From assembly GCF_003333315.1 (NCBI RefSeq), contig NZ_PSYR01000001.1, positions 584,501-648,500 on the forward strand: a stretch of DNA of 64,000 bases. Direction: 5' to 3'. Within the stretch, counting starts at the first letter, position 1. Each line of letters starts with the position of its first letter. This document shows positions 1-64,000 of the stretch, piece after piece. Source of the DNA: Acidiferrobacter thiooxydans (GTDB taxonomy: Bacteria; Pseudomonadota; Gammaproteobacteria; Acidiferrobacterales; Acidiferrobacteraceae). Both the position numbers and the translations under genes were made by a program. The notes under the pieces were generated by a model. The model ran no database searches. It was not told where the DNA came from and saw only the letters and a program-made list of their open reading frames with translations.

Positions 1-141
1 CCGGTGTACCTCGTATGCGGGCGGATCGACGACTCATTCGCGCCCGTTGCCGGACAGTTCGCGCGCTGTGCGAGCCTGCCGCCCGGCCGATCCGCGGCCC
101 AGGCCCTGACGGCCGCGGTAGCGGCCCTGCTTACTGCCTGA
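1..141 (+). CDS. C-terminal end of an unidentified protein (5' end outside the window)
   Basis: An open frame runs from the first base to a TGA at 139-141 and gives 46 residues. The visible part has a PVYLVCGRIDD stretch followed by an Ala/Leu-rich helix that ends AVAALLTA. The pattern (hydrophobic strand, Cys-Gly, then a PG and a C-terminal amphipathic helix) recalls the C-terminus of glycerate kinases of the GlxK/GarK type, but 46 residues are too few to assign it. It lies about 120 bp upstream of pilU on the same strand. Confidence 0.45.
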   Translation, partial: PVYLVCGRIDDSFAPVAGQFARCASLPPGRSAAQALTAAVAALLTA

Positions 142-261
142 ACCGACCCACCCCCTTTCCTTCCCGGGCTTTGCGGCTACGCTTAGACGAGGGCCGGGCA
201 GTCGTTCCCGACGACTCGCAGTCCGGCTTGCGCGCCGTTTCTTGAATGAAGTGAGGATGTC

Positions 262-1431
262 ATGACACCCGAACAAGCCACCGCCAGCCTGCACGGCCTG
301 CTGCGATTCATGTTGAGCAAGAAGGCTTCCGATCTGTTCCTATCCGTCGATTTTCCGCCCGCCATAAAGCTCGACGGCAAGATGACGCCGGCCGGCCAGC
401 AGCGCCTTACGCCGATCCATACTAAGGCATTCGCCCATGCCATCATGAACGACAAGCAGCGCCAGGAATTCGAGGCCGAAAAGGAATGCAATTTCGCGAT
501 AAGCCCGCCCGACATTGGCCGCTTTCGTGTCAACGTATTCGTTCAGCAGGGGCATGTGGGGTTGGTGCTGCGGACGATCACCAGCAAGATTCCGACGTTC
601 GATGACCTGAAGCTCCCCGCGGTGTTGCGTGATGTGTGTCTTACGAAGCGCGGCCTCGTGATCCTGGTCGGCGGCACCGGTTCCGGGAAATCGACCTCGC
701 TTGCGGCGATGATCGATTACCGCAATGAACACTCCCACGGCCATATCATCACTATCGAAGATCCGGTGGAGTACGTGCATCGCCACAAGAACTGCCTCAT
801 TACCCATCGCGAGGTCGGGGCCGACACGCATAACTGGTTCGCGGCGTTGAAGAACACGCTGCGCCAAGCCCCGGATGTGATTTTGATCGGCGAGATCCGG
901 GATCGCGAGACGATGGAGTATGCGATCGCCTTTGCCGAGACCGGGCACCTGTGCATGGCCACCCTGCACGCCAACAGCGCCAATCAGGCCCTGGACCGGA
1001 TCGTGAATTTTTTCCCCGAGGAACGGCGCAATCAGCTGTTGATGGACCTGTCGTTGAATGCGCGCGCCATCGTCTCCCAGCGGCTCATCCCGCGCGCCGA
1101 CGGACAGGGGCGTGCGGCGGCGGTCGAGGTCTTGCTCAATACGCCCCTGGTGGCGGATCTCATCTTCAAGGGCGAGGTCCATTCTTTGAAGGAGGTGATG
1201 GCGAAGTCACGCGAGCAGGGCATGCAGACCTTCGATCAGGCGTTGTTCGACCTCTACGAGAACGGCGCCATCAGCTATGAGGATGCGCTGCGCAATGCCG
1301 ATTCCGTCAACGAGCTGCGGCTTGCCATAAAGCTGCGTGGGAAGGGTGCCCCGGGCACGGCCCAGGGGTCCCCGGAATTTCGTGTGATGGCCGACCCCGA
1401 GCCCTCCGCCACGCTGACTGAGGCGGGTTAA
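262..1431 (+). CDS. pilU: Type IV pilus retraction ATPase, PilU type
   Basis: 389-residue secretion ATPase of the PilT/PilU family, the cytoplasmic motor that depolymerises type IV pili for twitching and DNA uptake. The Walker A loop GGTGSGKST is at residues 137-145. Downstream are an Asp box (ITIEDPVEYVH), the Walker B region (ILIGEIRDRETM) and the His box (ATLHANSANQALDRI). The run FFPEERRNQLLMDLSLNARA and the extended C-terminal tail favour PilU over PilT. No pilT is seen beside it, so the partner must lie elsewhere. The ATG start is preceded by GAGG at 253-256. The stop overlaps the end of the convergent CBS-domain gene by four bases. Confidence 0.9.
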   Translation: MTPEQATASLHGLLRFMLSKKASDLFLSVDFPPAIKLDGKMTPAGQQRLTPIHTKAFAHAIMNDKQRQEFEAEKECNFAISPPDIGRFRVNVFVQQGHVGLVLRTITSKIPTFDDLKLPAVLRDVCLTKRGLVILVGGTGSGKSTSLAAMIDYRNEHSHGHIITIEDPVEYVHRHKNCLITHREVGADTHNWFAALKNTLRQAPDVILIGEIRDRETMEYAIAFAETGHLCMATLHANSANQALDRIVNFFPEERRNQLLMDLSLNARAIVSQRLIPRADGQGRAAAVEVLLNTPLVADLIFKGEVHSLKEVMAKSREQGMQTFDQALFDLYENGAISYEDALRNADSVNELRLAIKLRGKGAPGTAQGSPEFRVMADPEPSATLTEAG

Positions 1432-1934
1432 GGGGATACGAGCCGCTTGTCCTGGACGTCGCCGAGCTGCGCATGTTCGTGACCGAACTCGCGATCGAAG
1501 GTCTCCTTGAAAATCGCCTTGTGGACGTCCCCGATGCTGAGGATGCCTACAAGGCGACCATGGTCGGCGACCGGGATACGGCGGATCTTGTGCGCGAACA
1601 TGACCGATACCGCGCGCAGTATGGGGTCCGTCGGGGCCACCGTGAACACGCGTTTGCTCATGAGGCTGTCGACATGCAGGTTCAGCACGTCGCGGTATTC
1701 AGCCTCCAGTTCCTCGAAGTGCGGTGTCTGGGCGAGCCGCAAGGCCTCGTCGACCTTAGGGTACATGGCTCGCAAGACGTCCTTTTCGGAAATCACACCG
1801 ACGATCGCGCCGTCGTCATTCACGACCGGTAGGCCGCTGATGCGATGAAAGCACATCAAAATCGCCACGTCGCGAATACGCGTATCGCCGCGCGCGGTCC
1901 GAACATTGGTGGTCATTACGTCTTTGACTAACAT
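1428..1934 (-). CDS. CBS-domain pair protein
   Basis: 168 residues made almost entirely of two CBS domains. The first (about residues 1-65) begins MLVKDVMTTNVRTA and contains HRISGLPVVNDDG and VGVISEKDVLRA. The second (about 85-150) contains SLMSKRVFTVAPTDPI and RRIPVADHGRLVGILSIGDV. Such stand-alone CBS pairs bind adenosine nucleotides and act as energy-sensing regulators of other proteins; no attached enzyme or transporter domain is present, so the target is unknown. It is convergent with pilU, with a 4-bp overlap of the two stop regions. Confidence 0.85.
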   Translation of the reverse strand: MLVKDVMTTNVRTARGDTRIRDVAILMCFHRISGLPVVNDDGAIVGVISEKDVLRAMYPKVDEALRLAQTPHFEELEAEYRDVLNLHVDSLMSKRVFTVAPTDPILRAVSVMFAHKIRRIPVADHGRLVGILSIGDVHKAIFKETFDREFGHEHAQLGDVQDKRLVSP

Positions 1935-1978
1935 AGCGCCTCTCCGTGCCTACCCCGGTTTTCCGGGAAGGTGGTTGG

Positions 1979-2863
1979 TTAATGCCCGATCTCGGCCAGC
2001 AGCTGTGCCATCATGCGTTGCGCCTGACCCAGATAGCCCCCGCCTGCGAGGTTCAGGTGGTTCAGTACATGGTACAGATTGTAGAGCGTTTTGCGCACTT
2101 GGTACCCGTTCTCGAGCGGAGCGGCCTCGTTATAGGCCGCGTAGAACTCTGGAGAAAACCCGCCAAAGAGCTCGGTCATGGCGAGGTCGGCCTCCCGGTC
2201 CCCATAATACACCGCCGGATCGAAGACGATGGGGCGCTCGTCGTTGGCAAGACAATTGCCTGACCAGAGATCCCCATGGAGAAGGCTCGGGGTCGGTTTG
2301 TGGTTCTCCAGCAGTACCGGTACCGCCTCGGCCACCTTGTGGCCAAGCTCCTGAAGGGCGCCATCGTGGCCGTTGCTGCGGGCGAGGTCGAGCTGAAAAA
2401 GGATGCGGCGGTCGCGAAAAAACGCCGCCCAGTCGGCGTGCGGCGTGTTGATCTGCGGCGTGGTCCCTATGGTGTTGTCACGGTACCAGCCGAAGTAGGG
2501 CGAGTGGCGGGCATGCAGGGCCGCCAGCGTATGGCCCAGCTCGATATCATCCGACCGGGTACGCGCGGACAGTTCGAAATAGTTCAGGACAAGATAGGAG
2601 ATCTCGTCGGTAGCGCCCCAGCAGACCGGCCTGGCGACGCGCACGGTGAGGGTGTTGGCGATTTCATGGAGTCCCAGGGCCTCGGCGCGAAACATCTCGA
2701 TAAAACCCGGGGCATTGTGTTTGACGAAGTACGACTCTGTGTCGTCGCTTAGTATCGTCGTGTGATTCAGGGCCGACACATGCGCCTCGCGGATCACGCG
2801 CGCCATGAAGGGCTTGCCCGTCACCTGCGATATTTGCTGGGCTATGGCACCCCAACTGACCAT
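1979..2863 (-). CDS. Fructosamine kinase / ketosamine-3-kinase family protein
   Basis: 294 residues, the usual length for the fructosamine-kinase family (YniA-like), which phosphorylates sugar adducts on protein lysines so that they fall off (deglycation). The catalytic signature HGDLWSGNCLAND is near residue 195, followed by the metal-binding IVFDPAVYYGDREADLAMTE. The N-terminal lobe has the DTESYFVKHN nucleotide-anchor region. The gene is transcribed toward the CBS-domain gene with a 44-bp gap and may share a transcript with it. Substrate is inferred from family only. Confidence 0.85.
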   Translation of the reverse strand: MVSWGAIAQQISQVTGKPFMARVIREAHVSALNHTTILSDDTESYFVKHNAPGFIEMFRAEALGLHEIANTLTVRVARPVCWGATDEISYLVLNYFELSARTRSDDIELGHTLAALHARHSPYFGWYRDNTIGTTPQINTPHADWAAFFRDRRILFQLDLARSNGHDGALQELGHKVAEAVPVLLENHKPTPSLLHGDLWSGNCLANDERPIVFDPAVYYGDREADLAMTELFGGFSPEFYAAYNEAAPLENGYQVRKTLYNLYHVLNHLNLAGGGYLGQAQRMMAQLLAEIGH

Positions 2864-3154
2864 GACGACTCCCGGTGTTTCGCTTTCTATCCCCGTGCTC
2901 GGTCCCTATCTTACGGCCTTGAGGTTTATATTCAATGGCCTGACCCCCTTTGAGCGCATGGCTAGGTCTGTTCGCCGCTTGCGCTACGCCTCCCGATCGG
3001 GATTATACCAAGCTTGTGTAGTGCGTATACCAAAGATCCGATGTTGGCGGCAGGCATCATGGAAGTCGTTGTCGGGCATGGCAAACGCGCGATTTGTGTG
3101 GCAAAACGGTGTTTTGGCGCAGTCCAACCTTCAAGGAGAGGTCGTTCGTCGTAA

Positions 3155-3466
3155 ATGCTCACCACACAACATTCCGATCTCGTTTGGCTCGGGAAGAGCA
3201 AGATTCCCATAACCGTGCGCTTGGTGCCGATACGGCAGCGGGGTGGGATCTGGTATCGCATGCTCATCGAGCCGCAGGGGACGAACCAGGGGGCCCTCCT
3301 CTTGAATCGTAATGGCAAGCCGCGCTCGTGGAGGGATCTGAGTGCGGCGGTGCGGTTTGTATCCCGGACACTACGGCACGTTCGTTCGGTGACGGTCGAG
3401 GTGGCGAGCGATGCCGCGATCCGCGATAGGGACGAGGCCGACGGGGCGTATGATGCGGATAGGTGA
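3155..3466 (+). CDS. Small protein of unknown function
   Basis: 103 residues starting at an ATG with AAGGAGAG at 3133-3140, a somewhat long spacing of about 14 bases. The first 85 residues look protein-like, with alternating hydrophobic positions (SKIPITVRLVPIRQRGGIWYRMLIE) and then LNRNGKPRSWRDLSAAVRFV. The C-terminus is charged and low in complexity. There is no signal peptide, membrane segment or recognised domain. It stands alone between two minus-strand genes. Confidence 0.45.
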   Translation: MLTTQHSDLVWLGKSKIPITVRLVPIRQRGGIWYRMLIEPQGTNQGALLLNRNGKPRSWRDLSAAVRFVSRTLRHVRSVTVEVASDAAIRDRDEADGAYDADR

Positions 3467-3542
3467 GGTGTGCGGGTCGGGGCCGGTGCGAGGTCCGTGG
3501 GCGCACGATGGCCATCGCCCCGCCGCGTGGCGCGATCCTTTG

Positions 3543-3586
3543 CGCCTCTCGGGGCCGGTTGAAATGACCGCCGCCCCCGAGAGGCG
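3543..3586. repeat. 12-bp perfect inverted repeat
   Basis: CGCCTCTCGGGG at 3543-3554 pairs exactly with CCCCGAGAGGCG at 3575-3586 around a 20-base loop. It lies downstream of the HU gene, which reads leftward, and downstream of the small orphan gene, which reads rightward. There is no clear T-run, so a terminator role is tentative. Its right arm shares three bases (3584-3586) with the next inverted repeat, so the two stems cannot both form completely. Confidence 0.5.
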
Positions 3587-3619
3587 AGGACGGCCGGCAT
3601 GGGCGCCGTCCGTCCTCGC
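3584..3619 (-). terminator. Stem-loop just downstream of the HU gene
   Basis: GCGAGGACGG at 3584-3593 pairs perfectly with CCGTCCTCGC at 3610-3619, 13 bases beyond the stop codon of the leftward-reading HU gene. A 10-bp GC-rich stem so close to the stop fits a transcript end or 3'-stabilising hairpin. The U-tract of a classical intrinsic terminator is absent. Confidence 0.45.
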
Positions 3620-3632
3620 CGCCCTCCGGACT

Positions 3633-3971
3633 TTAGAAAATCCCCTTCAGGGTCTTCAGCGGCTGAATTTTGATCACATTGCGCGCGGGCTTGGCCTTGA
3701 AGACCATCTCTTCCTTCGTGAAGGGATTGATCCCCTTGCGCGCGCGCGTGGCCGGCTTGCGGACCACCTTGATCTTCATGAGGCCCGCCACGTTGAATAC
3801 CCCCGGTCCTCCCTTGATATCGCGCTTTATGACGGTGACCAGTTCGTCGAATACCGCGCTGACCTCCTTGCGCTTCAGGTTCGTTTTGTCCGCCAAGTGG
3901 GACAAGAGCTCCGACTTCGACATCGGTTTCTTGGTCGCTTTTTTGCTTGGGGCCTTGTTTTTCGTTGCCAT
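3633..3971 (-). CDS. HU/IHF-family DNA-binding protein with a lysine-rich N-terminal tail
   Basis: 112 residues. Residues 1-17 are a basic tail (ATKNKAPSKKATKKPMSK). The HU fold starts at SKSELLSHLADKTNLKRKEV. The DNA-binding arm region is present in altered form (VRKPATRARKGINPFTKEEM), with the family's R-x-G-x-NP-x-T motif as RKGINPFTKE. The C-terminus KPARNVIKIQPLKTLKGIF is longer than in E. coli HU (90 residues). It is expected to bend and compact DNA in the nucleoid. It is divergently arranged from the FmdB gene, with about 200 bp between them. Confidence 0.88.
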   Translation of the reverse strand: MATKNKAPSKKATKKPMSKSELLSHLADKTNLKRKEVSAVFDELVTVIKRDIKGGPGVFNVAGLMKIKVVRKPATRARKGINPFTKEEMVFKAKPARNVIKIQPLKTLKGIF

Positions 3972-4095
3972 GAGTGTCCTATTTGATGGTTGGGAACAAC
4001 GCCGTTAACTTAGCATAAAAAATCCCCAGGGGAAGGCGTTTTGCGTGTTTTTCCCGGGTTTGCGCGTATGATGTGCCGGGTACCGCGGTTTTCGC

Positions 4096-4101
4096 TATAC
4101 T
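4096..4101 (+). promoter_or_regulatory. Possible -10 box upstream of the fmdB-aspS operon
   Basis: TATACT at 4096-4101 matches five of six bases of the sigma-70 -10 consensus and lies 70 bp before the FmdB start in the only long gap of this part of the window. No good -35 is found at 16-18 bp, so the call is weak. Confidence 0.3.
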
Positions 4102-4171
4102 ACTGCTGTTGATTTCTTCCGTCTCCGGCCCCATATCATGGGTGTTGGGCTAACGGTTTTTGCGAGGTTTT

Positions 4172-4438
4172 ATGCCAATCTACGAGTATGTTTGTGATGC
4201 CTGCGGCCAGCATGCCGAGATTATGCAAAAGATAGGGGAAGTGGCCACCGAGTGCCCGGCCTGCCACAAGCCGGCCCTGAAAAAGCGCATTTCGGCGCCG
4301 GGTTTTCAGCTGAAGGGGTCGGGGTGGTATGCGACGGACTTTCGCGACAAGGGCAAGCCCAAGGGCGACGACAAGGCCAAAGACGAGGCCGCGGCCCCGG
4401 CGGCGGCGTGTGCGGGGGGCGGCTGCGGCTGCCATTGA
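4172..4438 (+). CDS. FmdB-family zinc-ribbon protein
   Basis: 88 residues beginning MPIYEYVCDACG, the classic FmdB start. This fixes the ATG at 4172 rather than an in-frame ATG 12 bases upstream. Two CxxC pairs (CDAC and CPAC) form a zinc ribbon. The GSGWYATDF segment and the Cys-rich C-terminus (GGGCGCH) are also typical of the family. Its function is unproven; in many proteobacteria it sits directly before a DUF502 gene and aspS, as it does here. The next gene starts right after the stop. Confidence 0.88.
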   Translation: MPIYEYVCDACGQHAEIMQKIGEVATECPACHKPALKKRISAPGFQLKGSGWYATDFRDKGKPKGDDKAKDEAAAPAAACAGGGCGCH

Positions 4439-5080
4439 ATGGGGCGGTTGCGGCGGTATCTGACGGCCGGGCTCCTCGTTTGGGTGCCGCTCGGGGTCAC
4501 GTTTCTGGCGGTCGAGTCGCTCATTGATTTCGCCAATCGTCTGTTGGGGGTGTTGCCGGCGGATATGCAGCCGGGGCACTGGCTGGGCCGTGACATCCCG
4601 GGTCTTGGCGTGCTGCTCGTGTTGGTCGCGGTCATGGCGACCGGGGTGGTGGCCGCCAACGTCATAGGCCAGTGGTTGCTGGCGGTCGGCGAGGCGCTGC
4701 TTGCGCGCATCCCGTTGGTGCGATCGGTGTATTCCAGCGTAAAGCAGCTCCTGGAATCGCTCATGTCCGGGAGCGGGAACTCGTTTCGCACTGTCGTGCT
4801 CGTACCCTATCCGCACCCCGGGAGCTGGACGCTCGCGTTTCTGACCGGCGAGGGCCTGCCCGAGGCCGCCGCGCTGTTAGGTACTGAGCTCGTAAGCGTG
4901 TTCGTGCCGGCGACCCCCAATCCCACCTCGGGCTTCTTTCTCATGGTCCCGAGAAAGGACATCGTGGAGTTGCGCATGAGTGTCGACGAGGGCTTGCGCA
5001 TGATCCTCTCCATGGGTATGGTCGTTCCCGGCCTTCCGAGGAAGGACGCCGCCCCGGCGTCCAAGAGGGCGACGGCCTAG
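4439..5080 (+). CDS. DUF502-family membrane protein
   Basis: 213 residues with an N-terminal membrane hairpin: one helix at about residues 8-30 (GLLVWVPLGVTFLAVESLI) and a second at about 55-82 (GVLLVLVAVMATGVVAAN). A soluble domain follows, with the family segments PLVRSVYSSVKQLLE and FVPATPNPTSGFF. The family is found next to aspS in many gammaproteobacteria and its function is unknown. The ATG follows the FmdB stop codon directly, and aspS follows after 7 bp, so the three are probably one operon. Confidence 0.85.
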   Translation: MGRLRRYLTAGLLVWVPLGVTFLAVESLIDFANRLLGVLPADMQPGHWLGRDIPGLGVLLVLVAVMATGVVAANVIGQWLLAVGEALLARIPLVRSVYSSVKQLLESLMSGSGNSFRTVVLVPYPHPGSWTLAFLTGEGLPEAAALLGTELVSVFVPATPNPTSGFFLMVPRKDIVELRMSVDEGLRMILSMGMVVPGLPRKDAAPASKRATA

Positions 5081-5087
5081 GGTCCCT

Positions 5088-6857
5088 ATGCGTACACATT
5101 TGAGTCGAGAATTGCCTGCGCTCGGAGCTGGCGCGGCGGTGGTGGTCTGCGGCTGGGTGCAGCGCCGGCGCGATCATGGCGGCATCCTGTTTGTGGATCT
5201 CCGGGACCGCGGCGGCCTCGTCCAGGTGGTCTTCGATCCCGCCCGCCCGGAGGTTTTTGCGCGCGCCGAGGAGTTGCGTAGCGAGTACGTACTGGAGGTC
5301 AGCGGGATCTTGCGGCAACGTCCGGCCGGGACCGAGAATCCGGCACTGCCAACCGGGGCCTTCGAAATCGACGCCACCGGGCTTGTGATCCTGAATACCG
5401 CCGATGCCTTGCCGTTTCCATTAGACGAGCCCGACATCGGCGAGGCCGTGCGCCTCAAGTATCGCTACCTCGACCTGCGGCGCGCGGTCATGCGCGACAA
5501 TTTCCATCTGCGCCATCGCCTGATTCGCACCGCACGCCGCTATCTCGAGGATCATGACTTCCTGGAGATCGAGACCCCCATGTTGACGCGCTCCACCCCG
5601 GAAGGCGCGCGCGACTATCTCGTGCCGAGCCGTACCCACCCGGGGCACTTTTTTGCGCTGCCGCAGTCGCCGCAGCTCTTCAAGCAGATACTGATGGTGG
5701 CGGGCTTCGAGCGCTACTATCAGGTGACGCGTTGTTTCCGTGACGAGGATCTGCGCGCCGACCGCCAGCCGGAATTTACGCAGCTTGATATCGAGACCTC
5801 GTTTCTCGACGGGCAGGCCATCCTCGGGCTCATGGAGGGGCTCGTCAAGGCGGTGTTTCGCGAGACGATCGGAGTGGATATCCCGATACCCCTGCCGCGG
5901 CTTACGTTCGACGAAGCACAGCAGCGTTTTGGCAGTGACAAGCCGGATCTTCGCAATCCTCTTGAGTTTGTGGAAATATCGGATCTTGTGCGCGACGTCG
6001 AATTCAAGGTGTTTGCCGCCGCCGCTCAGGATCCGAAGGCGCGGGTCGTCGCCATGCGCGTACCTGGCGGGGCGGATCTGTCGCGCAAGGCGTTGGATGA
6101 CTATGCGGCATTCGTGGCGGGATATGGCGCCAAGGGGCTTGCCTACATTAAGGTGAACGATCCGGTTGCAGAAAACGGCCTGCAGTCGCCGATCCTGAAA
6201 TTCCTGGGTGTTGCCGTGGTGCGCGAGATCCTGGCGCGTACGAAGGCGCAGGCAGGCGACCTATTGTTCTTCGGGGCCGATAGCGCGCGCGTCGTGAATG
6301 AGGCGATGGGCGCCTTGCGCCTGCGCGTCGGGTCCGATCGCGGGCTGGTGGCGGAGGGCTGGCAACTCTTGTGGGTGGTGGATTTCCCCCTGCTCGAATA
6401 CGATGAGGAGCATAGGCGCTTTCAGGCGATGCATCATCCATTCACCGCCCCGCGGTCCGATGACTTAAGTTATCTCCTGACCGATCCGGGGCGGGTACGC
6501 GCGCGCGCCTATGATCTCGTGCTAAACGGCACGGAGGTGGGCGGCGGCTCGATCCGTATTCACGAACCTAGACTGCAGGAGCAGGTCTTCGGGGTGCTGG
6601 GGATCGACGCGGCCACGGCGCGCGAAAAATTCGGGTTCCTGCTCGACGCCCTGCGCTTTGGGGCACCCCCTCACGGCGGGCTCGCGTTCGGGGTCGATCG
6701 TCTGTGCGCGCTGCTGGCGGGCGCCGAGTCGATCCGCGATGTCATTGCCTTCCCCAAGACCCAGAAGGCGACCTGCCCCCTGACCGAGGCCCCGTCGACG
6801 GTCTCCGCCCAGCAGCTCGCGGACCTGGCGCTTTTGAGCACCGCCCCGCGGGTCTGA
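5088..6857 (+). CDS. aspS: Aspartyl-tRNA synthetase
   Basis: 589 residues, normal for the bacterial type, which has an insertion domain. An N-terminal OB-fold binds the anticodon (GWVQRRRDHGGILFVDLRDR). Class II motif 2 is visible as FRDEDLRADRQPEFTQLD and motif 3 as GLAFGVDRLCALLAG, followed by SIRDVIAFPKTQ. The enzyme charges tRNA-Asp in the cytoplasm. Whether it also charges tRNA-Asn cannot be decided from the window, because asnS or gatCAB are not in view. It follows the DUF502 gene by 7 bp and precedes nudB by one base. Confidence 0.97.
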   Translation: MRTHLSRELPALGAGAAVVVCGWVQRRRDHGGILFVDLRDRGGLVQVVFDPARPEVFARAEELRSEYVLEVSGILRQRPAGTENPALPTGAFEIDATGLVILNTADALPFPLDEPDIGEAVRLKYRYLDLRRAVMRDNFHLRHRLIRTARRYLEDHDFLEIETPMLTRSTPEGARDYLVPSRTHPGHFFALPQSPQLFKQILMVAGFERYYQVTRCFRDEDLRADRQPEFTQLDIETSFLDGQAILGLMEGLVKAVFRETIGVDIPIPLPRLTFDEAQQRFGSDKPDLRNPLEFVEISDLVRDVEFKVFAAAAQDPKARVVAMRVPGGADLSRKALDDYAAFVAGYGAKGLAYIKVNDPVAENGLQSPILKFLGVAVVREILARTKAQAGDLLFFGADSARVVNEAMGALRLRVGSDRGLVAEGWQLLWVVDFPLLEYDEEHRRFQAMHHPFTAPRSDDLSYLLTDPGRVRARAYDLVLNGTEVGGGSIRIHEPRLQEQVFGVLGIDAATAREKFGFLLDALRFGAPPHGGLAFGVDRLCALLAGAESIRDVIAFPKTQKATCPLTEAPSTVSAQQLADLALLSTAPRV

Positions 6858-6858
6858 T

Positions 6859-7329
6859 ATGGCCGGCGGCGGGCCATCATCTTTCAAGCGACCGGAATCG
6901 GTCCTGGTGGTGATCTTTACCACCCCGGGCGAGGTGCTGTTGTTGCGCCGGGCCGACCATGTCGAGTTCTGGCAGTCGGTGACCGGCAGCCTTGAGTGGT
7001 GTGAGGAGGACCGGCTCGCGACGGCCTGCCGGGAGCTCTTTGAGGAGACCGGTATCGTGGCCGAGACCGGCTGGCGCGATTGGGAGGTGAGTCACCGCTA
7101 TGAGATCTTCCCGCAATGGCGGCATCGCTATCGTCCGGGTACCCTGCACAATACCGAGCACGTCTTTTCGCTGGAGCTGCCGGGGCGGGTGCCGGTGGCG
7201 CTCCGGCCCGCTGAGCATGTGGCCTACGAATGGCTCGCGTGGCCGGCGGCCGTGGCGCGCGTGACCTCGGCGAGCAACCGCTGGGCCCTGGAGGCCCTGG
7301 GTCGTGAGCGGGGATTCCTGCCCTCCTAA
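6859..7329 (+). CDS. nudB: Dihydroneopterin triphosphate diphosphatase (Nudix hydrolase)
   Basis: 156-residue Nudix protein. The Nudix box is GSLEWCEEDRLATACRELFEETGI, matching G-x5-E-x7-REUxEExGU. Flanking segments FWQSVTGSLEW and NTEHVFSLELPGRVPVAL fit NudB/FolQ, which removes pyrophosphate from dihydroneopterin triphosphate in folate synthesis. Its position between aspS and yebC-ruvC is the conserved gammaproteobacterial order. Its end overlaps the next gene by 26 bp. Confidence 0.88.
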   Translation: MAGGGPSSFKRPESVLVVIFTTPGEVLLLRRADHVEFWQSVTGSLEWCEEDRLATACRELFEETGIVAETGWRDWEVSHRYEIFPQWRHRYRPGTLHNTEHVFSLELPGRVPVALRPAEHVAYEWLAWPAAVARVTSASNRWALEALGRERGFLPS

Positions 7330-7930
7330 CGAAAAAGTGGTGCTGGTGCCCGGTTTGTGGTTTGGTCGGCCGGCGCTCTGGTTGCTGGCATGGCGGCTGC
7401 GCCGCCATGGTCTGCGCGCGATCCTCTACCGATATGACGCACGGAGCGCGGCGTTGCCGGCGGCGCGTGAGGCGCTGGCGCATTTGATGGCCGTGAGCGG
7501 CGCTCATTATGTCGTCGGCTACAGCCTCGGAGGCATCGTAGTCGCGGATTTTTGTCGGTATCATCCGCGGGCCTATGAGCGCGCCGTGGTCCTGGGTGCG
7601 CCCTTTCGGGGGAGCCGCGCGGCGCGGCGGCTCTACCGTTGTCCGGCCGTGCGCGGATTGTTCGGGGTCGCGGCCCCAGTCCTGGTCCACGGCCTGCGGC
7701 TCGGTGCGATACCGCGGTTTGGTGTAGTGACCGGTCTCAAACCATACGGTTTGGCGCGATGTTTGTTGGCGGGAGGGGCACACGACGGTGTCCTTCGGGC
7801 ATGCGAGACCCGTTTACGGGGCGCACGCGATGCGGTAGCGTTGCCGCTGTCGCATGCGGGCCTTGTCATGAGTCGTGTGAGCGCGCGCGTCATCGGCACC
7901 TATCTTGCGTGCGGGCGCTTTGGGGATTGA
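7304..7930 (+). CDS. Alpha/beta-hydrolase fold protein
   Basis: 208 residues from a GTG at 7304. The nucleophile elbow GYSLGG is near residue 68, and the N-terminal strand VVLVPGLWFGRPALW forms the oxyanion-hole region, as in small esterases and lipases. The C-terminal catalytic His is probably in LSHAGLVMS. There is no signal peptide, so it is predicted cytoplasmic. The substrate is unknown. It is coupled by overlap to nudB and is followed 12 bp later by yebC. Confidence 0.7.
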   Translation: MSGDSCPPNEKVVLVPGLWFGRPALWLLAWRLRRHGLRAILYRYDARSAALPAAREALAHLMAVSGAHYVVGYSLGGIVVADFCRYHPRAYERAVVLGAPFRGSRAARRLYRCPAVRGLFGVAAPVLVHGLRLGAIPRFGVVTGLKPYGLARCLLAGGAHDGVLRACETRLRGARDAVALPLSHAGLVMSRVSARVIGTYLACGRFGD

Positions 7931-7942
7931 GGGGATAAGTGT

Positions 7943-8674
7943 ATGGCCGGGCATAGCAAATGGGCCAATATTCGGTTTCGCAAGGGCGTTCAGGACGCCA
8001 AGCGCGGCAAGATCTTCACGAAGGCGATCCGCGAGATCACGATAGCCGCGCGCGTAGGCGGTGGTGACGTATCCCACAACCCGCGGCTGCGGCTTGCGAT
8101 CGATCGGGCGTTAGGGCAAAACATGCCCAAGGACAATATCGAGCGCGCCATAAAGCGTGGCACGGGCGAACTGGAGGGTGCCCATTACGAGGAGATCCAG
8201 TACGAGGGTTACGGACCGGCCGGCGCTGCGGTGCTGGTGGCATGTACCACGGACAACCGCAATCGGACGGCAGGCGAGGTGCGGCACGCATTCAGCAAGC
8301 ACGGCGGGAACCTGGGAACGGAGGGGTCGGTCGCCTATCTGTTCGAAAAGCGCGGCGTGCTAATGTTTGCGGATGGCGACGAGGAGGCCTTGCTGGAGGC
8401 CGCGCTGGAGGCCGGTGCGGACGATATCGCGGCGGTGCCGGGCGAGGGGGTCGAGGTGCTGACCGCGCCCGACAAGATGATGAGCGTCCGCGAAGGGCTC
8501 GTGCAGCGTGGCCTTACACCGTCTTCGGTGGAAATCGTCATCCGGCCGCTCACCGATGTGGTGCTGGCCGGCGAGGATGCGGAGCGGGTGATGAAGCTTC
8601 TGGAGGCGCTGGAGGACCTTGATGATGTCCAGACGGTCTATACCAACGCCACCTTCATGGAGGAATCGGCATAA
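7943..8674 (+). CDS. yebC: YebC/PmpR-family protein (translation factor / regulator)
   Basis: 243 residues beginning [18 protein letters not shown], the invariant start of the family. [20 protein letters not shown] and [18 protein letters not shown] follow, and the C-terminus is [12 protein letters not shown]. Family members have been described as DNA-binding regulators and, more recently, as factors that relieve ribosome stalling. Position directly upstream of ruvC is highly conserved and is probably one operon here. Confidence 0.95.
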
Positions 8675-8686
8675 GGGGGGCGCGTG

Positions 8687-9184
8687 ATGCGGGTCTTGGG
8701 TGTAGACCCCGGATCGCGACGCACGGGATTTGGGATCGTCGACGATCAGGGGGGGCGGCCGGGCTATGTGGCCTGCGGCGTGGTGGTCTCGATATCGGGG
8801 ACCGTGGCCGAGCGCCTGCACCGGATCTTCTCCGGGCTCGCCGAGGTGGTCGAACACTATCGGCCGGATGTGTGCGCGGTAGAGAGGGTGTTCTTGGCCC
8901 GCAATCCCGATAGCGCCCTGAAGCTTGGTCAGGCGCGCGGGGCGGCGCTGGTCGCCCTCGCCGGCGCCGGCCTTGATGTCCACGAGTACACGGCCCTGCA
9001 GATCAAGAAGGCGACGGTGGGGGTGGGTCATGCCGACAAGGGTCAGGTGCAGCACATGATGCGCGCCTTGTTGGGGCTCTCGGCGCAGCCCTCGGCGGAT
9101 GCCGCCGACGCCCTGGCCTGTGCCCTCTGCCACCTGCACGAGAGCCAGGGCCTCCAATCGCGGACCCGGGCGATATCCCCATGA
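8687..9184 (+). CDS. ruvC: Crossover junction endodeoxyribonuclease RuvC
   Basis: 165 residues starting [18 protein letters not shown]. The first catalytic Asp is D7. Others are in [16 protein letters not shown] (Glu) and in [14 protein letters not shown] near the C-terminus. The enzyme resolves Holliday junctions with RuvAB. A GTG lies immediately before the ATG (8684); the ATG is preferred because AAGGGGGG lies about 6 bases upstream and the family begins M-R/K-I-L-G. The stop overlaps the ruvA start. Confidence 0.95.
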
Positions 9185-9749
9185 TCGGCCGACTGCGCGG
9201 CGTGGTGATAGAGCGCAGCCCCCCCAGGTGCTTTTCGAGGTCCAGGGGGTGGCCTACGAGGTGGATCTTCCGCTCTCGACCTTCGGCGAATTGCCGGCGG
9301 TCGGCGAAGTGGTCTTGTATACGCACCTCGTGGTCCGCGAGGACGCGCATCTTCTGTACGGGTTTCTCACGGCGGAGCGCCGTGCCTGGTTCCGGCTACT
9401 CCTTAAGGTCAACGGTGTCGGTCCGCGCGTGGCCCTGGCGCTGCTCTCGGGACTCACCGACGAGGAACTGGGGGCGTGCGTGCATGACGGCAACGTGGCG
9501 CGGCTTACGCGCGTGCCGGGAATCGGCCGCAAGACCGCCGAGCGCCTGCTCGTGGAATTGAGCGGAAAGGTGCCGTCGGGCGGACGAACGGTGACAAGTC
9601 GCCGCGATGAGGCGGTCGGTGCCTTGCAGACGCTCGGTTACAATGAGCGCGAGGCGCAGGCCGCTGTGGAGCGGGCGGAGAAGGTCGCGGGGCCGGCCGC
9701 CTCAGGCGAGACGCTCATCCGCGAGGCGCTCAGGGGAATGGTGCGATGA
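9181..9749 (+). CDS. ruvA: Holliday junction helicase subunit RuvA, broken by a -1 frameshift
   Basis: Translation from ATG 9181 gives the expected [15 protein letters not shown] and then leaves the family sequence. The next frame continues with [14 protein letters not shown] through the two helix-hairpin-helix motifs ([15 protein letters not shown] and [16 protein letters not shown]) to the C-terminal domain III. The switch falls in a run of seven C at 9219-9225; one added C restores a full-length 189-190-residue RuvA. RuvA binds Holliday junctions and loads RuvB. Three adjoining conserved genes share the same kind of error, so I infer a sequencing or assembly artefact rather than a dead gene. 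Confidence 0.9.
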
Positions 9750-10761
9750 TCGAAACCGAACGACTGGTCTCGCTCGACGGGTCGGCGCAGGAGCGCGCCC
9801 AGGAAGTCCGCCTGCGCCCGCAACGCCTCGCCGATTATATCGGCCAGTCGCGTCTTCGGGAAAAGCTCGAGATCTTCCTGGCCGCGGCCCGCGCCCGCCA
9901 GGAGTCGCTGGATCATGTCCTGCTCTTTGGTCCGCCGGGGCTTGGCAAGACGACGCTTGCGCACATCATTGCCTCGGAGATGGGGGCTTCTTTGCGCCAA
10001 ACCTCGGGTCCGGTGCTCGAGCGGGCCGGCGATCTGGCCGCCCTGCTCACCAATCTGAAGGCCCACGATGTCTTGTTCATCGATGAAATCCACCGCTTGA
10101 GCCCGGTAGTGGAGGAAGTGCTCTATCCGGCCATGGAGGATTTCGAGATCGATATCCTGATCGGCGAGGGCCCGGCGGCGCGCTCCATCAAGCTGAATCT
10201 GCCACCCTTTACGCTGATCGGCGCCACCACCCGCGCCGGACTCCTGACCTCCCCCTGCGCGATCGTTTCGGGATCGTCGAGCGGCTCGAATTCTATGAGG
10301 TTGAGGATCTGGCGCGCATCGTGACACGCTCCGCGGGCCTCCTGGGGATGTCTACCGAGGATGCCGGGGTGCGGGCCCTGGCCTCGTGCGCGCGCGGCAC
10401 GCCGCGTATCGCCAACAGGCTTTTGAAGCGTGCCCGTGACTTCGCCCAGGTGCGCGGGGACGGTCTTCTGACCGAGGCCGTCGCCAAGGAGGCCCTGAAG
10501 ATGCTTGACGTCGATGATCGCGGTCTGGATAGTCTCGACCGCCGCCTGCTGTGGGCGGTGACCGATACTTTTCAGGGTGGCCCCGTCGGAGTCGATAATC
10601 TCGCGGCGGCCATCGGCGAGGAGCGCGGCACGATCGAAGACGTGGTCGAGCCCTTTCTCATCCAGAAGGGTTATCTGATGCGCACCCCGCGCGGGCGCGT
10701 GGCCACCCCTCGCGCCTACCATCTCTTCGGGCTGGCGACGTCGCCCGGGGACGGCTCGTGA
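9746..10761 (+). CDS. ruvB: Holliday junction branch-migration ATPase RuvB, broken by a -1 frameshift
   Basis: The first 166 residues are typical Ruv[12 protein letters not shown], Walker [13 protein letters not shown], Walker [12 protein letters not shown], and [13 protein letters not shown]. Reading then goes off frame at a run of five C (10251-10255). The following frame continues exactly where it should, with [23 protein letters not shown], and ends with the winged-helix domain ([16 protein letters not shown]-like). One extra C restores about 338 residues. RuvB is the hexameric motor of branch migration. The gene overlaps ruvA by 4 bp and ybgC by 4 bp. Confidence 0.9.
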
Positions 10762-11189
10762 GCGGCGCCGAGGCCCAGTCCCAGGCGTTCGCCATCGAGA
10801 TCCGGGTGTACTACGAGGACACGGATGCGGCGGGGGTCGTGTATTACGCGAACTACCTACGCTTCATGGAGCGTGCGCGCAATGAATGGCTGCGGGCGAG
10901 GGTTGGTGGGCCGCATGAACTGGCATCGAAGGCGCATGTCTTATTCGCGGTACGATCGGTGGACGTCAGGTTTCAGGCGCCGGCGCGCCTGGACGACGTA
11001 CTGCGCGTCACCGCCGATCCGGTCTCGATCCGCGGGGCAAGCCTTGCGTTCCGGCAGGGTTGTTGGCGCGGAACGGAATGTGTATGCGCGGGAGAGGTGG
11101 GCGTGGTCTGTGTGGATGCGCGAACCTTCGCGCCGCGCCGGTTGCCCCGTGAATTGATGCAGGTTTTGGCGGAGGCATCCGCCCCGTAA
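10758..11189 (+). CDS. ybgC: Acyl-CoA thioesterase YbgC (hotdog fold)
   Basis: 143 residues. The 4-hydroxybenzoyl-CoA-thioesterase-type active site [20 protein letters not shown] is near the N-terminus and includes the catalytic Asp. YbgC is the first gene of tol-pal operons in gammaproteobacteria and hydrolyses acyl-CoAs, possibly in phospholipid metabolism. The GTG start overlaps the ruvB stop, and tolQ follows by 11 bp. Confidence 0.93.
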
Positions 11190-11200
11190 AGGAGAGTGTC

Positions 11201-11905
11201 TTGAGAGTCGCCGCTTCCCATCAAGGGATAACCTTGTGGTCCATGGTGGACCACGCAAGCCTTGTCGTGCAGCTCATGATGTTGATTCTGCTCGTCGTCT
11301 CGATCATATCGTGGACGATGATCTTTCGGAAATGGTTCATTCTGAAGAAGGCCTATCGGGATGCCGAGCGCTTCGAGGACACCTTCTGGCGCGGCGCGAA
11401 CGTGAACCATATGTATGCGGAACTTTCGCGCAATGAGGATAAGCTCGCCGGGAACGCCAGTGTATTCGTGGCAGGCTTTCGGGAGTACACGCGACTCGAA
11501 AAGCAAAAGGGCATATTGCCCATGGACATCATCGAGGGGGTGCAGCGGGCGATGCGCGTGGCGCTGACCCGCGAAACCGACTATTTGGCGACCAATCTCT
11601 CGTTTCTCGCCACCGTCGGGTCTACAAGTCCCTATATAGGCCTGTTCGGTACGGTGTGGGGGATCATGTCGGCCTTCCAGTCCTTCGGGAACATGCAGCA
11701 GGCGACCCTGGCGCATGTGGCCCCGGGCATTTCCGAGGCCCTGGTCGCCACCGCGATGGGGCTTTTCGCGGCAATCCCCGCGGTCATTGCCTATAACCGT
11801 TACGCCGACGATACGGATCGCCTGGCATCGCGTTACGAGATTTTCATGGAGGAGTTCTCGAGCGTCCTGCAGCGTCAGGCGTATGTGGCCAAGGCCCCGA
11901 CATGA
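11201..11905 (+). CDS. tolQ: TolQ, proton-channel subunit of the Tol-Pal system
   Basis: 234 residues with three predicted membrane helices: about 20-42 (LVVQLMMLILLVVSIISW), about 140-160, and 175-195 (ISEALVATAMGLFAAIPAVIAY). The conserved LFGTVWGIM and VATAMGLFAAIPAV segments mark the MotA/TolQ/ExbB family. I start at the TTG at 11201, which has AAAGGAGAG at 11188-11196; the in-frame ATG at 11243 would cut the N-terminus short. It works with TolR in the inner membrane to energise TolA during outer-membrane constriction at division. Confidence 0.95.
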   Translation: MRVAASHQGITLWSMVDHASLVVQLMMLILLVVSIISWTMIFRKWFILKKAYRDAERFEDTFWRGANVNHMYAELSRNEDKLAGNASVFVAGFREYTRLEKQKGILPMDIIEGVQRAMRVALTRETDYLATNLSFLATVGSTSPYIGLFGTVWGIMSAFQSFGNMQQATLAHVAPGISEALVATAMGLFAAIPAVIAYNRYADDTDRLASRYEIFMEEFSSVLQRQAYVAKAPT

Positions 11906-12315
11906 AACGCTACCGCCGCCCGCGCGCCCGGCTCATGAGCCAGATCAACGTCGTCCCCTACGTCGACGTCATGCTCGTGCTGCTCGTGATCTTCATGATC
12001 ACAGCGCCGATATTGAAGCGCGGCGTCAAGGTCAAGCTTCCGCAGGCGGCGGCGCGTGCGATTCCCAATCCCCATCGCGCGGTATTGATCGTCACGATCG
12101 ATGCCGCCGGCCGATACTATCTTGACGGGCATCCTGTTACGCCCAAGGTGTTAGAGCAACGTACGCGCCGGCTTTTGCGGCTGCGCCCGCATACGCCGAT
12201 CCTGATTCGCGGGGATCGGGCCGTGCCGTACCAGGATGTGGTGGCGGCCATGGTGCTCTTGCAGCGGGCCGGCGCCCCAAGCGTGGGGCTCATGACCAAG
12301 ACCCGCGGGCAGTGA
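11902..12315 (+). CDS. tolR: TolR, ExbD/TolR-family subunit
   Basis: 137 residues with a single N-terminal membrane helix at about 18-38 (VDVMLVLLVIFMITAPIL) that contains the proton-path Asp, after the MSQINVVPYVDVML signature. A periplasmic dimerisation domain follows. The start overlaps the tolQ stop by 4 bp and the end runs into tolA, which indicates translational coupling. Confidence 0.95.
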   Translation: MKRYRRPRARLMSQINVVPYVDVMLVLLVIFMITAPILKRGVKVKLPQAAARAIPNPHRAVLIVTIDAAGRYYLDGHPVTPKVLEQRTRRLLRLRPHTPILIRGDRAVPYQDVVAAMVLLQRAGAPSVGLMTKTRGQ

Positions 12316-12317
12316 TC

Positions 12318-13205
12318 ATGGCCGGCCGGACCCGAGAAGCGCCGGGACGCACGCGCGCCGTCGTCTATGCGTTGCTCGTCCATCTGGCGGTGATCGCGTT
12401 TCTGGTGGTGAGTTTTCGTTGGAGCGAGCTCGATACCTCCTATGTCGTAAAGACCGGCCCCCATGTGATCCACGCGTTTATGGTTGGCCCCCGCCCAGTG
12501 CCTCGCCCCACACCGCCTATTCCGCAGCCGCGTGTGGCCCCGCCGGCCCCTCGCCCCGCCGTCCGCAAGGGTCCGTCCAAGACCCAGCTAGCCCGCCAAA
12601 AGGCGCTACAGAAGGCGCACGCGAAGGCGCAGGCTTTGGCGCGGGCCAAGGCAGAGGCTTTGGCCCAGGCGAAGGCCCAGGCGAAGGCCCAGGCTTTGGC
12701 GCGGGCCAAGGCTCAGGCGCAGGCTTTGGCCCGCGCTCGTGCCGAACAAGCCGCGCGGGCGGCGGCCCGCAAGCGTTTGCAGGCGCAGGAACAGGCGGCC
12801 GCCGCGCGCGCGCGTGCGAAATTGCAGCGCGAGGTCGCGCAGGCGGCCGCGCGTGCCCGGCAGAGGGCCGCCGCGCGGGCAGCCGCCGCGCGCGCCGCCG
12901 CCGCCGCGGCACGGGGGGTCGTGAGTCGTTACAAGGCACTCATCGAGGCACGAGTGAGTGCGGCCTGGGTCGCCGTTCCGCAATCCAAGGGACTGCACTG
13001 CATAGTGAGGGTTCGGCTCATAGCCGGTGGACAGGTCGTGAGTGCCCGTATCGTGCAGAGCAGCGGTAACTCCGTGTTCGACCGTTCCGTGATTGCGGCC
13101 ATCTATAATGCCGCACCGCTGCCGGTCCCGCACTCAGCGACCAAGCTTCAGTACCTGAACCCGTTGACCTTCGTCTTTACGGCACCAAAGGGATCTTCGC
13201 CATGA
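12318..13205 (+). CDS. tolA: TolA, periplasm-spanning coupling protein
   Basis: About 295 residues. An N-terminal membrane anchor (VVYALLVHLAVIAFLVVSF) carries the family-type Ser/His-containing helix. A long Ala/Lys/Arg/Gln coiled coil from about residue 85 to 200 has AKAQA-like repeats, and a C-terminal globular domain (TonB-like, AAWVAVPQSKGL to LTFVF) contacts Pal and TolB. A GTG at 12312 is an alternative start two codons upstream. The repeat section has internal near-identical 30-36-bp units, a likely site of length variation. Confidence 0.92.
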   Translation: MAGRTREAPGRTRAVVYALLVHLAVIAFLVVSFRWSELDTSYVVKTGPHVIHAFMVGPRPVPRPTPPIPQPRVAPPAPRPAVRKGPSKTQLARQKALQKAHAKAQALARAKAEALAQAKAQAKAQALARAKAQAQALARARAEQAARAAARKRLQAQEQAAAARARAKLQREVAQAAARARQRAAARAAAARAAAAAARGVVSRYKALIEARVSAAWVAVPQSKGLHCIVRVRLIAGGQVVSARIVQSSGNSVFDRSVIAAIYNAAPLPVPHSATKLQYLNPLTFVFTAPKGSSP

Positions 13206-14514
13206 ATCGTCTCGGATCGCGTTTCGTAGTTCTATTGATCATGTTGGCGACCATGCCGCTTGCGGCACGGGCCGTCACGATTCATATCAATCACGGCTAC
13301 GGGCAGAAATTCCCGATCGCTATCGTGCCCTTCAAGGGCGAGAAGACATGGCCGCAGAACCTCCGGCCGTCCGTGGTCATTGCCAAGGATCTCGACGGCA
13401 GCGGCTGGTTTAATGTTCTGCCGAGCCGCGATTATCTGGCCAACCCCCATCACGATCGCCAGGTCGAGGGTCATTTCAATGACTGGCGCCTTTTAAAGGC
13501 GGCCGGACTTTTGATCGGGCATATCGAGAGACAGCCCAATGGGCGCGTCAATGTGGCCTTTCGGCTCTATGACGTCAATAAGGGGGTCCAGCTCAAGGCC
13601 CTGCAGTATGTCGTGGCCCCCGACCAGCTGCGTGCCGTAGGCAACGCCATTGCCAATATCGTCTATCAGCATTGGACGGGTGTGCGTGGGGTGTTCAATA
13701 CACGCATTGCCTTCATCACCATGTACCCCGATGGGCCGCCTGGCCATTTTCTCTATAAGCTCGAGGTGGCGGATGCCGAGGGCCACGGGGTGCATGTCAT
13801 TCTGCGCTCTCATGAGCCCATCATGTCGCCGCGCTGGTCGCCCCATGGGCGGCGCTTGACCTATGTGTCGTTCGCGACCGGCTGGCCGGCTGTGTATGTG
13901 CAGGATGTCGCCACGGGACATATCCGACGAGTGGCCGCCTTTCACGGCCTGAACGGTGCGCCATCGTTTGCCCCGGATGGCACCCACCTGGCGTTGTCCT
14001 TGTCGAAAACCGGGTATCCCGAGATCTATGTGATGAACCTGGTGACCGGGCGACTGCGCCAACTCACATTCGGCCCAAGTATCAACACCGAGCCCTCCTG
14101 GTCACCGCATGGTGGGCATATCGTGTTTACGTCGAATCGCAGTGGCGGACCTCAAATCTATGAAATGACGGCCGATGGGGACCATAAGCGGCGCCTGACC
14201 TTCCGCGGTCGTTACAATGCCGGCGCCTCTTTTTCTCCAAATGGCAAATGGTTGACGCTGGTAAGTCGACGCGCGGGCCAGTATCATGCAGCGGTGTTTG
14301 AGCTGGCGGACTCGACCCTGGAGATTCTGACTGCCACAAGCCTTGATGATTCCCCGACGTTTGCACCAAACGGGCAGGAAATACTCTATAGCACGGTGGT
14401 TGGGGGGCATAGGGTTCTGGCCACGGTTTCACTAAATGGGCGCGGGCATCGTATACTAGGGTTAAGAGGGGGGATGTCACTGATCCTGCTTGGTCGCCAT
14501 TTCGTCACCCGTGA
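13202..14514 (+). CDS. tolB: TolB, periplasmic beta-propeller protein, frameshifted at its last codons
   Basis: Starts with a Sec signal (MNRLGSRFVVLLIMLATMPLAARA) and has the N-terminal domain plus WD-like beta-propeller repeats (PRWSPHGRRLTYVSF, PSWSPHGGHIVFTSNRSGG and others). At a run of six G (14468-14473) the frame slips. With one more G the protein ends DVTDPAWSPFRHP and stops at TGA 14512-14514, the standard TolB ending. As written, the frame runs on through pal and gives a false 628-residue TolB-Pal fusion. TolB binds Pal and TolA in the periplasm. Confidence 0.93.
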
Positions 14515-14548
14515 CTACTATCAATGGTTAAAGGAAAGGAGTGGTGTA

Positions 14549-15088
14549 ATGAAAATGAATAAAGGCATGCTCGTCGCAGTCGGGCTCGCCGCTCTGGCGG
14601 GTTGCGCGGGCAAAGAGGCAGTAAAGCCGCACGCGGCGTCGGCCACGGCATCGCGCGGCATGACCCAGGCAAGCGGCGCAGGGCAGGGCAGCAGCATGCA
14701 GGGGGCGGGGATGGCCAGCGCCAATAAAGGCCCGGCCCTGAACAGTTTTCCGCATATGGTGCATTTCCGCACCAATAGCTCGGCGATCACCGGCGTGAAC
14801 CGCAAGATCGTAAAAGAAAACGCCAGCTATCTCGAGGCCCATCCCAACGTACGCGTGCGTCTGGAAGGCAACACCGACGAGCGAGGCACGGCGCAGTACA
14901 ATATGGCGCTCGGCTGGCGTCGTGCTGACGCCGTAAAGCACATGCTCGAGGTCCTGGGTGTGTCTGGCAGCCAGCTTGCGACGATCTCGTTTGGCAAGTC
15001 GCGCCCGTTGGCTATGGGACATAATCCGAAGGCGTGGGCCATCAACCGCCGCGTCTATTTCAACTACAAGTATTTCGCTAGCAAGTAG
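14549..15088 (+). CDS. pal: Pal, peptidoglycan-associated outer-membrane lipoprotein
   Basis: 179 residues starting at ATG 14549 behind the strong ribosome site AAGGAAAGGAG at 14531-14541. A lipoprotein signal peptide ends in LAALAGC, with Cys at residue 18. A low-complexity Ala/Ser/Gly/Met linker follows, then an OmpA-like peptidoglycan-binding domain (VHFRTNSSAI, LEGNTDERGTAQYNMALGWRRA). It anchors the outer membrane to the wall. It has its own ribosome site and lipobox, so it is a separate gene and not the tail of TolB. Confidence 0.95.
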   Translation: MKMNKGMLVAVGLAALAGCAGKEAVKPHAASATASRGMTQASGAGQGSSMQGAGMASANKGPALNSFPHMVHFRTNSSAITGVNRKIVKENASYLEAHPNVRVRLEGNTDERGTAQYNMALGWRRADAVKHMLEVLGVSGSQLATISFGKSRPLAMGHNPKAWAINRRVYFNYKYFASK

Positions 15089-15093
15089 GCCTC

Positions 15094-16005
15094 ATGGGTG
15101 CGCGGTCCGGGGTTCTTTGGGGGACAGCGCTGGCGTTGGCGGGGATCGTTGTGGTCCCCGCCGTCGCTCATGACCGCGAACCGCCTATCATCTCCATCCC
15201 CACCAATGGGGCGAATCCGTCCTCGCGAGCGGGGCTCTTGAGTCTCCTGGAGACGCTGCACGGGATACGTGAACAACTTCGCAGTATCGAGAATCAAGTC
15301 GAGATCGAAAACCATAGGATTAGCCGCCTGCGTCAGCAGCAGCAGGCGTTTTTTAGCGATTTTGACCGGCGATTGCGCGATCTCCAGGCCGGGAAGGCCC
15401 AACCGGCGGCGCCGCCGAGCCCGTCGGCCGTGACGGCGCCGCAGGCCGCACCGGGGACCAGTGCCGCGGGGGGTGGGACGGGGATCGTCGTCATTCCTCC
15501 GGATAACAATACCGCGGTCGCGCCGCCTGCCACGGGCCAAGGTGCGCCGGCCAGCGCAGCGACCGCCGGTTCCCAACCGCCGGCCAGCGCCGAGCCCGCC
15601 GTGAGCCGTCAAACCGAGCCGGCCAAGGCGATGTACAACAAGGCCTTCAATCTTTTGCGGACCGGGCGCTATCGACACGCGGTCGCCGCGTTCCAGGCCT
15701 TCCTGCAGGCTTATCCAAAAGACAAGCGGGCGGCCAAGGCCCAATACTGGGTGGCAGAGACGGACTACGTGGAGCGTGATTATCCCCACGCCGAGAAGGC
15801 CTTCAAGACGCTTGTGACGCGCTATCCAAAGAGCAGGAAGGTGCCAAACGCGCTTCTGAAGATGGGCTATATCGCCAAGTGGCAGGGGCACCCGAACAAG
15901 GCGCGGACCATCTGGAAGGCGCTGATTGCCCAATACCCGAAGGCCATGGCAGCCCAGGTTGCGCACAATTCCCTGACGAATCTTGGGGCAAAGGGAAAGA
16001 AATAA
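15094..16005 (+). CDS. cpoB: CpoB (YbgF), Tol-associated TPR protein
   Basis: 303 residues: a signal peptide (ALALAGIVVVPAVAHD), a trimeric coiled coil at about 50-95 (LLETLHGIREQLRSIENQVE), a Pro/Ala/Gly linker, and three TPR units from about residue 170 (AMYNKAFNLLRTGRYRHAV, AQYWVAETDYVERDYPHAE, ALLKMGYIAKWQGHPNKA). CpoB links PBP1B and the Tol system during septal wall synthesis. It follows pal by 5 bp and closes the operon. Confidence 0.92.
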   Translation: MGARSGVLWGTALALAGIVVVPAVAHDREPPIISIPTNGANPSSRAGLLSLLETLHGIREQLRSIENQVEIENHRISRLRQQQQAFFSDFDRRLRDLQAGKAQPAAPPSPSAVTAPQAAPGTSAAGGGTGIVVIPPDNNTAVAPPATGQGAPASAATAGSQPPASAEPAVSRQTEPAKAMYNKAFNLLRTGRYRHAVAAFQAFLQAYPKDKRAAKAQYWVAETDYVERDYPHAEKAFKTLVTRYPKSRKVPNALLKMGYIAKWQGHPNKARTIWKALIAQYPKAMAAQVAHNSLTNLGAKGKK

Positions 16006-16381
16006 GGGATCCTGGCCCGCCATTCCCCCTGTGAAGCCCTAACGCCCGGAACGCCCGGTGGCGGCGCCGGAGTCCCCGTATGGGGGCCTCTGTGCCGCCT
16101 GCTGGGTATAGGCCTGCAGACAGATATGCCGTCGGTTTATCCATGATGCACAATCCGGCCGTTGACAGGACCGCGAGGCAACGGCGTGGACATAAGGCCT
16201 TGTGCCAAAACCTGCGTCAGCGGCGGGGGCACGGCGGACCATGGAAATCCTTGAGAAACCCCGCAGAGAGGGCGCATGTCTCAGGCCGTGCCGGATCCCG
16301 GTTGATCGTGGCCATAGGGAGAATGGCTGGGATTCTGGCGCGATCGTCGCATCCCTTATAAGGCCGCGGTAGAATAAGCCC
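16006..16381. other. 376-bp gap between cpoB and queE
   Basis: No convincing gene on either strand. The first 90 bases are GC-rich with overlapping short inverted repeats (GGCGCCGG, CCCCGTATGGGGG) that could form a transcript end for the tol operon. I looked for a preQ1-type riboswitch before queE and saw none. Confidence 0.4.
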
Positions 16382-17026
16382 ATGCTGCGGGACCTCCGTA
16401 TCACCGAAATCTTCTATTCCCTGCAGGGAGAGGCACGTACCGTCGGCTGGCCTACGGTATTCGTGCGCCTTACCGGCTGTCCGTTGCGCTGTCGCTACTG
16501 CGATACGACTTATGCCTTTCACGGAGGGGAGCGTCTCTCGGTCGAGGGCGTCCTTGAGAAAGTGAGTGATTACTCTCCACGCTTCGTGACTGTGACCGGC
16601 GGCGAACCGCTGGCGCAGCCCGCCGTTTTGCCGCTGTTACGAGGGCTCTGTGATCGGGGTTATGAGGTCTCGCTCGAGACCAGTGGGGCGCTGCCCACGC
16701 ACGATGTCGATCCACGAGTGGCCGTGGTACTCGATCTGAAGACGCCGGGCTCCGGGGAGTCGGCGCGCAACGCCTACGCGAACATCGAGCGGTTGCGCGC
16801 CATCGACCAGGTGAAGTTCGTGATCACTAACGCGGATGATTACGAGTGGTCGCGGGGGATCGTGGAGAAGTATGACCTTGCCGGCCGCTGCGATGTCCTA
16901 TTCTCGCCGGTCCATGACGGTCTCGCGCCCCGCGATCTCGCTGATTGGATATTGCGCGACCGGCTCCCGGTGCGTTTTCAGATCCAGCTGCATAAGGTCT
17001 TGTGGGGGGATGTCCGTGGCCGATGA
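16382..17026 (+). CDS. queE: 7-carboxy-7-deazaguanine synthase (radical SAM)
   Basis: 214 residues. The radical-SAM cluster motif is [15 protein letters not shown] (C-x3-C-x2-C), preceded by [24 protein letters not shown], which is typical of QueE. The GGEPLAQP segment binds SAM. The enzyme makes the deazaguanine ring for queuosine in tRNA. The last 17 bp overlap queC, the next enzyme-encoding gene of the same pathway. Confidence 0.95.
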
Positions 17027-17693
17027 CAAAAAGGCGGTCGTTCTGCTCTCCGGTGGCCTTGATTCGGCAACGATATTGGCCCTTGCCCGCAAAGAGGGGT
17101 TTCAGTGTCACGCGTTGTCGTTCGACTATGGGCAGCGCCACAAGGGCGAATTGAAGGCGGCAGCCGCGGTCGCTGCCGCAGGCGGGGCCCACGAGCACAG
17201 GGTTGCCACCCTGGGTGTCGGCTTCATCGGCGGATCGGCCCTGACCGACCTTGGTCTATCCGTACCCCAGGCGCCTACGACCGGTATTCCTGTGACCTAT
17301 GTCCCAGCCCGCAACACGGTATTTCTGGCGGTTGCCCTCGGCTGGGCCGAGGTGCTAGGCGCGCATGATCTCTTTATCGGCGTCAATGCCGTCGACTACT
17401 CCGGGTATCCCGACTGCCGACCGGAGTATCTGGCGGCGTTCGAGACGCTTGCCAATCTTGCCACCAAGGCCGGCGTCGAGGGGGGGCGATTTCATATCCG
17501 CGCGCCCTTGTTGCACCTTACGAAGGCCGAGATTATCCGCGCCGGCCTCGGCCTTGGCGTCGATTACGGGCTGACCCTTTCATGCTATGCCCCGAATGAT
17601 GCCGGACAGGCCTGCGGGGCGTGTGATGCCTGTCGCCTGCGTGCCAAGGGCTTTGCCGAGGCAGGTGTCCCAGACCCGGCGATCGCGATTTGA
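17010..17693 (+). CDS. queC: 7-cyano-7-deazaguanine synthase
   Basis: 227 residues. The PP-loop ATP site is [16 protein letters not shown]. Four cysteines near the C-terminus ([17 protein letters not shown]) bind zinc. The start is placed at the ATG in the sequence ggATGTCCGTGG (17010); the frame is open upstream but only as a shadow of queE. QueC converts carboxy-deazaguanine to preQ0, using ATP and ammonia. tRNA-Lys follows after 37 bp. Confidence 0.95.
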
Positions 17694-17730
17694 CAGGGGT
17701 TGCGGCAATCACAATAATGACCGGCTTTTG

Positions 17731-17806
17731 GGGCCGTTAGCTCAGTCGGTAGAGCATCTGACTTTTAATCAGGTGGTCGTTGGTTCGATCCCAACACGGC
17801 CCACCA
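17731..17806 (+). tRNA. tRNA-Lys (anticodon UUU)
   Basis: A 76-base cloverleaf: acceptor GGGCCGT pairs with ACGGCCC, the D arm is GCTC-AGTCGGT-AGAGC, the anticodon stem-loop CTGACTTTTAATCAG has TTT at the anticodon, the T arm is GTTGGTTCGATCCCAAC, and CCA is encoded. Accessory DNA begins directly downstream, which fits the use of tRNA 3' ends as integration sites. I found no second copy of the tRNA 3' end in the window. Confidence 0.97.
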
Positions 17807-18043
17807 TAAAATCAATAACTTGCGATCCTCTCTTGCCTCCTTTCCTGAGTTTGCGGTGACTTGGCGACAATATGAGTTTATACCCCTCTAGCATCCAAGG
17901 GTGTCAGATCAGCTGGCAATGTGGGGACACCCTGTTCGTGACCCGCGGTTCAGGTGTTCATGATCAGCGAAATACGTACCCAGTGCCATAGCCGCGTGGC
18001 CCCTCGATTCTCGCCGTAAACAGATCGATGAGCTTCTTGTGTG

Positions 18044-18701
18044 TCAAGGGGTTTCCTGGGTGGCTAGGGATTGAAACCACTCCAGTACCCGGTGGACCAG
18101 GGTATATGGGTTATGGTCGTTCATGGCGGCGCGGCCTTCAAGCCAACGGGCATTGTCCATAGCTGAATTGATCTGCCCCATGAGGCCTTGGACTATCCCG
18201 GCATCCGCCTTCTTGTAGCCCCCGATCATCGCACGCAGGCGGCCGATAACGGCGTCGCAGTCGGGGGCTGGGGCGTCCGTTCGTTCGTAATGCAGCAGTA
18301 CCCAGACCTCAAAGCAGGGGATCGAAATCGCTTCCTTGCTTGATGGGCAGCGGTCTCTTCTGTCGGCTGGCTAGGTCGCGAATTTTCTCGCGTGCCCGCT
18401 CAAAGCTCTCATGATGATCGCGGTCAAAAACACAATAGATCCGATCGTAGCCCCCAGGCTCCCGCGCTTTTTCTTCCGCATAGTTGACCACGCTGATAGG
18501 GGTGGACCCTTTCGTATCCTCGGCTATGACAATCTCCGCTGTGGTGAGCCCGTAGTGCATCCGAAGAGCCTTGAAATACTCTTGTTCCGTCTCGCCTTCA
18601 CAGACAATAAGCGTGATGGATCGAGGCGCCTTGTGCCCGGGCCGACGGCGAAACGACCGCGGTTCCGCTCGGGGGAAATCCGCGGTCGCGCCACGCCTCA
18701 C
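18044..18701 (-). pseudogene. RloB-like TOPRIM-type nuclease of an RloAB/AbiL defence pair, frameshifted
   Basis: From the ATG at 18701 the protein reads RSITLIVCEGETEQEYFKAL and YDRIYCVFDRDHHESF, the acidic TOPRIM-like motifs of the RloB family. It then meets a stop at about 18309. Shifting frame at 18335-18341 gives AISIPCFEVWVLLHYERTD, the conserved RloB continuation. This stays open to 18044 with the helical C-terminus MIGGYKKADAGIVQGLMGQ. Combined length (about 218 residues) is normal. The shift needs one base removed or two added and is not in a homopolymer, so a real inactivating mutation is possible. It overlaps rloA by 4 bp. Confidence 0.75.
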
Positions 18702-20002
18702 GCCTCCAGACGGCCAACGAAGGGGATCGCGCCATAACGTCCTTTTAGGTAACCGCGCTCCAGGGCTTCCTCCTTGCGGGGCGAATAATCGAGCAACGAG
18801 TAGAAATGAGAGGACCGCGCGGCATCCTTTTCCACAAACCAGATTTGGTCGCGCCGTAGCAAACCCGCGTCGAGGAGCGTCGCATCGTGGGTGGTAAAAA
18901 TGAGCTGGGCGTTTTTCTGGTTGGTCCGGCCCTGGAAAAGGCCCACCAGGAAACGCGTCATATGGGGATGCAGACTGCGGTCCAATTCATCGACAAAAAG
19001 GGTCGCCCCGGACTCCAAGGCGCGCAACCACCCTCCCGTGAATTCGAATAACTTCCGCGTACCATCGGACTCGTCGGCCATATCGATGGCCACTTCTTCG
19101 GAGGAATCCGGGTGCTTGTGCCACGCCAGCACGCGCAGACGTTTAGGGGCGGGCGGGGAGACACCGGGCGGGATATTGAGTCGCTCCGCGACGCCGTAGG
19201 GTCCGATTCCGGGGAGCCCGGTCGAAAGGGAGGGGGAGGGATCTTCCTCCAAGATCTCGAGTCGGTCGATACCCGCGCCGGCGGCCCGCATAAACTGCAT
19301 GATCCGCTCTTTCCCGCCGTCCTTTCGAAGCAGCTGGAGACTCAGGAATGGGTTCAGGTCCTGGCCCGTACCGGGGCGCAACACGATCAGTTTTTGGGTT
19401 AACCACAGGAAGGCGGGTTTGAGCTGTTCGTTATTCAGCTGGATCGCCGTCGACAGAAACAGGGCGTTAGGGCGGGTGAACTCCTGCCAGACCTTGCGCT
19501 CCGCCCGCTCCGCCTTGAAATGCGGACCAAACCACCAGTCATAGGTCGCGCTCGCGGGCACAAAGACGCGCTCAAACCACCGCTGGGAACGCCCACGGGG
19601 AGACGCCACCAGCCATTCCTTGTGTACGCGCTCGGCGCTGACCGCACACCCATAGTGATACCGGACCCCGTCATCATCCACGAAGAGTATCTCGAACTCC
19701 GAGGGCTGGGCCGCGGACACGGGCGAAAGCAGAAAGGGTGTCACGGGTAGGCGCAGTCCTTCCTGGCCCCCGGTGGCCGAATTCTGGATAAGGTGCCGCA
19801 CCGTTTCTACCGCCCGCAAGAGATTGCTCTTACCGGCGGCGTTGGGCCCATAGATGACGGCTGAGCGTAGTAACCGCAAACCCTCCCGCGGACCCGTGCT
19901 GACGTTTTGCGGGAGGTGTTTCGCGTCCGGGCTTGCCGTCAGACTCAGCGTCTGACGCTCGCGGATGGATCGGAAATTGGTGACGCTAAACTCGATCAAC
20001 AT
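18698..20002 (-). CDS. RloA-like AAA/ABC-type ATPase of an RloAB/AbiL defence pair
   Basis: 434 residues beginning MLIEFSVTNFRSIRERQTLSL, the usual start of this OLD/RecF-like ATPase group; an ATG 18 bases further upstream is an alternative. Walker A is VIYGPNAAGKSNLLRA at about residue 50. Walker B is ATLFVDELDRSLHPHMTRFL near residue 340, with the switch motif IFTTHDATLLD. RloA/RloB pairs are found in defence islands; the AbiL system of lactococci pairs an ATPase with an RloB-type effector. The gene appears intact while its partner is frameshifted. Confidence 0.8.
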   Translation of the reverse strand: MLIEFSVTNFRSIRERQTLSLTASPDAKHLPQNVSTGPREGLRLLRSAVIYGPNAAGKSNLLRAVETVRHLIQNSATGGQEGLRLPVTPFLLSPVSAAQPSEFEILFVDDDGVRYHYGCAVSAERVHKEWLVASPRGRSQRWFERVFVPASATYDWWFGPHFKAERAERKVWQEFTRPNALFLSTAIQLNNEQLKPAFLWLTQKLIVLRPGTGQDLNPFLSLQLLRKDGGKERIMQFMRAAGAGIDRLEILEEDPSPSLSTGLPGIGPYGVAERLNIPPGVSPPAPKRLRVLAWHKHPDSSEEVAIDMADESDGTRKLFEFTGGWLRALESGATLFVDELDRSLHPHMTRFLVGLFQGRTNQKNAQLIFTTHDATLLDAGLLRRDQIWFVEKDAARSSHFYSLLDYSPRKEEALERGYLKGRYGAIPFVGRLEA

Positions 20003-20643
20003 GGCGGAACGCCCACTCAATGCGAAATTTATATGCGATATTCACGCATAACACGCAAATATACAAGATTAATCTGTTATACAGCGGTGTCTCGCCCGCA
20101 CTTAACGCCTTGAGGCGGGGCTCCCTTATGATTCCGCGGCCCCCTGTTTTCAGATTCCCGATCAACGGGCAACACGCAGAATCAATGGGGCGCCTGTGTC
20201 CTGCCCAGCAACTCGCTGAAGTCATAATTTACGCTCGTCACCCCAAAATCCGGCTCGCGCTGAAACGGTTGGCGCAGATAATGGACACGGTGCGTGTCAT
20301 CACTTGTGAACTCGACGATAGCGAGAATGAAGTCCTCGGGCTTATTGAGGGAATAGAGGATCTCATTGCGGGTCACCGTTACGGTGGAGGCGCCCGCGAT
20401 ACGGTCCTTCACCTCGATAAAGCGCAGTTTGCCCGTGCCCGGGACCCGGCTTTCGATATCGTAACCCAATCGCTCGAATTCACGATCGGTCGGCATAAAG
20501 CCCAAGCCCCGTTCGATCTCCATGACAATCGCCCGCGCCCGGGCGGCCGAGGCCTGGGTATCCGCAGGTGCGGCGGCCGAAGTGGGCGCCTGGACGCCGC
20601 GACGGGATCCTGGCACACTGACCCCGCTCCAATACGGGGAAAT

Positions 20644-20688
20644 GGCGCAGTCCCGTTCTCACCGCCAAGTTCGAATCGGGACTGCGCC
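20644..20688. repeat. 12-bp perfect inverted repeat inside the interrupted helicase remnant
   Basis: GGCGCAGTCCCG at 20644-20655 pairs exactly with CGGGACTGCGCC at 20677-20688 around a 21-base loop. It sits within the roughly 350-bp stretch that separates the two helicase fragments, so it may belong to a small inserted element. Confidence 0.6.
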
Positions 20689-20840
20689 GGCTCTCTTACC
20701 AGCCGTCCTTCTACGCTTCCTCATAACCGTTGTCACGAAGAATCCCTCCGTCTTTGCACGGCTTGTAACGGCTGGGCGTTCGCACCCCGATCCTGGGGTG
20801 CCTGATCTCTTTTTTGCGAAGACTTCCTACAAAACCCCCA

Positions 20841-20970
20841 AGGCGATCACCACCGTCGACCCTCAGCCATCACAGCCCGGACAAGACCCTCCAAACCCGT
20901 TCCCTCAAGGAACGCTTTCCTGATAAATCCGCGTAACCATCCAAAAAGACGCGGATCTTGGTGATCGCCT
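20841..20970. repeat. 11-bp perfect inverted repeat bounding a 130-bp segment
   Basis: AGGCGATCACC at 20841-20851 is the exact reverse complement of GGTGATCGCCT at 20960-20970. The right end lies at the point where the helicase reading ends with a stop. The segment could be a miniature inverted-repeat element or the terminal part of a larger insertion. No flanking target duplication was evident by eye. Confidence 0.45.
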
Positions 20971-21199
20971 ACACCTGACCGGCCATGACCAGAAGGAGGC
21001 CTTGCGGTACCACCAAAAGACCTCCCAGAACGACCGGCGGCAAGGGTGAGAGTTGGGCCTCGAGGGCAAGCTCTGTGAGCCGCTTCTGCAGGCGGGCCTG
21101 CAGCGAGGAGGTTATGGTTGACCCACAAATTGTGGCCGCACCAGAACCAAAAACCCCACAGCCATGCCGCGGCCGAGTCCAGCAAGGCGAACCCGGGAC

Positions 21200-22369
21200 T
21201 TATTTTTCGTGTGCCTTTACCCATGCGTAAGCCAACGCTTGGGCCTGGGCGATTTGTGGCGCGGGCATGGAAAACGACAGCCGCTTGATGTCACTGGAGG
21301 CTGTCGAGTAGATTTTGCTCCCTGGTTTCGTTGCGCTTTTGGCTAATGCGAACCACTTATAGGCTTGCACGTAGTTTTTCGGGACGCCCTGGCCAAGATT
21401 GTAGGAGGTGCCCATCACAACCTCAGCCGGTGCGTATCCTTGAGCCGCTGCCTTGCGGTACCAATACATGGCCTTCTGGTCGTTCCGATGAACACCTTGG
21501 CCGAAATTGTAAGCGCGACCCACACGAAACTCAGCCAGCGCGTATCCTTGGATCGCCGCCTTACGGTACCAGTCGAGAGCCTTCTGGAAGTTTTTAGGTG
21601 CACCATCACCGTCGCGGTAAATCATACCCATTAAAATATCAGCGGCTGCATTCCCTTGAGCCCCCGCCTTGCGGTACCAATACGCGGCCTTCTGATCGTT
21701 CTGAGGGACACCCAGACCAATAATGTAAACGAGGCCCATATTAAGCTCGGCCTTTATGAGGCCTTGGCTTGCCGCCTTACGATACCAGTACACGGCCTTC
21801 TCGAAGCTCTGAGGCACACCTTGGCCTCGGTAGTAGGCGCGACCCACACCAAAATCAGCCCGCGCGAATCCTTGAATCGCCGCCTTGCGGTACCAGTACA
21901 CGGCCTTCCGGAAGTTCTGAGGGATACCTTTGCCTCTGTAGTAAGCGCCACCCATGCTGTCCTCGGCCGGTGCGTATCCTTGAATCGCCGCCTTGCGGGT
22001 CCAATACACGGCCTTATGGTTGCTCTGAGGGACACCCTTGCCTCTGTAGTAGGCGGCACCCATGTCGTCCTCGGCCGGCGCATATCCCTGAGTTGCCGCT
22101 TTTCGCCACCAATATACGGCTTTCTGGTCGTTCTGAGGAACGCCCTGGCCCATGTGGTAAGCGAGACCCATATTGTCCTCAGCCGCCTCATATCCTTGAA
22201 TCGCCGCCTTGCGGTACCAGTACACGGCCTTCGCGAAGCTCTGAGGGACACCCTTGCCTTTGTAGTAAGCGAAGCCCCTAATATTCTCAGCCTTTGGCGT
22301 CATTGCGCCATAGCAAGCCGATACCAGCATTACGGATGTAACCAAACCCCGCCATTTACAAGGTCCCAT
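21200..22369 (-). CDS. Sel1-repeat lipoprotein
   Basis: 389 residues. The N-terminus (WRGLVTSVMLVSAC) is a short lipoprotein signal with a possible lipid-accepting Cys near residue 19. About nine Sel1-like repeats of 36 residues follow, each of the form AVYWYRKAAIQGYAPAEDNMG followed by AYYRGKGVPQ. The repeats are also similar at DNA level, spaced 108 bp. The C-terminus changes to VQAYKWFALAKSATKPG. Sel1 proteins are alpha-solenoid scaffolds for protein contacts; the partner is unknown. The repeats make recombination or mis-assembly possible. Confidence 0.85.
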   Translation of the reverse strand: MGPCKWRGLVTSVMLVSACYGAMTPKAENIRGFAYYKGKGVPQSFAKAVYWYRKAAIQGYEAAEDNMGLAYHMGQGVPQNDQKAVYWWRKAATQGYAPAEDDMGAAYYRGKGVPQSNHKAVYWTRKAAIQGYAPAEDSMGGAYYRGKGIPQNFRKAVYWYRKAAIQGFARADFGVGRAYYRGQGVPQSFEKAVYWYRKAASQGLIKAELNMGLVYIIGLGVPQNDQKAAYWYRKAGAQGNAAADILMGMIYRDGDGAPKNFQKALDWYRKAAIQGYALAEFRVGRAYNFGQGVHRNDQKAMYWYRKAAAQGYAPAEVVMGTSYNLGQGVPKNYVQAYKWFALAKSATKPGSKIYSTASSDIKRLSFSMPAPQIAQAQALAYAWVKAHEK

Positions 22370-22615
22370 AAAACCTCCCTTATTATTGTGTTCGGTATTA
22401 AATGATTCGATTATGGCAGCGAGTCAAGGGAATGGGGGGAGCGCGCAGCGCATACAGTAACAGCTCGTGTGGGAAATACAGAATATTCAAGGACATAAGG
22501 TTTCCGTGAAAACTGATGGCCACTGACGGGAAAATAATAGGCGAAAAAAGGCGATTATCCACAGTAGCGCGCAAAAGATCGGCCAGGGATAGTCTCGGGC
22601 CTTCCCCCTATACCC

Positions 22616-22851
22616 GACCTGCCATTCATTAACGACGCTGAAGATCTGGGCGTTGCCCTTCGCGCAGTACGCACCCACTCAGGTATGACGTTCGAAGAAG
22701 CGGCGCTGGTCATCGGTGTGTGCAAAACACCATGCAGAACCTTGAGCGTGGCACCGGTACGGTATTGCTCGCGCTGGCGATCGAGGTCGCCAACAGGCTT
22801 GGTCTTCGTCTGACGTGGCAAAAACCTGCGGGTCCTCCTTATGGGGCTTGA
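22616..22851 (+). pseudogene. HipB-like antitoxin remnant (HTH), frameshifted
   Basis: The frame reads FINDAEDLGVALRAVRTHSG then MTFEEAALVIGVCK, the start of an HTH of the HipB type. It then shifts at a run of four A (22724-22727 region). With one more A the next residues are NTMQNLERGTGTVLLAL and IEVANRLGLRLTWQKP, the normal HipB continuation, up to a TGA that overlaps the hipA start. No clear start codon is seen in the usual place, so the 5' limit is approximate. Confidence 0.55.
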
Positions 22852-24265
22852 GGTCTGGTTGGACATGCGCTCGCGGGCCGGCTGACACGCGACGCGCAAG
22901 CCGATGGCGTCGTGTTTGACTACGATGCCTCCTGGCTGGCACGGCCAGATTCGTGCCCGCTCAGCCCGATGTTGCTAATGCGGTCGGCCGCTCGACGAGC
23001 GCGCACGCCGTGCAGGTGCGCCGCCTTTTCGAGAACCTGCTACCCCAGGGGCAGGCGCTTGACGACGCCGTGCAGGCGCTCAAGATTAGCAAATCGAATC
23101 TTGCCGGCCTACTGGTCGGGCTTGGCCGGGAAACGGCCGGCGCAATCCGACTGGTAGTGGCCGGGGCCCCAACGTCAGACCGGGATGAAAAGCGACGAGT
23201 GCCGGCCGTCGAGTGGTCGGAGCGGATTTGTCAGCGAGCCGGCCAGCCGTTTTCGGTGTGGGACGGGAAGGTACGCCCGTCGATCGCAGGCTACTAGGGC
23301 AAGATTGCGCTGCTGGTCGAAGGCAATCCACTGGTACCTGGCCGAAGCGCCGAACCTGGCCTCGACACACATCCTGAAGTCCAAGCCGGTACGGCTATCG
23401 CCAGCCGGGCTGACCGGCGACGAGTTTGTCTGCATGCGGCTCGCCCATGTGGTCGGCCTGCCGGTGGCCCCGGTCGCGTTACATCATGTTGCGGAGCCGG
23501 TGTTGCTCATAGAGCGATTCGACCGACGGCGCCAGGATCACGCGATCCGACGTGTACACACAATCGACGGTCGCCAGTTGTTTGGCCTGCCTGTTGCGCA
23601 CCAGTATGAGCGCATCTATGGTGGCGGACGCGATGTGAAGCATATTCGCGATGGCGCCTCTTTGCCCCGTGTTATCCATACGGCAGATCGTACAGCGAAT
23701 CCGGCCCGCGAGCGGCTCCATTTGTTGCGCTGGGCGATTTTCAAGGTGTTGATCGGGAATGCCGACGCGCACGCCAAGAATCTGTCATTCCTCATGACGT
23801 CAGGCGGTTGAGTGCTCGCCTCCGCCTACGACCTGGTGTGCAACACGCTCTCTATCGACAACGTCAACCAGGGCCTTGCTATGGCCGTGGGTGACGCGGT
23901 CCTGATCGCGGAAGTGACGGCGCTCGAATGGGTACAGTAACGTCAACCAGGGCCTTGCTATGGCCGTGGGTGACGCGGTCCTGATCGCGGAAGTGACGGC
24001 GCTCGAATGGGTACAGTGTTGCGCAACCACCCACGTGAATGCCGCCCTCATCGTGCGCGAAATCCCGCGCATGATGGGTCGAATGCGAGGCAGCGTAGCC
24101 CAAGTTCAGCAGGACACCTTATCCAGTGACGTCGATCCCGAAGTGACCGACCGCATCAGAACGGTGATCGAGCGCGCGCGCGATCGCCAAGCCGCCATGG
24201 CTCCCGAGATACGGGGCATGCGTCGCACATCGGAAGCCCCCAAACGAGGCGTCATGACGAAGTAG
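22841..24265 (+). pseudogene. HipA-like toxin kinase, heavily decayed
   Basis: Fragments in three frames are colinear with HipA: GRLTRDAQADGVVFDYDASW; VRRLFENLLPQGQALDDAV and SKSNLAGLLVGLGRETAGA; RPSIAGY followed by an in-frame TAG and GKIALLVEGN; NLASTHILKSKPV; CMRLAHVVGLPVAPVALH; LLIERFDRR; LLRWAIFKVLIGNADAHAKNLSF. Several frameshifts and at least one nonsense codon separate them, so it cannot make a working kinase. The final part contains a 79-bp tandem duplication. HipA kinases phosphorylate a tRNA synthetase and cause dormancy when free of HipB. Confidence 0.8.
23860..24017. repeat. Two perfect tandem copies of a 79-bp unit
   Basis: 23860-23938 and 23939-24017 are identical. The unit lies in the 3' part of the hipA relic. 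Because 79 is not a multiple of three, the duplication itself shifts the frame. Confidence 0.95.
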
Positions 24266-24578
24266 GGCGGCGTGATGGCATGACGACGGATGTCGCCGGG
24301 CGACGCCGCACTCACTGGCATGAATAGTATACAACTCGCCAAATCGCTGCCGGTTCACTCGAAATATTGGGTTGTTGTGGTGTCCCGGATGTCTGCAGGC
24401 GATCACCGGGATCCACGTCTTTGGGAGGATGCCGCAAAATCCTGTTCCCGCCCAGGGCGAGCGGGCGGGCTCTCTTCGCTTCCCTCGGCTCAAAAATCAC
24501 GGACCACGCGGATGCGCCTTCTGGAATGTCTCAGATGTTTCCACGGCAGTACACCCTGGCTGTGAGCAGGCACTCTTG
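24266..24578. other. 313-bp gap without a recognised gene
   Basis: Short open frames only, with no family signature on either strand. It lies between the hipA relic and the convergent cupin gene. Confidence 0.4.
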
Positions 24579-25046
24579 TCAGTATGGCCGCCCATCCTTA
24601 TGCGTTAACTGCCAACCGCCATTGAGGAATACGGCCTTCAGGTCGTCGTAAGGGTACGACGTCTCGTCGCCTTCCGTACGGTCGCCGACTTCGAGATAGA
24701 TGACCGGCTCATGGGAACGATTGACGAGTTGATGGGCGACCCCATCGCCGGCCTTGAACCCCACGCAGTCGCCGGGCTCGAGCGCGTATTCCGCTTTATC
24801 AAGAACCAGAGTCGGGGTGCCTTCCAGGATGTACACGAACTCGTCTTGTTTCGAATGGTGATGGAGGAGTGCGGAGACGGCCCCGGGCGCAAGCTCGGTC
24901 AGATTGACACCGAAATTCGTGAGGCCGAAATGGTCGCCTAGTCTTCGTTTCGTCCGCCCCGCGACGCGCGAGGCGAAAGGATGGGGGTAGACCGTCTTCT
25001 TGTTGGGCGGTGGGATTGTGGCGGCGGCCGCTGGTACTGAGGTCAT
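24579..25046 (-). CDS. Cupin-domain protein
   Basis: 155 residues with a single cupin barrel. Metal-ligand motif 1 is LLHHHSKQDEFVYILEG (His, His, Glu) and motif 2 is LEPGDCVGFKAGDGVAHQLVN (His). The C-terminal segment VIYLEVGDRTEGDETSYPYDDL is common in sugar-isomerase-like and other small cupins. The substrate is unknown. It stands alone in the accessory region and looks intact, unlike its neighbours. Confidence 0.85.
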   Translation of the reverse strand: MTSVPAAAATIPPPNKKTVYPHPFASRVAGRTKRRLGDHFGLTNFGVNLTELAPGAVSALLHHHSKQDEFVYILEGTPTLVLDKAEYALEPGDCVGFKAGDGVAHQLVNRSHEPVIYLEVGDRTEGDETSYPYDDLKAVFLNGGWQLTHKDGRPY

Positions 25047-25493
25047 GTCGTTTCCTCCATGCAGACTGAGAGATTGGCGGTAGCTGTTGTCTATTTCGAG
25101 ATGCCCCTGTCGGAACGCAACGCTATCCGCTCCGATAGGGTCGTGCGTGAGGAGGCGGTACGCGCGTTTCGCGGCCCATCAGTAACCCGCGAAACCGGAT
25201 GACCCCATTATGGCAGACCTCAACAACCGGCGTCGGGCCTTTTCCGGGATGCCGGTGCCTTGCCTCCGGCCTGGCGCTGAATCGCAACGGAAACGGACAA
25301 CCCCCGACCGGACTATGGCGATGGCATCCCATCCTGCAACGGCCGTTTCCGCAATATACCCCTCCGTGGCGCGTAAGAAAGGCGGGTCCCGCAGCGGCTC
25401 AGGGACCTTCTGATGGGCCCCGCACCCTTCCGGTGCGAGCGTCCCTCGGGCGTCGGCCGCCCCCCTAACATAACATCTTGGCCCGCATCGCTT
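25047..25493. other. 447-bp gap without a recognised gene
   Basis: The region between the cupin gene's start and the IS110 relic. A minus-strand open stretch crosses it but shows no family pattern. It may contain further decayed mobile-element sequence that I cannot identify. Confidence 0.35.
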
Positions 25494-25721
25494 GGTATCA
25501 GCAAACGCGACGACATGTAGCTGCGCGCACTGCTGATCCATGGGCTGCGGGCCGTGAGTCGGGCCGCGGAGCGCAAGACCCATAGGGACGGCTGGGTCAA
25601 ACGGCTGATGGGCCGGCGCAACAAGAGCGTCGCGACCGTCGCGCGCGCGAGCCAGAATGCCCGTAACGATGTTTTGACAGAGGGAGGCTTGCTACCGATG
25701 GCTTGGGCCATCACGATGTGA
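25494..25721 (+). pseudogene. C-terminal relic of an IS110-family transposase (IS1111-like)
   Basis: The frame reads GISKRDDM, a TAG, then LRALLIHGLRAVSRAAERK, WVKRLMGRRNKSVATVA and RASQNARNDVLTEGG to a TGA at 25719. ISKRGD-x-YLR-x-LLIHGARAV and the RRNKN-x-AAVA-x-ANK-x-AR pattern are the conserved C-terminus of IS110 transposases. The in-frame stop replaces the conserved Tyr. The N-terminal DEDD domain is missing, so it is inactive. Confidence 0.75.
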
Positions 25722-26326
25722 TGGCGATTGGCCACACCGTGATCGCGGAGGCCTGTCTTACCTACCGCGCCTCCAGCACGCCCCTGTCATTAGGCCTCGA
25801 TCAGGGGATTCCATTAAGGGCCTGGGATATCCCTCCTGTAAGGCCTGGATGTAGGACAGCAATCGTGACCTTACTGACTGTCATCACCTGAGGACTGGGC
25901 AAGCAGGGGCCGCCACATATGTGTCATAGAAATGTCACCTGGATTAGCGCATCGATAGGCAAAAGCCCGGAAAGAAGCATGACAATCGGTATGTTGAGAA
26001 AACGCGACATATCTATGGCATATAGGCGACCCGGAGGGTGCGGCGATACTCCGTAGGATATGACGAAGGGTCCTATGGCATGGCATGTCACACGCCCATG
26101 GGTGTCACCAAGTCGCGATAGGGGCATTGGGCATAACGGCAGAGGCGAGTGTTGCCGAATAGCGGAAAAATTGATAAATGACATTCTTGGGTATACCAAT
26201 GAGATCATACTCGCGCAATAAGGACGGGATGCCATAGGATTGATCCACAGGCCTATGACTTATGGGTAGTTATCCGCTACAGATCGGTTTTCGATGTTTT
26301 GCATCGAAACAAAGAAGGATCTGCTC
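25722..26326. other. 605-bp leader region upstream of the hydrogenase operon
   Basis: Noticeably richer in A/T than its surroundings, with no gene. The word TGTCA recurs at 25922, 25933, 26086 and 26104, and CATAGG (26233-26238) is inverted as CCTATG (26252-26257). This is the only sizeable space in which the hydrogenase operon promoter can lie. I looked for a sigma-54 -24/-12 element and did not find a convincing one. Confidence 0.4.
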
Positions 26327-26851
26327 ATGGAGAGCGATGCGGCAGAGGTTGATGCGAGGTCTCGGCCGGCGGAAGGTCGGGTTGTAGTCCTCGGTCTCGG
26401 CAATATCCTCCAGAAGGACGACGGGGTCGGCATCCATGCCTTGCGATGGCTTGGGGCCGATCAGGGCCTTGCCCAAACCGCACACTTTGTCGATGGCGGC
26501 ACCGCTAGCTTTACCCTCCTCGAAACAATAGAGTCCACGGAATCCCTGATCGTTCTGGACGCCGTCGTGTTCGACGGTCGGGCCGGCGATGTGCGCGTGT
26601 TCGAAGGGGCCGATATGGACCGATTGCTATCGCGCCGGCAGGCCGGCAGCGTCCATGAGGTCAGTCTGTCCGAGGTCTTGGACATGGCCCGTTTATGTGA
26701 CGGTCTGCCGGTGCGGCGGGCGCTTATTGGCGTGCGGCCAGGAGAGGTCAGCTGGGGCGATACTTTGAGCGCCCCGGCGCATGCCGCCCTGCCGCGGGTG
26801 GGGGCGGAGGTCCGTCGCCTGCTCCGAGGGTGGTGCAATGGCTCTGTCTAA
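26327..26851 (+). CDS. hupD: Hydrogenase maturation protease
   Basis: 174 residues from ATG 26327, with AAGAAGGAT about 8 bases upstream. The N-terminal VVVLGLGNILQKDDGVGIHALRWL contains the nickel-binding acidic residue of HyaD/HupD proteases. LIVLDAVVFDGRAGDVRVFEG gives the second metal-binding Asp, and VHEVSLSEVLDMARL gives the His. The protease clips the C-terminal tail of the large subunit after nickel insertion. First gene of the hydrogenase operon; overlaps the next gene by 14 bp. Confidence 0.9.
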   Translation: MESDAAEVDARSRPAEGRVVVLGLGNILQKDDGVGIHALRWLGADQGLAQTAHFVDGGTASFTLLETIESTESLIVLDAVVFDGRAGDVRVFEGADMDRLLSRRQAGSVHEVSLSEVLDMARLCDGLPVRRALIGVRPGEVSWGDTLSAPAHAALPRVGAEVRRLLRGWCNGSV

Positions 26852-27260
26852 GCGCGTGATCCCCATATATCCCGTAGAGGAGAGGGATCCGGCCGGTACG
26901 GGGGTAGTGGAGGCGCTGATGCGGGAGATCACATCGGCGCTTGCACGCTACGCCCAAGAGCGGGTGGTCCATGTGATCGACCTGACCGCGATGCCGTTAT
27001 CGGATGAGGACAGGAGACGCCTCGACGAGCGCCTTGGGGAAGGCGAGTTGACCATCGACATTCGCTCGCTTCTGCACACGCGCATTGAGGAAACACGCCA
27101 TGCGGGGGTATGGCGAGTACGTCACTGCGAGCCGGATGGCGATGTGCGCAGTGAGCGGATCGAAATCGTCGACGTCCCGCAGATCGTGCGCGCGAGCGAT
27201 GCCGACATCGGGCACAGTGTACGGCGTTTGGCCGCGGCAGCGAGCGAGGAGGGCGCGTGA
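26838..27260 (+). CDS. HupH/HyaF-like hydrogenase expression protein (C-terminal domain only)
   Basis: 140 residues, about half the usual HupH/HyaF length. MREITSALARYAQERVVHVI then LGEGELTIDIRSLLHTRIEETRHAGVWRVRH matches the HupH C-terminal domain (low-complexity LGxGEVx...ExxxPGVWRV pattern). The family assists small-subunit or large-subunit maturation. Position between the protease and structural genes supports this. The GTG of the small-subunit gene overlaps its stop. Confidence 0.7.
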   Translation: MALSKRVIPIYPVEERDPAGTGVVEALMREITSALARYAQERVVHVIDLTAMPLSDEDRRRLDERLGEGELTIDIRSLLHTRIEETRHAGVWRVRHCEPDGDVRSERIEIVDVPQIVRASDADIGHSVRRLAAAASEEGA

Positions 27261-28354
27261 ACGACGAGACCGAGACGATAGGGGGTGTCCTGGAGAAGCG
27301 CGGATTCACGCGCCGGGCCTTCTTGCAGTTGTGTGCCACCGTATCGGCGACGCTGGCCCTGTCGCCGGCGGATGCGGCGGAAATGGCGAGGCGGCTCCAG
27401 TATGCGCCGCGTCCGACGGTCATCTATCTCTCCTATCAGGAATGCACGGGCTGCCTCGAGAGCCTGACGCGGTCGTTTTCACCAGGGCTTGCAAGCCTCA
27501 TCTTCAACGACATTTCGCTGGCCTTCAACGACACGCTGCAGGCGGCGGCCGGAAAGGCCGCCGAGGCCGCCAAGGACGGCGCCATGAAAAAGGCGTGGGG
27601 CAAGTATATTCTGATCGTCGACGGGTCGGTCCCGCTCGACAAGGGCGGGGTCTACTGCACGGTTGCGGGACGTAGTGCCGTGAGCGACCTGAAGCATGCC
27701 GCAAGCGGCGCGGCGGCGGTGGTGGCCGTGGGTACGTGCGCCGCCTTTGGCGGCTTGCCCTACGCGACGCCCAACCCCACCGGGGCCGTGCCGGTCTCCG
27801 AGATCGTGCGCGACCGCCCTATCATTAACGTATCCGGGTGTCCGCCGATCGCGGAGGTCATCACCGGTGTCATCGTGTATTACACGACCTTCGGTTTGCC
27901 GGCCCTGGATCATCTGCGGCGGCCAACCAATTTCTACGCAAACAGCATCCATGACCGGTGCTACCGCCGCCCCTTCTACGACCGCGGAATGTTCGCCAAG
28001 ACCTTCGATGACGAGGGCGCGCGTCAGGGGTGGTGCCTGTTCGAGCTCGGCTGCAAGGGCCCGGTTACGCACAATGCCTGTCCGACCATGAAGTGGAACG
28101 GCGGCACCAGTTTCCCGATCGAATCAGGCCACCCTTGTCTTGGCTGTTCCGAGCCGGGTTTTTGGGACAAGGGCGGTTTCTACCGGCCGTTGTCGGCCCC
28201 GACCGGGCACTGGTCCCGCGCTGGCGTCATCGGCGGCGCGGCCGCGGCCGGCGCGGTGGTGGGCCTTGGCGTGGCCGCGGTCGCCCGATCCCGACAGGAC
28301 CGCGCGCGCAAGAACAGCCACACCGATCCCAACAAAAAGAATCCCCAACCATGA
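27257..28354 (+). CDS. [NiFe] hydrogenase small subunit (Isp-type, group 1e-like)
   Basis: 365 residues from a GTG. A twin-arginine signal (FTRRAFLQLCATV) sends the folded dimer to the periplasm. The proximal cluster motif is QECTGCLES (C63, C66) and the second region is GTCAAFGGLPYATPNPTG. Both places where O2-tolerant enzymes have extra Cys are Gly here, so a standard 4Fe-4S proximal cluster is predicted. Medial and distal cluster Cys/His are in IHDRCYRRP, WCLFELGCKGP, NACPTMKWN and HPCLGCSEPGFWD. A C-terminal membrane anchor (about 320-342) ends the protein. Confidence 0.93.
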   Translation: MNDETETIGGVLEKRGFTRRAFLQLCATVSATLALSPADAAEMARRLQYAPRPTVIYLSYQECTGCLESLTRSFSPGLASLIFNDISLAFNDTLQAAAGKAAEAAKDGAMKKAWGKYILIVDGSVPLDKGGVYCTVAGRSAVSDLKHAASGAAAVVAVGTCAAFGGLPYATPNPTGAVPVSEIVRDRPIINVSGCPPIAEVITGVIVYYTTFGLPALDHLRRPTNFYANSIHDRCYRRPFYDRGMFAKTFDDEGARQGWCLFELGCKGPVTHNACPTMKWNGGTSFPIESGHPCLGCSEPGFWDKGGFYRPLSAPTGHWSRAGVIGGAAAAGAVVGLGVAAVARSRQDRARKNSHTDPNKKNPQP

Positions 28355-28364
28355 GGCACCCGTC

Positions 28365-29027
28365 ATGAATGGCGCAAGTCTGCTGGCATTCGCGCGTGGT
28401 CCCGCCTTCGAAGTGGCCCTGGCGCTGTTGGTTTTCGGTATCGTATGGCGGCTGGTGGGGATTCTGGCCCTCCGGCGGCCGGTGGACCATTCCGAACCGC
28501 GGTCGGGTTCCGGATGGGCAAGCAGCCTGCGCGTCATCGTCTCCCGATCCTGGCCGCGCCGCGAATTCCGTGAGCGGATCCTGCACTGGGATATCGTGAG
28601 CTACCTCTTTCACATCGGTTATGCCGTGGCGATCTTCGGCTACATCCCGCACATCCTGGTGGTGCGCAGCTTGCTTGGATTGCGCTGGCCCGGTCTGCCA
28701 GGCGGGGTGATCGCGTTTGCCGCCGGGATCTCGGCGGTGTCCCTGCTGGCGCTCCTGGGCCACAGGATGACCTCGCCGGTCCTGCGGCGGCTTTCCAATT
28801 TCGACGACTACTTCAGCTGGTTCGTGGCCTTTGTGCCGTTGGTGACGGGTCTTATGGCCTACTACAACATCGGCGGCAGCTATCAGCTTGTTTTGGGTCT
28901 CCATATTCTTTCCGGGGATATCCTCTTCGCGTGGCTGCCCTTCGGAAAAATCATGCACGTCATCCTCTTTGCCTTTTCCCGGGGGACGACGGGGGCCGCC
29001 TATGGGCGGCGGGGGGCGAGCCTATGA
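28365..29027 (+). CDS. Isp1, cytochrome b-like membrane subunit of the hydrogenase
   Basis: 220 residues with about five membrane helices, resembling NarI/DsrM-type diheme cytochrome b. Candidate haem histidines are in LHWDIVSYLFHIGYAVAIFG, ALLGHRM, LGLHILSGD and GKIMHVILF. Isp1 takes electrons from the small subunit and passes them to quinone or to Isp2. It starts 10 bp after the small-subunit gene; its stop overlaps the isp2 start in ATGA. Confidence 0.85.
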   Translation: MNGASLLAFARGPAFEVALALLVFGIVWRLVGILALRRPVDHSEPRSGSGWASSLRVIVSRSWPRREFRERILHWDIVSYLFHIGYAVAIFGYIPHILVVRSLLGLRWPGLPGGVIAFAAGISAVSLLALLGHRMTSPVLRRLSNFDDYFSWFVAFVPLVTGLMAYYNIGGSYQLVLGLHILSGDILFAWLPFGKIMHVILFAFSRGTTGAAYGRRGASL

Positions 29028-30358
29028 CTACGACAACGACCCTGGATGGACCCGCCGGCGCGGTCCGGCCGGTTCCGGACAGGCAGGGCACGCGGCCGGA
29101 TGACGAGCGGTTGGCGTTAGCGACAAAATCGTTTCTGCGGGATCTCAACACGACGACGGCGCTTTACATGGAGTCCTGCGTGCATTGCGGGCAGTGCGCC
29201 GAGGCCTGCCACTACTATGTCCAGACCGGCGACCCCCAATATGTCCCGATCTGGAAGATAGAACTGTTGAAGAGGGCCTACAAGCGGGAGATGGGGCCGC
29301 TTTCGCCACTCTACCGCCTGTTCGGTCTGAAAAAGCGGGTCACCCTGGACGATCTCGAAAAATGGCAGGAGCTCATCTACGACAGCTGCACCATGTGCGG
29401 GCGATGCGCGCTCGTGTGCCCCATGGGCATAGACATCCCGTCGCTCGTTCTGGCTGCGCGGCACGGGATGCAGGCCGCGGGCCTCGTCCCCCACGACCTC
29501 TGGGAGCCTACGGAGCGCGCCGAGCACGAAGGGAGTCCGCTCGGCGCCACGCCCAAGGTCCTGAAGGAGCGCATCGCGTGGCTGGCAGACGACAACGGCG
29601 TGGATATCCCCCTGGATCGTGACCAGGCGGATATCCTGGTCACGGTATCATCGATCGAGATCATGAAATATCCGCAGTCCATCGTCGCGCTCGCCAAGGT
29701 CATGAATCATGTCGGCGCCTCCTGGACCTTCCGCAGCGACGGTTACGAGGCGACCAATTTCAGCATGTTGTCGGGGGATCGCGGGGGGCAGCGCGACGCC
29801 ACCATGCTGCTGATCAACGCGGCGCTGGCCGTCAAGGCCAAGATCGTCATCCTGCCGGAATGCGGGCATGCCTATCAGGCCTTCCGCTGGGCGGGGGCCA
29901 ACGTCTACGGAAAGCCGCTGCCATTTCGTGCGCTCCACATCTCCGAATACATGGCCGAGGAGATTCGCGCCGGACGGCTGACAATGAAACCGGATCCGCG
30001 GTCAATGACGTTCCACGATCCCTGCCAGGTGGCGCGCCGCGGCGGCGTCTGCGAGGCCCCTCGCGAGATATTCAAGGCGCTCGGCGCGGATCTGCATGAG
30101 ATGAGCGCAACGCCGGGGGCGAACTGGTGTTGCGGCGGAGGCGGCGGCGTCGTGACCATACATCGCGCCGATTCCCTACGTCACCGCGTCTTTCACCTGA
30201 AGATGCAGCAAGTGGAAGATACCGGCGCGGACGTCCTGGTATCCAGCTGTTCGAACTGCCGGCTGACGTTCGATGACGGACAGGCCTTCTTTCATTGGGA
30301 CAAGACCGCCCACAGCCTGCTCGAGCTCGTGGCCGACAATCTCGCCGAAAGGCACTGA
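29024..30358 (+). CDS. Isp2, HdrD/DsrK-like iron-sulfur subunit
   Basis: 444 residues. Two 4Fe-4S ferredoxin motifs (CVHCGQCAEACHYY near residue 50 and CTMCGRCALVCPMG near 125) are followed by two CCG-type cysteine-rich domains, visible as CGHAYQAFRWA and WCCGGGGGVV ... SSCSNCRLTFDD. This is the heterodisulfide-reductase D pattern also seen in DsrK. In Isp-type hydrogenases it forms an electron-transfer module with Isp1 between the two structural genes, as here. True start is at 29024, overlapping isp1. Confidence 0.88.
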   Translation: MTTTTTLDGPAGAVRPVPDRQGTRPDDERLALATKSFLRDLNTTTALYMESCVHCGQCAEACHYYVQTGDPQYVPIWKIELLKRAYKREMGPLSPLYRLFGLKKRVTLDDLEKWQELIYDSCTMCGRCALVCPMGIDIPSLVLAARHGMQAAGLVPHDLWEPTERAEHEGSPLGATPKVLKERIAWLADDNGVDIPLDRDQADILVTVSSIEIMKYPQSIVALAKVMNHVGASWTFRSDGYEATNFSMLSGDRGGQRDATMLLINAALAVKAKIVILPECGHAYQAFRWAGANVYGKPLPFRALHISEYMAEEIRAGRLTMKPDPRSMTFHDPCQVARRGGVCEAPREIFKALGADLHEMSATPGANWCCGGGGGVVTIHRADSLRHRVFHLKMQQVEDTGADVLVSSCSNCRLTFDDGQAFFHWDKTAHSLLELVADNLAERH

Positions 30359-30369
30359 GAGACCCGCAC

Positions 30370-32112
30370 ATGGCAAAAAGAACAGTCACGGTGGATCCCG
30401 TCACGCGCATAGAGGGGCATCTGCGCATCCAGGCGGACATGGACGGCTCGGGCGCCATTACCAAGGCATCCAGCTCGGGAACCATGGTGCGCGGCGTGGA
30501 GATCATCCTGCAGGGACGCGATCCGCGCGACGCCTGGGCCTTCGCCCAGCGCATCTGCGGCGTGTGCACGCTGGTGCACGGCATCGCCTCGGTGCGCGCA
30601 GTCGAGGATGCGTTGCATTATCCGATCCCGCGCAACGCCGAGATCATCCGCAACCTGATGATCGCCGCCCAGTTCGTGCACGATCATGTGATGCATTTTT
30701 ACCAACTACACGCCCTGGATTGGGTGGACGCGGTCTCCGCCCTGAAGGGCGATCCGGCGAAGGCGTCCGCGCTGGCACAGTCGATCAGCAATTACCCGCG
30801 GTCGTCGCCGGGCTATTTCTCGGCCGTCAAGGATAAGCTTGCGCGTTTCGTGGATTCCGGACAGCTGGGCATCTTCGCCAACGGCTATTGGGGTAATCCG
30901 GGATACCGGCTGCCGCCTGAGGCCAACCTCATGGCGGTGGCGCATTACCTGGACGCGCTCGCTTGGCAGCGCGAAGTGGCCAAGCTGCACGCGATCTTCG
31001 GCGGCAAGAACCCGCACCCGAATTTCGTTGTGGGTGGGGCGCCGACGGCGATCAGCGTGGGTCCGGGCGAGAAGGGTGATGGCGCGACCGCCGTGGACAT
31101 GACCGGCCTCGAGATCGTGCACGGGGTCATAGGCGAGATCCGCCGCTTTGTGGATCAAGTCTATGTGCCGGATACGCTGGCGATCGCAGGTTTTTACAAG
31201 GACTGGTTCCGCACCGGCGAGGGCGTGGGAAATTTCCTCTCGTACGGGGAATTTCCGGAGAAGTCCATCAACGACCCGGGTAGCTTCATGATCCCGCGCG
31301 GTGCGATCGTCAATCGCGACCTCTCGCACGTCGAAGAGGTCGATTTGCGCGATCCGCGGCAGGTCCAGGAATTCGTGGCCCACTCCTGGTACAGCTATTC
31401 CACGGGCAAGGACAGCGGATTGCACCCGTTCGTTGGCCAGACGACGCTCGATTACACTGGTCCGAAGCCGCCCTACGCGAGCCTCGCCATGGACGCGAGC
31501 TACTCGTGGATCAAGGCGCCGCGCTGGAAGGGCAAGGTCATGGAGGTAGGACCCCTGGCGCGGGTGCTGACGGCCTACGCCCAGGGCAACAAGGAGGTCC
31601 ACGAACTGGTCGGGATGGCCCTGCATAAGCTCGATTTGCCGCCCCGGGCGCTGTTTTCCACGATGGGGCGTACGGCCGCGCGCACGCTCGAGTCGAAATG
31701 GATCGCGGACGCGATGGAGGGGTGGTATCAGGAACTGATGGGCAATATCCGCAAGGGTGAGCTTAAGACCTTCAATGAGACGCTGTGGGAGCCGGATTCA
31801 TGGCCCGCTCGCACCCAGGGGGTAGGTTTTACGGAGGCGCCGCGCGGGGCCCTGGCGCACTGGGTCGTGATCAACGACGGACTGATCGAGAACTACCAGG
31901 CGGTCGTGCCCAGCACCTGGAACGCCGGACCGCGGGACGCGGCCGGACAGGAGGGGCCCTATGAGGCCTCTCTGCGCGGCCTGCGGCTCGCAGTCGCCGA
32001 CCAGCCGCTCGAGATTTTGCGCACGATCCACAGCTTTGACCCCTGTATCGCCTGCGCCGTGCATATGGTCGACCCTGAGGGGGAGGAGATGTTGCAGGTA
32101 AAGGTCGTATAG
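30370..32112 (+). CDS. [NiFe] hydrogenase large subunit
   Basis: 580 residues from MAKRTVTVDPVTRIEGHLRI. Nickel ligands are C63 and C66 in RICGVCTLVHG and C559 and C562 in DPCIACAVH. The protease is predicted to cut after H565, removing a 15-residue tail (MVDPEGEEMLQVKVV). This is the catalytic H2-splitting subunit, exported with the small subunit. The order small subunit, isp1, isp2, large subunit is the hallmark of the Isp/Hyn hydrogenases of purple sulfur bacteria and Aquifex. Confidence 0.95.
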   Translation: MAKRTVTVDPVTRIEGHLRIQADMDGSGAITKASSSGTMVRGVEIILQGRDPRDAWAFAQRICGVCTLVHGIASVRAVEDALHYPIPRNAEIIRNLMIAAQFVHDHVMHFYQLHALDWVDAVSALKGDPAKASALAQSISNYPRSSPGYFSAVKDKLARFVDSGQLGIFANGYWGNPGYRLPPEANLMAVAHYLDALAWQREVAKLHAIFGGKNPHPNFVVGGAPTAISVGPGEKGDGATAVDMTGLEIVHGVIGEIRRFVDQVYVPDTLAIAGFYKDWFRTGEGVGNFLSYGEFPEKSINDPGSFMIPRGAIVNRDLSHVEEVDLRDPRQVQEFVAHSWYSYSTGKDSGLHPFVGQTTLDYTGPKPPYASLAMDASYSWIKAPRWKGKVMEVGPLARVLTAYAQGNKEVHELVGMALHKLDLPPRALFSTMGRTAARTLESKWIADAMEGWYQELMGNIRKGELKTFNETLWEPDSWPARTQGVGFTEAPRGALAHWVVINDGLIENYQAVVPSTWNAGPRDAAGQEGPYEASLRGLRLAVADQPLEILRTIHSFDPCIACAVHMVDPEGEEMLQVKVV

Positions 32113-32144
32113 TGGGGCCAAGGTCGCAGGGCGGTGGAGGGGCG

Positions 32145-32483
32145 ATGCACGAAATGGCGTTGTGCGAGCGTCTGGTGGCGATTATAGAGGGCGAGGCCGT
32201 GTCCGGGAGCTTTCGTCAGGTGTACAGCGTCAGTCTCGAGGTGGGCTTCCTCGCCGGAGTGGAGAAGGATGCGCTTCAGTTCGGCTTCCAGGCGGTGACG
32301 CGCGGTACGGTGGCGGAAGGTGCCGTGTTACGGATCCTGCCCGCGGCCGCACAGGCGGAATGCCCATTATGTGGCTGGCAGCAGACCGTGTCGGAGCCCA
32401 TCAGGCTATGCCCGGTGTGCGATGGCCCGTTGAGCTTGAGCGGCGGACGCGAGCTGCGCATCAAGGAGATGGAAGTGGAGTAG
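32145..32483 (+). CDS. hypA: Nickel-delivery protein HypA
   Basis: 112 residues beginning MHEMALCERLV, which provides the N-terminal nickel-binding Met-His-Glu. A zinc site of two CxxC pairs (CPLC and CPVC) follows. HypA hands nickel to the large subunit with HypB. Start chosen at the ATG of MHE, 32 bp after the large-subunit stop. Confidence 0.93.
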   Translation: MHEMALCERLVAIIEGEAVSGSFRQVYSVSLEVGFLAGVEKDALQFGFQAVTRGTVAEGAVLRILPAAAQAECPLCGWQQTVSEPIRLCPVCDGPLSLSGGRELRIKEMEVE

Positions 32484-32505
32484 TCTGCCAAATGGGGGTG
32501 GGGTG

Positions 32506-33366
32506 ATGTGCGGCGTGTGCGGATGTGGTGGCAGCGATCATAAGCATGAACGTGACCACGACCATGGGCACGATCATGGGCACGACCCTCGGCAGGACAC
32601 GGCCAGGATGCACGCGAGGCGCGATTCCTCCGGGGATCTCCCGCGTTTTACCCACGCGCCTGGGTTGTCGGTACGGCGCATGGTGCAGGTCGAGCAGGAT
32701 CTGCTCGCCCAGAATCAGGGATACGCGGACCGCAACCGGCATTCCTTCGAGGGGCGCCGGGTCTTTACCCTGAATCTCATGTCCAGTCCCGGTTCCGGGA
32801 AGACGACGCTGCTTGTCCGGACCATAGAGGCTATGCGTGCCGCCGGCGCCGTTGCCGTCATCGAAGGCGACCAGCAGACGGATCGGGATGCGCGCCGCAT
32901 CGGCGAAACCGGCGTACCGGTTCACCAGATCAACACCGGCCGCGGATGCCATCTCGATGCCCACGGTGTGGGGCACGCCTGCGCAAAACTGCCGATCGCC
33001 GATCACGGTACGCTCTTTATCGAAAACGTCGGCAACCTCGTGTGCCCCGCAGGCTTCGACCTGGGGGAGGCACGGCGGGTCGTCGTCTTGTCCGTGACGG
33101 AAGGCGAGGATAAGCCGCTCAAGTATCCTGATATGTTTCGCGCGGCCGATGCGATGATCCTGAATAAGGTCGACCTGCTTCCCTACGTCGAGTTCGATGT
33201 CGATGCGTGCTGCGCGCATGCGCGTTCGATCAATCCGCGTCTCGCGACGTTGACGGTGTCGGCCACCCGCGGGGACGGGCTTTGGGAGTGGCTGGCATGG
33301 CTCGCCGCCGAGCGCGCCCGGTGGGAGCGGGGCTGCGGCCCGGTGAGTGGTGCGGCTGATGGATGA
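32506..33366 (+). CDS. hypB: HypB, nickel-binding GTPase
   Basis: 286 residues. The N-terminus MCGVCGCGGSDHKHE and a His-rich stretch (DHDHGHDHGHD) bind nickel. The GTPase has P-loop NLMSSPGSGKTTLLVRT, EGDQQTDRDA, the metal-binding HLDAHGV and NKVDLLPY. A GTG directly before the ATG is an alternative start. The His-rich tract suggests nickel storage as well as insertion. Ends 4 bp into hypF. Confidence 0.94.
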   Translation: MCGVCGCGGSDHKHERDHDHGHDHGHDPRQDTARMHARRDSSGDLPRFTHAPGLSVRRMVQVEQDLLAQNQGYADRNRHSFEGRRVFTLNLMSSPGSGKTTLLVRTIEAMRAAGAVAVIEGDQQTDRDARRIGETGVPVHQINTGRGCHLDAHGVGHACAKLPIADHGTLFIENVGNLVCPAGFDLGEARRVVVLSVTEGEDKPLKYPDMFRAADAMILNKVDLLPYVEFDVDACCAHARSINPRLATLTVSATRGDGLWEWLAWLAAERARWERGCGPVSGAADG

Positions 33367-35729
33367 TTGGTGTTATGGTTGACCTCATGGACCCCAGGCC
33401 GCGGCAAGACCGGTACGACGGCGATAACATCAGGCATTGGCGGGTGCGCGTGCGCGGCCGAGTACAAGGGGTAGGGTTCCGGCCCTTCATATATTGCCGC
33501 GCGACCGAGCTCGCGCTGGCCGGCTGGATCCGCAACGATGCGAGTGGTGTGGTCATGGAGATCCAGGGGCCCCTGCCGGCCCTGGACAGGTTCGTGAGCG
33601 CACTCTCGGCCGATGCACCCCCTTTGGCCCGTGTCGAGCGGGTCGATATAGAGGAGCAGGAGGTGGCGGCCGGGCTCCACGGCTTTGCTATCCGCCAAAG
33701 CGTGGGGGGCCGCATCGACACGGCGATCCCTATGGATGCCGCCACATGCGGCGCATGCCTGTCCGAGATCTTCGATACCGGCGATCGCCGCTATCGGTAC
33801 CCCTTCATCAACTGCTCGCATTGCGGTCCGCGCTATTCCATTGTGACCGCACTGCCCTATGATCGGCATAACACGGCCATGGCGCCCTTTGCGCTGTGCG
33901 AGGAGTGCCGGACGGAATATGAAGGGCCGACCGACCGCCGTTTCCATGCCGAACCCGTAGCCTGCGCGGCCTGCGGCCCGCGATTGGCGCTGTGGGATGC
34001 GAACGGACAGGAGCAGGCCGTGGGTGATGTGATCGCCGCGGCGTGGTCCCTCATGCGCGAAGGCGCGATCGTTGCGGTCAAGGGCATCGGCGGGTTTCAC
34101 CTCATGTGCGATGCCCGCAACGCCGCGACCGTCGCCGCGCTGCGCCGCCGCAAGGGGCGCCTGGACAAGCCCTTTGCGCTGCTCGCGCTCAATGCCGGAT
34201 CGCTTCGGCATGTGGCGCATGTGGGCGGCGGCGAACGCCATGCGCTCGAAGGCGCCGATCGCCCGATTGTGTTGCTGCGCAAGGCCGCCGATTGTGATGG
34301 GCAGCTTGCGGGCATCGCCGACGGGCTCGATCGCATCGGCGTCATGCTCGCCTACACCCCGATCCATTATCTGTTGTTTCACGAGGCCGCCGGCCGCCCG
34401 TCCGGGACGCAGTGGCTACGTGGGGTCGAGGAGACGCTGTTTGTCTGTACGTCGGCGAATCCCGGCAGCGAGCCTTTGGTAACCGGCAACGAGGAGGCGC
34501 TTGCGCGGCTTTCCGGATTGGCGGATGCCTTCGTCGTCCACGACCGGGCGATCGTGTCGCGTTGCGACGACGGAGTGGTTCGTGCCGATGGCAGCGGCGC
34601 GGTGTGGATGCGCCGCGGCCGCGGCCAGACACCGTCATCCATCCGTCTGCGGATCTCGGGGCCCGCGGTGCTCGCGGTGGGCGCGATGCTGAAGAACACG
34701 ATCTGCGTGACCCGCGGCGACGAGGCCTTTGTGTCGCCGCACGTGGGGGATCTCGGCAATCGCCGGGCCTATGAGGCCTTCGAGGACACCATGGCGTCGC
34801 TGACCGGCCTTCTTGGGGTAGATCCGCAGTGCGTAACCCATGATAGGCATCCGGATTATCCCAGTACCCTCTACGCCGAGCGGCTGGCCGCGGAGCGCGG
34901 GATTGTGCGCATCGCCGTTCAGCATCATCACGCCCACATCGCCGCCGTTCTGGCCGAGCACGGCTTGCCCGGACCGGCATTGGGGGTCGCCCTGGATGGA
35001 GTCGGTTATGGCACCGGCGGGGAGATGTGGGGTGGGGAGCTTTTATCGGTGCAGGGTGCGCACTTTACGCGCCTTGGCCGTATGGCGCCATTGCCGCTAC
35101 CCGGGGGAGACCGGGCGGCGCGCGAGCCTTGGCGCATGGCGGCGTCGGTCCTGCACCTGCTGGGCCGCGGCGCCGAGATCCGGCATCGCTTCCATGACCC
35201 GGCCACCTCGGTCGTGGCGCGAATGCTCGAGCGCCGGATCAATGCCCCTTTGTCGACCGGCGCCGGGCGCCTGTTCGACGCCGCAGCGGCCCTGCTCGGG
35301 GTGTGCGAGTACGCGAGCTACGAGGGACAGGCGGCGATGATGCTGGAAGGGCTGGCCGCCCGGTTCGGGCCGTTGAAGCCGCTGGAGGCCGGTTACACGA
35401 TCACCGGCGACGGCGAGCTCTCGCTTCTGCCCACGCTCGATTTCCTGCGCACATGCCCGGATCCGGCGGGTGGCGCCGCGCTTTTTCATGCGACGCTGGC
35501 GGCCGGTCTTGCGGCCTGGGTCGGGCGGGCGGTGGAACAGACGGGGCTGCGGCAGGTGGCGCTCTCGGGCGGCTGTTTTGCGAACGGCATTCTGCGGCAA
35601 CATGTGCGCTTAGCCCTCGAGGCGCAAGGGGTGTCCGTCTATGGCGCCACGCAGGTGCCACCCAACGACGGGGGCTTGAGTCTGGGCCAGGCGTGGGTGG
35701 CGCTCCACACCATGCAAGAGGGGGCGTAA
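33363..35729 (+). CDS. hypF: HypF, carbamoyltransferase for cyanide-ligand synthesis
   Basis: 788 residues, normal length. Order: acylphosphatase domain (VRGRVQGVGFRPFIYC), two zinc fingers (CGACLSEI ... CSHCGPRYS and CEECRTEY ... CAACGPRL), YrdC-like domain (GAIVAVKGIGGFHLMCDA, KPFALLALN), and Kae1-like carbamoyl-transfer domain (VQHHHAHIAAVLAEH, ALDGVGYGTGGEMWGGE, VALSGGCFANG). It uses carbamoyl-phosphate and ATP to charge the C-terminal Cys of HypE. Later in-frame ATGs at 33375 and 33387 are possible starts. Confidence 0.96.
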   Translation: MIGVMVDLMDPRPRQDRYDGDNIRHWRVRVRGRVQGVGFRPFIYCRATELALAGWIRNDASGVVMEIQGPLPALDRFVSALSADAPPLARVERVDIEEQEVAAGLHGFAIRQSVGGRIDTAIPMDAATCGACLSEIFDTGDRRYRYPFINCSHCGPRYSIVTALPYDRHNTAMAPFALCEECRTEYEGPTDRRFHAEPVACAACGPRLALWDANGQEQAVGDVIAAAWSLMREGAIVAVKGIGGFHLMCDARNAATVAALRRRKGRLDKPFALLALNAGSLRHVAHVGGGERHALEGADRPIVLLRKAADCDGQLAGIADGLDRIGVMLAYTPIHYLLFHEAAGRPSGTQWLRGVEETLFVCTSANPGSEPLVTGNEEALARLSGLADAFVVHDRAIVSRCDDGVVRADGSGAVWMRRGRGQTPSSIRLRISGPAVLAVGAMLKNTICVTRGDEAFVSPHVGDLGNRRAYEAFEDTMASLTGLLGVDPQCVTHDRHPDYPSTLYAERLAAERGIVRIAVQHHHAHIAAVLAEHGLPGPALGVALDGVGYGTGGEMWGGELLSVQGAHFTRLGRMAPLPLPGGDRAAREPWRMAASVLHLLGRGAEIRHRFHDPATSVVARMLERRINAPLSTGAGRLFDAAAALLGVCEYASYEGQAAMMLEGLAARFGPLKPLEAGYTITGDGELSLLPTLDFLRTCPDPAGGAALFHATLAAGLAAWVGRAVEQTGLRQVALSGGCFANGILRQHVRLALEAQGVSVYGATQVPPNDGGLSLGQAWVALHTMQEGA

Positions 35730-35731
35730 GG

Positions 35732-35977
35732 ATGTGTCTTGCCGTACCAATGCGTGTGGAGCGGGTCCTCGCGGACGATCTGGCGGTGGTGGAGATCGGC
35801 GGGGTGCGCAAAACGGTGTCGCTGGCGCTTGTCGACGGCGTGGCCGAGGGCGATTACGTCATTGTCCATGTCGGATTCGCGCTCACGCGGCTCAATGCCG
35901 ACGAGGCGCGCAAGACCCTCGATCTATTCGCCGAGATCGCGCAGGTGGCCGGTACCGGTAGCCTGGAAGGCCCATAA
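35732..35977 (+). CDS. hypC: HypC, iron-carrier chaperone
   Basis: 81 residues beginning MCLAVPMRVERVLADDL. The N-terminal Met-Cys binds the Fe(CN)2CO precursor and the large subunit together with HypD. The central GDYVIVHVGFAL is the family core. Two bp follow the hypF stop. Confidence 0.95.
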   Translation: MCLAVPMRVERVLADDLAVVEIGGVRKTVSLALVDGVAEGDYVIVHVGFALTRLNADEARKTLDLFAEIAQVAGTGSLEGP

Positions 35978-36287
35978 ACCATCCTGCGACTGAAGGCCGC
36001 AGGCGTTATTCTGGAGACAACCGCGATGGCGCATGCAGCGAACGGACCGGGGATCGACAGACAGGCCGGGGCGTGCCTCCTGAGGCATTTCCCGGTCGGG
36101 CGGCAGCGGTTGCCAAGTCGCGCCACCGGGTCCGTATCCCGTGCGATAGCCTCCCGGCCATCGGCTTGCGCCGGCCATCCCTCGTTATTGGGTCACATCA
36201 CCAAGCGACAGGGGGGACGTGGGCGGCTTAGGGATTGTACCGCGATTCCTCCCGCGACCGAGGCCGCGGGTTTCCTTGCGAGGGCCC
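35978..36287. other. 310-bp gap inside the hyp cluster
   Basis: The only sizeable gap between hypA and the nickel permease gene. I see no convincing gene; an open frame on the plus strand has no family pattern and poor codon structure. It may hold a second promoter for hypD-hypE-hypX or a relic. Confidence 0.4.
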
Positions 36288-37448
36288 ATGAAATTCATCG
36301 ATGAATTCCGTGATGGCCGCGTGGCGGCCTCCCTGGCGCACAGGATTCACGCCGACGTCATACCGGGGCGCAGCTACCATATCATGGAATTTTGCGGAGG
36401 CCACACGCATGCGATTGCGCGCTACGGTCTGCCCGATCTCCTGCCGGCGTCGATCCGTCTCGTGCACGGACCCGGGTGCCCGGTGTGTGTGTTGCCGGTC
36501 GGCCGGATCGACAGCGCCATCGCGTTGGCCCGCGACGCCGGTGTGATTCTCTGCACCTATGCCGACGTCATGCGCGTGCCGGCCTCGCGTCGCCAAAGTC
36601 TCCTGACCACGAAGGCGGCGGGCGCCGACATCGTAATGGTGTATTCCGTGCAGGATGCGCTTTCCGTGGCGCGTGCGCACCCGAATCGCGAGGTGGTGTT
36701 CTTTGCCATCGGGTTCGAGACTACGACCCCGCCTACGGCGGCGGCGATCCTCGAGGCCGAGCGCGCGGGGCTTGGCAATTTCAGCGTGTTCTGCAACCAC
36801 GTGCTCACGCCGTCGGCCATCCAGAGCCTGCTCGATTCCCCGGAAGTCCGCAAGCTGGGGCGCGTGCGTATCGACGGATTCATCGGTCCCTCGCATGTAA
36901 GCGCGGTGATTGGCAGCCGGCCGTACGAATTTTTTGCGGAGGAATACGAAAAGCCGGTGGTAATCGCCGGTTTCGAGCCGCTCGATGTCTTGCAGGCGGT
37001 GTGGATGCTGGTGCGGCAGATCAACGAAGGACGGTGCGATGTGGAAAACCAATTCACGCGGGCGGTGACCAGGGACGGCAATCTCAAGGCGCAGGCCCTG
37101 GTCGGCCGGGTGTTCGAACTGGCGCGTACCTTCGAGTGGCGGGGTCTGGGCGACGTGCCCTATAGCGCGCTGCGTATCCAGGGGCGCTATGCCCGCTTCG
37201 ATGCCGAGCCACGCTTTGGTGTGCGCTATGAGGGCGCGCCGGATCACAAGGGATGCGAGTGCGGGGCCATCCTGCGCGGCGTAAAGCAGCCCGAGGATTG
37301 CCGGCTTTTTGGCACCGCCTGCGTGCCGGAGAACCCTATGGGTTCGTGCATGGTCTCGTCCGAAGGCGCCTGCGCCGCGCACTATACCTACGGGCGCTAC
37401 CGGCGCGATACGGCGGCCGCGAGACGCCGCGCGGCGGGCGCGTCATGA
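36288..37448 (+). CDS. hypD: HypD, Fe(CN)2CO assembly scaffold
   Basis: 386 residues from MKFIDEFRDGRVAASL. Conserved parts are MEFCGGHTHAIARYGL, VHGPGCPVCVLPVGRID, FFAIGFETTTP, FIGPSHVSAVIG and the 4Fe-4S-ligating cysteines near the C-terminus (GCECGAILRG, CRLFGTACVPENPMGSCMVSSEGACAAHY). It transfers CO and cyanide to iron with HypC and HypE. The frame is open upstream, but MKFIDE is the family start. Confidence 0.95.
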   Translation: MKFIDEFRDGRVAASLAHRIHADVIPGRSYHIMEFCGGHTHAIARYGLPDLLPASIRLVHGPGCPVCVLPVGRIDSAIALARDAGVILCTYADVMRVPASRRQSLLTTKAAGADIVMVYSVQDALSVARAHPNREVVFFAIGFETTTPPTAAAILEAERAGLGNFSVFCNHVLTPSAIQSLLDSPEVRKLGRVRIDGFIGPSHVSAVIGSRPYEFFAEEYEKPVVIAGFEPLDVLQAVWMLVRQINEGRCDVENQFTRAVTRDGNLKAQALVGRVFELARTFEWRGLGDVPYSALRIQGRYARFDAEPRFGVRYEGAPDHKGCECGAILRGVKQPEDCRLFGTACVPENPMGSCMVSSEGACAAHYTYGRYRRDTAAARRRAAGAS

Positions 37449-38494
37449 ATACCCGTGTGCGACGCCACGCCCGGGCGCTTGATCTGCGTCAGGGACGCAT
37501 CGACATGAACCACGGCAGCGGCGGGCGCGCGACCACGCAGCTCGTCGAAGAGCTCTTTCTGAGCGCATTCGATAACGAGTGGCTGCGCCCGATGGATGAT
37601 CAGGCGCGCTGCGACCTGCCGGCCGGGCGGCTGGTGGTGGCAACCGATGCCCACGTCGTGTCTCCGCTCTTTTTTCCAGGCGGGGACATCGGCGCCCTGG
37701 CGGTCCACGGGACGATCAACGATGTGGCGATGGCCGGCGCGACGCCCCTGTACTTGACCGCGGGCTTCATCCTGGAGGAGGGGCTGCCGCTCGCCGACCT
37801 TAAGAGGATCGCGGATTCGATGGCGGAGGCGGCGCGGTCGGCGGGGGTGGCGATCATAGCCGGGGACACCAAGGTCGTGGAGCGGGGAAAGGCCGACGGC
37901 GTCTTTATCACCACGACCGGTGTCGGGGTCGTGGATCCGGCCCTCGACATCCATGCCCATCGGGCGCGGCCCCGGGATTGTATTCTGGTCAGTGGATCCA
38001 TGGGTGACCACGGTGTGGCGATCATGTCGGAGCGCGAGCATCTGTCATTCGACGCGCGCATCCTGTCGGATAGCGCGGCGCTGCACGGGCTTGTCGCGGA
38101 TATGGTCCGGGCCGTGCCGGCCATCCATTGCCTGCGCGATCCGACCCGCGGGGGGCTTGCCACGGCCTTGAACGAGATCGCCGAGCAGTCCGGCGTGGGC
38201 ATGCGCATCCGCGAATCAGCCATTCCGATTCGCGCCGAGGTCCGGGCGGCCTGCGAGTTTCTGGGTCTCGATCCCCTCTATATCGCCAACGAAGGCAAAC
38301 TCATCGCCATTTGTTCGGCCGATGATGCCGGGGCGCTGCTTGCGGTGATGCGCGCGCACCCCTTGGGCGCGCAGGCGGCGATCATAGGCGAGGTGGTCGC
38401 GGATACCCTGCATTTCGTGGAAATGGAGACGGCATTCGGGGGCAGCCGCATGGTGGATTGGCTGGCCGGCGACCCGCTGCCGCGTATCTGCTGA
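37445..38494 (+). CDS. hypE: HypE, thiocyanate-forming dehydratase
   Basis: 349 residues. The glycine-rich MNHGSGGRATTQLVEELF and the AIR-synthase-like folds (VATDAHVVSPLFFPGGDIG, HGTINDVAMAGA, DPTRGGLATALNEIA) are clear. The protein ends in PRIC, whose terminal Cys receives the carbamoyl group from HypF and becomes the cyanide donor. It overlaps hypD by ATGA. Confidence 0.96.
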   Translation: MNTRVRRHARALDLRQGRIDMNHGSGGRATTQLVEELFLSAFDNEWLRPMDDQARCDLPAGRLVVATDAHVVSPLFFPGGDIGALAVHGTINDVAMAGATPLYLTAGFILEEGLPLADLKRIADSMAEAARSAGVAIIAGDTKVVERGKADGVFITTTGVGVVDPALDIHAHRARPRDCILVSGSMGDHGVAIMSEREHLSFDARILSDSAALHGLVADMVRAVPAIHCLRDPTRGGLATALNEIAEQSGVGMRIRESAIPIRAEVRAACEFLGLDPLYIANEGKLIAICSADDAGALLAVMRAHPLGAQAAIIGEVVADTLHFVEMETAFGGSRMVDWLAGDPLPRIC

Positions 38495-38501
38495 GGTGCG
38501 C

Positions 38502-40235
38502 ATGCGTATCCTGCTCCTGGTCGAAGCCTTCAATAGCCTGAGTCAGCGGGTGTACGCCGAGCTTACCCGCGATGGGCATGAGTTGGCCGTGGAGTTCGAT
38601 GTGCACGATGCCGCCACCGAGGAGGGGGTGGCGTTGTTTGGGCCCGATGTGGTCGTTGCCCCCTATCTCAAGCGGGCCATACCGCGCAGCGTCTGGAGCC
38701 GCTATCCGTGTCTGATCATCCATCCCGGCATCCCGGGGGACCGCGGCCCGTCGGCGCTCGACTGGGCCATTCTGGAGGAACAAACCGAGTGGGGCGTGAC
38801 CGTCTTGCAGGCCAACGAGGAGCTCGATGGTGGCGATATATGGGCCTACGAGACATTTCCCATGCGGGTCGCGCCCAAAAGCAGCCTGTATAGGCAGGAG
38901 GTGACGGAGGCCGCCGTCACGGCGCTGCGCCGGGCGCTGGCGCTCTACGCCGACAAGACGCTAAGGCCGCGGCCGCAGGGCGATCTCGCGGCCTGCGCGG
39001 ATATCCCGCGTGGCCGCGCGCATCGGCCGATGACGCAGGCCGATCGCGCCATCGATTGGGCGACCGATACCACCGCGACCGTGCTGAAGAAGATCCATGC
39101 CGCGGATGGTGCGCCGGGCGTGCGCGATTGGGTCTGCGGCCGGGCCGTATATCTCTACGGCGCGTGGCCTGAGGACGGGCTGCGCGGCATGCCGGGCATG
39201 CTGATCGCTCAGCGCGACGGGGCGGTGTGCCGGGCGACCCGCGACGGTGCGGTCTGGATCACCCACATGCAGGCCGCCGAGGCCGCCGGCCGAGGCCTGA
39301 AGCTGCCGGCGGCGGTGGTGCTCGGCGCGGCGGTCGCCGATCTTGCGCACATCCCGCTTGCCTGCGAACGGGTAGGGGCTTGGCAGGAGATCGCTTGGCA
39401 AAGGGAGGGGGACGTCTGCCATCTGCGGTTCGGTTTCTACAACGGCGCGATGAGCAGCGATCAATGCCGGCGTCTCGCCGACGCCTACCGTAAGGCGCGC
39501 GCGTCCGATGCGCGAGTGATCGTCTTGCATGGGGGGTCCGATTACTGGTCCAACGGCATCCACCTGCACATGATCGAGGCGGCGGCGAGTCCCGCCGACG
39601 AGTCGTGGCGCAACATCGAGGCGATGGACGATCTGGTTCTGGAAATCCTATCGAACGATCGGCAGCTGACCATCGCGGCCTTGTCCGGAAACGCGGCCGC
39701 AGGCGGCGTGTTTCTCGCGCTGGCCGCCGACGCGGTCTTTGCCCGGCTGGGTGTGATCCTGAACCCGCATTACAAGAACATGGGCAATCTGTACGGTTCT
39801 GAATACTGGACCTATCTTCTGCCGCGGCGCCTGGACGCCACGGCGTGTGAATGGCTGCGCGCCGGCCGGCTGCCGGTGGATGCCGCCACGGCGGCGGCGA
39901 TCGGTTTGGTCGATGGGGCCTTTGGGCGCACGCCCCGGGAGTTCGCGGATGGCATCAGCCGTTTGGCGCGCGCCTGGGCGCATCCGGCGGTCTGGTCGGA
40001 ACGGATGGCGCGCAAGGGGGAAGGCCGTGGCCGCGACGAGGCGCAGAGGCCGCTTGCGCTTTACCGGGCCGATGAGTTGACCCACATCCACCGCAATTTC
40101 TACGGATTCGATCGCAGCTACCATGTGGCGCGCTATCATTTTGTGCACAAGACGCCGCACTCGCGCACGCCTTTGTATCTGGCCCCCCACCGTCGCATGG
40201 CATCGATGGGTGCCGCGCGAGGGGCGCGGTCATGA
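38502..40235 (+). CDS. hypX: HypX/HoxX, aerobic CO-ligand synthase
   Basis: 577 residues with two fused parts. An N-terminal formyl-transferase-like domain contains HPGIPGDRGPSALDWAI and a formyltetrahydrofolate-type active site. A C-terminal enoyl-CoA-hydratase (crotonase) domain contains ALSGNAAAGGVFLALAAD and NPHYKNMGNLYGSEYW. HypX makes the hydrogenase CO ligand from a formyl group and is reported where hydrogenases must mature in air. A GTG at 38496 is an alternative start. It overlaps the permease start by ATGA. Confidence 0.92.
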   Translation: MRILLLVEAFNSLSQRVYAELTRDGHELAVEFDVHDAATEEGVALFGPDVVVAPYLKRAIPRSVWSRYPCLIIHPGIPGDRGPSALDWAILEEQTEWGVTVLQANEELDGGDIWAYETFPMRVAPKSSLYRQEVTEAAVTALRRALALYADKTLRPRPQGDLAACADIPRGRAHRPMTQADRAIDWATDTTATVLKKIHAADGAPGVRDWVCGRAVYLYGAWPEDGLRGMPGMLIAQRDGAVCRATRDGAVWITHMQAAEAAGRGLKLPAAVVLGAAVADLAHIPLACERVGAWQEIAWQREGDVCHLRFGFYNGAMSSDQCRRLADAYRKARASDARVIVLHGGSDYWSNGIHLHMIEAAASPADESWRNIEAMDDLVLEILSNDRQLTIAALSGNAAAGGVFLALAADAVFARLGVILNPHYKNMGNLYGSEYWTYLLPRRLDATACEWLRAGRLPVDAATAAAIGLVDGAFGRTPREFADGISRLARAWAHPAVWSERMARKGEGRGRDEAQRPLALYRADELTHIHRNFYGFDRSYHVARYHFVHKTPHSRTPLYLAPHRRMASMGAARGARS

Positions 40236-41329
40236 GGCTGCAAGGCGCGGCACGATGGGCGCGCCTTGGCTACGGACCCTTGGGCGTGGTGGCGGTCCTG
40301 AACGGGCTCGCGCTGTGCGGCTTGTGGGATCTGCGCGCGCTGGGCCCCGCGGCCGTCGGGATGGGTGTGCTGGCCTATGGTTTCGGGCTGCGGCATGCCT
40401 TCGATCTCGACCACATCACGGCGATCGACACCGTGACGCGGGCGTTGCGCGATGGCCGCCGGAGATCCTCGGGCGTCGGCTTGTATTTCTCGCTCGGCCA
40501 TTCGTCGGTTGTGATGCTGTTTTCGTTGTTGGTAGCGACGATCGTGCGCCAGACATCACCCACTATGGCCTGGCTGTCGCATACCGGGGCCCTGACGGGT
40601 ACGGCCGTGTCGGCGGCGTTCCTGCTCGTCATGGGCGGCAGCAATCTGGCGATCCTGCTCCGTCCGGGGCGTCTGGGAGACCGGGCCCACGGGAGGACCT
40701 CCCCGCGGCCGGTAAGGCAGGCGGGCGGCTTGCTTGTGCACGTCCTGTCGGCCGTGTTTCGCTTGGTGCGCCGCGACTGGCAGATGTATTTCGTCGGAGC
40801 GCTGTTTGGCCTGGGATTCGATACGGCAACCGAGGTCGCGGTGCTCGGCGTGTCGGCGGCGATGGCCCGGCACGGCGCCGTGTCGCTTGCCCAGATCATG
40901 GTATTCCCCCTGCTTTTTACCGCCGGCATGACCTTGCTCGACACGCTTGACGGGCTTGCTGTGGCGCGCCTCTACGACTGGGCGGTGCGTAATCCCGGGC
41001 ACAGAGATCGCCTGAACAGGGCCTTGACCGGTTGCGGGGTACTGGTGGCGTTCATGGTCAGTATCTGGGAGTGGACGCGGTTATGGGGCGCCACCCAGGG
41101 CGTATTGACCGCATCGAAGAGTCCAGGCAGTCTGGATTTCAGTGCCGCAGGCGGGATGTTCACGGCGGTCTTGCTGGCCGCGTGGCTCGTGGGGTGGCTC
41201 TGGTATCGGAGAGGCGCGGCCGCTTGCGCGGCGGGTCCGCAGGCGCCATCCACAAAAGGCGCGATCGAAACGACGGATGCGCAGGCTCCTGCCTCAGATC
41301 AAATGGCGATGGACGCCGACGTGAACTGA
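40232..41329 (+). CDS. High-affinity nickel/cobalt permease, NiCoT family
   Basis: 365 residues with about eight membrane helices. The helix-II signature appears as [17 protein letters not shown] (family H-A-x-D-x-D-H-I). Further family signatures are [12 protein letters not shown] and [16 protein letters not shown]. It imports nickel for the hydrogenase. The last gene of the hydrogenase run; an 80-bp gap precedes xfp. Metal preference (Ni or Co) cannot be read from sequence alone; the context favours nickel. Confidence 0.92.
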
Positions 41330-41409
41330 CGGGCGCGCTTGGCGCCGCCCTCGGCAATTCTTCGATCCCGCCATCGCGGCCGGCGGGGTCAGGACTCAGG
41401 GAGGCTATC

Positions 41410-43776
41410 GTGACGCTTGCGCTGACGGACAAGGAACTCAAGGATATCGACGATTACTGGGCCGCCGCCAACTATCTGTGCGTAGGTATGCTGTATTTGC
41501 GGGACAATCCGCTCTTGCGGACGCCGCTACAGGCGCAACACATCAAGCGTCGTCTGCTCGGCCACTGGGGATCGGATCCCGGACAGAATTTCGTCTGGGT
41601 GCACTTGAATCGGCTGATCCGCCATCGCGACCTGAATGTTGTCTATATCAGTGGACCGGGGCACGGCGCGCCGGCCACACTGGCGAACGCCTACCTGGAA
41701 GGGACCTACAGCGAGGTGTACCCGGACCGCAGCCCAGACGAATCGGGCATGAAGCGGTTCTTTACGCTCTTCTCGCATCCGGCGGGTGTCGGCAGCCACT
41801 GCACGCCGGAGACCCCCGGATCCATTAATGAGGGGGGTGAGCTCGGTTACAGCCTGTCGCACGCCTTCGGGGCCGCCTTCGACAACCCCGATCTGCTGGT
41901 GGTCCCGGTAATCGGTGATGGCGAGGCCGAGACCGGCCCGATGGCCACGTCGTGGCACAGCAACAAGTTTCTGAACCCGGCACAGGATGGCGCGGTCCTG
42001 CCGATTTTGCACCTCAACGGATACAAGATCGCCAACCCGACCATCCTCGCCCGCATCTCCCCGGAGGAGTTGTTGGATCTCTTTCGCGGGTATGGATACA
42101 CGCCCTATCTTGTGGAAGGCAGCGACCCCGCGGCCATGCACCGGGCGATGGCGCAGACCTTGGATACCTGCGTCGATTTGATCCAGCAGATCCAGACGCG
42201 GGCGCGGGCGGACGGTCCGGGCGTGCGGCCTCGCTGGCCCATGATCATTCTGCGCACCCCCAAGGGCTGGACGGCGCCCAAGGATCTGGACGGGCACCAC
42301 ATCGAAGGCTTCTGGCGCGCCCATCAGGTCCCGATCCTGGACGTCGCCGACAATCCCCGACATCTTGCCGTTCTCGAGGCGTGGATGAGAAGCTACAGGC
42401 CGCAGGAGCTGTTCGACGCGCAAGGGCGCCTGATCCCGCGGTTGCGGGCGCTCGCACCCGTAGGTGTCCGCCGGATCAGCGCCAACCCGCATGCCAATGG
42501 CGGCCTTTTGCGCGCGCCCCTGAATCTTCCCGATGTGCACGCCTATGCCGTTCCCGTTCCCAATCCCGGCCACGCCTACATGGAGAGCACCTATGTCCTG
42601 GGACAATTCCTGCGCGACGTGATGCGCGGCAATCGGGGGCGGTTTCGGGTGTTCAGTCCCGATGAGAATGCCTCGAATCGGCTGCAGGCCATTTACGAGG
42701 TCTCGAAGAAGGCGTGGATGGCCAACGTGCTGCCCGAGGACAGTGACGGCAGTGAGCTGTCCCCTGACGGGCATGTGATGGAGATGCTGAGCGAGCACAC
42801 CCTCGAGGGGTGGCTTGAAGGCTACGTCCTGACCGGGCGCCACGGGTTTCTCAGTACTTACGAAGCCTTTGCCCATATCATCGATTCTATGGTCAACCAG
42901 CATGCCAAGTGGCTGGCCAAGTGCAAGACCGAGGTGCGCTGGCGCGCCTCCGTACCGTCCCTCAATATCCTTCTGAGCTCGACGGTGTGGCGCCAGGACC
43001 ACAATGGTTTTACGCATCAGGACCCGGGTTTTCTGGATGTCATCACCAACAAGGAGGCGATCGTGACGCGCATCTACCTGCCGCCCGACGCCAACTGCCT
43101 GTTGCATGTCGCGCGCCATTGCCTGGAGAGCACGGATTACGTCAACGTCATTGTCGCCGACAAGCAGGCCCACCTGCAGTTCCTCGACATCGAGGCTGCG
43201 GCCCGTCATTGCGCGAAGGGCATCGGCATCTGGCCGTGGGCATCAAGCGATGCCGACGCGGAACCGGATGTGGTGATCGCGAGCGCCGGCGACATCGTCA
43301 CCGCCGAGGCGCTGGCCGCCACGGCGATTCTGCGGGCGGCGTTACCGGATCTGCGCATCCGCTTTGTCAACGTGGTGGATCTGTTTAAGCTGCAACCCAA
43401 TACCGAGCATGCGCATGGTCTATCGGACCGGGATTTCGACAGCCTGTTTACGCGCGACAAGCCGGTGATATTCAATTTTCATGGTTATCCGCAGTTGATT
43501 CACAAGCTCACCTATCGGCGCGCCAATGAAGTCAACATCCACGTCCGGGGCTACAAGGAGAAGGGCAGCATCAATACGCCGATGCAGCTTGCGATCAACA
43601 ATCAGGTCGATAGGTTCAATCTGGTCATCGATGTCATCGATCGTGTACCACGGCTGGTGAGCGCGGGCGCGCACCTGAAAGAGCATATGAAAGATCAGAT
43701 CATCGAGCATCTCCGCTACGCTATGGAGGAGGGCACGGACCGGCCCGATGTCGTGGGTTGGACGTGGCCCTTTTAG
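41410..43776 (+). CDS. xfp: Xylulose-5-phosphate/fructose-6-phosphate phosphoketolase
   Basis: 788 residues from a GTG with AGGGAGG just upstream; this is the family length. ThDP-enzyme features are [57 protein letters not shown] and [18 protein letters not shown]. It splits xylulose-5-P or fructose-6-P with phosphate into acetyl-phosphate and an aldose phosphate. Acetate kinase, a little downstream on the opposite strand, is the usual partner. The frame is open farther upstream only as a shadow of the permease gene. Confidence 0.95.
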
Positions 43777-43783
43777 GCCGGAC

Positions 43784-43823
43784 GGCTGCCATCGGCCCGT
43801 GTTTCAGGGGCCGTCTGGCAGCC
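43784..43823 (+). terminator. Hairpin after xfp
   Basis: GGCTGCCA at 43784-43791 pairs with TGGCAGCC at 43816-43823, and inside it CGGCCC pairs with GGGCCG. The hairpin starts 8 bases after the xfp stop. There is no T-run, so efficiency is unclear. Its right arm includes the first bases of the duplicated ackA segment. Confidence 0.45.
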
Positions 43824-44124
43824 GGTGGCTGTGCCGGGCAATCATCAGGTCTTCGTGCGTAGGGATGACGCGCACCGTGACCGGACTGCCGGGCGCGGAG
43901 ACGGTGTCCGCGTTGCGGATGTTGGCGTCATTGTCGAGGACGACGCCGAGATGACCCAGACCCTGGGCGATGGCGTGGCGCACCGGTGCGGCATGCTCGC
44001 CGATGCCGCCGGTAAAGACCAACGTATCGACGCCGTTCATGGCCGCGGCTAGGGCGCCGGCTGCCTTGCACGCCTGATAGCAGATCATGTCGACGGCTTG
44101 GGCGGCCTGGGGTCCGTGGTGCGT
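43804..44124 (-). pseudogene. Truncated 3' fragment of an acetate kinase gene (second copy)
   Basis: About the last 100 codons of acetate kinase, read leftward: CYQACKAAGALAAAMNGVD, TLVFTGGIGEHAAPVRHAIA, VRVIPTHEDLMIARHSHRL. It is nearly base-for-base identical to the 3' end of the complete gene at 47326-48501, but the extreme C-terminus differs (PDGP instead of LDPL) and it has no 5' part. It cannot make an enzyme. Confidence 0.9.
43818..44124. repeat. Long direct repeat, left copy (ackA 3' end)
   Basis: Matches 47340-47647 over about 307 bp. I count only three mismatches or so plus one 1-base length difference in a G run. The two copies are in the same orientation, 3.52 kb apart, and enclose the P-type ATPase gene. 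Confidence 0.93.
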
Positions 44125-44334
44125 CGTAACTCCGGCTGGCGACGGTTACGCGAGCATTGGAGTGCGCAGATTATGGGCCTTGAGCGGGTGGGGCAGCGCG
44201 TATCAGCCTTGGGCGGTCATGTCTTGCCGGTTCTGTCGTTGGACCTAAGCGGGGTTTAGCCGCCGTGGGTATTAGGTCGCATCTCTGTACCATAGGACGT
44301 CTCGGCCTGTGGAGTCAGGGCCTGGGGAGGGGCG

Positions 44335-46881
44335 GTGTCCGCAAATATGTCCGGCCAGGGGGTAAGGGATCGCGCCCTGAGTCCTGAGGAGGCGCTGCGC
44401 CGTCGCCGCGAGGATGGAGATAACGTCCTTCCGGGCAGCAGATCGAGGCCGTTGTGGGCGCTCGCCATGGGCGTCGTTGCCGAGCCCATGTTTCAGATGC
44501 TGCTCGTGGCGGGCGGTGTCTATCTCGCGCTGGGCAATCGCGCCGAAGCGCTCTTCCTGCTCGGCTTCGTCTGTATCGTCATTGCCATCACCGTGATCCA
44601 GGAGCGTAAGACCGAACGTGCGCTCGAGGCCTTGCGGGATCTGTCTGCCCCCCGGGCGCGCGTCATCCGCGGCGAAGACGAGCTGTACGTTCCGGCGCGT
44701 GAAGTGGTGCGGGGCGACGTCCTGATACTGCACGAAGGGGATCGCGTGCCGGCAGACGCACTTCTGCTCGAGGGCCATCTGGTGGCCGATGAGTCGCTGT
44801 TGACGGGCGAGTCGGTACCCATCGCCAAGACCCCGGGTCCCGCCGATGCGCCCCTGGGTGTTCCGGGTGGCGGGAACGCCGCTGCGCTTTTTGCCGGCAC
44901 TGTCATCACGAAGGGCCGCGGGGTCGCGCTGGTGTGTGCCATAGCCACCGCCACGGCCGTTGGGCGCATCGGTCAGTCGCTTGCCACGGCGCAGGAGCGC
45001 CCCTCGGGTCTCCAGAGCGCCTCGCGCCGGTTGATCCGCGACCTCACGATCGCAGGGCTTACGCTGGCAGCCGCACAGATTCTGTTGAGCTGGCGCTGGG
45101 GCGGCCGCCCATTTCTCGATAGTCTGCTCTCAGGTATCGCGCTGGCGATGGCCATCCTACCTGAGGAGATTCCGGTCATTCTCACGGTTTTTCTGGCGTT
45201 GGGGGCCTGGCGGCTGTCGCAGCAGAAGGTTCTGACGCGGCAGGTCGCCGCAGTGGAGACGCTCGGTGCGATAGGTGTGCTGGCGGTGGACAAGACCGGT
45301 ACGCTCACGGAAAACCGCATGGAGGTCGCCGAACTGACTGCCAACGGCGCCGATTTCCGTGTTGACGGCGAGGCGCCGCCTGACTTGCTAGACGAACTGA
45401 TCGAAACCATGCGCCTGGCCACGCCAGACGACCCCTTCGATCCCATGGAGCGCGCCATCTACCGGTTCGCGCGGCGTTGGGGCCCGCGCCCGCGCGCGCA
45501 AGCCAACCGCGAATACGTCTACGAGATATCACCGGCCCTGCTCGCCGTGACCCATGTCTATGCTCGGCAAGATGGCCTCAAGATGCTGGCGGCCAAGGGG
45601 GCACCCGAGACCGTATCGGCCTTGTGCGATCTGTCGCCGAGTGAGCATCGGCGTGTCAATGACCGAGTGACCGCGATGGCAGGGCGCGGACTGCGGGTCC
45701 TTGGTGTCGCTAAGGGGGAACTGCACGGGCCGCGGCCGGCGGCGCAGCAGGATCTGCATCTCGCCTTCGTCGGACTTGTGGGGTTCCTTGATCCCCCGCG
45801 GCCAGCGGTGCCGCCGGCGCTTGCGGAATGCCGCGCAGCCGGTGTGCGGGTTATTATGATGACGGGCGATCATGCGCTGACGGCCCGCGCCATCGCCGTG
45901 CGCGTCGGATTGAGTAAACAGCCCGATGTCATCACTGGCTCCGAGATTGCGACTTTGTCCGACGATGCGCTGCACAAGCGTCTCCGTCACGTGGATATCT
46001 GCGCGCGCTTGCAGCCGGAGCAGAAGCTGCGTCTGGTGCAGAGCTTGAAGGAAAGCGGCGTGGTGGTGGCGATGACTGGGGACGGAGTCAACGATGCGCC
46101 TGCCCTCAAGGCGGCCGATGTCGGCGTGGCCATGGGTGAGCGGGGCACCGACGTGGCGAGGGAAGCTGCGGATCTCGTGCTCCTTGACGACAGTTTCGCG
46201 AGTATCGTCGCAGCGATCCGCCAGGGGCGACGGATCTACGACAACATTGGCAAGGCCACCCGCTTCGTATTTGCAGTGCATGTACCGATCATAAGCCTCG
46301 TGATCGTCCCTGTGCTGATGCACAGCCCGACGCTGTTGCAGCCCGCACATATCGTTCTGCTTGAATTACTGATTGATCCCAGCTGTTCTGTGGTATTCGA
46401 GGCGGAGCCTGCCAGTGCCGACATCATGACGCGCCCGCCGCGTCCGCTCACCGCGACCCCGTTTGGCGCCTCGCAGCTCGGCTTTGCCTCGGCGCAGGGT
46501 GCGGGTATCGCCGCGTGGCTACTTGCGGGCAACCATATGATGATTGCGTACGGGTTGACCGCGTCCCAAAGTCTCCTGCCGCTTTTTGCGAGCCTTGTGC
46601 TGGGATCGCTGTTGCTGATTGCGACGAACCGCGATCTGTCGCGGCCATTTTACCGGCGTGCCGGCGGGCATAACCCATGGCTTCCGTTCGTCTCCTTCGC
46701 TGCCGTTGCGATACTGATACTGATTGTGGCAGTGCCCGCATTGCGGCGACTCATGGCATTCTCCTGGGTCGGGCCTATCCAGATCGCGTATGTCGCCACC
46801 CTGCTGGCCGGTATCGGTCTCTGGCTTGAAGGCTTGCGGCGCCTGTACGGCCGGCGACTGGTGTCTTGCGCGCGGCGATAG
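44335..46881 (+). CDS. Cation-transporting P-type ATPase (P2-like)
   Basis: 848 residues from a GTG with GGGGAGGGG just upstream; an ATG four codons later is possible. Actuator loop VADESLLTGESVP, membrane helix 4 motif ILPEEIPVILTVF, phosphorylation site VDKTGTLTENRM (D319), ATP-binding AKGAPETVSALCD, hinge MTGDGVNDAPALKAADVGVAMG and C-terminal membrane helices are all present. The PEEIP motif replaces the PEGLP of SERCA-type calcium pumps, and helix 6 reads LLELLIDPSCSVVFEAEP. The transported ion is therefore uncertain (Ca2+, Mn2+ or monovalent). Confidence 0.88.
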   Translation: MSANMSGQGVRDRALSPEEALRRRREDGDNVLPGSRSRPLWALAMGVVAEPMFQMLLVAGGVYLALGNRAEALFLLGFVCIVIAITVIQERKTERALEALRDLSAPRARVIRGEDELYVPAREVVRGDVLILHEGDRVPADALLLEGHLVADESLLTGESVPIAKTPGPADAPLGVPGGGNAAALFAGTVITKGRGVALVCAIATATAVGRIGQSLATAQERPSGLQSASRRLIRDLTIAGLTLAAAQILLSWRWGGRPFLDSLLSGIALAMAILPEEIPVILTVFLALGAWRLSQQKVLTRQVAAVETLGAIGVLAVDKTGTLTENRMEVAELTANGADFRVDGEAPPDLLDELIETMRLATPDDPFDPMERAIYRFARRWGPRPRAQANREYVYEISPALLAVTHVYARQDGLKMLAAKGAPETVSALCDLSPSEHRRVNDRVTAMAGRGLRVLGVAKGELHGPRPAAQQDLHLAFVGLVGFLDPPRPAVPPALAECRAAGVRVIMMTGDHALTARAIAVRVGLSKQPDVITGSEIATLSDDALHKRLRHVDICARLQPEQKLRLVQSLKESGVVVAMTGDGVNDAPALKAADVGVAMGERGTDVAREAADLVLLDDSFASIVAAIRQGRRIYDNIGKATRFVFAVHVPIISLVIVPVLMHSPTLLQPAHIVLLELLIDPSCSVVFEAEPASADIMTRPPRPLTATPFGASQLGFASAQGAGIAAWLLAGNHMMIAYGLTASQSLLPLFASLVLGSLLLIATNRDLSRPFYRRAGGHNPWLPFVSFAAVAILILIVAVPALRRLMAFSWVGPIQIAYVATLLAGIGLWLEGLRRLYGRRLVSCARR

Positions 46882-47325
46882 CGCAGAGGTCTTTGCGCCC
46901 AGGGCCGCGCGAGCCCGCCAGCCGCGGCCAATCCGCTGCGAGACGGGATATCCCTGAGTGTCGCAAGGGCTTTGGGATGGGGAGGATGGGTTATTGGCCG
47001 CCGTTGCCCAAGCCGTTTCGAATCCGGGTCCGGCGAATGCCTATGTGGGGTAAAGCCATCCGCTGGGGCGGGCCGTCAGACCGCTCTTGGGCGGAGGTGG
47101 CGCAAAAAAAGGCGGCCTAAGCGCACGCTATCCGAGGCAAACAGAAAATGATGGAGATGTTCGGGCCGCCAGAGAGCAAACACGCCGGCGCGCGGCAGGC
47201 CATGCGGCCTACCAATAAGTCGATGGGTATCGCGCCCAAGGTCATGGGGGCAAGGCCGCCTGGACCCCAAGGGGCGTTTCCGGTCTTACTGGACTGTGTT
47301 GGCGAGTTCGGCGGCAGTCGGCGCC
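46882..47325. other. 444-bp gap between the ATPase and acetate kinase genes
   Basis: GC-rich, with no gene I can support. It separates two convergent genes and belongs to the 3.5-kb segment between the ackA repeats. Confidence 0.4.
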
Positions 47326-48501
47326 TTAAAGCGGATCCAGCAGCCGGTGGCTGTGCCGGGCAATCATCAGGTCTTCGTGCGTAGGGATGACGCGCACCGT
47401 GACCGGACTGCCGGGCGCGGAGACGGTGTCCGCGTTGCGGATGTTGGCGTCATTGTCGAGGACGACGCCGAGATGACCCAGACCCTGGGCGATGGCGTGG
47501 CGCACCGGTGCGGCATGCTCGCCGATGCCGCCGGTAAAGATCAACGTATCGACGCCGTTCATGGCCGCGGCTAGGGCGCCGGCTGCCTTGCACGCCTGAT
47601 AGCAGAACATGTCGACGGCTTGGGCGGCATGGGGGTCCGTGGTGCGTTCATGCAGCAGGCGCTGCATGTCAGCGGTGCTTCCGGATACGCCGCGTAGACC
47701 CGAGCGGTGATTGACGAGATCCTCAAGAGCCCGGTAGTCGTAGGTATTTTTCGCAAGCAGGTAGAGCAGTACGCCAGGGTCGAGATCGCCGCTACGGGTG
47801 CCCATCATGAAGCCGCCAGCGGGCGTCAACCCCATGGTCGTGTCGATGGGTCTCCCATCGGCCACGGCCACCATGCTCGCGCCGTTGCCCAGGTGGGCGA
47901 TGATCGCCCGCCCGTGTCGTGCCGCAGGCGCCAGTACGCTCATGATGTATTCGTAGGAGAGCCCGTGAAAGCCGTATTTACGCACGCCTTCGTCCCAGAG
48001 GTCGCGCGGCAGCGCTAGGCGCGCGGCGATCTCGGGGAGCGTGGCGTGGAAGGCGGTGTCCATGCAGGCGACCTGTGGCAGCCGCGGGTAATGGTGGCTG
48101 ACGGCTTCGATGACGTCGATTTCGGTGGGCAGATGCAATGGCGCAAAGTGCGCCGCGCCGCGCAGGTCGCGCAGAAACAGCGCATCGATGCGCGCGTGCC
48201 GGACGTGGTGCGGTCCTCCGGAGACCAGGCGGTGGCCGACGGCCCGCGGTACCGTGATGTGGTGCGTAGCCAGTAATTCGAACAACGCGCCGATGGCGGC
48301 GCGTTGATCCGGCATCGTGTCGGTCGGCGTACGAGTCATGCGCTTGCCCATCTGTAGCCAGCTGTGGTTGTCCGGGCCGCCGATGTCTTCCACCGCCCCG
48401 CGGGCCAGCAAATCCTCCCGCGTATCGTCTACGGCATAGAGCGCGAACTTGAGGGATGAGGATCCGCTATTGATGCAGAGAATCGGTGCCAATGCCGACA
48501 T
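47326..48501 (-). CDS. ackA: Acetate kinase
   Basis: 391 residues from MSALAPILCINSGSSSLKFAL; the frame is open further upstream but NxGSSSLK marks the start. Other conserved parts are VGHRLVSGGPHH, CMDTAFHATLPEIAARLALP, RKYGFHGLSYEYI, AHLGNGASMVAVADGRPIDTT, GDLDPGVLLYL and VFTGGIGE-like FTGGIGEHAAPVR. It interconverts acetyl-phosphate + ADP with acetate + ATP. With xfp it forms a phosphoketolase route to acetate. Convergent with xfp and the ATPase gene. Confidence 0.95.
   Translation of the reverse strand: MSALAPILCINSGSSSLKFALYAVDDTREDLLARGAVEDIGGPDNHSWLQMGKRMTRTPTDTMPDQRAAIGALFELLATHHITVPRAVGHRLVSGGPHHVRHARIDALFLRDLRGAAHFAPLHLPTEIDVIEAVSHHYPRLPQVACMDTAFHATLPEIAARLALPRDLWDEGVRKYGFHGLSYEYIMSVLAPAARHGRAIIAHLGNGASMVAVADGRPIDTTMGLTPAGGFMMGTRSGDLDPGVLLYLLAKNTYDYRALEDLVNHRSGLRGVSGSTADMQRLLHERTTDPHAAQAVDMFCYQACKAAGALAAAMNGVDTLIFTGGIGEHAAPVRHAIAQGLGHLGVVLDNDANIRNADTVSAPGSPVTVRVIPTHEDLMIARHSHRLLDPL
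47340..47647. repeat. Long direct repeat, right copy (within complete ackA)
   Basis: The partner of 43818-44124. It begins 14 bp inside the stop end of the complete ackA gene and covers the last third of the coding region. Confidence 0.93.
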
Positions 48502-50101
48502 AGATGGGACCCCCGTCGAGGTGTGCGCCGTGGCGCACCTGTTTGCCGGCCGTGGCCGCGTCATGGTCCCAGTATAGGACGTCAGGGTGCGGGAGGCATC
48601 TTGCGGATAGGTCGGCGCACCACGCCGCCTTGTCGTGATGCCGGACACGAAAGGCCCGACATAGGCCTTGTGAGGTCGATTACCTGGCGGCGGCCTGACG
48701 GGCGGACCCGCAGGCTTACGCGACTACGCGCGGGCGAGGCGCCTCATAGGCCGATCGCGCCGGTCACCGTTCGTCGGGACAAGGCCCTGTTCACGGACCG
48801 CTTGGGCCTTCGGGCCCAAAGAAAGGCCGCGGGCTTTGGCAGAAAGCGTTCCTATTCAGCGCCCGACAGGGGCCGGGAAGCAGCATAGCCGCGCACGGCG
48901 TCGCCGTCACGGTGCCCTCGGCTGTGACCCGTGGCGTGCAGCGCATTCAGGGCACCCCGCAGGGGCAGACCCGCATCCGCGTGTAACCGGCTCCCTATGG
49001 AACAATGGCGCGCTAAACGCGGGCCTCCAACGGAAGAACCATAATCTCATTCCGGCATTTATTTCTGTCGTCGGCCCAAGCAATATCTATCCATTCATAC
49101 ACGTCGTTCATTCCTTACCGGCGTGCAACACTGCTACGGTTCTAGACGGCGTTCGCACATCTGCGTACCGCTGCCGGTATGCAGACATCATGCTCCCGTA
49201 ATGGGTCGATCTCATTACCCTATAGATTATGCGTGTAAAGGCCATAAAATCGGCCCGCACACACTCTGCGAGATAGGATGCGCCGCGAAAATCTATGCGA
49301 CCGATGCGTGGACTAAAACGAGCGACCAGTGGAAAAGTATTTTCCGATAAGCGTGGTCTTATAAGGGGACAGGCCAAAGCGGCGGGCGGCGCCGGTCGCC
49401 GACTGACAAAGGATGTCTGCGGCGACAGGCGTATGCGTTGACAAGGATGCCCCGGCGCGCTGCGGTCTGTTGACAGGCGTCCGCGTGGCACCATTTCCAT
49501 GGTGTCACGCGGGCCACATCATTAAAGACAGTGCAAGGAGCGCTCCGGTATGACAACGCCCATGTTTCATCGTGCGATAGCCATAACGAATCGTCGTAGA
49601 CCTGTCCATAGTGCCATCCCTACCAATAGCGGGAGCGCATTGGCGCCGCCGCGAACGCCATCCCCGTCATTACCAAGTGCGCTCCCTTCCGCGGCCAGGC
49701 GCCATCGCTCCCGACGCCGCACGCCACTGCACCGCCAACACGGCATGCCGGCGTCGGGAGACACGGCGCATCCGCCTGATTATACGCGTGCCGTGGCAAA
49801 AAGACCGGCGTGTCCGCGCGTGTTGCCGTGAAAGTGGCGTCACAATGAAAGTGACATCACATAAGCGGCTACAGGCACGCCCCATCACCGGGCCCTTTTT
49901 ACGGGGCCTCGGGTAAGGCGCCTTTCGATACCGGTTATTGACCTACGGCCCCACGCCATTTCTATTGCGAGCCAGTTGCATGGGCAGGCAGGTTCTCGCC
50001 GCCGTCCATAGGACGGTCAGTCGTTGCGGGCGATGTCCTGCCTCGGAACCTTAGTATGGCGAGCGGCGTAGAGAGATCGCTACGTACCCAAAGAGGATTT
50101 C
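48502..50101. other. 1.6-kb gap upstream of the cellulose operon
   Basis: No gene on either strand that I can support; open frames are short, Arg/Pro-rich and without family signatures. Base composition is uneven, with an A/T-richer part at about 49,000-49,370. No cyclic-di-GMP riboswitch pattern was recognised. It must hold the promoter of bcsA and may contain decayed genes or a non-coding RNA. Confidence 0.4.
49831..49861 (+). promoter_or_regulatory. Possible tandem operator upstream of bcsA
   Basis: AAAGTGGCGTCACA (49831-49844) and AAAGTGACATCACA (49848-49861) agree at 12 of 14 positions and are spaced 17 bp. Each contains a near-palindrome GTGA-N2-TCAC. They lie about 240 bp before the bcsA start, a reasonable place for a regulator site. 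The protein is unknown. Confidence 0.3.
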
Positions 50102-52348
50102 ATGTCATTCGCAAAGCGATTAGGCGGTTTTGTGTTCGCCACGGTCGTGACGTTCGCGATTGGGCTCGTCGTCGCCCTGTCGGGCGCCCCCGTCTCGACC
50201 CGCTCCGAGGCCTACATGAGCCTTTTCATGGTGCTCATTCTGCTTGCCCTGCGAGAACTCGGAAAGAGGATTGCGTTTCGCGAGCCGGGCATCACACCCA
50301 TTCGCATCCTCAGCATCTTTATCGCGATATTCCTCACTGCGCGTTACCTTATTTGGCGCGTGCAATTCACGATCGGCGGGCATGGCGATCTAAGCACTGT
50401 GGCGGGCGTCTTGCTTTTGGGGGCCGAGATGTATTCGGCGGGTTTTGCGCTTCTCGGTTACTTTGTCAACGTCAATCCGCGCTGGCGTAAGGGCGTATCA
50501 CTACCGCCGGATCAGCCGTTGCCTGCCGTTGATGTGGTGGTGCCCAGCTACAATGAGGGCGCCGACATTCTGGAGGTGACATTGTTGGGCGCCCTCAACA
50601 TGCGCTACCCGCAAGACCGGTTGCGTGTGCATTTGCTCGATGATGGCGGTACCGATGACCGCTGCAAGAGGCCTGACATCGGCGAGCAGTCGCGCGCCCG
50701 GCGCCGGGCGTTACAGGCGCTTTGCGAACGCCTTGGGGTGAGCTATCACACGCGCGTTCACAACGATCATGCCAAGGCGGGCAATATCAACGCGGCAATT
50801 CGTGATTTGACAGGCGAGCTTATGGTGATCTTGGATGCCGATCACGTGCCGACCGTGGATTTTCTGGAAAAGACGGTCGGGTTTTTTGTCAAGGATCCGA
50901 AATGCTTTTTGGTACAGACCCCTCATAGCTTCATAAATCCCGATCCCATAGAGCGCAATCTCGCGACGTTCGACGATTCGCCGGCGGAGACGGAACTCTT
51001 TCACAACACCATACAGGCCGGTCTGGATGGATGGAACGCCTCGTTTTTCTGCGGATCGGCGGCGGTCATGCGTCGTAGCGCGCTGCTTGAGGTCGGCGGG
51101 ATCCAGGGGGATACCATAACGGAAGATGCAGAGACCGCGATGATATTGCATGCCAAGGGGTATCGTAGCGTATTTCTGAACGAATCCTTGAGCGTCGGTC
51201 TGCAGCCCGAGACGGTCATGAGTTTCATAGCGCAGCGCGTGCGATGGGCGCAAGGGGCCTTGCAGCTTCTGCGTTTCAAGAATCCGCTCGCATTGAGAGG
51301 TCTGCGCTGGACGCAGAGAATGGCCTATCTCGCGAGTTTTTCGTATTGGTTCTTTCCATTCTCTCGCGTGATCACGATCCTGGCGCCATCGTTGTTCCTG
51401 CTTTTTGGGGTCATGGTCTACAACGCGACTACAGAGCAGTACGCCATCTACGGGATCCCGTATTTCCTTTCGACCATGGTATTCGCGGATCTGGTGTTCG
51501 GAGAGATTCGTTGGCCGATGATGTCGGATGTCTACGAAATGGTACAAACGCCTCTGGCCCTACCTGCCTTGGCGGCCACGTTGCTAAGGCCGCGCAAACT
51601 TACGTTTCGTGTAACGCCGAAGGGGGAATCCCTTGAGCGGGACTTTGTGGCGCGCGTGGCATGGATTCAATACGCATTTCTGATCGTACTTGTGTCATCG
51701 CTCGCCGGAGGCGTATGGCGCTGGCTCTATCACCCGCATGAGCGGCCGCAGTTGGTGTTTACCATGATGTGGGAGTTCGTGAACATGCTGATTGTGGCGG
51801 CGGCCGTAGGTGTGACGCTGGAACGTAAGCAGCAGCGCAAGGATTTTCGCATCGTTCCAGACGAACCAATTCCGGCGGTTATGATCGCGGCCGATGGGAG
51901 GCGTATGGCGGCGCGCATAAAGGATCTGTCGGTGGGAGGGGCGTTTATCGAGATCAGCGATCCGGTACTGGCGGCGCGCGGTTTCGCTATCGATGAACGT
52001 GTCACGGTGGCGGTGGTGAGCGATCGCGCAGGGCAGCATGTGACGTTCATTCCGGCGCGCGTGACTCGGGATATATGGGGCAAGGTCGGGGTGGCGTTCG
52101 TCTTTGGCGGGAGTTCCGAGAAGGCCGATGTCGTGCACCTGATCTATGGCCGCAGCGAGGATTTGCGGGCGCGGCTTGGCAGGCGGCGAAGGCGTGTGTC
52201 GTTGGCCCAGGCCTATGCCTATATGGGCCGCAAGGCCGTTGCCGGGTTACTGGCTAATGTCCGATTCGTGATGCGCCTTGGGTGGGATGGGGCGGCGTAT
52301 GCCCCTTATCGGATCGCCGGGACGCGGCGGCGGGTTTCGCGTCTGTGA
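50102..52348 (+). CDS. bcsA: Cellulose synthase catalytic subunit BcsA with C-terminal PilZ domain
   Basis: 748 residues. Membrane helices at the N-terminus (about 10-125) and from about 405 to 570 surround a family-2 glycosyltransferase with D180-D181-G, D245-A-D247, T340-E341-D342 and QRVRW (about 378-382). The PilZ domain has R575-x3-R579 and DLSVGG, the c-di-GMP contacts. It polymerises UDP-glucose into beta-1,4-glucan and exports it through the inner membrane. First gene of bcsA-B-C-Z. Confidence 0.96.
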   Translation: MSFAKRLGGFVFATVVTFAIGLVVALSGAPVSTRSEAYMSLFMVLILLALRELGKRIAFREPGITPIRILSIFIAIFLTARYLIWRVQFTIGGHGDLSTVAGVLLLGAEMYSAGFALLGYFVNVNPRWRKGVSLPPDQPLPAVDVVVPSYNEGADILEVTLLGALNMRYPQDRLRVHLLDDGGTDDRCKRPDIGEQSRARRRALQALCERLGVSYHTRVHNDHAKAGNINAAIRDLTGELMVILDADHVPTVDFLEKTVGFFVKDPKCFLVQTPHSFINPDPIERNLATFDDSPAETELFHNTIQAGLDGWNASFFCGSAAVMRRSALLEVGGIQGDTITEDAETAMILHAKGYRSVFLNESLSVGLQPETVMSFIAQRVRWAQGALQLLRFKNPLALRGLRWTQRMAYLASFSYWFFPFSRVITILAPSLFLLFGVMVYNATTEQYAIYGIPYFLSTMVFADLVFGEIRWPMMSDVYEMVQTPLALPALAATLLRPRKLTFRVTPKGESLERDFVARVAWIQYAFLIVLVSSLAGGVWRWLYHPHERPQLVFTMMWEFVNMLIVAAAVGVTLERKQQRKDFRIVPDEPIPAVMIAADGRRMAARIKDLSVGGAFIEISDPVLAARGFAIDERVTVAVVSDRAGQHVTFIPARVTRDIWGKVGVAFVFGGSSEKADVVHLIYGRSEDLRARLGRRRRRVSLAQAYAYMGRKAVAGLLANVRFVMRLGWDGAAYAPYRIAGTRRRVSRL

Positions 52349-52359
52349 GGATGAGAGGC

Positions 52360-54501
52360 ATGACAGAAGTCACGATAGAAGTGCCGATCCGGGCACAAGG
52401 GCCGTCTCATAGAGCGGGAAGGTGGTTGGCGGGCATGCTGTCGCTCCTCTTGGCATGGGGTGGCGTACGTGCCGCTTATGCGGCGGGGGCGGTGCGCCAT
52501 GGGGGCGCGGTGATGGTGAACGCACCCTTATCCAGCCTTGTCGGCGGCAAGAAGACGGTTATGTTGCGTCCTGGGCAAGACGCCGCGAATGTCTACTGGC
52601 GCGTGGCCTCTCATCATGAAGCGCGGGATGCCACACTGGAGATCCACTATCTGGTAAGCCCCAATACGCCCAAGGGGTCGCAGTTGGCGGTGGCGGTCAA
52701 TGGCAAGATCATGGGCGCGATCGTTGTGCATGCGCATCTCCCGCGTGGCCGGTTTACATTGCGTCTGGGTCGCCGGGCTTGGGGTCATGGGCGCTATGAC
52801 ATACGGATCACCGAGATGCCAGGGGCGGCCCCCGTCGCGACACCGACTCAGTCTGGGAACATGTGGGCACAGATCGACTACAGTGCCTCGCAATTGCGTT
52901 ATAGGTCGTACTTCATTCCCTGGCGGCATCTCAATTTTGGCGCGTTGCGCGCGGTCTTGGCGGGGTCTTCGCACCATTCGATGATGAAGCTTGACATGGC
53001 TCTGTACGGTGCGGTCACGCCGACGCTCATGACCGCCTCGCAGGAGGCGGTGGCCGGGCTTGCGCTACGCAGTCGGGCGCACCTGCAGGTGCGGGTCGCT
53101 GAGGGCGCTAAGTCATCGCCCCTTGTGCGCGGCGCAAGATCCGCCGTCAGCGTCGTTCTCGGGCCCGCTGCGCGGCTTCCGGCGTTCGCATTGCCGGCAA
53201 CACCGATCGCCGGTCCCACGGTCCTGCTGGTACGCAATCCCATGCGTCCCGCCGACGCCCTCCTGGTGTTCACCGGCGAGGATGGCGCGCAGGTATTGAG
53301 GGCGGCGCGCGCCTTCGCGCTGACGAGGATGGTCTTGCCCCTCGGTCACGAATGGATCATTACCGGGAGTCGAGCAATATCCCGTACGCACCGGGGTTCG
53401 AGGGGCGTCGCCTATCCTGGCGAGAGGATCAGTCTGCGTAAGTTGGTCGGGCGCAATGCCCATCTTGGGGTCCCGCGCGCCGTTATTCCGATCCGGTTCT
53501 GGATGCCGGGCGGACTGTTTGCCTCTCGCCAAAGCAATATGAGGCTCTGGCTGACGATGGCCGCCAAGCCTCGGACCCTTAGCGGACACCGGCCGGTGAT
53601 TACCGTAACTGCCAACCACCATTGGATCTCGGAATGGACGCTGACACCCGGTGTTGCGCGCTATCAGACCACGATCCCCTTCTCGGCGCTCGTGGCCGGC
53701 CGGAATCGTGTGAGTTTTCATATATCGGGGGGCAAGGCCGCTCTCTTCCCGGGGTCCGTGCTGCGGCTCCCGAACACCCAGCGCTACGCCGTTTTACCGG
53801 ACCTTGCGCTATGGCGGCGCACGGGCTTTCCGCTTGCGGTCGACGGCCTGGGTCAACACTTGTCGGTGTGGTATGCGGCGCGTCGACCGGCCGATTGGTC
53901 CGCGGGTTTGACCCTGTTTGCGCGTCTCGTGCAGGCCTCGCGTTCGCCCTTGCCGGGCGCCGTGGCGACCTTCACCATGCCTGTCCGTGGCAATGCGCTG
54001 GCGGTCGGCACTCTCACATCCCTCGGCCGCCACTGGCTTGCGGCAAGCCCTATCCGTCTGGGCTCAAGGGGCATGGTCCGCGAGGCGGCCGGCGCCAGGG
54101 GTCATGGACACGCGTGGGCGGGGGCGAGTCGCCTGGGGGCCGGCCGCTATCTGCTGGAGTCCCGGACGCCCTACCGGCACGGTGTCATGGTGACGCTGCT
54201 GGCAAACCATGTGGCCTGGCTGCCCGCAGCCGCCTCGCGGCTGGTGATGCCCGAGAATTGGCGCATTCTGCGCGGCGATCTCGCCTGGGAAAAGGCCAGC
54301 GGGCGATACGCATCGACCAGGATCGGTCATCGTTTCGTGTATGGCCGGCGCAAGACCGGATGGTTCTGGGTGTTTGTGTTCTCGATGCGTCCGTGGCTGT
54401 GGGTCGCGGCCGCATCGGGCGTCATATTGTTCGCGGCGGTGCTGGTGTGGATGCATGCCTTGCGCAAGCGGGCGCAATGGCGCGCGGAGGAGGCACGATG
54501 A
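52360..54501 (+). CDS. bcsB: Cellulose synthase periplasmic subunit BcsB
   Basis: 713 residues from the second of two close ATGs (52351, 52360), with GAGG at 52347-52350. A signal peptide (GMLSLLLAWGGVRAAYA) is followed by two rounds of carbohydrate-binding and flavodoxin-like domains (YWRVASHHEARDATLEIHYL; FSIPFSALVAGRNRVSFHI-like). A C-terminal membrane anchor (about 675-698, WVAAASGVILFAAVLVWM) touches BcsA. It guides the emerging glucan in the periplasm. The N-terminal conservation is weaker than in BcsA, as is usual. Confidence 0.9.
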   Translation: MTEVTIEVPIRAQGPSHRAGRWLAGMLSLLLAWGGVRAAYAAGAVRHGGAVMVNAPLSSLVGGKKTVMLRPGQDAANVYWRVASHHEARDATLEIHYLVSPNTPKGSQLAVAVNGKIMGAIVVHAHLPRGRFTLRLGRRAWGHGRYDIRITEMPGAAPVATPTQSGNMWAQIDYSASQLRYRSYFIPWRHLNFGALRAVLAGSSHHSMMKLDMALYGAVTPTLMTASQEAVAGLALRSRAHLQVRVAEGAKSSPLVRGARSAVSVVLGPAARLPAFALPATPIAGPTVLLVRNPMRPADALLVFTGEDGAQVLRAARAFALTRMVLPLGHEWIITGSRAISRTHRGSRGVAYPGERISLRKLVGRNAHLGVPRAVIPIRFWMPGGLFASRQSNMRLWLTMAAKPRTLSGHRPVITVTANHHWISEWTLTPGVARYQTTIPFSALVAGRNRVSFHISGGKAALFPGSVLRLPNTQRYAVLPDLALWRRTGFPLAVDGLGQHLSVWYAARRPADWSAGLTLFARLVQASRSPLPGAVATFTMPVRGNALAVGTLTSLGRHWLAASPIRLGSRGMVREAAGARGHGHAWAGASRLGAGRYLLESRTPYRHGVMVTLLANHVAWLPAAASRLVMPENWRILRGDLAWEKASGRYASTRIGHRFVYGRRKTGWFWVFVFSMRPWLWVAAASGVILFAAVLVWMHALRKRAQWRAEEAR

Positions 54502-57332
54502 AGCGCTTGTGGTTTCGGCCTCGGCGAATCGCCCGCGGACTCACGGTGATTGCCGCCGGCATCCTGCCGTTAACGATGGTCCCTGCGGTCGTCTACGCCC
54601 GCAGCCGGGTGCATGGGGGCGCGTTTTTGGAGGCCCAGGGGGCATTCGATAGCAATGTCACGAGCAATATCTATACCCGGAAGGGACGGTCCTTACGGGC
54701 CATCAACGCCAATGAGAAACAGATCTGGGAGGCCATCACGCAAGGTCACTTGCGCCGGGCGCGGGCCTTGATCGACAAGACGGCCTCGGAGTTTCCCGGG
54801 TGGCATCCGCGCCAAGCCATGACCTTCGTGCTCCTCGAAAAATCGATCTGGATCCATATCGGGGCCGGTCATCTGCAGGCGGCGCGAAGGCAGATCAGCG
54901 TTCTGCGTGCTGACTATGGCCGGGGGGCGCTTGCCTCCGCGACGCGATCGGCGATTGCCTCCATGCGTGTGGTCATGAAAAATGACGAGCTGTGGGCCCT
55001 AATCGGGCACGGGCACCTATACGCCGCGCACAGAGCGATACGCCGGATGGAGGCGGCAGACCCCAGTTACGAACCGCCCCACAAACTGCTCGCCGCGCTC
55101 CATGAAGACCTGGGCCGCCGTGCGCTCGGGCGTTACGAAAAGGCGCACGACTGGGCTCAAGTCCTGATTCTGTATCATCGCGAGCCAGCGATCTTCGATC
55201 GTGCCCACACCGCGAACCAGCTGGTCTTGGCGCGGGCGTTGGCGGCTACGGGCCATCTCGGGCGCGCGCGCACCGTGTTCTCGGCCTTGTTGCGCGACGC
55301 AAAACATCTGGGACAGGTAGAGACCCTGCTCGGCGTGGCCGCCACCCACCTGACGGTGGCCGATATGCAAGACCTCTATGCCCGTGCCCAGACGCGCCTT
55401 CCGGCGGACTGGCGCGCCCTGCGCGCGGCACATCTGCGTTATCTGTTGATGAAGGCGGCGCAGGCGCATGCCGCCCACCATGACCGGCGGGCCCTCGCCC
55501 TGGTGGCCTCGCAAGGGGCCGCCATCATGGCCGTGCACGCGGCCGCCGACGCGCGACTCATGGGGGCCCTGTATGGCGCCGACGGCCACCGCCGGAAGGC
55601 CTTGCAGTGGTGGCTGCGGGCCGCCGACTGGTCCGGGAAAAGTCGCGATTGGCGCGTGGTCGGTACATTGGCGCTCGCCGATCACGACGTTGCGCTTATG
55701 GACACGGCGATCACGCGCCTGCCTCCGGGAACGAAGGAGCGGCTACAGCTTCGCCGGCAGGCCGACTTTATGGACGCCCTGTCGGCCTACCGGCATGGTC
55801 GATACGCCGCCACCCTGAAGATACTGCAGGACGCGCGACGACTAGGGCCGCTATCGGCCGGGATGCGCGCCATCGAGGCCTGGTCTCTGGTGCATACTGG
55901 TCATTTCCGGCGGGCGGGGACGCTCTTTACCGCCCTGTACCGCGTGCACCAGACCTCCGGCAATGCCGCGGGCCTCATCATCGCCGATCAGCACCTGCAT
56001 GAGTTGGCCCGCGCCTATCATCTGGCCGCGACCCTCAAGGGGCCGCTTGCGGCGCGGTTGCCGATGGCCACCATGGGGCATCATCTCACCGACATCAACG
56101 AGATGCCGTGGCGGTTCGTGGCGCCGGATGATATTGCCGCGCCCAGCCCCCGGCAGTCCTACCTGGCCCTGGGGGGTTCATGGGGGCAGCGTGGTGGCCA
56201 CAGCAGCGGGCTTGCCGCGATGCGCGTGTATCAACCGTCCTTGCAGGCGCAGCTTGGCATAAACTGGCACCTGGCGGCCTTTGCCGAGGTTTCTTCTCCG
56301 TTGATCGAGGACGGGCCACCCGTGGGCGGTCAGCTGCCGATGATTGGGGCCACGGGAGGCGGCGCATCCGTGACCACGCGCATACAGGAACGCCCCGGTT
56401 TTCTGCTCGGTATCGATGATCGCAGGCCCCACGCCCACTGGCGCATGGCGCTCGGCTGGACGTCCCCTTCGATCGATCCTCGGGGTACGCCCCAAGGTCT
56501 GCTGCGTTACACCGCTATTCCGTCGCGTAACGGCAGCCGCTTTGGTTTTCATGTCCTGCGCGACCAGGTCCGTCAGACGCTCACATCCTATAACGGCATG
56601 CGCGAGACCTTCGACGCGAGGGTCGGTGGGGCCACAGTACCGGTATCGGCCACCTGGGGTGCGGTCATGCGTAATCAGGTCGGTGCCAGCGGCTATGCGA
56701 GCGGTGGCCGCCATGGCTGGTCGTATATCGGCACCTTGCACCTCAATGCCCTTGACGGCGATAACATCCCCACCAACTATGGGGCCAGCACCTATCTGGC
56801 CATGATGCGGCCGGTGTTTACCAATCACCGTTGGTGGGTGACCCTCGGGCCCTCATTTTATGCCGAAGGTTATCGGCGCAACGAGGATTTCGTGTCGCCC
56901 GGTTATGGTGCCTACTTTAGCCCTCAATGGATGGGACAGCCGTCGCTGAGCGCAAGCGCAAGTCACTGGTGGCCCGGGGGCGCGATCAATGTCAGCACCG
57001 CGCTCGGCTATCAGTGGTTCTACGAGACCGGGGGTCCCTATATCGGATCCTCCTCCCTTAGGGGTACGCTGGCCCCGCAGTGGGCGGCCGCGGGGCTGGT
57101 GGGCGCCCCTTATGGGGGAACCCGTGGTCACAATGTCGCCGGCTCCATCGACGTGAATCTCACCCAACGGATCGCGGGGAGCTGGTATGTGGATACGGGT
57201 GCCTCCTACCAAGCTAATCCCGCGTTTCAAGAACTCGAGGCCGGTCTCGATATCCGTGACGTCTTTGGCGGCGAGGGGGGCCGCACTTTCATTCCGGCGC
57301 AGTATGTGGCCGATATGGGGCGCTATGAGTAA
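54498..57332 (+). CDS. bcsC: BcsC-like outer-membrane cellulose exporter with TPR domain
   Basis: 944 residues, shorter than E. coli BcsC (about 1,157). A signal peptide (GLTVIAAGILPLTMVPAVVYA) is followed by TPR-type helical repeats to about residue 500 (HLRRARALIDKTASEFPGWH, HLQAARRQISVLRADYG). The BCSC C-terminal beta-barrel domain comes from about 600 to the end (VYQPSLQAQLGINWHL, GFLLGIDDRRP, WYVDTGASYQANPAF). The start is the ATG overlapping the bcsB stop. The shorter TPR part is a normal variable feature. Confidence 0.87.
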   Translation: MKRLWFRPRRIARGLTVIAAGILPLTMVPAVVYARSRVHGGAFLEAQGAFDSNVTSNIYTRKGRSLRAINANEKQIWEAITQGHLRRARALIDKTASEFPGWHPRQAMTFVLLEKSIWIHIGAGHLQAARRQISVLRADYGRGALASATRSAIASMRVVMKNDELWALIGHGHLYAAHRAIRRMEAADPSYEPPHKLLAALHEDLGRRALGRYEKAHDWAQVLILYHREPAIFDRAHTANQLVLARALAATGHLGRARTVFSALLRDAKHLGQVETLLGVAATHLTVADMQDLYARAQTRLPADWRALRAAHLRYLLMKAAQAHAAHHDRRALALVASQGAAIMAVHAAADARLMGALYGADGHRRKALQWWLRAADWSGKSRDWRVVGTLALADHDVALMDTAITRLPPGTKERLQLRRQADFMDALSAYRHGRYAATLKILQDARRLGPLSAGMRAIEAWSLVHTGHFRRAGTLFTALYRVHQTSGNAAGLIIADQHLHELARAYHLAATLKGPLAARLPMATMGHHLTDINEMPWRFVAPDDIAAPSPRQSYLALGGSWGQRGGHSSGLAAMRVYQPSLQAQLGINWHLAAFAEVSSPLIEDGPPVGGQLPMIGATGGGASVTTRIQERPGFLLGIDDRRPHAHWRMALGWTSPSIDPRGTPQGLLRYTAIPSRNGSRFGFHVLRDQVRQTLTSYNGMRETFDARVGGATVPVSATWGAVMRNQVGASGYASGGRHGWSYIGTLHLNALDGDNIPTNYGASTYLAMMRPVFTNHRWWVTLGPSFYAEGYRRNEDFVSPGYGAYFSPQWMGQPSLSASASHWWPGGAINVSTALGYQWFYETGGPYIGSSSLRGTLAPQWAAAGLVGAPYGGTRGHNVAGSIDVNLTQRIAGSWYVDTGASYQANPAFQELEAGLDIRDVFGGEGGRTFIPAQYVADMGRYE

Positions 57333-58620
57333 GGCGGCTTGCCGAGGTGTCCGCACGAATGCCGGGACCGCTGGTTCGGGCCCGCAGCGGGTCTCGTGGC
57401 GCGAGCGATGGCGACAGCGGTTGGGCGGACAGGCGCGCTGGTGGGGGCGCGGCCTGGTGGCCTTGCTGGTGGCGCTGGGCGGCTGCTCGCTGGCGGCGGC
57501 CCCCGATGGCCCGCGGCCGGATCCGGCCCGTTGGTATCGATTGTGGGGGAGTTATCAGCAACGGTTCGTCGACCCCCAGGGCCGAGTCATCGATTGGAGT
57601 GAAGGTGGTATCACCACCTCGGAGGCCCAAGCCTATGCGTTGTTTTTCGCACTGGTCGCCGATGATCGCGGGCTTTTTCAGAAGATTCTGCACTGGACCG
57701 AGGCCAATCTCGCGGAGGGCAGCCTCGCCCGGCATTTGCCGGCCTGGCGGTGGGGCCGGCGGCCTGACGGCAGCTGGGGGATCCTCGACCACAATTCGGC
57801 GGCCGACGCCGATCTGTGGCTCGCCTATACCCTCATTCAGGCCGGTCGACTGTGGGGGCGCACCGACTACACGGCGACGGGGATACTGCTGGCCCGGCGT
57901 ATCGCCCGCGAGGAGGTGACCATGGTGCCGGGGTTGGGGCCGATGCTGTTGCCGGGTCAACACGGATTCCGGGTGGCCCACGACACCTACGTCTTTAATC
58001 CAAGCTACCTGCCCTTGCCGGTCGTGGTCGGTATGGCGCACGCCATTCCGCGGGGCCCATGGGCGGCCATGGCGCGCACGCTCCCGGCATTTCTGCACGC
58101 GACGAGTCCTCATGGCTTTGCGCCGGACTGGGTCGCTTATACGCCCGGCCGAGGATATCACGCGGCACCGCAAGGCTCCGTGGGGAGCTACAACGCCATT
58201 CGCGTGTATCTGTGGGCGGGGATCAGTAATCCAGATACCCCGGGTGCGCGCCGTATTCTTGCGTCCATCTCCGGGATGGGCCGTTACCTCCATGACCACC
58301 TGTTGCCGCCCGAGAGGGTCGACGTGGCGACAGGTACGCCGGCCGCGACAGGTCCCGTGGGGTTTTCGGCAGCCCTCATACCCTACCTCATTCGTGCCGG
58401 CCATGGGCGGGCGAGCCGCAATCAACGGCTGCGGTTGCGCGCCGATTACGATAAGGCCACGGGGCTCTATGGTAAGCCCGCGTATTACTATGATGAAAAC
58501 CTGGCGCTCTTTGCGCTCGGGTGGGTATATGGAACGATACGTTTTTCCCCCCAGGGCGCGTTCGTTCCTGTGTGGTCGAAGGGTCGTGCCCCCGTGTCAC
58601 GCGCAAGGGCGTCCGGTTAA
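57325..58620 (+). CDS. bcsZ: BcsZ, periplasmic endo-beta-1,4-glucanase (GH8)
   Basis: 431 residues from ATG 57325, which overlaps the bcsC stop by 8 bp. A long charged leader precedes a hydrophobic segment with a lipobox-like LVALGGC, suggesting a lipoprotein or signal peptide. GH8 features are RVIDWSEGGITTSEAQAYAL (catalytic Glu), WGILDHNSAADADLWLAYTL (catalytic Asp), FNPSYLPLPV and GSYNAIRVYLWAG. It trims nascent glucan and is a standard member of bcs operons. Confidence 0.93.
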   Translation: MSKAACRGVRTNAGTAGSGPQRVSWRERWRQRLGGQARWWGRGLVALLVALGGCSLAAAPDGPRPDPARWYRLWGSYQQRFVDPQGRVIDWSEGGITTSEAQAYALFFALVADDRGLFQKILHWTEANLAEGSLARHLPAWRWGRRPDGSWGILDHNSAADADLWLAYTLIQAGRLWGRTDYTATGILLARRIAREEVTMVPGLGPMLLPGQHGFRVAHDTYVFNPSYLPLPVVVGMAHAIPRGPWAAMARTLPAFLHATSPHGFAPDWVAYTPGRGYHAAPQGSVGSYNAIRVYLWAGISNPDTPGARRILASISGMGRYLHDHLLPPERVDVATGTPAATGPVGFSAALIPYLIRAGHGRASRNQRLRLRADYDKATGLYGKPAYYYDENLALFALGWVYGTIRFSPQGAFVPVWSKGRAPVSRARASG

Positions 58621-59555
58621 CGGTCCTTGCCTCGGCGTAACATAGGCGCCCTTTTGCCAATGACGCGGCGACGTTGGCACGGATGCGGACCGGGTGAGCC
58701 GCCAGCCGCCCGCACCCTCGCGGATCGAGCTTTGGCATCAGATATTCAATGACATACGCCGGATGGGCCGACGGGATAGGGCCTTGCACTCGCCACCCCA
58801 GAGGTCGTGATCGGGGGTTCCGATACAATCCTCTCAGTTCCATCGTTCTAGCCCATGGCCCTCGCCAGCCACCCTGTGGCCTCACCTCACCTGCCGTGAC
58901 TTTATCCCGCCATTTCCGCAAGGGGGTGTACGCTCCGCACGGCCCCTTGCCGTTTGGTTTCCAGGCCTCTTGTTCCCGATCGGGTTTGGTTCCCAAGTCC
59001 TTGATGACAGCTCCCAGGCGCAGCCGATAATCCGGGCAAGACGGTCTTTGGCGAGAGCGATCACGGCGGCACGCTCGGTCGTCGACGGGGTCATGGCCGC
59101 GCCGGGCCCGCGCGCCGCCTGATCCACGACCATACTCACGACGCCGCGCCCTTACGCCAAGACGCAGAACGGTTTCGCTGGGACTGGTCCCCAGGGCCGC
59201 CCATACGGCCGGTAATGCAGCCCCTACCTCTGCCCGCCGATTAACCGGGACGTCGTATCGAGGAATATCGGGATGAGCCTTGGCGTCTGTAGCTGAGAGG
59301 TCGGCGATCGGCGGGCTAAGCCCGCCGTATCTGGCAGCCCCGTGGCCGGTCGCTCAGGACCGCCATGGCCTTCCGGCAACCTGCCCTGCTATCCACGATC
59401 GTCGCGGAATCTCCGTTCGATCGTCGCATGCTGAGCTATCTGGGGGCGACGGCCTTCGGAACAGGGGCTTCCAGTAACCAACTACTACCCTTTTGCTGGG
59501 CCATGGCGGCGTCTATGCTTCATATATAAGGGGTCTCGCTCTCGGGTGTCGCGAC
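58621..59555. other. 935-bp gap between the cellulose operon and the sensor kinase
   Basis: No gene that I can support; a minus-strand frame at about 58,880-59,140 contains ERAAVIALAKDRLARI, which could be a transposase scrap but is too short to name. An A/T-rich TATATAAG at 59523-59530 lies just before the kinase and may be part of its promoter. Confidence 0.35.
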
Positions 59556-61712
59556 ATGAGACGGAACGGGCGGCGCGTGGAGGATACACGATTGGGGTCG
59601 GGGCGCGCGCTGCGGCGTGTGAATCGTGCGCACGGCACGGCGTTGCTCATACTCGCACTGCTGGCATGGGCGGTTCATGTCACGCTTGCCGATCATATCG
59701 CCGCGATCCGTTCGGATGCGCGCGTGATCAACGAGGCCGGATTGGAGCGCATGCGCATACAACGCGCGGCCTTGCTGGTGATGCGTCTGGCGGCGGCGCC
59801 GGCGGCCGCTCGGTCTATCTTGCGCGCGGCCCTGGACGGCGAGGCACGGCGCATCTGGCATGTCTGGCGGGCCTTGCCGCCGCTACCGGCCGGAGATCTG
59901 GGGCAGTCGGGGCCGGTGAGCGCGCAGATCGCCCGGTTCGTGGGGTGGTTACGCGTGGCGGCAGCTCCCACCGCAGGTCCTGTCCATGCATCGGTCATGC
60001 GTGCGATCATCCATGCCGCCGACGGGCCGCTGGCCGTGGCCGTGAATCGGCGGGTTTTGGCCTACCAACGGTTGGCCAATCGCGATAACAGCGATCTTTC
60101 TAGGCTGGCAAGTGACCAGTTCTATCTGGTACTGGGGACGCTCGCAGGGTTGACGCTCCTTATTTTCGTACCGCTCTCGCGCCTTACCCGCGCCGAGATC
60201 GCCAAGCTTACGGACGCCATCGCCTATAATCGCGTGCTGTTCGAGTCGGCCCCTGATGGCATCATCGTCATAGACGAGCGCGGGATCATAGAGGCCTTCA
60301 ACCCGGCGGCCGAGGTGCTGTTCGGCTGGCCTGCGGAGAGCGCCCGCGGCCGTTCCGTCGGCATCCTCATGGCGGAACCCGACCGCAGTCGTCACGGCGA
60401 GTATCTGGAGAGATATCTTACGAGCGGCGAACGCCATGTGATCGGGCGGTTGCGCGAGGTCACCGCGGTGAATCAGGCCGGTACGTCGATCCCGGTGGAG
60501 ATTTCCGTCGGTGCCATCGATGGAAGGCGGCGGCGGTTCGTGGGTATCGTGCGGGACCTTACGGTACGCAAGGCCGCACAGGAGGCCCTCGATGCCGTGC
60601 GCGGCCGCTATCAAGACCTTGTGACCAACCTGAATGTCGGCGTCTTTCGGATCATGGCGGGCGCGCCACCATGCTTCCTTGAGGTCAACCCCGCGATCCT
60701 GGCCCTCTTTCGCGCCCCAACGCGTGCCGCCCTGTTGGCATGCCCCATAGACACCCTGTTTGTCGATAACGAGGATCGGCGGATCTTTTCCCATGAATGG
60801 GATCCGCAAACGCGCTCTGCGGATCGCGAGATCCCGGTGCGCAGCCTGGACGGCGGCGTATTCTGGGCGGTGATCAGCGCCGTGCGTAAAGACGAGGCCG
60901 GACAGGTCTACTTCGATGGGGTCATGGAGGACGTCACCGAGCGCCGCGAGGCCTCGCGTGCGCTCGCCACCCTGAACCAGGACCTCCAGAGGAGGGTCAT
61001 GGATCTCAACGTGGCCAACAAGGAGCTGGAGGCCTTCAGTTACTCGGTGTCCCATGACCTGCGCGCCCCGTTGCGCAGCATAGATGGATTCAGTCAGGCC
61101 CTGCTTGAGGATTACGCTGACAAGGTGGATGCTGTGGGTCGTGACTATTTGACGCGCGTGCGTGCCGCGAGCCAGAAGATGGCGGAGCTTATCGACGACC
61201 TCTTACAGCTCTCGCGGGTGGCGCGCGCGCAACTTATCCGCAAGCCCATCGATATCACGGCCATGGCCCGCGACATCGCCGAGGGTCTGCGAACCGGGGA
61301 GCCCGGACGCCATGTGGAGTGGCGCATCGAGGAGGGCCTGCGGGTGGCCGCCGATCCCGTGTTGATGCGGCAGGTCATGGCCAATCTGCTGGCCAATGCC
61401 TGGAAATTCACCTCGAAGAAGGCCAGCGCCTACATCGAGGTGGGCGGGATGTCGGCCGGCGGAGGCCGGAGACTGTTCGTGCGGGACAACGGGGCGGGCT
61501 TCGATATGGCCTATGCGGATCGATTGTTTGGCGTTTTTCAACGCTTGCATACCAGTCGCGACTTCGATGGCACGGGCATCGGCCTTGCCATCGTCCAGCG
61601 GATCGTGCACCGCCATGGTGGAGAAGTATATGCCGAGGGCGTGGTCGGCGAGGGCGCATGTTTCTCCTTTAGCATACCGGATGAGGAGGGTCTTGATGTC
61701 AGTCACCCCTGA
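59556..61712 (+). CDS. Membrane PAS-domain sensor histidine kinase
   Basis: 718 residues from ATG 59556. One membrane helix at about 27-45 is followed by a periplasmic helical domain with the PilJ-like INEAGLERMRIQRAALLV, then a second helix at about 190-210. Two PAS domains follow (ALFESAPDGIIVIDERGII-like at 225-345, and about 350-470). The dimerisation domain holds the phospho-His H500 in SVSHDLRAPLRSIDGF. The ATPase has MANLLANAWKFTSKK (N box), DNGAGFDM (G1) and FDGTGIGLAIVQRIV (G2). The response regulator that follows overlaps it by 17 bp. Confidence 0.9.
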   Translation: MRRNGRRVEDTRLGSGRALRRVNRAHGTALLILALLAWAVHVTLADHIAAIRSDARVINEAGLERMRIQRAALLVMRLAAAPAAARSILRAALDGEARRIWHVWRALPPLPAGDLGQSGPVSAQIARFVGWLRVAAAPTAGPVHASVMRAIIHAADGPLAVAVNRRVLAYQRLANRDNSDLSRLASDQFYLVLGTLAGLTLLIFVPLSRLTRAEIAKLTDAIAYNRVLFESAPDGIIVIDERGIIEAFNPAAEVLFGWPAESARGRSVGILMAEPDRSRHGEYLERYLTSGERHVIGRLREVTAVNQAGTSIPVEISVGAIDGRRRRFVGIVRDLTVRKAAQEALDAVRGRYQDLVTNLNVGVFRIMAGAPPCFLEVNPAILALFRAPTRAALLACPIDTLFVDNEDRRIFSHEWDPQTRSADREIPVRSLDGGVFWAVISAVRKDEAGQVYFDGVMEDVTERREASRALATLNQDLQRRVMDLNVANKELEAFSYSVSHDLRAPLRSIDGFSQALLEDYADKVDAVGRDYLTRVRAASQKMAELIDDLLQLSRVARAQLIRKPIDITAMARDIAEGLRTGEPGRHVEWRIEEGLRVAADPVLMRQVMANLLANAWKFTSKKASAYIEVGGMSAGGGRRLFVRDNGAGFDMAYADRLFGVFQRLHTSRDFDGTGIGLAIVQRIVHRHGGEVYAEGVVGEGACFSFSIPDEEGLDVSHP

Positions 61713-62144
61713 ACGCTGCATTCTTCTCATAGAGGATAACCCGGATGACGAGGCCCTGACGCGTCGCGCGTTTGCCAAGAACAACATCACGAATCCGGTG
61801 GTTGTCGCCCACGATGGCGCTGAGGCCCTCGAGTATCTGTTTGACGAGGATATCCACGCGGCAGGCGCCAGCGGGCTTCCGATATTGATCCTGCTCGATC
61901 TGAAGCTCCCGAAGATCGACGGGTTGACGGTATTGCGACGGTTGCGTGCCGATCCGCGGACCAGGCTCTTGTCCGTCGTGATCCTGACATCGTCGGGCGA
62001 GCAGCAGGATCTGGTGGAAGGTTATGGTCTGGGGGCCAACAGCTATATTCGCAAGCCGGTCGATTTCGCGGAGTTCATGGAAGCGGTGCGCCAGCTGGGT
62101 CTCTATTGGCTGATCCTGAACACCCCCCGCCGCCGGTCATATAA
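61696..62144 (+). CDS. Single-domain response regulator (CheY/Rcp1-like), frameshifted at its last codons
   Basis: Begins MSVTPERCILLIEDNPDDEAL behind GGAGGG. The REC domain has the acidic pocket EDNPDDE, phospho-Asp in ILLDLKLPKIDG, Thr/Ser in VVILTSSGE and Lys in SYIRKPVDF. As written the frame runs on to 62199 and overlaps the next gene by 47 bp. In a run of six C at 62123-62128, one added C gives an ending NTPPPPVI and a TAA at 62142-62144, just before the next ATG. This matches the common Rcp1-type C-terminus. Probable partner of the preceding kinase. Confidence 0.85.
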
Positions 62145-62152
62145 CACTCGCC

Positions 62153-64000
62153 ATGGGCACACCGGTGCACATTCTGCTGCTGGAGGACGCCGAGGATGAC
62201 GAGGCGTTGGTGCGGCGTACGTTAGCGAAGGCGGGAACTACCTTCGTCATGGATCGCGTCGAGACCCGTACCGCTCTGATCCAGGCCCTCGATACCATGT
62301 CCTACGACATCATATTGTCCGATTATTCCATGCCCGGCTTGAGTCCGCACGATGCCCTGGCGATCCTTGCCGAGCGCCGACTTGATATTCCGGTGATACT
62401 CGTCACGGGCACGATAGGGGAGAACCGGGCGGCGGCGATCATGCGCGCCGGGGCCCACGATTTCATCCTAAAGGACGATCTGTCACGGCTCGTACCGGCC
62501 ATAGAGCGTGAGCTTCGCGAGGCGGAGGGCCGGCGTCAGCGGCGCGCCATCGAGAACGAGCAGCGCAAGCTCTCGCGTGTCGTCGAACAGACCGCGGATG
62601 CGGTTCTGGTGACGGACCGCAACGGACGCATAGAGTATGTGAATCCTGCGGTAAGCGAGCAGACCGGGTATAGCGCCTCGGAGCTTTTGGGGGCCACGCC
62701 CGCGATATTCCGCTCAGGGGCTCATGATCAGGCGTTTTACCAAAAGCTTTGGTCGACGTTGCTGTCGGATCATGAGTTCCGGGCGGTATTTACCAACCGA
62801 CGCAAGAGCGGTGAATGCTATTTCGAGGCCAAGACGCTGACGCCATTCAAGGACGACACAGGCACCATCGCTGGCTTCATATCCACGGGTCGCGACGTGA
62901 GCGAGCTTGTGCGCATGCGTGAGGATCTGGAGCGTTCCCTGTCAGTGCTGCGCACCACCCTGGAGGCCACCGCCGATGGCATAGCGGTCACGGATCTCCA
63001 GAGGAACATCGTCGACTTCAATCAGCAGTATTGTGACATGTGGGGGTCGAGTGTATTTCCGACGTGTTCGTGGGTGGAGCGTAGAGCCATCATGGCAGAA
63101 CTTGTTCGCGACCCCGAGGAATTTCTCGGGTTCGTCCAGTTCCTCTATGAACATCCCGCGGAAACCCGCTCCCAGGCGGCGATGTTGCGCGATGGCCGGG
63201 CCGTGGAGTGCTATTCCCAGCCGCAGAGGCGTGGCGATGAAATCATAGGCCGGGTGTGGTGTTATCGCGACATCACGCAACGTGTGCAGCACGAACAGCG
63301 CCTCATACATCTTGCCTATCACGATCCCCTGACAGATCTGCCCAATCGTCGGTTCATGGAAAAGCAATTGAAGGAGCGATTCGCGGCTGCGTGCGGGGAG
63401 GGCGCGCGTCTGGCCGTGGTGACGATTATGATCGATCGGTTCAGTCGTATCAACGAGACGCTGGGCCATGGGGCCGGCGATGACATCGTGCAGATCATCG
63501 CCCACCGGCTAGCCGGTGCGTTGGCCGATGGCGGCTTGCTGGCGCATACCGGCGGCAGCGAGTTCGTGGTCGCGCAGGAGGTGGAGGCCACAACCGGGGC
63601 TGATGATCTCATATCGGCCCTGCGGGCCGCCATCGGTGAGCCGGTGGTCGCCCACGGAAAGGAGTTTTTCCTGACGGCGAGCATGGGTATCGGGCTGTAC
63701 CCGGAGGATGCCACGGACCCCGACACGCTCTTGCAACACGCCGACAATGCGGCGGCCCGGGCCCGCGAAGAGGGCGGGGACATGGCGGCCCGTTACCGCT
63801 CGCATATGTCGTCGGATGCCGCGCAGCGCCTGGCCACCGAGCATGCCTTGCATCGCGCGCTTGCGCAGCAGGAGTTCGTACTGCACTACCAGCCTCAGGT
63901 GTGTCTGAAGACCGGGCGCATTCTCGGCGTCGAGGCCCTCATTCGTTGGCAGGATCCGCATTTTGGGCTCGTACCGCCCGGCCGCTTCATTCCCATCGCC
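62153..64000 (+). CDS. REC-PAS-PAS-GGDEF-EAL signalling protein (3' end outside the window)
   Basis: 616 codons in view, open at the right edge. The N-terminal REC domain (residues 1-125) has LLLEDAEDDEAL and DIILSDYSMPG. PAS 1 (about 145-260) is QTADAVLVTDRNGRIEYVN and PAS 2 (about 265-380) TLEATADGIAVTDL. The GGDEF domain (about 390-555) has LTDLPNRRFME but the signature reads GGSEF at 467-471, so cyclase activity is doubtful. The EAL domain starts at VLHYQPQVCLKTGRILGVEAL (EAL at 594-596). Likely a phosphodiesterase; the decisive residues are beyond the window. Confidence 0.9.
   Translation, partial: MGTPVHILLLEDAEDDEALVRRTLAKAGTTFVMDRVETRTALIQALDTMSYDIILSDYSMPGLSPHDALAILAERRLDIPVILVTGTIGENRAAAIMRAGAHDFILKDDLSRLVPAIERELREAEGRRQRRAIENEQRKLSRVVEQTADAVLVTDRNGRIEYVNPAVSEQTGYSASELLGATPAIFRSGAHDQAFYQKLWSTLLSDHEFRAVFTNRRKSGECYFEAKTLTPFKDDTGTIAGFISTGRDVSELVRMREDLERSLSVLRTTLEATADGIAVTDLQRNIVDFNQQYCDMWGSSVFPTCSWVERRAIMAELVRDPEEFLGFVQFLYEHPAETRSQAAMLRDGRAVECYSQPQRRGDEIIGRVWCYRDITQRVQHEQRLIHLAYHDPLTDLPNRRFMEKQLKERFAAACGEGARLAVVTIMIDRFSRINETLGHGAGDDIVQIIAHRLAGALADGGLLAHTGGSEFVVAQEVEATTGADDLISALRAAIGEPVVAHGKEFFLTASMGIGLYPEDATDPDTLLQHADNAAARAREEGGDMAARYRSHMSSDAAQRLATEHALHRALAQQEFVLHYQPQVCLKTGRILGVEALIRWQDPHFGLVPPGRFIPIA

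Follow-up and report, generated by a model that had tools for sequence, protein, structure and literature searches.

The window, the whole stretch of 64,000 nucleotides that we analysed, carries at 26327-41329 a complete group 1e (Isp-type) [NiFe]-hydrogenase operon, hyaD-hupH-hynS-isp1-isp2-hynL-hypABFCDE-hypX-nicO, with every gene on the + strand. The genes mostly overlap or are closely spaced, and therefore the limits 26327-41329 proposed in the initial annotation are correct, with the 14-gene order read across them; a 310-base gap 5' of hypD interrupts the otherwise tight operon. Promoter and terminator scans give signals near shuffle level. The first gene, hyaD (26327..26851), starts at an ATG with AAGGA upstream and encodes a HyaD/HupD-type endopeptidase for the large-subunit C-terminus (Pfam HycI 63.7 bits and TIGR00072 117.1 bits, both above cut-off), and it is followed by a gene for a HupH_C-domain protein (26838..27260; Pfam HupH_C 102.6 bits). 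The small subunit gene hynS (27257..28354; TIGR00391 395.6 bits, above cut-off) has 3MYR_A as its best PDB match, a motif check gives it a 4-Cys proximal cluster, and we read the start of its product as of the twin-arginine type. Next come isp1 (28365..29027, the start taken from the translation), a putative membrane b-type cytochrome-like subunit placed by its position between hynS and isp2 and by TmcC/HmcE and Nitrate_red_gam matches below the cut-offs, and isp2 (29024..30358), an HdrD/DsrK-like iron-sulfur protein (CCG and Fer4 domains above cut-off, DsrK-like at 227 bits below it). The group 1e large subunit gene hynL (30370..32112; NiFeSe_Hases 757.9 bits, 3MYR_B 864.6 bits, and the tree described below) ends in DPCIACAVH and then a tail of the cleavable kind. 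From the translations we corrected the starts of hynL (ATG 30370) and hypA (ATG 32145).

The maturation genes are hypA (32145..32483; Pfam HypA 88.9 bits), hypB with a His-rich N-terminus in its sequence (32503..33366; Pfam cobW 75.3 bits), the carbamoyltransferase gene hypF (33363..35729; TIGR00143 723.4 bits, above cut-off), hypC (35732..35977; TIGR00074 84.3 bits, above cut-off), hypD (36288..37448; E 7.8e-81 to Thermococcus kodakarensis HypD 2Z1D), which the tree and the residue tests below assign to a HypX-associated kind, and hypE (37445..38494), recognised from its homologues in relatives and in the operon maps. In E. coli, hypE likewise follows hypD. Last are hypX (38502..40235, alternative start 38496), a predicted formyl-THF/CoA CO-forming maturase, and a NicO/HoxN-type nickel permease gene (40232..41329; Pfam NicO 194.4 bits above and TIGR00802 237.9 bits below cut-off). 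Six genomes of the family have these genes: all 14 stand in the same order in the window, G013, G016 and G017, 13 of the 14 are present in G014 (with no nicO match within 4.6 kb past hypX), and in G004 the contig stops inside hypX. This gene order, kept among the six, argues that the operon arrangement is not due to chance.

The ranking of PDB matches, the large-subunit tree and the position of isp1-isp2 assign the enzyme, at the level of sequence, to group 1e. In HynS the motifs are E-C63-T-G65-C66 and G-T-C161-A-A-F-G-G166. Gly65 (27449-27451) and Gly166 (27752-27754) align with the extra Cys of Cupriavidus necator HoxK (5MDJ_S), as the initial annotation had read them, and the two additional proximal-cluster Cys of group 1d are thus absent. 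The large subunit falls in the clade of Allochromatium 3MYR (17 rows, support 98/97) and outside the 3-row group 1d clade that contains E. coli HyaB (support 100/99). The Isp-type assignment of the initial annotation therefore stands, from isp1-isp2 lying between hynS and hynL and from this tree, and the phylogeny that it had suggested as a check does not place the large subunit in the O2-tolerant group 1d. In the genome, which is 99.93% complete, this is the sole [NiFe] large subunit detected, alongside one HypX. We considered a second, O2-tolerant hydrogenase as the client of HypX and rejected it; the other PF00374 match has only 40.7 bits over 74 positions and is in our reading probably NuoD.

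The HypX of the window aligns with Aquifex HypX 6J0P over residues 2-568 (E 6.6e-174) and has all five residues of catalytic role, H76, D82, D111, Y426 and E436 (numbered from 38496), that is, both the N-terminal formyltransferase triad and the C-terminal Tyr/Glu pair. The roles of these residues are given in PMC6802093, and the match and the residues together confirm that the operon includes HypX. On the HypX tree, the window's clade is separate from the HypX of other families of its order. A single origin of HypX beside 1e hydrogenases is disfavoured, as the 1e label requires four changes on this tree, at least two of them on well-supported branches; one gain followed by some losses may be an alternative to repeated origins.

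HypX presence is independent of the type of proximal cluster. In a class sample of 369 genomes, drawn evenly and overlapping our 60 relatives in a few genomes (G000, G004, G023 and G028 among those used), HypX occurs in 5/26 genomes with a 6-Cys small subunit and in 6/34 with a 1e-like 4-Cys and no 6-Cys small subunit (Fisher p = 1.0), so we discarded the idea that HypX marks 6-Cys enzymes. A small subunit counts as 1e-like if it shares 55% or more identity with that of the window, and the match thresholds (E <= 1e-30 for HypX, E <= 1e-40 for small subunits) miss remote hydrogenases; six further HypX genomes of the class have no small-subunit match and stand outside the table of 26, 34 and 7 genomes. 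The relatives yielded 25 typed small subunits, with a single 6-Cys case in G005, a genome of the window's own genus that has no HypX (a second small-subunit match in G005, at 2e-16, was left out of typing). The initial annotation had presented the 4-Cys cluster and HypX as a combination to be remarked on, and the genome counts do not sustain that contrast. None is to be expected, because the ligand that HypX supplies belongs to the active site: HypX acts on the Fe(CN)2CO unit, which all [NiFe]-hydrogenases have in common, and the 6-Cys cluster lies in the small subunit. Maturation by HypX carries no information on the O2 resistance of the finished enzyme.

What does track HypX is the kind of HypD. 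In the order sample, 18/18 genomes with HypX have a HypD 66-100% identical to that of the window, and of the 10 genomes that lack HypX but have a HypD, nine are at 34-43% and one (G005) at 64% (Fisher 1.4e-6). In the class sample, a HypD at or above 64%, a line chosen after inspecting the data, is found in 20/21 genomes with HypX versus 9/121 genomes that have a HypD and no HypX. A switch of HypD can occur without one in HypE or HypF. Of the order's HypX genomes, 12 lie outside the family; in these, HypE (11 found) is at 45-47% and HypF (11 found) at 41-44%, with the HypF of G032 in pieces of 41 and 51%; in the HypX-less genomes other than G005, HypE is at 44-47% and HypF at 41-45%, with the HypF of G051 in pieces of 42 and 33%. 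The rule does not hold everywhere, because three actinobacterial HypX plasmids (Kitasatospora, Embleya and Streptantibioticus) carry another HypD lacking the signature described below, and G133 has a lone HypX and only a divergent HypD; a HypX-associated HypD is thus not present in every HypX lineage.

Four residues characterise the HypX-associated HypD, and the window has them together (with an RGFEVYS string): R188 (36849-36851), F216 (36933-36935), E219 (36942-36944) and Y292 (37161-37163). With residues counted from Met1 at 36288, the HypD of C. necator pHG1 has the same amino acids at the positions aligned with R188, E219 and Y292. E219 and Y292 are invariant in 105 HypX-linked HypD rows (100 distinct). 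In 19 related HypX-less rows each is changed in 16, and at least one is changed in 19/19; 81 of the 102 invariant HypD columns are never changed in those rows. The signature residues were picked on a first set of 87 rows (83 distinct), with further rows and plasmids examined afterwards. Repeats make up 5/105 HypX-linked HypD rows and 1/101 HypX rows, and their removal alters none of the column counts. We grouped the nine HypX-less lineages by hand from the HypD tree, and the plasmids by relatedness. Apart from the three actinobacteria, the plasmid HypDs agree with the E219/Y292 pattern; these rows were hand-picked (19 examined among 60 listed of 122 HypD records, and 3 from another 43), and HypX was sought on the plasmid record only. 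On Rhizobium and Sinorhizobium plasmids, HypDs 83-90% identical to that of R. leguminosarum have E219 changed where HypX is absent; HypX loss is likely there, because two relatives carry broken hypX copies. The pattern has exceptions: Y292 is kept without HypX in R. etli Mim1, Rhizobium NXC14 and R. jaguaris, and E219 is kept in 5/35 HypX-less HypDs of the broad kind (G255, G126, G290, G005 and L309). At the E219 position R. etli Mim1 has Gly. In an AlphaFold model of the window HypD (mean pLDDT 78.9), R188 is at a helix end, F216 and E219 are on the same helix, and Y292 is in a strand.

The association of HypD with HypX could reflect inheritance only, with hypC, hypD and hypX travelling as neighbours and the residues marking a clade rather than a contact. 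Part of the association is indeed linkage, because the HypD kinds are deep clades (on a tree of 123 rows that includes 32 of the named loci) and hypC-hypD-hypX usually form one cluster, with hypD adjoining hypX or one gene away in the 18 order-sample genomes that have HypX. Inheritance as the whole account is nevertheless unlikely, as HypX-less HypDs in or near the HypX clade have lost E219 and/or Y292 in every row while most invariant columns stayed unchanged, and the rhizobial plasmid HypDs have changed E219 despite their close identity. The neighbours do not behave in a similar way: in a control with few rows (4 HypX-less), no conserved column of HypC, HypE or HypB is changed in more than one HypX-less row.

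Two other accounts concern the enzyme and HypX itself. The hydrogenase could be O2-tolerant by a route other than the 6-Cys cluster, with HypX belonging to a fully aerobic knallgas life; PMC3102683 calls Alteromonas HynSL partially tolerant, up to 1-3% O2, and according to PMC7735108 aerobic growth on H2 induces hynS, isp2 and hynL of At. ferrooxidans. Against this stand the absence of a 6-Cys cluster, a large subunit that is not group 1d, and the HydDB description quoted in PMC7735108, where group 1e is O2-sensitive with some members tolerating microoxic conditions, and we regard this account as quite unlikely. It seems highly improbable that HypX is a functionless remnant in this genome, or that it acts for something besides hydrogenase: a lone HypX-like gene does lie beside acyl-carrier genes in Mycetohabitans, and another in Acaryochloris has no annotated hyp genes nearby, but the window's HypX has its catalytic residues intact, its place behind hypE is conserved in six genomes of the family, and a decaying HypX looks different, as on two rhizobial plasmids.

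The explanation that we favour, and consider reasonably probable, is one group 1e hydrogenase with its full build kit, in which HypX is paired with its own kind of HypC-HypD and the signature residues are the likeliest contact. From what is known of the family, HynSL would face the periplasm and pass electrons via Isp2 and Isp1 to the quinone pool. As shown for homologues, and with the residues conserved here, HypX would transfer the formyl group from N10-formyl-THF to CoA and release CO; with CO formed in this way, the Fe(CN)2CO unit could be built while the cell respires oxygen. The finished 4-Cys enzyme would be expected to suffer O2 inhibition and to be active when O2 is low or once it has been reactivated. 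The suggestion of the initial annotation, an enzyme matured under oxygen but perhaps working at low oxygen, is a fair reading. HypX would operate with a matching type of HypC-HypD scaffold, the HypD kind switching with HypX in this order, and E219 and Y292, with R188 and F216, may form or shape the HypX contact that passes CO to the HypCD iron. The HypCD scaffold is thus probably dedicated to HypX, with the signature site as the probable site of CO hand-over. More tentatively, and with somewhat less than even confidence, we propose that outside Actinobacteria HypX needs a cognate HypC-HypD, and that hypC-hypD-hypX is a transferable cassette that, by displacing the native HypCD, lets any [NiFe]-hydrogenase mature independently of anoxia, O2-sensitive Isp enzymes included, with E219/Y292 (and R188/F216) as the docking or CO hand-over site.

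CO delivery to the HypCD iron is an open step of hydrogenase maturation. PMC6802093 proposes a continuous HypX-HypCD tunnel and calls for structural studies of the complex, and direct CO transfer from HypX to the HypCD iron is called presumable in PMC12134894. HypD residues kept only with HypX make this step testable by point mutation. For hydrogenase production in aerobic hosts, where HypX has been added along with C. necator hyp genes (PMC9100943), a matching HypCD for HypX may be required. In ecological surveys, HypX must not serve as a marker of an O2-tolerant enzyme.

Compared with known systems, the window shares its 4-Cys small subunit with Allochromatium vinosum HydSL (3MYR), the closest PDB match for both subunits, and its S-isp1-isp2-L order with Thiocapsa HynSL and At. 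ferrooxidans Hyn, as given in PMC3102683 and PMC7735108. What sets it apart is that hypABFCDE-hypX-nicO comes next in a single line; where a 1e-like small subunit occurs without HypX in the order sample (five genomes), the HypD is divergent, at 34-43% identity. HypX/HoxX of C. necator and Aquifex aeolicus (6J0P) have the same two domains and the same five named catalytic residues, and hypX lies behind hypE as on C. necator pHG1, whereas the only client found in the window's genome is a 4-Cys group 1e enzyme. For Aquifex, PMC6802093 describes a HypC/HypD/HypX complex, probably 1:1:1, by gel filtration, together with a CO-channel hypothesis. We assume the same HypX-HypCD partnership; the gel-filtration account there names no HypD residues, and the evolutionary evidence here points to HypD E219, Y292, R188 and F216.

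The hydrogenase operon (26327-41329) consists of 14 co-oriented genes: hyaD, a gene for a HupH_C protein, hynS, isp1, isp2, hynL, hypA, hypB, hypF, hypC, hypD, hypE, hypX and a gene for a NicO nickel permease. Most neighboring genes have overlaps of 4 to 14 bases or gaps of no more than 35 bases, and the sole wide gap is 310 bases, 5' of hypD. By Pfam, a phosphoketolase gene (41410-43776, + strand) starts 80 bases past the end of nicO, and a full acetate kinase gene (47326-48648, − strand) lies farther downstream; between the two, the translation of 43804-44088 (− strand) reads as a candidate acetate-kinase-like C-terminal fragment. A cellulose synthesis cluster (50102-58620) includes a cellulose-synthase-like glycosyltransferase with PilZ, BcsC and a family 8 glycosyl hydrolase.

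By sequence, the hydrogenase is assigned to group 1e, the Isp type, because HynL groups with Allochromatium vinosum 3MYR and isp1-isp2 lie between the subunit genes. No solved structure is nearer to either subunit than 3MYR. HynS scores 395 bits with it, 338 with the next entry, a C. necator HoxK with Gly at both extra-Cys positions, and 330 with HoxK carrying Cys; HynL scores 865 bits, followed by 4C3O at 725. In a 32-row large-subunit tree, HynL falls inside a 17-row clade containing 3MYR (98/97), adjoined by a clade (100/99) whose three rows are E. coli HyaB and the large subunits belonging to two 6-Cys enzymes. Placement in the O2-tolerant group 1d, which the initial annotation had named as refuting its reading, did not occur: HynL is outside the 1d clade. 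The standard 4-Cys proximal cluster claimed there is also borne out, as the HynS motifs are E-C63-T-G65-C66 and G-T-C161-A-A-F-G-G166, and in the alignment with C. necator HoxK (5MDJ_S) Gly stands at both positions that hold the extra Cys of the 6-Cys cluster. We infer that the enzyme works at low O2.

The presence of HypX in the operon is equally clear. The protein (38502-40235) aligns with Aquifex HypX (6J0P) across residues 2-568 of 579 and keeps all five residues (His, two Asp, Tyr, Glu) given catalytic roles in passages of PMC6802093; these positions are invariant in 101 rows (100 distinct), save one Asp to Asn. None of the best 25 of its 32 NCBIfam matches reaches the cut-off, the top ones being methionyl-tRNA formyltransferase and CoA hydrolase/hydratase models, so that an annotation can easily give HypX a wrong name. 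A single full [NiFe] large subunit (758 bits; another match reaches 40.7 bits over 74 positions) and one HypX are encoded in the genome (3.25 Mb, 4 contigs, 99.93% complete); a second HypX match, 37 bits and confined to the N-terminal part, resembles an ordinary formyltransferase. Therefore, HypX serves the 4-Cys group 1e enzyme or nothing else found in the genome.

Two kinds of maturation set occur. HypD is present in 28 of the 60 relatives of the order sample. All 18 genomes with HypX have a HypD 66-100% identical to that of the window, and nine of the ten without HypX have one at 34-43% (in two pieces in G051), the tenth being G005 at 64% (Fisher 1.4e-6; 3.4e-6 leaving out the window's family). 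Within the family of the window, all of the hyp set is of the window kind. In the 12 HypX genomes outside it, HypE is at 45-47% (11 found) and HypF at 41-44% (11 found; in two pieces, 41 and 51%, in G032), and genomes without HypX, save G005, have HypE at 44-47% (8 found) and HypF at 41-45% (9 found; in two pieces, 42 and 33%, in G051). Since HypE and HypF identities are alike with or without HypX and those of HypD are not, HypD, together with HypC, which stands beside it where loci were seen, switched with HypX, unlike HypE and HypF. In the class sample, HypD is at least 64% identical, a line drawn after viewing the data, in 20 of 21 HypX genomes versus 9 of the 121 HypX-lacking genomes with HypD (Fisher 1.7e-16). 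For 14 further HypX genomes, HypD is missing at the HypX locus; 12 have one elsewhere at 61-73%, and in two none was found. The exception is G133, with a lone HypX (45-46%; L338:2079-3758), no match to other operon proteins in its 6 kb locus, and as its only HypD found one of the divergent kind (38%). Both kinds occur in G403 and G396. A HypD tree of 123 rows puts 29 rows without HypX and three with it (G133, plus one second copy each from G403 and G396) in the divergent clade, and on this tree the HypX label needs 10 changes versus a shuffle mean of 41, although near-copies make any label cluster. The divergent kind has CGGHER for CGGHTH at columns 35-40, P for H ahead of GPGCPVC at columns 59-68, and additional Cys, invariant or nearly so, at positions 68 and 254 (alignment numbering, one below the count from 36288).

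Numbering HypD with Met1 at 36288, residues R188, F216, E219, V224, Y292 and S353 are common to HypX-linked HypDs in 87/87 rows (83 distinct) of a first set, and in all 12 copies added later from other genomes with HypX (11 of them new relative to the earlier rows). In HypX-lacking genomes with the same broad kind of HypD, Y292 occurs in 0/35 and E219 in 5/35; in the divergent kind the counts are 0/32 and 1/32. On plasmids, likewise read after the first set and with HypX absence judged from the plasmid record only, the signature is kept with intact HypX in six cases (C. necator pHG1, Variovorax, R. leguminosarum, Rhizobium T1470, Bradyrhizobium 53351, Acidovorax) and with broken HypX in two (M. 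huakuii, Bradyrhizobium 187). Six plasmids without HypX (R. etli Mim1, Rhizobium NXC14, S. mexicanum, R. jaguaris, two Azospirillum) have E219 changed in 6/6, F216 in 5/6 and Y292 in 3/6, and the more distant HypDs of HypX-lacking Thermus, Afipia and Alteromonas plasmids show no signature. Rhizobial plasmid hyp clusters include natural cases of HypX absence (L355, L356, L358, L367) and of HypX decay, truncated or split (L359, L362). Of the 102 columns invariant in 105 HypX-linked rows (100 distinct), 81 are unchanged in 19 related rows without HypX. E219 is changed in 16 of these 19 and Y292 likewise in 16; 13 rows have both changes and every row has one or the other. R188 is changed in 12 and F216 in 9. 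Columns conserved to 98% or more with HypX served as a control: HypC, HypE and HypB have none changed in more than one HypX-lacking row, and HypF at most two of three, the related R. etli Mim1 and NXC14, versus 6/6 for HypD E219, with only 3-4 HypX-lacking rows available for these four proteins. There are counter-cases: on three actinobacterial plasmids HypX is accompanied by another HypD, in which the signature residues are absent, and some rows without HypX retain E219 or Y292.

According to passages of PMC12134894 and PMC6802093, HypX in other systems makes CO from formyl-THF via formyl-CoA, and the Aquifex proteins HypC, HypD and HypX assemble into a complex, 1:1:1 to judge by its size. 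We infer that E219, Y292 and their neighbors would form a contact, or a path for CO, from HypX to the iron on HypCD. The analysis itself shows conserved catalytic residues in HypX, one client found, co-switching of HypD with HypX, and a constraint on HypD residues that lapses in the absence of HypX. The E. coli HypD equivalents of E219 and Y292, D217 and S290, do not belong to the residues set about the Fe(CN)2CO unit in the relevant passages of PMC11565642, in keeping with an outer or docking role. This HypX-HypCD coupling is the part deserving specialist attention.

The linkage of HypX to 1e operons varies. HypX is inside or adjoining the operon in the six genomes of the family, in G036 (another family of the order), in a Rhodanobacteraceae MAG (L101) and in G273 (another family of the class), and the two are apart in other genomes, such as G021, G070 and G301. 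In a 58-row HypX tree, the linked state requires four changes, at least two across well-supported branches. A literature search, covering few subscription papers, returned no paper pairing HypX and hydrogenase with "group 1e" or "isp2". HypX-like genes also occur away from annotated hyp genes (none within 8 kb): that of Mycetohabitans pBRH01 (L374:8004-9758) is close to genes for acyl carrier protein and for amino acid-ACP ligase, and that of Acaryochloris pREC3 (L373:8001-9734) sits amid unrelated genes. Such genes may serve some other pathway, in a HypX-like step involving CO or formyl.

Of the 60 relatives, 18 have HypX at full or nearly full length, the remaining matches being weak and partial. 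A small-subunit match is present in 16 of the 18, every one 4-Cys (14 at 60-100% identity to that of the window, two at 46 and 48%); the two genomes without a match are 75 and 77% complete. Five relatives (G020, G025, G028, G041, G051) have a 1e-like small subunit (at least 55% identical) without HypX. Only one of the 25 small subunits typed among relatives is 6-Cys, that of G005, of the window's genus and without HypX. Besides this 6-Cys hydrogenase, which falls in the 1d clade, G005 (L245, L246) carries a hyp set and a second hydrogenase-like pair, and HypX was not found there. For the class sample of 369 genomes, small-subunit loci were retrieved and then typed by cluster: HypX occurs in 5/26 genomes with 6-Cys, 6/34 with 1e-like 4-Cys and no 6-Cys, and 4/7 with only other 4-Cys, and six further HypX genomes have no small-subunit match. 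HypX frequency does not differ between the first two groups of these class genomes (Fisher p = 1.0), and these counts rule out HypX as a marker of O2-tolerant catalysis. The initial annotation had set the 4-Cys cluster against the presence of HypX, a contrast that is false, HypX being as common with 1e-like 4-Cys as with 6-Cys. The active-site ligand made by HypX is, in passages of PMC12134894, common to all [NiFe] enzymes, and HypX counts independent of cluster type agree with the HypX biochemistry described there.
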